Below are positions 1 to 20,646 of a DNA stretch of 20,646 nt, piece after piece (within the stretch, counting starts at the first letter, position 1; the number at the start of each line of letters is the position of its first letter). Position numbers and translations under genes: made by a program. Origin of the DNA: Immundisolibacteraceae bacterium (GTDB taxonomy: Bacteria; Pseudomonadota; Gammaproteobacteria; Immundisolibacterales; Immundisolibacteraceae); assembly GCA_019090185.1 (NCBI GenBank), contig JAHRWJ010000046.1:1-20646 (forward strand). Direction: 5' to 3'. Below the pieces are notes generated by a model that saw nothing but the letters and a program-made list of their open reading frames with translations, did no database searches and was not told the origin of the DNA.

Positions 1-2
1 GG

Positions 3-254
3 GTGCTATCAACCTGCTTGGCTCAAGTTGGGCAGGCGTTAGTTGATATGCTGCCTCCGCTAATTCGTTTACTAGGCGTGGTTGGCACAGTGGCGATGCT
101 GCTGGTTGGGGGCGGGCTATATGTTCATAACATTGCAGCGATTCACCATGGTTTGATAGCACTTCCCGGTTTGGCCGCCAATCTTATCGCTGGCCTGGTG
201 CTGGGCAGCTTGCTAGTGGTATTGGTTCAGGTGATCAAAAAATTGCGCTCATAG
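3..254 (+). CDS. C-terminal end of DUF808 (YedI-like) inner-membrane protein, partial
   Basis: The gene is cut by the left window edge, so only about the last 83 residues are visible; the GTG at 3 is just the first in-frame start-like codon. The visible part has two hydrophobic segments. The motif around residues 26-42 (VGTVAMLLVGGG followed by an H-N/H-H rich turn) resembles the C-terminal region of the DUF808/YedI family of polytopic inner-membrane proteins, whose function is not established. The last codons overlap the stem of an intrinsic terminator, so this is the 3' end of its transcript. The gene converges on the SDR gene to its right. The family call rests on a short segment and is moderate. 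Confidence 0.6.
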   Translation: MLSTCLAQVGQALVDMLPPLIRLLGVVGTVAMLLVGGGLYVHNIAAIHHGLIALPGLAANLIAGLVLGSLLVVLVQVIKKLRS

Positions 255-267
255 AGCGCGGCTTTTT
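245..267 (+). terminator. Rho-independent terminator of the DUF808-like gene
   Basis: A perfect 6-bp GC-rich stem GCGCTC / GAGCGC with loop ATA is followed by GGC and five T residues. The stem spans the stop codon (252-254) of the upstream gene. It is oriented to end plus-strand transcription before the convergent SDR gene. Confidence 0.7.
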
Positions 268-293
268 GTGAGATAGCCTAATGACCAATCTCC

Positions 294-322
294 GTCTTTA
301 ACTAGCCCGGCTAGTTAAAGAC
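294..322. repeat. Perfect 13-bp inverted repeat between convergent genes
   Basis: The arms GTCTTTAACTAGC and GCTAGTTAAAGAC are exact reverse complements separated by CCG. The right arm covers the stop codon (311-313) of the minus-strand SDR gene. No T-tract follows on either strand, so it is not a classic intrinsic terminator. It could still act as an RNA 3'-end stabilising hairpin or a bidirectional barrier between the convergent transcripts. Confidence 0.6.
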
Positions 323-1108
323 ACCGTCGGTTGAATTGCCGTCGACGGTGACAATAGAGCCAGAAATATAGGAGGCTCTTGGAGATGCTAGAAAACAGAT
401 GACATCGCCGATTTCTTCAGGGTTAGCCATGCGCCCCAGTGGCAATGCGGCGTCTATCTCGGCCTGCAACTGCTGCTTGGTTTTACCTTCGCCGTCTGCG
501 CGGCCCTGGGTTAAACGTTCCCAACGTTCGGTACGAACGCCCGACGGAGACACCCCGACCACGAGGATGTTGTCTTTTGCACCACGCTCAGCAAGACTCT
601 TGTTGAAATTAATCAGTGCAGCATTACTCATGCCGACGGCCATGTAAGAGGCTTTGGGGTTTCTGGCTGCCGTACCCACCACATTGACGATGCGCCCACC
701 CCCCCGTTTCTGCATGACTGGAAAGATCGCCTGGACCATCCGCACGTAGCACTGCAGTTTCTGATTCCAGCCTTCAAGCCATGCCTGGCTATCAATGTTA
801 AGGAAATCGCCAACGGGTACCTTGCCAGCGGCGTTGTTAACCAGCACATCAATGCGTCCGTACTTAGTGATGAGTGTGTCCGCCAGGTTGGCCACGTCCG
901 CATCACTGGTGACATCGCAACAATAGGCGTCTGCCGTTACACCTGTGCTGGCTTCGATTTTACTCACAGCTAGTTGCAGCGACTGTTCGGTGCTTGCAGT
1001 GATAATCAGTTGAACACCTTCCTCAGCGAAAGTGGTTGCGGCAGCAAAACCAATCCCCTTGGTGCCACCGGTGACCAGTACAACCTTCTGGGTAAGTTGT
1101 AGATCCAT
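311..1108 (-). CDS. SDR-family oxidoreductase lacking canonical Ser/Lys catalytic residues
   Basis: A 265-residue Rossmann-fold protein of the short-chain dehydrogenase/reductase family, of usual SDR length. The cofactor motif TGGTKGIG is at residues 13-20, NNAAG at 91-95, and the C-terminal YISG...VDGN at 247-257. The start is placed at the ATG at 1108 because GAGGGG precedes it at good spacing and the Rossmann motif then falls near residue 13; the reading frame stays open to 1153. In the active-site region Tyr155 is present, but the +4 position (normally Lys) is Gly159. Asn162 sits where FabI-like enzymes carry their Lys (YxxxxxxK). The usual Ser before Tyr is replaced by Val/Gly (VNVVGT). 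A similar GNAAL-type variant occurs in an uncharacterised SDR group, so this looks like a subfamily trait and not decay. Substrate unknown. It is divergent from the transporter gene. Confidence 0.85.
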   Translation of the reverse strand: MDLQLTQKVVLVTGGTKGIGFAAATTFAEEGVQLIITASTEQSLQLAVSKIEASTGVTADAYCCDVTSDADVANLADTLITKYGRIDVLVNNAAGKVPVGDFLNIDSQAWLEGWNQKLQCYVRMVQAIFPVMQKRGGGRIVNVVGTAARNPKASYMAVGMSNAALINFNKSLAERGAKDNILVVGVSPSGVRTERWERLTQGRADGEGKTKQQLQAEIDAALPLGRMANPEEIGDVICFLASPRASYISGSIVTVDGNSTDGVFN

Positions 1109-1181
1109 TGCGTTCCCCTCATTTAATGGCTGAAATCGAAAACCAGTCGCCAAGATTTTTCTCTCTGCGATATTGCTATCT

Positions 1182-1187
1182 TATAAT
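1182..1187 (+). promoter_or_regulatory. Possible -10 element in the divergent SDR/transporter spacer
   Basis: An exact TATAAT lies in the 205-bp spacer between the divergent SDR and DASS transporter genes. I see no convincing -35 box at 16-18 bp. The overlapping AT-rich run could also serve the minus strand (TATTAT or TATAAG). The assignment is tentative; the rest of the spacer shows no clear operator. Confidence 0.3.
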
Positions 1188-1313
1188 AGGAATAGCTCAC
1201 CGCCTTGATCAGAAATCTGTCTCCGCCTGGGCGTTAACCTGATCTAAAATGACGACCTCAAAAATACAACAAAGCGTGGAATTTCACCATTAAAAAGCAA
1301 ACCTGGAAACATA

Positions 1314-2828
1314 ATGACTAGTCAGACTGCAGCTCAGGTTAATCAGGGAGGGCCCTATGGTTGGGCTAAAAAAACCGGCTTTATTGCCGGCCCCCTGGGT
1401 GCTGCACTGATTATCTTTAGCGACATCTTCTGGGGCAGCGAAGCAGCTGCCATGCCTACCGCTGCCTTGCATACCCTCGGGCTTGCCTGGTGGATGGCCT
1501 GCTGGTGGCTGACCGAGGCATTACCGATTGCTGCAACCGCACTGTTACCGATTGTGCTGATTCCGCTGTTAGGCATTTCGCCCATTAAAGTCGCTACTGC
1601 GCCCTATGCCCATCCTCTGGTGATGTTGTTCATGGGAGGGTTCATTATTGGCATTGCCATGCAACGTCACCAGCTGCACCGGCGGATTGCACTACAGATC
1701 GTTTATCGAACCGGTCATAGCGATGTCATGCTGGTTGCCGGGGTGATGTTGGCATCGGCATTTTTAAGCATGTGGATGATGAATACGGCCACCACCATGA
1801 TGTTACTGCCCATTGGGGTTGCACTGATTGATTACCAGCAGCAGCGTGGTATTGAAGGGGTAGCGCTAAGGAATTTTGGTCTCTGTCTGTTACTTGGCAT
1901 TGCTTATGGGGCAACCCTTGGCGGGGTGGCAACTCTAATTGGGACAGCCCCTAACGGGTTTATCGCCGCCTTTATGCTCGAAACTTACGGGCTAGAAATA
2001 GGCTTCATGCAGTGGATGCAGGTTGCTTTACCGGTTTCTGTGTTGATGTTGATTGCCACCTGGTGGGTGTTAACCCACTGGGTTTATCCACCTCGGGTGA
2101 GCGGTGGTATGGGTGAGCAGGACTATATTCGTGATGAACTTGATCAGCTCAAGAGCATGAGTCGGGCAGAGAAACTGGTGGCAATAGTGTTTGTTGGTGC
2201 AGCGCTGATGTGGCTTAGCCGTGGCTGGATTATCACTGCCTGGCCCGAATTACTGCTAACCGACGCGGGAATTGCTATCGCCGCTGCATTACTTTTGTTT
2301 ATGTTGCCGTTGAACTGGCGACAGGGTCAGTTCGTGCTTGGCTGGGACGATCTTAAAGAATTGCCCTGGGGGGTGTTGGTACTGTTTGGTGGTGGTTTAA
2401 GTCTGGCTGCTGCGGTCAGTAGCAGCGGCCTCTCTGGTTGGTTTGGTCAGCAACTGCAGTCGATTGGGGGTTGGTCGTTACCTTTACTAACCCTGGCAGT
2501 GGTTGGGGTGGTGGTGGCATTAACCGAGCTCAGCAGCAATATGGCCACAACCGCCATTTTGTTACCGGTTATCGCTGCGCTGGCGGTGGCGGCGGGTTAT
2601 CACCCGATGTTACTAGCGGCACCGGCGACCGTGGCCGCCAGTTGTGCGTTTATGCTGCCAGTTGCAACCCCGCCTAATGCAATCGTGTTTGGCAGCGGGC
2701 GGATTACCATTGCACAGATGTCCAAAGCTGGTCTGTGGCTCAATTTGATTGCGCTGCTGCTGGTGACCGGGGTCGTACAGTGGCGGGTTATCGCTGTTTT
2801 TGGAATCAGTAGTTCGGTAGCAGGTTGA
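1314..2828 (+). CDS. DASS/SLC13-family sodium-coupled anion transporter
   Basis: A 504-residue, strongly hydrophobic polytopic inner-membrane protein of the divalent anion:sodium symporter family (substrates across the family include dicarboxylates, citrate, sulfate and phosphate). The two inverted-repeat signature hairpins are visible. One is the M-N-T-A-T-T run near residues 156-161 (first SNT-like motif). The other is E-L-S-S-N-M-A-T-T near 405-413, where the third SNT position is Met instead of Thr. GTAPNG (210-215) and FMLPVATPPNAIVFGSG (446-462) are also typical. Length matches the family. The stop lies 8 bp before the start of cysG, so the two are probably cotranscribed; with siroheme synthesis next door, sulfate or another sulfur/nitrogen oxyanion is a reasonable but unproven substrate. 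Dicarboxylate uptake is the main alternative. Confidence 0.88.
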   Translation: MTSQTAAQVNQGGPYGWAKKTGFIAGPLGAALIIFSDIFWGSEAAAMPTAALHTLGLAWWMACWWLTEALPIAATALLPIVLIPLLGISPIKVATAPYAHPLVMLFMGGFIIGIAMQRHQLHRRIALQIVYRTGHSDVMLVAGVMLASAFLSMWMMNTATTMMLLPIGVALIDYQQQRGIEGVALRNFGLCLLLGIAYGATLGGVATLIGTAPNGFIAAFMLETYGLEIGFMQWMQVALPVSVLMLIATWWVLTHWVYPPRVSGGMGEQDYIRDELDQLKSMSRAEKLVAIVFVGAALMWLSRGWIITAWPELLLTDAGIAIAAALLLFMLPLNWRQGQFVLGWDDLKELPWGVLVLFGGGLSLAAAVSSSGLSGWFGQQLQSIGGWSLPLLTLAVVGVVVALTELSSNMATTAILLPVIAALAVAAGYHPMLLAAPATVAASCAFMLPVATPPNAIVFGSGRITIAQMSKAGLWLNLIALLLVTGVVQWRVIAVFGISSSVAG

Positions 2829-2836
2829 GATCAGGT

Positions 2837-4252
2837 ATGGATTATTTCCCTATTTTTATGAACGTGCGCGGCCAGACTTGTCTGGTGGTCGGTGGCGGAG
2901 CAGTCGCCCGGCGCAAGACCGAGGCGCTGTTGCGCAGTGGCGCCTCCATTCGTTTGGTGGCCCCAGAAATTTCGGTTGATCTGCAGACTCTGGTGGTTCA
3001 AAAGCAGGGCGAGTTGTTGTCTCGAAACTTTCAACCAACGGATCTGGATGGTGTCGTGCTGGTGATTGCCGCCACCGACGATGAGCGGGTCAACCAGCAG
3101 GTGTCAGCGCTGGCTGCCCAGGCGCGGTTGCCGGTGAATGTGGTTGACCAGCCGGACCTGTCCACGTTTATTACCCCGGCTGTGGTTGATCGCTCACCGG
3201 TTGTGGTGGCGGTCAGCTCCGGTGGCAAAGCACCGGTTTTAACCCGGCTATTGAAAGCTCGAATCGAGAGTTTTGTACCCTCGGCCTGGGGCCGGTTAGC
3301 CCAACTTGTAGGTGGCTATCGCAATCGGGTGAAACAAAAATTGCCGACTCTGCAGCAGCGCAATCGGTTTTGGTCCGATGTGTTACAGGGCCCGGTTGCT
3401 GAGTTAGCCCTTGCCGGCCAGGTTGATCAGTCAGAAGCCCTGTTGCAGAAACGTATTGAAGATCCATCGGCATTTTCCACCGGGGCGGTTTACTTGGTGG
3501 GTGCGGGGCCAGGAGATCCAGATTTACTGACTTTTAGAGCTTTACGGCTGTTACAACAGGCCGACCTGGTGGTTTATGATCGGCTGGTATCGCCACAAAT
3601 TATCGAACTGATCCGCAAAGATGCCGAGAAAATTTACGTTGGCAAACAGCGTTCTGAACATAGCGTGCCGCAGCCGCAGATTAATCAACTGTTATTAGAG
3701 CAGGCGCAGGCGGGAAAAATTGTGGTGCGCTTAAAAGGCGGAGATCCTTTTATCTTCGGCCGAGGTGGCGAGGAAATCGCAACCTTGGCGGCTGAGAAAA
3801 TCCCATTTCAGGTTGTGCCAGGCATCACAGCCGCTAGTGGTTGTGCCGCCTATGCGGGTATCCCGCTGACCCATCGCGATCACACTCAGATGGTGGTCTT
3901 TGTCACCGGTCATTTAAAAGATAATTCGGTCAATCTTGACTGGCAACCATTGGCCCATTTAGACGCCACCCTGGTGATCTATATGGGATTGATTGGGTTA
4001 CCGGTGATCTGCCGTGAATTGATTGCACACGGTAAAGACCCACAGACCCCGATTGCGCTAATTGAATCCGGCACCCTGGCCAGCCAGCGGGTGTTTACCG
4101 GCACATTAGCAACGCTTTCTGCTGAGTTGGATCAGTACCATGTAAGGGCGCCAACGCTTATTATTATCGGTCAGGTTGTTGGCCTTAAAGATCAGCTGGA
4201 GTGGTTTCAGAGTAGAGCCGAACAACAATCGGGCGGCAGCGCCGAATCATAG
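2837..4252 (+). CDS. cysG: Siroheme synthase (uroporphyrinogen-III methyltransferase / precorrin-2 dehydrogenase / ferrochelatase)
   Basis: A 471-residue fusion that converts uroporphyrinogen III to siroheme, the cofactor of sulfite and nitrite reductases. The N-terminal precorrin-2 dehydrogenase/ferrochelatase module (about 1-210) carries the NAD-binding VVGGGAVA (17-24), NVVD with Asp104, and VSSGG with Ser128; these match the positions of the catalytic Asp104 and the phosphorylated Ser128 of Salmonella CysG. The C-terminal SAM methyltransferase (about 216-465) has VGAGPGDPDLL (221-231), GGDPFIFGRGGEE (301-313), VPGITAASG (327-335) and PLTHRD (343-348). Start ATG 2837 is chosen because the protein then begins like E. 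coli CysG (MDhhPIF); an upstream in-frame TTG at 2825 would add four residues. It follows the anion transporter by 8 bp, probably as an operon. E. coli CysG is 457 residues, so this one is complete. Confidence 0.97.
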   Translation: MDYFPIFMNVRGQTCLVVGGGAVARRKTEALLRSGASIRLVAPEISVDLQTLVVQKQGELLSRNFQPTDLDGVVLVIAATDDERVNQQVSALAAQARLPVNVVDQPDLSTFITPAVVDRSPVVVAVSSGGKAPVLTRLLKARIESFVPSAWGRLAQLVGGYRNRVKQKLPTLQQRNRFWSDVLQGPVAELALAGQVDQSEALLQKRIEDPSAFSTGAVYLVGAGPGDPDLLTFRALRLLQQADLVVYDRLVSPQIIELIRKDAEKIYVGKQRSEHSVPQPQINQLLLEQAQAGKIVVRLKGGDPFIFGRGGEEIATLAAEKIPFQVVPGITAASGCAAYAGIPLTHRDHTQMVVFVTGHLKDNSVNLDWQPLAHLDATLVIYMGLIGLPVICRELIAHGKDPQTPIALIESGTLASQRVFTGTLATLSAELDQYHVRAPTLIIIGQVVGLKDQLEWFQSRAEQQSGGSAES

Positions 4253-4362
4253 GGTTAGGATTGGGGCCAACACGGACGGTTGTTTGGAATTTGATCAATT
4301 AAGCGCGTTTTTCAGGCTGATGCCTCAGGTAACAAAATACTTCATCGGAATTAGGAACCACT

Positions 4363-5280
4363 ATGGATATCCAGTTTTACACCGCAGATGCTTTCAGTAA
4401 CGAGCCGTTTCAGGGTGCTCAAATAGCAGTGGTACCAGCAGCAGCGGCACTGAGTGGCCAGCAAATGCAAGTGTTGGCGGCTGAGTTCAATTTGTCTGAG
4501 ACCGTTTTTGTAACCTCGATAGAAAATAATCAACGCCTGCAGCTGAGGGCTTTCAGCCCTCGCGAAGAGGTAACGGTGATTGGTCATCCATTGATTGCGG
4601 CAGCCCATGTGGTGGTCTTTGCGGGTGAATTATCGCTGCAGGACGGCATTCATGACCTTGAGGTTTGTGCTGGCGGTGAGACAACCGAACTCAGTGTGGT
4701 GATCGAAAATGGCGTCGTCAGCCGTGCCCAATACCGATTAACCGTCATCCCGCGAGTGGATCGGTTTGTGCCATCAAGGTCAGAGCTGGCGTCGATATTA
4801 AGCTTAGATGTCGATGAACTCGACGGCGTGCAGGAATTTCGTCCATTATTGGTCGCCGCACCCCAGCCTTATCTGGTGTTAGCGTTGAAAGATCATCAAG
4901 CGGTTAAACGGGCCAGGTTTGATTTCCAAAGCTGGAGTCATTCGACCGCACCATCGATGTTGGCTCAGGAGATATTACTGGTCGCAAACCATGCACAAGA
5001 CCCAGCGGCAAATTTTCATGCCCGTCTATTGGGCCCCTCGATTGGGGTTAACGAAGATCCGCCGGTGGGGGCAGCCATTCCCGCTTTGGCAGCCTGGCTT
5101 TGCGACCATGCGCATATTCGCCGAGGCACCTATCCGTTAATGGTTGAGCGCGGTAGTCAGGATACCCGGCGTAGCCTGCTGCAGGTTGAAATAGACAATC
5201 AGGGTAAAGAACATCTCCAAATGCGTATTGGAGGCAGTGCGACCTTGGTATCCGAGGGGCGTATTCGGCTGCCAAAGTGA
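4363..5280 (+). CDS. PhzF-family isomerase-like protein
   Basis: A 305-residue cytoplasmic protein of the PhzF/diaminopimelate-epimerase-like fold. The N-terminal half has the family opening D-A-F-x-x-x-P-F-x-G (9-18) and NLSE, with Glu46 at the catalytic glutamate position. The second-domain entry G-H-P (74-76) is followed by the alanine-rich helix. The C-terminal half has G-V-N-E-D-P-P-V-G-A-A (228-238), equivalent to the usual EDPxTGSA, with Thr replaced by Val. The start ATG is supported by AGGA seven bases upstream. No phenazine genes are nearby, so the symbol phzF would mislead; most genomic members are of unknown substrate. It stands 110 bp after cysG, a spacer with nothing obvious in it, and about 40 bp before mnmC, so it may be cotranscribed with mnmC. 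Confidence 0.88.
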   Translation: MDIQFYTADAFSNEPFQGAQIAVVPAAAALSGQQMQVLAAEFNLSETVFVTSIENNQRLQLRAFSPREEVTVIGHPLIAAAHVVVFAGELSLQDGIHDLEVCAGGETTELSVVIENGVVSRAQYRLTVIPRVDRFVPSRSELASILSLDVDELDGVQEFRPLLVAAPQPYLVLALKDHQAVKRARFDFQSWSHSTAPSMLAQEILLVANHAQDPAANFHARLLGPSIGVNEDPPVGAAIPALAAWLCDHAHIRRGTYPLMVERGSQDTRRSLLQVEIDNQGKEHLQMRIGGSATLVSEGRIRLPK

Positions 5281-5322
5281 CGCCGGTTGTCTTGAAATTT
5301 TGGCTTGAAGGGGTGCTAATCC

Positions 5323-7320
5323 ATCGAAGCGATTAGGCCAATTAGGTCGGTTAGACCTGAGTTTGAACAGGGCAGGCTGCAATCGACGATCTACGACGAT
5401 CATTATTTCGGCGCCAATAATGCCATCGAGGAATCTCGCCACCTCTATCTGCACGGTAATCGGCTGCCAGAACGTTTTGCTGCCTGTAGCCGATTTGGTA
5501 TCGGTGAGCTCGGTTTTGGCACCGGCTTAAATTTTTTATTGACCTGGCAGGCCTGGCAGGAACACGCCCCGGCGACGGCACGACTCAATTACCTGGCAGT
5601 TGAAAAACATCCGATTGATATCGAGAGCCTTTCGGAGCTCTACGTTGGGTGGCCGGAACTTGGCTCCCTGAGTCAGCAGATGATTGAGCAATATCCCTTG
5701 ATGCTGCCTGGCAGTCACCGGCTCTGCTTTGAGGATGGCCGAGTTGTGTTAACCCTGCTCTGGGGCGACGCCAAACAGCAGCTAGCGGACAATGATGCCC
5801 AGCTAGATTGCTGGTTTCTCGACGGCTTTTCACCTCGAATTAATCCCCAGCTATGGGATCAGCAAACCCTGAGTAATGTGGCTCGGTTGACCAGGGTGGG
5901 GGGCAGCTTTTCTACCTTTAGTGTTGCTGGCGCGGTGCGCAGAGAGTTAACAGCGGCCGGCTTCGACTGGTCAAAAGTGGCTGGGTTTGGCAACAAGGCA
6001 CAAATGCTCGTCGGGCAACTGAAAGCCAAACCCGATCCGCAGCAGAAGTCGCCGTGGTATCGCTGGCAGCCACCGTCAGCAGCGGCGGGCAATCGAACGG
6101 TGGTGATAGTTGGCGGGGGCATTGCTGGTTGTAGTTCCGCTTACGCGTTGTCGCGTCGGGGCTTTCAGGTGACCCTGATTGAGCAGGGCCAGAACTTGGC
6201 GATGCAGGCCAGTGGTAACCCTGCGGGGGTGATTTCACCCTTTATCAGTGCCGATCATAGCCTGACAAGCCAGTTTTCAGTGGCTGCCTTTGAGTGGGTA
6301 TTGGCCAATTTAAGGGGGCTTAATCGCAGCCAACCAGGGGTCTACCCAGACTGGTTTCATCAATCCGGCCAACTTCGACTAGCCACGGATAGCCGCACTC
6401 AGCAACGCCATCAAAGGATCATCGAGTCCGGTTGGTTTCCTGATCAGCTGGTTGTTGATGTTGATGCCGACAAAGCTTCTGAGGAAGCGGGCGTTAATGT
6501 CAGTTGCAATGGACTCTTACTACCCCTGGCGGGTTATGTGGAGCCGTCCAAATGGTGTCAGGCGCTGGTTGAGGCGGCAGGGCCAAACCTCACGGTTAAA
6601 TTTGGTCAGCGGGTTGAGACTGTTAGTCAGCAGGAGGGACTATGGCAGCTATTTGATGCCAATGGCGGGCAGCTGATAGAGGCCAATACCTTGGTGTTGG
6701 CCAACGCAAATGATGCCCAGCGACTGCTGCCGACCGTTGAATTGGCGACTACCCCGGTGAGCGGTCAGGTCGCTCTGCTACCGGTTTCATCTGGTTCTGA
6801 GCCGGTGTCAAAAATAGTCAGCTTTGGGCGATACCTGCTACCTGCGCTCAACGGATATCATCTGGTTGGTGCGAGCTTTGGCCGTGATGATGGTAGCGAG
6901 CAGGGCGAGTTGACGGTTAGCCCGGCAGAACATGGTGACCTCTTAATTCGGGTGGATAATCAGTTTCCAGGGCTGTTTGACCGGCCAAACCAGCAGCAAC
7001 TCAAAGGCCGGGTCAGCTGGCGCTCCAGCACCCCGGATCACTTGCCATTGGTTGGGCCACTTTCGGCTGCCGGGGTTGTCGAGCAGCGCTATCAACAGCT
7101 CCACCATGGTCGGCCTAATCATCGCTATCCGCTGGCGAGCACCATTCCAAATCTCTATTTAAATATTGGCCATGGCTCACGAGGTCTGGTTTCCGCGCCC
7201 TTATCGGCAGAGCTGATCGCAGCTCATCTGGCTGGTGATGTTGCGCCACTGCCGGCTGGTCTGATCAGCGCATTACACCCAGATAGGTTTCGTATCCGTA
7301 AACTGATGAGACCTGCTTAG
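5323..7320 (+). CDS. mnmC: Bifunctional tRNA 5-methylaminomethyl-2-thiouridine biosynthesis protein MnmC (non-canonical start)
   Basis: This enzyme performs the last two steps of mnm5s2U34 formation in tRNA: FAD-dependent removal of the carboxymethyl group, then SAM-dependent methylation. The N-terminal methyltransferase has DDHYF near residues 25-29, GELGFGTGLNFL (the SAM loop, encoded near 5507-5541) and WFLDGFSP. The C-terminal oxidoreductase opens with the dinucleotide motif VIVGGGIAG and ends with the NIGHGSRGL signature. Conserved sequence extends well upstream of the first standard in-frame start codon (TTG at 5539, inside the SAM loop), so that codon cannot be the true start. The frame opens after TAA 5317-5319 and contains no ATG, GTG or TTG before DDHYF. 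ATC at 5323 gives 665 residues (E. coli 668) and 24 residues before DD, as in E. coli MnmC. AAGGGGTG lies 7 bases upstream of it. ATT at 5332 or 5341 are alternatives; a sequencing error is also possible. Confidence 0.92.
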   Translation: MEAIRPIRSVRPEFEQGRLQSTIYDDHYFGANNAIEESRHLYLHGNRLPERFAACSRFGIGELGFGTGLNFLLTWQAWQEHAPATARLNYLAVEKHPIDIESLSELYVGWPELGSLSQQMIEQYPLMLPGSHRLCFEDGRVVLTLLWGDAKQQLADNDAQLDCWFLDGFSPRINPQLWDQQTLSNVARLTRVGGSFSTFSVAGAVRRELTAAGFDWSKVAGFGNKAQMLVGQLKAKPDPQQKSPWYRWQPPSAAAGNRTVVIVGGGIAGCSSAYALSRRGFQVTLIEQGQNLAMQASGNPAGVISPFISADHSLTSQFSVAAFEWVLANLRGLNRSQPGVYPDWFHQSGQLRLATDSRTQQRHQRIIESGWFPDQLVVDVDADKASEEAGVNVSCNGLLLPLAGYVEPSKWCQALVEAAGPNLTVKFGQRVETVSQQEGLWQLFDANGGQLIEANTLVLANANDAQRLLPTVELATTPVSGQVALLPVSSGSEPVSKIVSFGRYLLPALNGYHLVGASFGRDDGSEQGELTVSPAEHGDLLIRVDNQFPGLFDRPNQQQLKGRVSWRSSTPDHLPLVGPLSAAGVVEQRYQQLHHGRPNHRYPLASTIPNLYLNIGHGSRGLVSAPLSAELIAAHLAGDVAPLPAGLISALHPDRFRIRKLMRPA

Positions 7321-7473
7321 CATTCCAACAACGCCAGGATATCAAGCTTTTCAAAGGATTCTGTATGGGCTTGTTGGTTTGCTGAAGGCTTGCAACAGGG
7401 GGTTATCGAGTCTCCGCTTGTGGTTGACCGACCTTGGGTATCTAATAGCAGCTTCATTGGCCGGGAGAGGGTT

Positions 7474-8646
7474 ATGGAAGCGACAGTAGCGAATTATAAG
7501 TGGAGTGACTTGAGCGTGGTGGCCCGGGTGGGCAATGTGCCGGTATTGGCTTTTGGGCTCACGCCGCTGATTGGTCACTGGATGGGCGGAGGATTATGGT
7601 ACTGGCTGACGCCGGCGCTGTTTTTTCTGGTGATTCCGATTATCGACCTGTTGGTTGGTGAGGATCGGATCAACGCCCCGGCCGAAGCTGAACCAGAATT
7701 GGAATCAAAGCTCATTTATCGAGTACTTTGTTGGGCCTTTTTACCGCTGCAATACATCACCATGTTTTATCTGTTTGCGGTTATGACCAGCGGTGAACTC
7801 TCGTTTTATGAAATTGTTGGGGTCACCTTATCGATGATCTTTGGGGTTGGCATGGGGGCAACCGTATCCCATGAATTAGGCCATCGCCCGGCACGCATAG
7901 ACCGACTCATATCGGTGTTGATGATGGTGCCGTTTAACATGACCGATTTTTATATTTATCATAATTTTGGTCATCATAAATCGGTTGCAACTCCTGAGGA
8001 TCATGCGGCTGCACGTTACGGCCAATCGCTTTGGTCTTTCGTTTTTAAAAGCATTTACAACAAATCTAAAAGTGCCTGGGCAATTGAGGCCAGCCGTTTA
8101 GAGCGCCATGGTCTGTCAGCGCTACATTGGCGTAACCAGATGATATGGTTGGCGATGATGCCACCTGTGTTGTTGGCGGTTTTAATCTGGCAGTTTGGCT
8201 GGGTGGCGGTACCGATATTTTTAGCGCAATGCTTTATTGGTCGGATGATTCTGGCGATAGCCGACTATATGGAGCATTACGGCCTGGCCCGGCGTAAGCT
8301 GGCAAACGGTGAATATGAGCCGGTGCGAACTGACCATTCCTGGGATGATGCCTATTTGATCAGCAGTTTGATGTTCTGTCAGATTGATCGACATTCAGAT
8401 CACCATGCCAATGAGGGCAGGCCATATCAGATATTGCGGGTTATTGAGGGTGCGCCGCGACTTCCATACGGCTATATGGTGATGATTTTTGTCGCGATGA
8501 TACCGGTGCTTTGGCGCAAGATGATGCACCCCATCGTAGATGCGGTCTATGACGCTGGCAAGGTGTTGCCCCACGGTTATCCGGAAGATCTACCTGAGCG
8601 GTTTGCCGCTAGTGCCGTCTATCGACCAAAACCGGTAGCCTCATAG
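7474..8646 (+). CDS. alkB: AlkB-type alkane 1-monooxygenase (membrane non-heme di-iron hydroxylase)
   Basis: A 390-residue integral membrane protein of the AlkB/XylM hydroxylase family, which hydroxylates terminal methyl groups of medium-chain alkanes using rubredoxin as electron donor. About six hydrophobic segments surround the histidine boxes: HELGH (133-137), HNFGHH (163-168), EHYG (267-270, His268), DHSW (His288) and RHSDHH (306-311), followed by the AlkB-typical RPYQILR. VATPED (171-176) after box 2 is also AlkB-like. Differences from the consensus are Tyr162 in place of Glu before box 2 and Asp264 in place of Asn in the NYxEHYG region. The frame extends to 7390, but ATG 7474 is preferred because GAGAGG sits just upstream and the family begins here. 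No rubredoxin or rubredoxin reductase gene lies in the window. Substrate range is not deducible. It converges on the FHA/cyclase gene. Confidence 0.88.
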   Translation: MEATVANYKWSDLSVVARVGNVPVLAFGLTPLIGHWMGGGLWYWLTPALFFLVIPIIDLLVGEDRINAPAEAEPELESKLIYRVLCWAFLPLQYITMFYLFAVMTSGELSFYEIVGVTLSMIFGVGMGATVSHELGHRPARIDRLISVLMMVPFNMTDFYIYHNFGHHKSVATPEDHAAARYGQSLWSFVFKSIYNKSKSAWAIEASRLERHGLSALHWRNQMIWLAMMPPVLLAVLIWQFGWVAVPIFLAQCFIGRMILAIADYMEHYGLARRKLANGEYEPVRTDHSWDDAYLISSLMFCQIDRHSDHHANEGRPYQILRVIEGAPRLPYGYMVMIFVAMIPVLWRKMMHPIVDAVYDAGKVLPHGYPEDLPERFAASAVYRPKPVAS

Positions 8647-8682
8647 TGCAGCATCCAGTAGGCCGGTTGTCGTGGTTGCTTA

Positions 8683-9684
8683 TCAGTAGTTAGCGATAAA
8701 TTCGATCAGGTGATCCGGGGATTTGTCCCGGCTTGGTGCCAGGCAGATCTGTCCGGCTCCCTTGAGCAGTAGTTCTTCGTTATGAACTAATGTCTGTAGC
8801 TCGCCAAGCAGTAGGCAGGAGCCATTAGCACTGTGGTCTATGTAGTATCCCCGGCCCTGGCGGAATTCGAAATGGCCGTGGCCTCGAGAAACATGGGTGC
8901 CACGGATACGGACATTGTTTTCCTTGCCTCGTCCAACCGTTAACTGATTACTTTGTTCGCTTAACGCATATTGTCGAGAATCGATGATCAGCGTAAGCGC
9001 TTCGGTGTGCCCAACTGCTGAGAGTTCTCGATCAGAGGGTTGAGTTTCTGTTGGTTGATTGACAGGATTTATCGTGGGTGAACTGACCGGTTGCTGGGGG
9101 ACAATCTCTGGATTAGTGACAATCGGCAATGGTGACGTTGGAATGTCATCTTCATCTTCATCTTCATTCTCATCCGTCACCAGAAGTTCGTAAATTGGCG
9201 ATTGGCCTTTTATTATCTCTGGATGAGGTTGTAATTTGACTTGACCGGGTATCAGCCCATCCCTTATCTGATCAGCCATGGCTTCAGAAACAAGCGTTTG
9301 GGAGTTATCGGCGCTATTGGCTAGCGTAATGGCAGTATCGAGTCCTTCACCGGCGACGCTGCCAGCAATCACATGTAACTTTGCGTAATGTACTCCCAAG
9401 CGCCAAAAGCTGCCTGCGCCGGTGGTTTCTTCCGCATCACCAAGGATTAGGTTTATCTTTATGACCGCCTGTAGGGCGCTTTCAGCGCTCGGGAATGTTC
9501 CGATCAGGCCATCTTTCAAACTCTTGGTGACCACGCCACGGCTGCTAAAAATAGCTTCGGTGATCAGTGATAGGGTCTGTGTTAACTGTTGGTCTCGAAT
9601 CCACTGATTGATCGTATCGCCTTGTGCTGTTGCAGGATCGGCAAGGCTCGCAAAAAGAATTCCGGAAAGGTTGGTTGATAACAT
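8683..9684 (-). CDS. FHA-domain protein with degenerate class III nucleotidyl-cyclase-like domain
   Basis: A 333-residue cytoplasmic protein with no membrane span. Residues about 5-165 resemble a class III adenylate/guanylate cyclase domain: GVVTKSLKDGLIGTFPS (50-66), RLGVHYAKLHVIAGSV...G (95-113) and LVSEAMAD (131-138) follow the family pattern. The first metal-binding region reads FASLADPA, where cyclases have F-x-D-I-x-x-S-T, and the transition-state Asn/Arg are not evident, so catalysis is doubtful; Asp58 is kept. A very acidic stretch (171-180) and a Pro/Thr/Gln-rich linker lead to an FHA phosphothreonine-binding domain (about 231-316) with Gly251-Arg252, Ser266-Arg267-His269 and Asn287-Gly288. 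The ATG lacks a strong Shine-Dalgarno. It lies 238 bp downstream of the cytochrome operon, on the same strand. A role in phosphorylation-dependent regulation of that operon is inferred. Confidence 0.82.
   Translation of the reverse strand: MLSTNLSGILFASLADPATAQGDTINQWIRDQQLTQTLSLITEAIFSSRGVVTKSLKDGLIGTFPSAESALQAVIKINLILGDAEETTGAGSFWRLGVHYAKLHVIAGSVAGEGLDTAITLANSADNSQTLVSEAMADQIRDGLIPGQVKLQPHPEIIKGQSPIYELLVTDENEDEDEDDIPTSPLPIVTNPEIVPQQPVSSPTINPVNQPTETQPSDRELSAVGHTEALTLIIDSRQYALSEQSNQLTVGRGKENNVRIRGTHVSRGHGHFEFRQGRGYYIDHSANGSCLLLGELQTLVHNEELLLKGAGQICLAPSRDKSPDHLIEFIANY
9146..9167. repeat. Short TCATCT tandem repeat in FHA gene
   Basis: Three perfect copies of TCATCT plus TCAT. On the coding (minus) strand they encode the alternating Glu/Asp run at the start of the linker. 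Copy number could vary by slippage without changing frame, since the unit is 6 bp. Confidence 0.7.
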
Positions 9685-9758
9685 CAGGATACTGTCGGAC
9701 GTAGAGTCATAGGAGTTAGAACACGTGGCCGTATTAAAATTGAGTGATTTTTCTACTC

Positions 9759-9782
9759 GCCGCTTGCGGAACAGTTAGCGGC
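9759..9782 (-). repeat. Inverted repeat in the leader of the FHA/cyclase gene
   Basis: The arms GCCGCT and AGCGGC are separated by 12 bases, with a smaller CCGC-TT-GCGG palindrome nested on one side. It lies between the putative promoter and the ATG at 9684, so it would form a hairpin in the leader RNA or a protein-binding site. Function unknown. Confidence 0.35.
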
Positions 9783-9796
9783 AATGGTTGTGGAAA

Positions 9797-9826
9797 ACTA
9801 AATTTGGGAGCGGCGGAAGTCGTCAA
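9797..9826 (-). promoter_or_regulatory. Possible sigma70 promoter for the FHA/cyclase gene
   Basis: On the minus strand a TTGACG (-35, 9826-9821) is followed after 18 bp by TTTAGT (-10, 9802-9797, four of six consensus). It sits about 110 bp upstream of the start codon in the 238-bp spacer after the cytochrome operon. This suggests the FHA gene has its own promoter as well as possible read-through. Confidence 0.35.
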
Positions 9827-9905
9827 TAGAAATGTGATTCTAATCTGAGCGGGAAGCGAATGGTATCTGGAAGTTCCATTTTAAATGTTTATTAACAAAG
9901 TGGGT

Positions 9906-9926
9906 CTAATAGCTGTTAGCTATTAG
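9906..9926 (-). terminator. Perfect 9-bp palindrome at the end of the cytochrome operon
   Basis: CTAATAGCT and AGCTATTAG are exact inverted repeats around a 3-base loop, overlapping the stop codon (9925-9923) of the reductase gene. It would fold in the operon mRNA at its 3' end, but the stem is AT-rich and no clear U-tract follows on the minus strand. It may be a weak terminator or an RNA-stabilising hairpin. Confidence 0.4.
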
Positions 9927-11197
9927 GCGTCGATGACTAGGTTTTCCTTAGGAATAGCGACACAAGTCAGACAATTTCCCGCTTCAACTGGTGCCCCCGG
10001 TTCGTTGGGATAGTCAACTGCACCACCGATGATCGCGACCTCGCAAGCACCACAATTACCAGCTCTACAGCCGCTATCCAGCTCTGCGCCGGCAGCTTCA
10101 ACGCATTCCAGAATTGAGCCGCTGCTGGTTGACCAGGGTATTTGCTTGCCAGAGCGTTTTAATTCAATGGTCAGCTGTTTATCTGTTGATGCCGATGCGG
10201 GTTCGCTTTGTGTGTCTCGAACACTTTTTACGGTGGCAGGTCCAAATGCTTCAAAGTGCACCTTATTTTTAGGCACACCCCAGTCGTAGAGGTCACTGGT
10301 CAGGCTGTCCATCAGTGGTGCTGGTCCGCAGATGTAATAGTCGAAATTGTTAGAAGGCAGCAGCTCTTTGAATAAGGCAACGCTGACCCGAGATTTGTGA
10401 TGAAAATCGATACCAAGCTGGTCTTCTTTACGAGGCCGAGACAGGCAAATGTTGAGCTTAACGTTGGGCATCTGCTGCGCGATTTGACTGAAATGGTCGC
10501 GCATGATTAGCTCAGAGCCATCCCTGGCCCCGTAAAAAAACCAGACTTCGCGTTGGGAGTCCATCGCGGTAATAGTGTTGAGCATACTTAATACGGGAGT
10601 AATGCCGATACCACCGCCAATCAATACGACGGGGTTCTGGTGTTCTGTATCCAGATAGAAGTGGCCCGATGGGGCTTTAACGTCAATGATGTCGTCTGGA
10701 TTGAGGACATGGTGGAAATAGGTGGAAGACTTGCCATCCGGTAGGTTGGGCTGATCGCGGGGAGCCGTTTCTCGTTTTACGGTTACCCGATAGTAATCTG
10801 GATGGTTGGGGCTATCGGATAACGAATAACAACGTATTAGCGGTTTGTCTTCGTTGGGAATATTTAGTTTAAACGTCAGGTACTGGCCGGGGTTAAAGGG
10901 GGGTAACGGCTTACCATCGTGGGGAGCGAAATAGAACGAGCAGATACCTTCCGCCTCGAGTATTTTCCCACGTAGCTCGAACTTACGAAAACCTTCCCAG
11001 GCGTCTTTAGCCCGGCTGACTGCAACCTGGGAGATCTGTTGTTGACGTTCGATTTTCTCCTGCAAGAGTTCAATTTCTTGACCAAAATAACGGGTTGCCA
11101 GGCGTGCTTCCTGCCAGCTACGCCAGACCTGTAAGGAACCGTAAAGGGTGATCGCCAGTATGCCGGCGACGGCGACCAGGTCGAAAACAATTGGCAT
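9923..11197 (-). CDS. Membrane-anchored FAD/NAD(P)H oxidoreductase with C-terminal [2Fe-2S] ferredoxin domain
   Basis: A 424-residue flavoprotein reductase. Residues about 5-25 form one membrane span followed by positive residues, so the catalytic part should face the cytoplasm. A helical, coiled-coil-like region (about 38-68) follows. The FAD-binding domain has R-C-Y-S-L-S (122-127), the NAD(P)-binding domain has GGGIGITP (194-201) and CGPAPLM (290-296), and the plant-type ferredoxin domain (about 340-424) has Cys377-x4-Cys382-x2-Cys385 and Cys412. The domain order (FAD, NAD, then 2Fe-2S) is that of Hcr-like reductases, whereas NqrF has its ferredoxin first; the membrane anchor recalls NqrF. 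It is the last gene of the cytochrome operon, starting 2 bp after the porin stop. It probably moves electrons between NAD(P)H and the membrane chain, but its partner and direction are not known. Confidence 0.9.
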   Translation of the reverse strand: MPIVFDLVAVAGILAITLYGSLQVWRSWQEARLATRYFGQEIELLQEKIERQQQISQVAVSRAKDAWEGFRKFELRGKILEAEGICSFYFAPHDGKPLPPFNPGQYLTFKLNIPNEDKPLIRCYSLSDSPNHPDYYRVTVKRETAPRDQPNLPDGKSSTYFHHVLNPDDIIDVKAPSGHFYLDTEHQNPVVLIGGGIGITPVLSMLNTITAMDSQREVWFFYGARDGSELIMRDHFSQIAQQMPNVKLNICLSRPRKEDQLGIDFHHKSRVSVALFKELLPSNNFDYYICGPAPLMDSLTSDLYDWGVPKNKVHFEAFGPATVKSVRDTQSEPASASTDKQLTIELKRSGKQIPWSTSSGSILECVEAAGAELDSGCRAGNCGACEVAIIGGAVDYPNEPGAPVEAGNCLTCVAIPKENLVIDA

Positions 11198-11199
11198 GG

Positions 11200-12696
11200 C
11201 TAGAATTTTCGCCGAATTTCGAAACGAACACCGAACAGGTTCTCGGCATTCTCGCGGTCAGCGAGGATGCTGTCGGCCCGGAAAATCCATGCTTTGTTGA
11301 GTGGCTGTTGAAAGCGTACCCCAAGCCCCCATTGGTCTCCCGCAGCACGGCGGTTGGTGCTACTTTTTCGGGTCTGGAGTCCGGCGATCTCAACGACTAT
11401 CTGGCGGTTGAGGTTGAACAGGTACTCTATTCCCAGCGCACCACCCCAGGTGTTGTTGGCGCTGTCGTCGAGCTTAGGAAAGCCGGTAAGGGCATCGGTC
11501 TCGAAGTTGATGCCGGTGTTTTTTAAAATTCCACCAGCGCCAGCGTCTCTGGCCAATGATTGGGGAGTATCAAACCCGGCAAACAGATTAAAATAAGGCA
11601 CTAGAGTGCTGGGTTTGGAGGAGATCAAAGAGTTTTCGATCAACACCACAAAGCCATCGGCGGTCTGTTTTGCACTGCCGCGACGGTTCTGTCCAAAATT
11701 ACCGACCACTCTGACAGAGTTAGATAACCAACCACCATAACGTCTGGTAAAGGCCGCGGTAATGTTGTGGTAACTCAGATCGTCGAAATCACCTTCACCA
11801 TCGACATAACCGTAGCCAAGTTCCCAATAGCCATTCATCGCGTCGATGAAAGTAGTTACCCCGTACAGATTGACATTGTGGTCAGCAAGATCGCCATTGT
11901 TATCCAGAACAGCGGCGGTGGTGACTTTGTCAAAAGCGGCAAAAAAGGTGATGTCAGCATTAGAGATGTTGAACTTTGGGCTATTTAATGCAGGGATGGT
12001 AAACGCTAAGCCGGTAAACGCATCTTCGACCCAGACCCCATTTTGAAATAGCAGAGGCATTAAGCCAACCGCGAATGGCAAATCAAACTTGTTGTGCCTG
12101 CCAGTAATGCCGGCGGTAATTGCGCCTAGATCACCTTCAAAAAACAGCGCTTCCAGGTTGCCATCTAACTCTAATTTGCAATCATCTCGATCAGCGCCTG
12201 CAAATTCACAGCGCGAAAACTTTCCGCCACCATCAATCGGCCGCACAAAGGCGTGGATACGTTCGGTACTGGTGATCTGATAGTCGATATCAATGTTGAG
12301 CCGAGTCGCAACGGAGGCTATTTCCGTAGTGCCGTTATCGTTGTAGGCGACCGCGGTGCGCCAGTCGCCGTAAACCGATAGCTGGTTTTTGGTTGGGTTT
12401 TTCTCACCCCATCCATGGCCAGGAGCTTTAAGGGGGCCGTTCTGATAGATCGCCTGACCCCATTCCAGCATGGGGCGAGGCACGGTGACTTTATGTTTAC
12501 CACCATAGATTTCCAGCTGGCGTTCGGCGTCATAGGGAACCGAGTCATAACTCGGGTCGGGCTTGAACACCGACCGATCATGGCTAACTGGGTGAGCAAG
12601 TTGATCGTGATGCGCATCACCAGAGGCAAGGAGTGTCGGGGCGGCCATAACCAGTGAAACGGCTAATAGTTTTTTAAGTAGGGTTGATTCGGACAT
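11200..12696 (-). CDS. Outer-membrane beta-barrel protein (porin-like) of the cytochrome operon
   Basis: About 498 residues with a signal peptide (basic LLKK, hydrophobic core, cleavage probably after the A-S near residues 24-26), a short His-rich mature N-terminus, and a body of alternating polar/hydrophobic strands rich in Gly, Asp and Asn. It ends in R-R-K-F; a C-terminal Phe is the usual BAM insertion signal of outer-membrane barrels. A single Cys pair (in the loop C-E-F-A-G...D-D-C) could form an extracellular disulfide. I cannot assign it to a named porin family. ATG 12696 or GTG 12699 may be the start; both are downstream of GAGGAG inside the pentaheme gene. Placed between the pentaheme cytochrome and the reductase, it may form the outer-membrane part of an electron conduit or admit the substrate. 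Confidence 0.82.
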   Translation of the reverse strand: MSESTLLKKLLAVSLVMAAPTLLASGDAHHDQLAHPVSHDRSVFKPDPSYDSVPYDAERQLEIYGGKHKVTVPRPMLEWGQAIYQNGPLKAPGHGWGEKNPTKNQLSVYGDWRTAVAYNDNGTTEIASVATRLNIDIDYQITSTERIHAFVRPIDGGGKFSRCEFAGADRDDCKLELDGNLEALFFEGDLGAITAGITGRHNKFDLPFAVGLMPLLFQNGVWVEDAFTGLAFTIPALNSPKFNISNADITFFAAFDKVTTAAVLDNNGDLADHNVNLYGVTTFIDAMNGYWELGYGYVDGEGDFDDLSYHNITAAFTRRYGGWLSNSVRVVGNFGQNRRGSAKQTADGFVVLIENSLISSKPSTLVPYFNLFAGFDTPQSLARDAGAGGILKNTGINFETDALTGFPKLDDSANNTWGGALGIEYLFNLNRQIVVEIAGLQTRKSSTNRRAAGDQWGLGVRFQQPLNKAWIFRADSILADRENAENLFGVRFEIRRKF

Positions 12697-12699
12697 CAC

Positions 12700-14439
12700 T
12701 CAGCGCTCCTCAACTTCAAATTCAACGGTTGCTGGATGCATGTCTAGCATCCACTCGTTCATGGCTTGTTCCATTTCACTGGTAGCACCGACAAAGCGCA
12801 TGAAATAAATGGGCTCAGCACGACTGCGAGCTCTAACCGCGAGCTGGTATTTCCCCGGGCTGGTGATCAGTTCCGCTGGCACGCTATAACGAGCGTCACG
12901 GTGCCCCAATGGCGGAATGCTGCGGGCTTCCATGCGCACAAACGGCGGATGGTTCATCACGCTCACGGGCTGGGCTGGTGGTCGTAAAAAGGGCAGCTGA
13001 TCAACGTCGAATTGCACCGGCAGATACATCTCTCGATCGGTACCTTTGACATTGGTGGTCAGGAACTTGGTCTGGAGATTGAATAGTTGGTCATCATGTT
13101 CGATGACTCCTGCTCGGACATCTGCAGAGTGCAGATCGGCCATATCGCCAACACTGTCTACATAGCCTGATTCCCAGATGGTTTCGCCAGCTGGATTGAT
13201 CAACGCAACATTCAGCCAGATTTCAGGCTGGGCTCCAAGAGAACCAGATGGCAGGTTGTGGCCACTGTTGAGGTTGTGCAGCTCGTATTTGAACTTGAGA
13301 TTTTTACCGGCCTCGGGAGTGGCCAGGAAAAACGGTCCATCTATCCGTGAGCCATTCTCCATCAACTGCTTGCGAGCTTCTTTTTTCGCTTCGAGCTTCT
13401 CAAGGTTCTCTTCGATGATCTCACGTGCGTCTTCGCGATCGCTACTGTCGGACCAGACTTCTGGAAATTCGGGCTCTTCATCGAGCTCTTCAATTTCCTC
13501 TTCGAAATCTTCATTACCCCAGCCAGCTCGATAGTCAAATTCTAGCCATTCCTCCATCGACCAGTCGGCGGCGTCCGGATGGTGGGGGAAAATTCCTGGG
13601 TGGGCAATAGGATAGCCTGGACCAAAAAATGAGTGGTTGGCATGACTGCCTTTTGGGTCGACCTTTTTACGGCCAATGACCGCTTTAGAACCTTTTTCTT
13701 TAGCGGCGGGAATACCGGGCACACTACTCATATGGCACTCCTGACACTGCACACCGTCAGCATGAGCAGGGGAGTCTCTATATTGGTCCCATACAACCTC
13801 TAGTTTAATACCCAGGTTGACCGCTACCTGATGGCAGCTGACACAGAACTCGGACTGGTCGAGGGTTTCAAACTGAATCGCTTCATTATGGATCTTGGCA
13901 CCCCGTTCACCTTTGGCTGTCGCAACCCGATAGGCGGCCTTTTTGTCGATGACATTACGCAGACCGGCACCGTCTGAGCTACCCATCACGGGCTGAAAGA
14001 TATCTCCCGGTGCAATGTAGCGCTCGCCGTTGACCTTGTTATAGGAGTCGCTGACCCGGTGACAGGTAATGCAGGTCACTCCCTCGCGGCTCACCTGGCT
14101 CCGTTCCCAAAGCGGCATTTCACGGCCTTCACCGAGTGCGGTGCCGACGCTCATGTGACAACGCACACAGAAATGATCGATGGTAGGGGCCAGGTTATTG
14201 ATCGCCTGTTCAAATTTATGAAACATCGGTGAGATGCCGGCGTAGGCGTGGTTAGAGCTACTCCACTCGTCATAGATTTGTTGGTGGCAACCGGCGCACT
14301 GACTTGCAGACGGGAAATCACTTTCGCTGTAGACAGCTCCATGCGGATCCATTACAGAATCAGGATCATCACTGGCGAAGAGTGCCGTAGCGCTTAACAG
14401 TAAGAGTGGAAACAGAATGGCTTTTTTTAGCTGTTTCAT
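12700..14439 (-). CDS. Periplasmic pentaheme cytochrome c (c554-like)
   Basis: A 579-residue exported protein. A signal peptide (MKQLKK, hydrophobic to about residue 20, cleavage near F-A-S) precedes five CXXCH haem sites: Cys48, 91, 123, 199 and 232. The first is followed by CH-x6-W-x4-HA (Trp59, His64), a pattern of cytochrome c554-type domains that is repeated in the tetraheme protein of this operon. Further His residues (266, 269, 280, 286, 287) are candidate axial ligands. Residues about 310-360 form a very acidic then basic helical linker. Residues about 365-575 look like a beta-sandwich, with HNLNSGHNLPSGS (388-400) and GHRDARY (512-518). No CXXCK site or other NrfA signature is present. 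ATG overlaps the decaheme stop by 4 bp (ATGA), so translation is coupled. Electron carrier or an unrecognised reductase; substrate unknown. Confidence 0.88.
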   Translation of the reverse strand: MKQLKKAILFPLLLLSATALFASDDPDSVMDPHGAVYSESDFPSASQCAGCHQQIYDEWSSSNHAYAGISPMFHKFEQAINNLAPTIDHFCVRCHMSVGTALGEGREMPLWERSQVSREGVTCITCHRVSDSYNKVNGERYIAPGDIFQPVMGSSDGAGLRNVIDKKAAYRVATAKGERGAKIHNEAIQFETLDQSEFCVSCHQVAVNLGIKLEVVWDQYRDSPAHADGVQCQECHMSSVPGIPAAKEKGSKAVIGRKKVDPKGSHANHSFFGPGYPIAHPGIFPHHPDAADWSMEEWLEFDYRAGWGNEDFEEEIEELDEEPEFPEVWSDSSDREDAREIIEENLEKLEAKKEARKQLMENGSRIDGPFFLATPEAGKNLKFKYELHNLNSGHNLPSGSLGAQPEIWLNVALINPAGETIWESGYVDSVGDMADLHSADVRAGVIEHDDQLFNLQTKFLTTNVKGTDREMYLPVQFDVDQLPFLRPPAQPVSVMNHPPFVRMEARSIPPLGHRDARYSVPAELITSPGKYQLAVRARSRAEPIYFMRFVGATSEMEQAMNEWMLDMHPATVEFEVEER

Positions 14440-16295
14440 GGGGAAGGTTCCTCGGTTGTGTTGCTACGCTCGTTTAAGCTGTCAGACGCTGAGTTTGAAG
14501 ACCTGGCAGATAGCGAAACCTGATCTAAAATAGAGCCAGAAAATGTAGAGTTCTGATGGTACTGGTGGCACTCGCTACAGCTATCGTTTACCCCTTTAGG
14601 GTTGTGGCAGCTTTGGCAGGTGGCGATATCAATCGGGTGAAAATTGCTTTGGTAAAGTGCGTCATCGATCTGTCCAGCGCTGCTAATTTGATCGAAATAT
14701 TCGCCAAAATCTGCCTGATGGTTAATGCGATGACAATTGTGGCAGCTTTGATCCAGACCGAGCAAGTTGATATGTGGGCTATGGGAGTACTTGCTCAAGG
14801 GTCGGTCTGAAGAGCCCGCGTACTGCCAGGGTATTTCTCCGATCTCCAAGGCTTGATTCATACTGTGACATTTTCCACAGCTGCTGCCCTCATCGTCGCT
14901 TGCAAGCATGGCGAGGCGTTCCAGGTCATTGTCCTGCTGGGCCTCATCGGTTTGGTTTATCGCTTGGCGGGTTGCCAGCTCCAACCAGGCCTTAGCAAAG
15001 GGGTCGTTGTGTCCGCTGATTCGGTAGTAGATGGCGTCATCATCGGCGCTCATGCCATTGGTGCTATTGATTTCAATGGATTCATCTTCGAGCCAGGCGC
15101 TGGCGACTTCGTCGATCGGGAAATCATCGATATGGTCGATAATTTGGTTTGTCGCGGATGAGGCAAGGGCTGGACGGTCCAGGAGTTCCTGCCAGTAATC
15201 GATGCCATCGTCCGACATCTGTTCGAGAAAATCGTCTCGAAGCTCGTCAAACGCGTCACTATCATCTGCTTGAATATCCAGTAGCAGGCTAGTGATTGGG
15301 GTCGGTTCATCCCGATAAGCGATGGTCAGTGTGGAACCGGTCAGGCTTTGATCGTGACAGGACGCGCAAATCTCGCCATAACTGCGAGGCTTAACTTCTC
15401 TTGTCGCCTGTTCAACACTGTGACAGCTGACACATTGCTTGGCCCGGTCGACGATTTCTGGCGGCGCACCTCGATACTGTTGAGGAAAGTATTTTTTAAA
15501 ATGGCGACTATGGTCAAAGCGGATGCTGCCGGCTGTTTCGCTGGGAAAATTTTCTGCAAAAGCTGGGTGACTGGCTGTAAAACTTGTAAAGGGTTGAGCA
15601 TGACAGGCTTGACCGCATTGGGTATCGCTCAATTCTGGAACCAGGTTGTTGTCACCATTATGTTCACTGTGGCAATCCAGGCATTGGGTTGCCGTCAGGT
15701 CCGTTCGGTCCGGAAAAATTCGATTATGTGCTTGTTGCCCACGGCCTGAAAAGCCATGACAGCTCTCACAGGCTTGATTGATGCTGGAGTCGGTAAATAG
15801 CGAATTGACCATGCCCGGCAAGGTGGGGTGCTGGTCATCGTGGCAGGTCTGACATCCCTGGGCACCGATAAATTCCTGGTGAACGCGACTGAGCGGGCCT
15901 GGATCGATACCGACATGAGGACTTTTTATCGATGGTTCGTAGAAATTGGCCAATGCAATCAGTACCAATGCCGGCAGAATAAAGGCCATCAGGACATAGT
16001 GGCCTCGGCGTTGTCGTAGCGTCGCTTGAGGAATACAGGCCGGGCGTTGATTACAGCATTGACCGTTAGGTAGCGGGCCTTGTTCACAAGCACCACCCGC
16101 ATGAGCGGGTCGGCGACAGATGTAGCGATCACCCTGTAACGCCGGGCGACACTCAAACTTACCGCCACAGCCGCCATCAACACTGGGTCCTTGCCAGCAT
16201 GATTTTTGCCAACGACGGGATCGACCGCAGCGGAAAGGCTGTTGGGGCCGTTCATAGCGACTGTTGGTGTGCCCAAAGGGGTTTTTTTTACTCAA
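14436..16295 (-). CDS. Inner-membrane-anchored decaheme cytochrome c with cysteine-rich cytoplasmic N-terminus
   Basis: A 619-residue protein in three parts. Residues 1-98 are basic and cysteine-rich (Cys 23, 33, 43, 49, 60, 70, 80, 81, 87). One membrane helix (about 100-118) follows R-Q-R-R, so the head should be cytoplasmic and the rest periplasmic. The periplasmic part has nine CXXCH sites (Cys148, 176, 205, 288, 310, 473, 518, 560, 573) and one CX3CH site (Cys227-x3-Cys231-His232), ten predicted haems. They form a cluster of six and a cluster of four, separated by an acidic haem-free stretch (about 315-470). The Ser/Asn-rich tail is probably disordered. The start appears to be TTG at 16295: no ATG or GTG exists in frame before the membrane helix, and the frame closes just upstream at the cytochrome b stop. 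The codons after it include a run of eight A. Likely electron relay between the inner membrane and periplasmic cytochromes. Confidence 0.88.
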   Translation of the reverse strand: MSKKNPFGHTNSRYERPQQPFRCGRSRRWQKSCWQGPSVDGGCGGKFECRPALQGDRYICRRPAHAGGACEQGPLPNGQCCNQRPACIPQATLRQRRGHYVLMAFILPALVLIALANFYEPSIKSPHVGIDPGPLSRVHQEFIGAQGCQTCHDDQHPTLPGMVNSLFTDSSINQACESCHGFSGRGQQAHNRIFPDRTDLTATQCLDCHSEHNGDNNLVPELSDTQCGQACHAQPFTSFTASHPAFAENFPSETAGSIRFDHSRHFKKYFPQQYRGAPPEIVDRAKQCVSCHSVEQATREVKPRSYGEICASCHDQSLTGSTLTIAYRDEPTPITSLLLDIQADDSDAFDELRDDFLEQMSDDGIDYWQELLDRPALASSATNQIIDHIDDFPIDEVASAWLEDESIEINSTNGMSADDDAIYYRISGHNDPFAKAWLELATRQAINQTDEAQQDNDLERLAMLASDDEGSSCGKCHSMNQALEIGEIPWQYAGSSDRPLSKYSHSPHINLLGLDQSCHNCHRINHQADFGEYFDQISSAGQIDDALYQSNFHPIDIATCQSCHNPKGVNDSCSECHQYHQNSTFSGSILDQVSLSARSSNSASDSLNERSNTTEEPSP

Positions 16296-16313
16296 AGTGA
16301 TTGGGGGTCTATT

Positions 16314-17132
16314 TTAGATTGAGTAGATATGGACCAGCGCAACATGCCAGATGACGAGCATTGCCAACGCTGAAACAGCAGGAATATGCACAAATAACCA
16401 AAGCTTGAGAACTCCCTGCAGCGTGTAATGAAAATCAATATTGGCTTTGCGTTCGCCAAGCTTTAATAAATCAGTCAGGTAAGGTTTTTCGTTTTCGCCA
16501 AGGTAGCGTTCAATCGCGCGGGTTTTGCCGCGCCACCAATATTCGTGGTACGAGCCGCTTAGCAGATGGTTCAGTAAAAAACGCGGTTTAAGAAAATACC
16601 AGCTTAAGTTCTCGATGTAGTGTTTTGCCAAGGTATCACTGCCGGTGGCCTGCTGAGATTCCTGCAGTAATTGTTCGACTTGCTCGCGGCAATCTATTAC
16701 CGCTTCCGTAATACGCTCAAACTGAATTTCGTCACCTGCCTGGGTTAGGCGTTGAGGTAGGGTTTTCTGTAAGAACCAACCGAGGACTCCGCTGATGGTT
16801 ACCAGGTAAAACAGTAGCGCTAATACCTGTTCGTAGGGGCCGCTAGGCCAAAACCGGCCAACATGTAACCAGTAAAGTGGCACCAGGGTGATGCCGGTAG
16901 CGATATGTAACCGGGTCCAGAACGCCATCGAGCCCAGCGGCAACATAGACAATCGTTTCCGGAGCCCAAAAGCAGTGGGTAAGAGCATTATTGTAAAAAG
17001 AAGATAACCGGTTGATAGTTCAGGTCTTTGTAGTTTGATGGTGTCTGTAATTGACCAGAAGGTGCCAACGCCAATGATGGTCAGGCAGCAGACCAGAAGA
17101 GTGATTCTAGTAGGAGTGATAAGTTTTAACAC
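16314..17132 (-). CDS. Membrane cytochrome b-like subunit with two histidine pairs
   Basis: A 272-residue integral membrane protein with about five hydrophobic helices (roughly 10-30, 40-57, 72-95, 100-121, 243-269) and a long polar, helical loop (about 122-240). Two helices carry His pairs with identical 14-residue spacing: His76/His90 and His249/His263 (His268 in addition). This spacing is that of the haem ligands of di-haem cytochromes b such as the bc1 b subunit, so two b haems stacked across the membrane are likely. I cannot name the family; it recalls b561/b-type quinol-oxidising anchors of respiratory complexes. It starts with GTG directly after the TAG of the Fe-S gene (no gap) and precedes the decaheme gene by 18 bp. 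The probable role is quinone/quinol exchange between the Fe-S protein and the periplasmic cytochromes. Confidence 0.78.
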   Translation of the reverse strand: MLKLITPTRITLLVCCLTIIGVGTFWSITDTIKLQRPELSTGYLLFTIMLLPTAFGLRKRLSMLPLGSMAFWTRLHIATGITLVPLYWLHVGRFWPSGPYEQVLALLFYLVTISGVLGWFLQKTLPQRLTQAGDEIQFERITEAVIDCREQVEQLLQESQQATGSDTLAKHYIENLSWYFLKPRFLLNHLLSGSYHEYWWRGKTRAIERYLGENEKPYLTDLLKLGERKANIDFHYTLQGVLKLWLFVHIPAVSALAMLVIWHVALVHIYSI

Positions 17133-18842
17133 CTAGCTGTCACCCAGCATATCGGTGTCGTGAAAATCGATTCGGCGCATCGCGTCGGCAGGGCAAGCCC
17201 TCACACAGGCAGGCCCGCCGATTTGATCCGCACAGAGATCACATTTAGTTGCTTTCATAATCGGTAACTGGCTTGCCGGATCTAGCACGGCCCGGCCACG
17301 GTTATCATTAATCTCTACTAGACGGATGTTGGAGTAAGGGCAGGAGTTTGCGCAGACCCCGCAGCCAATACAGGTGTCATCGTTGATGGTCACAATGCCC
17401 TGTTCGGCGGTACGGTGGATAGCGCCGGTTGGGCAACCTATCAGGCAGACAGGGTCACTACAGTGCATGCAAGCGTTGGCAATCATCCATTTGCCATGGA
17501 CTTTGCCATGGCGTAGGAACCGCGGATTGCCGTCATGGCCGCGGCTACAGGCAGTCACGCAGTCATCACAGCGTACACATTTGTCCATGTCGATCAGCAT
17601 GGATTGGGTGCCGTTGATATAGCGCTCGCTGACAGCCCATTCAAGTAGGTCATCAGATTCTTTAAAAGGTGCCGCGGCCAGTTTTTCGTAGTTGGGTGCG
17701 GATAACTCTTTTAGTGCCTCGGCCACTTCAGTTAAGGCGTAGCCGGGTATTCGTAATACATCGAGGTAGCCGGTGGCGTGCAGAGAACTGCGCATCGCCA
17801 CGTCCTGGCCGGTTTCCCAGTTGAGCATAAGCTCTTCGAAACCGAAGTGATCTCCGCTGCGCAAATAAGTGAGTGTGCGCCGGCCGTTGCCAGTTTTAAC
17901 GGATACTCGGCCAAACCCAGCTGCAATTAGCAACAGGCCGTCGCTATATTCACCCTCGCCAGCAACTACCGGCTCTTTGTTGTTAGCCAGTGTGGCCGCA
18001 CTATCGCGTTGGAAATCACTGAACCACTCAAAGCTGCCGAAAGTCTCAAACAGGGTGCAATCAGCAATACGCTGTAATGCCGGTTCATCAAGTTTGGCAA
18101 ATAATGGGTGTTCGCGAAGATGGGTCAGCAGGGTGTTCTGACGGTAGCTCTGGTCGATTATTTTGCGCCAACCTGGATCGTGCTTGCGAATATCCCGCAG
18201 CCCTTGCCAGCGGATTTCTAGTAGCAAACAGTTTTCATCGGCAATGATGCTGGCACTACGTGGTTCTCTTCGTAACGCAGCGACCTCGCCAAACAGCGAA
18301 CCCTTGGGCATGGGGACCGTATTTAGGGTTGCTATGATTGTTTTTAGGTTGGGGCCATCACGATCACCCCGGTCGATGACCACGGTGCCGAGTTCATCAA
18401 CATGTGTTTCGATGGCAGCGGAATTGCTGTCCCGGCCATAACGAGAAAGGTTTCTTGCTTCAACGTGGGGATTGTTGCTCCAGAGCTGGGAGAAAGACTG
18501 CCATAGAGATTTGGATTTGGTTTGATGGCGACCCAGTTGCTCTATCGGAATGCCAGGTGGCAAGATGACCCGTGCCGAACCGCTGATCACCAGAAACGCC
18601 GAGCTACCGTAATCCCCCTCGCGGATAATGATTTCACCACTCTGGCGTTGTACGAACCGGCAATCGTTGCTGAGAATGCCCTCCAGTGGCAGTGATCGGG
18701 GGAAACGATCCGCCTCTATTGCTGCAATTTCTGGAATTTGCAGCAATTTGCTGGCGTCGAGCTGCGCATGACTGGCATCAAAAGGGGAATCCCAGCGTTG
18801 TGGACGCGCCAGTACCGCAGCGGTTCGTTGTTCGCTTGCCAT
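17133..18842 (-). CDS. Cyclic-nucleotide-binding domain protein fused to a four-cluster [4Fe-4S] ferredoxin
   Basis: A 569-residue protein without signal peptide or membrane helix, so cytoplasmic. Residues about 55-230 are a Crp/PKA-type cyclic-nucleotide-binding (CNB) fold: the G-D-Y-G-S-S-A-F-L-V-I-S-G turn (76-88), then after an insertion of about 80 residues the phosphate-binding cassette FGEVAAL...RSA (Phe184, Gly185, Glu186, Arg195, Ser196, Ala197), which is intact. A second CNB-like domain (about 255-370) keeps F-G-F-E-E (333-337) but lacks the R-S/T-A triplet. Residues about 412-560 hold 16 Cys in four groups (422-432, 458-470, 491-501, 534-550), as in DmsB/HybA-type electron-transfer subunits carrying four [4Fe-4S] clusters. 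No molybdopterin catalytic partner is adjacent. It starts 24 bp after the tetraheme gene. It probably passes electrons to the cytochrome b next to it, with cyclic-nucleotide control inferred. Confidence 0.9.
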   Translation of the reverse strand: MASEQRTAAVLARPQRWDSPFDASHAQLDASKLLQIPEIAAIEADRFPRSLPLEGILSNDCRFVQRQSGEIIIREGDYGSSAFLVISGSARVILPPGIPIEQLGRHQTKSKSLWQSFSQLWSNNPHVEARNLSRYGRDSNSAAIETHVDELGTVVIDRGDRDGPNLKTIIATLNTVPMPKGSLFGEVAALRREPRSASIIADENCLLLEIRWQGLRDIRKHDPGWRKIIDQSYRQNTLLTHLREHPLFAKLDEPALQRIADCTLFETFGSFEWFSDFQRDSAATLANNKEPVVAGEGEYSDGLLLIAAGFGRVSVKTGNGRRTLTYLRSGDHFGFEELMLNWETGQDVAMRSSLHATGYLDVLRIPGYALTEVAEALKELSAPNYEKLAAAPFKESDDLLEWAVSERYINGTQSMLIDMDKCVRCDDCVTACSRGHDGNPRFLRHGKVHGKWMIANACMHCSDPVCLIGCPTGAIHRTAEQGIVTINDDTCIGCGVCANSCPYSNIRLVEINDNRGRAVLDPASQLPIMKATKCDLCADQIGGPACVRACPADAMRRIDFHDTDMLGDS

Positions 18843-18866
18843 TGTGATCCGCCGGTTGCTGAGTGT

Positions 18867-19805
18867 TTAGCGGTAATTTGTTGGGTCAGGAAGTGAACCG
18901 CCGACCAGGGGCGAGAGGTCGACATTTTTAATCGATTCAGCGAGCGCCCTACCACTGTTATGGTCAGGATTTGATAAAAAGGCAGCCACAGCACTATTGC
19001 TGTTAGCCAGCATCAGTGAAGCGCGAGCTGCTTTAGCAATGGCCAGTTGGGTTTTCTTGTAGTCACCCTCGGGTGCGATTGCGATGGCTTGTTCTGCGGC
19101 GACCAACTGCGCGGCTTTGCCGATTAGAAAAAGTCTACTCAAGCCTGGAGCATCAAGTTCCGCGTTACTTTCCAGGTTGGGAGGGTAGAAGCGGTGGCGG
19201 ACGCTGCCCTGGGAATATTCAACCAATTCGAACTGCTGATTTAACGGATGGCCGTTGGCAAACATGGCAGCCAAACTCTCACCTTCGATATCAGGGCGGG
19301 ACAGGCCGTGGCAGGAGGCGCAGTTGCTAGCAATGCCAAACAGATTAAATGCGCCGATTAAGCCAGCACTTTCGGCAGAGGCAAGGCGTTGGTTTTTGTG
19401 CTCTGCCGGTTCGGCTTCGGCAGAATCAAAATCACCATAATCGTTGTGCAGGTCGATCCAGTCTGATGAGGGGCCGTGGCAACTTTCGCAAGAGGGACCC
19501 GCCTTAGCCTTTGGTTTAGATTTGGCGGTTTTTTGACGCAGACTAAAGTGACAGGAGATGCAAAGCGGATCGCGTTTCATCGACGTTTCACTACCAACCG
19601 CGGCAAGCAGCTCTGCGGCTTGTTCAGATTTGTGCACGGTTTTATAAGACTTGGCATGCACAGTCCCTTCCCAAACCTCCAGTTCAGCAGTGTGGCAAGA
19701 TTCACACGGCTTGACGCCCTGGAAAAACGGTTCTGCACCAGGGCTGCTAGTTAGGCTGATGAGAAAAAGAAACAGAATGCCAAGAAGTGGCGTGCTTCTG
19801 GTCAT
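18867..19805 (-). CDS. Periplasmic tetraheme cytochrome c (c554-like)
   Basis: A 312-residue exported protein, first gene of the operon. A signal peptide (hydrophobic to about residue 20, S-P-G-A-E cleavage region) precedes four CXXCH sites: Cys34, 82, 106 and 162. Site 1 is followed by CH-x6-W-x4-HA (Trp45, His50), exactly as in the pentaheme protein, which points to common ancestry. Haem sites occupy the first half; the second half (about 170-312) has no haem and looks helical, with an Ala-rich segment at 230-280. ATG 19805 is chosen over the upstream in-frame ATG at 19859 because GGAG precedes it and the signal peptide then starts correctly. Likely a soluble electron carrier between inner- and outer-membrane parts. 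The c554 resemblance does not by itself imply ammonia oxidation: no HAO is here. Confidence 0.88.
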   Translation of the reverse strand: MTRSTPLLGILFLFLISLTSSPGAEPFFQGVKPCESCHTAELEVWEGTVHAKSYKTVHKSEQAAELLAAVGSETSMKRDPLCISCHFSLRQKTAKSKPKAKAGPSCESCHGPSSDWIDLHNDYGDFDSAEAEPAEHKNQRLASAESAGLIGAFNLFGIASNCASCHGLSRPDIEGESLAAMFANGHPLNQQFELVEYSQGSVRHRFYPPNLESNAELDAPGLSRLFLIGKAAQLVAAEQAIAIAPEGDYKKTQLAIAKAARASLMLANSNSAVAAFLSNPDHNSGRALAESIKNVDLSPLVGGSLPDPTNYR

Positions 19806-19874
19806 GCAGAGTGCTCCGGAAAATGGTTGGGTCGAGTTGGCTGGCGGATGGTTCCGCATCTAATTTATCTGCGG

Positions 19875-19880
19875 ATTATA
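19875..19880 (-). promoter_or_regulatory. Possible -10 element for the cytochrome operon
   Basis: An exact TATAAT on the minus strand lies about 70 bp upstream of the tetraheme start, in the 98-bp spacer after the upstream FHA gene. The sequence 17-18 bp further upstream is a poor -35 match, so the promoter may need an activator, or expression may come from the FHA gene upstream. A TCCGCA/TGCGGA inverted repeat (19855-19875) overlaps the expected transcription start region. Confidence 0.35.
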
Positions 19881-19903
19881 GAGCTCTTTTTCAGGCTGGC
19901 ACA

Positions 19904-20646
19904 CTATTGGCCAAATAAAACCGTCTCATCGGTCTCTTCGGCTATCGGTAGTTCAAAAATAAATTCTAGCTTGGCAATTTGTATTTTGTCTCCAGACTGG
20001 AGTTTTCTAGGCAGTCGAGAGTTCTCATAATTAACTTTGCAGCCATTTTTTGAGTTCTGATCGGTAAACCAGTAACCATCGGCACGGTATTCCAAAATTG
20101 CGTGCAGCCGGCTGATGCCCGGGTTTTCTAAAATCAATAGGCGGGGTCGTTCGTGCCAGGTATCTCGCCCAGGGTCTCTACCAATTCTGGTGATTGAGCC
20201 TGTCACCTCAATTCTTGGATTACCGCTAGCTTTTTCCAAATCGTGGAGCACTGCTTCGGGTGCAGAATGAATGATTTTGGGCCGTTTTAACCAGACCCAA
20301 CCGTAGCCGCCCAATGCAGTCATCAGCGCTATTCCAACCACCGGCGCAACAAGCCAGCTCCTGTCCAAGGCTGCAGTGACAGGCTGGTCAGGTTTTTTGT
20401 CAACAGTTGGCTTGTCAGTTGTTACGGGTTTTGGCTTGTCTGCTGGTTTAACCGCCTTGGCAGCATGGCTGGTGCGTCCAGAAAACTCCGGTATTTGAGT
20501 GTCAGCTGGTTGTTCTAAGGTGGGTTTCTTGGAGGGTTCGGCAATGCTTTGTATAGGGCTTTGCTCTAATGAAGAAGCGGGTTCTTCTATTAGATCGAAG
20601 GCGAACTCATTGAGGGCATCCAGCGCATCTTCACTTTTGTTGGTCA
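19904..20646 (-). CDS. Membrane-linked FHA-domain protein, N-terminus beyond window
   Basis: The reading frame is open from the stop at 19904 to the right edge, so only the last about 247 residues are visible; the TTG at 20368 is not a credible start. From the edge inward come an acidic segment rich in Ala, Leu and Glu, a long Pro/Lys/Thr-rich linker with repeated K-P and D-K-P steps, one membrane helix (encoded about 20360-20290) followed by L-K-R-P-K, then an FHA domain (about 20220-19930) with R-I-G-R-D, G-I-S-R-L-H-A and S-K-N-G. Positive residues after the helix favour a cytoplasmic FHA domain and a periplasmic linker. The missing N-terminus could hold a kinase, vWA or other sensor domain; I cannot tell. 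It lies 98 bp upstream of the cytochrome operon on the same strand, mirroring the FHA gene at the other end. Confidence 0.8.
   Translation of the reverse strand, partial: TNKSEDALDALNEFAFDLIEEPASSLEQSPIQSIAEPSKKPTLEQPADTQIPEFSGRTSHAAKAVKPADKPKPVTTDKPTVDKKPDQPVTAALDRSWLVAPVVGIALMTALGGYGWVWLKRPKIIHSAPEAVLHDLEKASGNPRIEVTGSITRIGRDPGRDTWHERPRLLILENPGISRLHAILEYRADGYWFTDQNSKNGCKVNYENSRLPRKLQSGDKIQIAKLEFIFELPIAEETDETVLFGQ

Follow-up and report, generated by a model that had tools for sequence, protein, structure and literature searches.

What a single run of genes encoding multihaem cytochromes, an iron-sulphur protein with cyclic-nucleotide-binding domains, a putative cytochrome b, a predicted outer-membrane barrel and a flavin reductase might do for its bearer is the question raised by a contig of an Immundisolibacteraceae bacterium, all 20,646 bases of which form the window analysed here (Table 1). 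A preliminary description had read seven of the genes as one operon, and all seven open reading frames lie where it placed them, on the reverse strand, with gaps of 24, 0, 18, -4, 0 and 2 bp. Its tally of cofactors was also borne out, with 19 c-type haem sites (four motifs in C4, nine CxxCH and one CxxxCH in C10, five in C5), four [4Fe-4S] clusters, one [2Fe-2S] cluster and an FAD. Absent from that account were an FHA gene upstream (FHA1), a degenerate cyclase-FHA gene downstream (FHA2) and an 8-Cys domain on C10. FHA1, 98 bp ahead of the C4 start at 19805, is possibly the first gene of the transcription unit; no homologue of it at 40 bits or more was found in the 53 other loci described below. 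The longest frame of C4 opens at 19859, and its start was set by eye at the signal peptide.

Table 1. Features of the locus, numbered from the first base of the window
Feature	Positions	Strand	Description
FHA1	19904..20368	-	N-terminal hydrophobic segment (by eye) and FHA domain (PF00498, 47.7 bits)
C4	18867..19805	-	Periplasmic tetrahaem c554-like cytochrome; PF13435, 51.4 bits; 4 CxxCH
CNB-FeS	17133..18842	-	Two cyclic-nucleotide-binding domains (three Pfam stretches) and four [4Fe-4S]
CytB	16314..17132	-	Hydrophobic segments, some five by eye; paired histidines at H-x13-H spacing, H76/H90 and H249/H263
C10	14436..16295	-	N-terminal domain with 8 Cys, then a single membrane segment (by eye) and a decahaem domain in the periplasm; Cytochrome_C7 and c3 matches
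8-Cys domain of C10	16014..16256	-	Two C-x9-C-x9-C repeats, each with a fourth Cys, ahead of the membrane segment
C5	12700..14439	-	Periplasmic pentahaem cytochrome, c552 type, Ig-like C-terminal domain
BAR	11200..12699	-	Beta-barrel of the outer membrane with about 18 strands, ending in Phe
RED	9923..11197	-	FAD/NAD(P)H/[2Fe-2S] reductase, order FAD-NAD-Fer2; N-terminal membrane anchor (by eye)
FHA2	8683..9684	-	Degenerate class III nucleotide-cyclase domain and FHA; 238 bp after RED

Patterns drawn on the CNB-FeS protein of the window, and hence biased towards its relatives, yielded 53 loci, whose genomes bear the labels of eight or nine phyla. CytB is present in 52 of these, a C10 homologue in 50, RED in 40 and the complete set of seven in 21; the genes are conserved together, a point on whose failure the preliminary description would have given up its proposal. 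The set is kept across phyla though gene order is reshuffled, and some loci (L021 and L057, for example) genuinely lack RED or C4 anywhere within 10 kb. It consists of two separately evolving modules, a core of C4, CNB-FeS, CytB, C10 and RED, and the pair C5-BAR. A pentahaem gene is found in 46 of 51 carrier genomes, a sample made up, here and below, of G000, the same-genus genome G001 and those of 49 of the 53 loci (L034, L053, L056 and L014 are out, the genome of L014 evidently being G001). PF00115 occurs in 47 of the 51, which is no proof of oxygen respiration, since this family also covers NO reductases. Cyclases apart, no cluster of neighbouring genes recurs in more than six of the 53 loci, and none names a substrate. 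A glutamate dehydrogenase-like cluster, recognised by eye, lies beside five of the 53.

Histidines of the haem motifs are kept by C10 in 49/50 to 51/51 rows, by C4 in 42/42 or 43/43, and by C5 in 31/31; this conservation excludes both an artefact and a chance origin of the motifs. The rows are not independent: L004 and L014 are one locus of one genome that gives two rows for C10, C5 and BAR, and several Minwuia rows are near-identical. Besides the window, the alignments took in 24 of 35 C5, 22 of 29 BAR and 40 of 51 CytB sequences and 29 of 37 eligible C10 N-termini. These data support the view that the seven genes form a conserved multi-cofactor electron-transfer operon. Among the titles and abstract openings listed by literature searches none describes it, in agreement with the claim that the system is apparently undescribed.

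The cytoplasmic Fe-S subunit of such a system would be CNB-FeS, in which no signal peptide is seen by eye. The protein matches PF00027 (cNMP_binding, 75.1 bits) and Fer4 families, and the 16 cysteines of its four clusters are each kept in 53/53, 53/54 or 54/54 of the rows having the column. The phosphate-binding cassette of cyclic-nucleotide-binding domains has the form GE...R; the first domain retains it (FGE in 53/53 rows, Arg195 in 52/53) and may bind cAMP or cGMP, with a gating effect, while the second domain shows no conserved Arg within residues 328-352 of the aligned rows. In CytB the four histidines of Table 1 are invariant, in 41/41 rows of one alignment and 52/52 or 53/53 of another, and two conserved pairs in hydrophobic segments fit, as expected, a candidate two-haem transmembrane cytochrome b. 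The H-x13-H spacing would stack two haems, putatively haem b, across the membrane. Two-haem b proteins, among them those with the NADPH oxidase/ferric reductase transmembrane domain, likewise have two such pairs, but there is no solid match to ferric reductase PF01794 (1 of 41 members, E 0.027), and, unlike in NADPH oxidase-type proteins, the flavoprotein here has its own gene and C10 would accept the electron. No family for CytB was found in Pfam, NCBIfam or PDB; among the weak Pfam matches of its members DUF4405 is the most frequent (8/41, best E 0.0023), and the 38 homologues listed are, wherever named, only 'hypothetical protein'.

RED matches PF00970 (FAD_binding_6), PF00175 (NAD_binding_1) and PF00111 (Fer2), its best NCBIfam match being a flavohaemoprotein model at 258.8 bits against a cut-off of 432. 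For its pairing with CNB-FeS an analogy is offered by a sister lineage, where CNB-FeS carries a fused pyridine-nucleotide flavoprotein in all five loci examined, four of them chosen for frames of about 800 codons. The CNB-Fe-S half is the same in both, but the likeness remains analogy only, because the flavoprotein of the fusion is of a different family and shares no homology with RED. The fusion is also seen in the 120 best of 7162 homologues, where the listed domains include PF07992 and PF00027, the dinucleotide motif is present in 120 and the cNMP cassette in 119; fusion proteins of this kind, where named by NCBI, are mostly 'cyclic nucleotide-binding domain-containing protein'. The fusion is followed by a CytB homologue and a decahaem gene in three of the five loci (L105, L106, L109), by CytB alone and then the contig end in L108, and has neither beside it in L107. 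In place of the 8-Cys domain, the sister decahaem protein has an FHA domain at its N-terminus, which in one of three cases scores below cut-off. A named strain of Sphingobium herbicidovorans carries one sister copy on a plasmid, where a gene for an SpdA/CpdA-like phosphoesterase follows and no cyclase match was obtained in the locus.

On the periplasmic side, C10 holds, besides its ten haem motifs, exactly ten further histidines conserved in every row having the column, and C4 has four further invariant histidines. Because these candidate distal ligands equal the haems in number, ten for ten and four for four, both proteins are taken as wires, and a catalytic haem in either was rejected. The 8-Cys domain of C10 matched no recurring Pfam family among 30 members at E 0.1; its best PDB match, a fungal Zn2Cys6 protein (E 0.0026), is not relied on. 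Six planctomycete C10 proteins are without the eight cysteines, so the domain is not essential.

A link to cyclic nucleotides is also suggested by the neighbouring genes. FHA2, whose FHA domain scores 22.7 bits, has no Pfam cyclase match but is homologous to cyclase-FHA proteins, and the order RED-FHA2 recurs in G001. Class III catalysis depends on a pair of metal-binding Asp residues and on Asn and Arg; in the window the first Asp is Ser (Asp in G001), and Asn and Arg are absent in both, so that FHA2 is probably an inactive homologue of these enzymes. A cyclase cluster neighbours 13 loci, 11 of them with a catalytic domain. Cyclases occur in eight of 12 planctomycete loci against 0.12 expected, these loci being one lineage and not independent, and in two of four sister-type gammaproteobacterial loci against 0.05; for the main type outside planctomycetes the excess is weak, with three loci observed against 1.44 expected among 38. 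The count covers 50 of the 53 loci (L034, L053 and L056 excluded), with expectations from rounded genome sizes.

The second module was approached through predicted folds. The C5 model shows the marks of the c552/PHC type, five CxxCH motifs and a c552 fold with an Ig-like C-terminal domain, as in Thermochromatium tepidum c552 (PDB 5ze8), which it matches over residues 38-574 at 16% identity, and in the PHC family of cable bacteria; six more histidines recur in at least 28 of 29 rows, which is compatible with an open haem as well as with none. What sets C5 apart from these relatives is its pairing with a porin, seen in 27 of the 30 C5-bearing loci. Small PHCs, ExtKL and c552 are reported to be structurally alike (PMC11976967). 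On the ExtKL model NF040886, C5 reaches 36.1 bits against a cut-off of 250, and is thus related in fold type only, not an ExtKL equivalog. BAR is modelled as a fold of about 18 strands which, by Foldseek, resembles small-molecule Occ/OprD porins; among 23 members no Pfam match to OprD was found and three matched OprB (best E 0.0018), and a PDB profile search found nothing. MtrA/MtrB-like chains do not appear among the Foldseek matches listed, an absence that carries no weight. In MtrCAB and PioAB, where a barrel gene likewise adjoins multihaem genes, the barrel has 26 strands and encloses a decahaem cytochrome, whereas BAR as modelled lacks this feature, no surface cytochrome is seen and C5 matches c552.

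We lean, if only a little, towards reading the operon as a transmembrane electron-transfer chain whose cytoplasmic Fe-S subunit is a cyclic-nucleotide sensor. As to the order, direction and acceptor that we infer, electrons would pass from NAD(P)H through the FAD and [2Fe-2S] of RED to the four [4Fe-4S] clusters of CNB-FeS, from there over the two b haems of CytB across the inner membrane to C10, and on to C4 and C5. The last acceptor would most likely be a small molecule that, having entered via BAR, receives its electrons at C5 or a partner, and cAMP or cGMP bound to the first CNB domain would switch the Fe-S step on or off. We count in favour the cross-phylum gene set, the CytB histidine pairs, the match in number of haems and distal-ligand candidates in C10 and C4, the intact cassette, the sister fusion, the Occ-like barrel, the cyclase linkage in planctomycete and sister-type loci and the Sphingobium phosphoesterase. 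Against it we count the weak non-planctomycete cyclase excess, the single planctomycete lineage, the cyclase-free Sphingobium locus, the non-homology of RED, L107 without CytB or a decahaem gene, the loci missing RED or C4 and the lost cyclase residues of FHA2.

Extracellular transfer, in which C5 would dock to the barrel and electrons pass out by this route to minerals or electrodes, is an unlikely alternative; in its favour, a porin with a periplasmic pentahaem cytochrome recalls extHIJKL of Geobacter. The nearest characterised cluster is indeed ext: in Geobacter sulfurreducens, extHIJKLMNOPQS (ExtI porin, ExtKL pentahaem) combines a porin and 5-, 10-, 12- and 4-haem cytochromes with a Rieske Fe-S protein and a cytochrome b (PMC5877670), so that the earlier account overstated its case in denying such inner-membrane partners to all known porin-cytochrome systems. 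Among the points of difference, ext includes a rhodanese lipoprotein, a Rieske protein and a 12-haem cytochrome, and its described gene list contains neither a CNB protein nor an FAD/NAD(P)H reductase (PMC5877670). The chain crossing the outer membrane that had been proposed is not upheld, as BAR models as an 18-strand small-molecule diffusion porin and no lipobox is seen by eye in the N-termini of C4 and C5. Moreover, neither a surface lipoprotein cytochrome nor a rhodanese-like ExtH lipoprotein was seen among the 15 open reading frames scanned in the window, which ends 278 bases upstream of FHA1. In Geobacter, reduction of Fe(III) citrate with extHIJKL reached no more than 20% of the wild-type level (PMC6148476), and loss of extI impaired the reduction of selenite and tellurite while leaving that of Fe(III) unaffected (PMC5877670). 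A solid acceptor is still conceivable, because extHIJKL supports metal-oxide reduction without an outer-membrane cytochrome (PMC6148476).

That C4 and C5 instead oxidise a periplasmic donor and send electrons inward, to NAD(P)+ or another cytoplasmic sink, appears less probable again. C4 is c554-like, and multihaem wires and RED-type reductases can run both ways, but RuBisCO is found in only four of 51 genomes, which leaves no general need for reverse flow and makes the reverse flow raised in the preliminary description, if meant for autotrophy, unlikely as a general role; nor is a donor enzyme linked, given the scarcity of recurring non-cyclase neighbours. An ordinary quinone oxidoreductase, with the CNB part structural only and RED serving something else, is improbable: Fe-S, cytochrome b and multihaem c modules are known from the Cbc, Hmc and Dsr complexes, and the NCBIfam models that the Fe-S part matches best (DmsB, AegA, FDH-beta, HybA, HydN, DsrO), all below cut-off, point that way, but a cassette kept in 52-53 of 53 rows is unlike a relic, and RED in 40 of 53 loci and the sister flavoprotein fusion speak against it.

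If the sensor-gated chain is the correct reading, the operon may, in a tentative extension that falls short of an even bet, represent a class of second-messenger-gated conduits, with main and sister lineages in many phyla, in which a sensor-ferredoxin fusion, on binding a cyclic nucleotide, switches electron flow from NAD(P)H across the inner membrane to a network of multihaem proteins in the periplasm, and FHA (phosphopeptide) docking adds a second control. The system is present in many uncultured bacteria of several phyla, and the sister copy in a named Sphingobium strain makes it testable. The usual view is that respiratory wires are regulated chiefly through gene expression or the supply of substrate; a sensor within the Fe-S subunit could, if this is true, let a cell switch a transmembrane electron path at once.

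The operon is filed here with the porin-bearing modules of the known Fe-S/cytochrome b/multihaem kind, as a variant form that differs from them in its cyclic-nucleotide sensor and flavin input. No such system was found in titles and abstract openings of the open-licence PMC literature, among the matches listed. The genes run, all on the minus strand, in the order C4 (tetrahaem cytochrome c), CNB-FeS (cyclic-nucleotide-binding and four [4Fe-4S]), CytB (candidate two-haem membrane cytochrome b), C10 (decahaem), C5 (pentahaem), BAR (outer-membrane beta-barrel) and RED (reductase). The tight spacing read in the preliminary description was borne out by measured gaps of 24, 0, 18, -4, 0 and 2 bp, as were its c-haem sites, four in C4, ten in C10 (nine CxxCH and one CxxxCH) and five in C5. 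Pfam assigns cNMP-binding and Fe-S domains to CNB-FeS, FAD/NAD/[2Fe-2S] domains to RED, c554 to C4 and C5, and c7/c3 to C10, with no match for CytB or BAR. RED is similar to the reductase portion of flavohaemoprotein, scoring 258.8 bits where the cut-off is 432.

The window is the entire contig C285 of a 1.6 Mb genome, 61% complete in 333 contigs. A genome of the same genus has the genes on two contigs, one with BAR-C5-C10-CytB-CNB-FeS and the other with FHA2-RED, and the closest organism-named CNB-FeS homologue is from Immundisolibacteraceae (76%). FHA genes flank the operon on the same strand, one upstream and one (FHA2) downstream. The left half of the window also holds siroheme synthase, Na/sulfate symporter-family, PhzF-like and, by eye, MnmC-like genes.

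Coordinates of features in the window and in other loci
Locus	Position	Strand	Feature
Window	7390-8646		FA_desaturase-family membrane protein that looks by eye like an AlkB-type alkane monooxygenase; convergent with operon side
Window	8683-9684	-	FHA2
Window	9923-19805	-	seven-gene operon
L051	1516-4101		Nitrospirales CNB-FeS with FHA fusion
L079 (G035)	6042-7685 and 12039-12608		C5-BAR pair with its flanking ORFs, on a different contig from the core
L105	NZ_CP020539.1 804886-826082		locus holding the sister-type core
L105	15881-19870		large decahaem protein
L109	1-3666		large decahaem protein
L047	16588-20592		large decahaem protein
L040	8026-10918		large decahaem protein

In CytB, H76, H90, H249 and H263 are present in 41 of 41 aligned rows and form two H-x13-H pairs, the spacing typical of two-haem cytochromes b. 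Alongside its ten haem motifs C10 has exactly ten additional histidines, kept in every row that has the column, and C4 has four of each, all conserved; by these counts both proteins look like wires. Eight conserved cysteines in two repeats, a region matching no known family, precede the C10 membrane segment and are missing from six planctomycete loci (L036, L039, L046, L060, L064 and L065), whose C10 proteins retain the flanking YxRP and SLRxxR motifs.

The grouping seen in the window recurs elsewhere: among 53 loci from one scan of genome contigs with CNB-FeS, the five core genes (C4, CNB-FeS, CytB, C10 and RED) are kept together in 33 and all seven in 21. These loci are labelled, with some bins possibly mislabelled, as Alpha- and Gammaproteobacteria, Burkholderiales, Planctomycetes, Verrucomicrobia, Kiritimatiellae, Nitrospinae, Nitrospirales, Zixibacteria, Poribacteria and Omnitrophica. 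CytB is present in 52, C10 in 50, C4 in 42, RED in 40, C5 in 30 and BAR in 28; some misses are contig ends, and others are real absences within 10 kb (C4 and RED in L021, C4 in L043 and L047, for example). The C5-BAR pair varies in position: it can follow C10, precede RED or occupy the opposite strand. C5 is often present despite its absence at the locus, since its profile matches in 46 of 51 carrier genomes (at least 370 bits in 45). Compared without an unrelated control gene, pairwise distances of the core genes correlate with one another at 0.70-0.93 and those of C5 and BAR at 0.94; across the two groups the values are 0.53-0.67, a pattern that reveals modules rather than function. Strong C5 matches (E < 1e-100) occur in three of 56 relatives searched, G000, G001 and G035, and each of these also has a CNB-FeS core, either of the window-like main type or of the flavoprotein-fused sister type. 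In G035 the C5-BAR pair is flanked by ORFs resembling, by eye, vanadium haloperoxidases; the one scanned had no Pfam match at 1e-10. The alphaproteobacterial C5 of L052, L026, L054 and L020 are 758-761 aa long, about 180 residues more than the window's.

The outer-membrane wire of the preliminary description fares less well: the BAR model (pLDDT 80.6) has about 18 strands and is porin-like, matching Campylobacter MOMP and Occ/OprD porins structurally. Because no surface cytochrome was seen, a small acceptor entering via BAR is likelier than a wire through it. The C5 model (pLDDT 68.5, some regions poor) matches pentahaem c552 5ze8, and PMC11976967 reports that ExtKL, c552 and the small pentahaem cytochromes resemble one another in structure. 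COX1-family proteins occur in 47 of 51 carriers (46 above cut-off) and RuBisCO in four; the window's own incomplete genome matches neither.

A remote CNB-FeS (26% over 69% of the query) was detected in a plasmid search, on pMSHV of Sphingobium herbicidovorans. The protein is a fusion with a pyridine-nucleotide flavoprotein that is not homologous to RED, and a CytB homologue lies downstream (profile E 2.4e-25). Next come a decahaem protein with an FHA-like domain at its N-terminus (17.6 bits, under the cut-off of 20.7) and a phosphoesterase whose closest models are SpdA (132.6 bits against a cut-off of 400) and cAMP phosphodiesterase (78 bits against 225). Four other genomes chosen for frames of 807-850 codons share the fusion. 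CytB and a decahaem gene follow it in G035 and G016, whose decahaem proteins carry FHA above cut-off (24.2 and 27.0 bits); the G012 contig terminates inside CytB downstream of the fusion, and in G045 neither gene adjoins it on a 5.8 kb contig. The fused protein has 7162 homologues; the best 120 of them include PF07992 and PF00027 among their domains, with the N-terminal dinucleotide motif in 120 and the cNMP cassette in 119. Since fusion and motifs recur among the homologues, CNB-FeS in the sister lineage usually has a predicted flavin input of the NAD(P)H type. The plasmid that carries the L105 core is typed as conjugative, so the core may move between bacteria. The large decahaem proteins of L105, L109, L047 and L040 neighbour cores whose loci contain no C5-BAR pair, and are possibly an alternative terminal module; all three that were scanned have LVIVD repeats.

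The first CNB domain keeps FGE in 53 of 53 aligned rows and its arginine in 52 of 53; the second has no conserved arginine. Fifty carrier genomes total 197.6 Mb and contain 365 matches to class III cyclases; against this background, 11 of 50 loci have a cyclase versus 1.5 expected, and two more, L042 and L045, end within an ORF from the same cluster as the cyclases. Among the planctomycetes, all one lineage, 8 of 12 loci have one (0.12 expected); the excess elsewhere (3 of 38 versus 1.44) is not convincing. Sister-type gammaproteobacterial loci have a cyclase in two of four cases versus 0.05 expected, and the Sphingobium locus has the phosphoesterase and no cyclase match. FHA2 is homologous to cyclase-FHA proteins, with key residues lost and only the FHA domain matched by Pfam. 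The Nitrospirales CNB-FeS bears its FHA fusion at the N-terminus (two matched stretches, 120.7 bits), and of two planctomycete cyclases scanned one has FHA at 19.1 bits (cut-off 20.7). Because of these cyclase, phosphoesterase and FHA links and the conserved cassette, our best guess is that the system would be under cyclic-nucleotide control.
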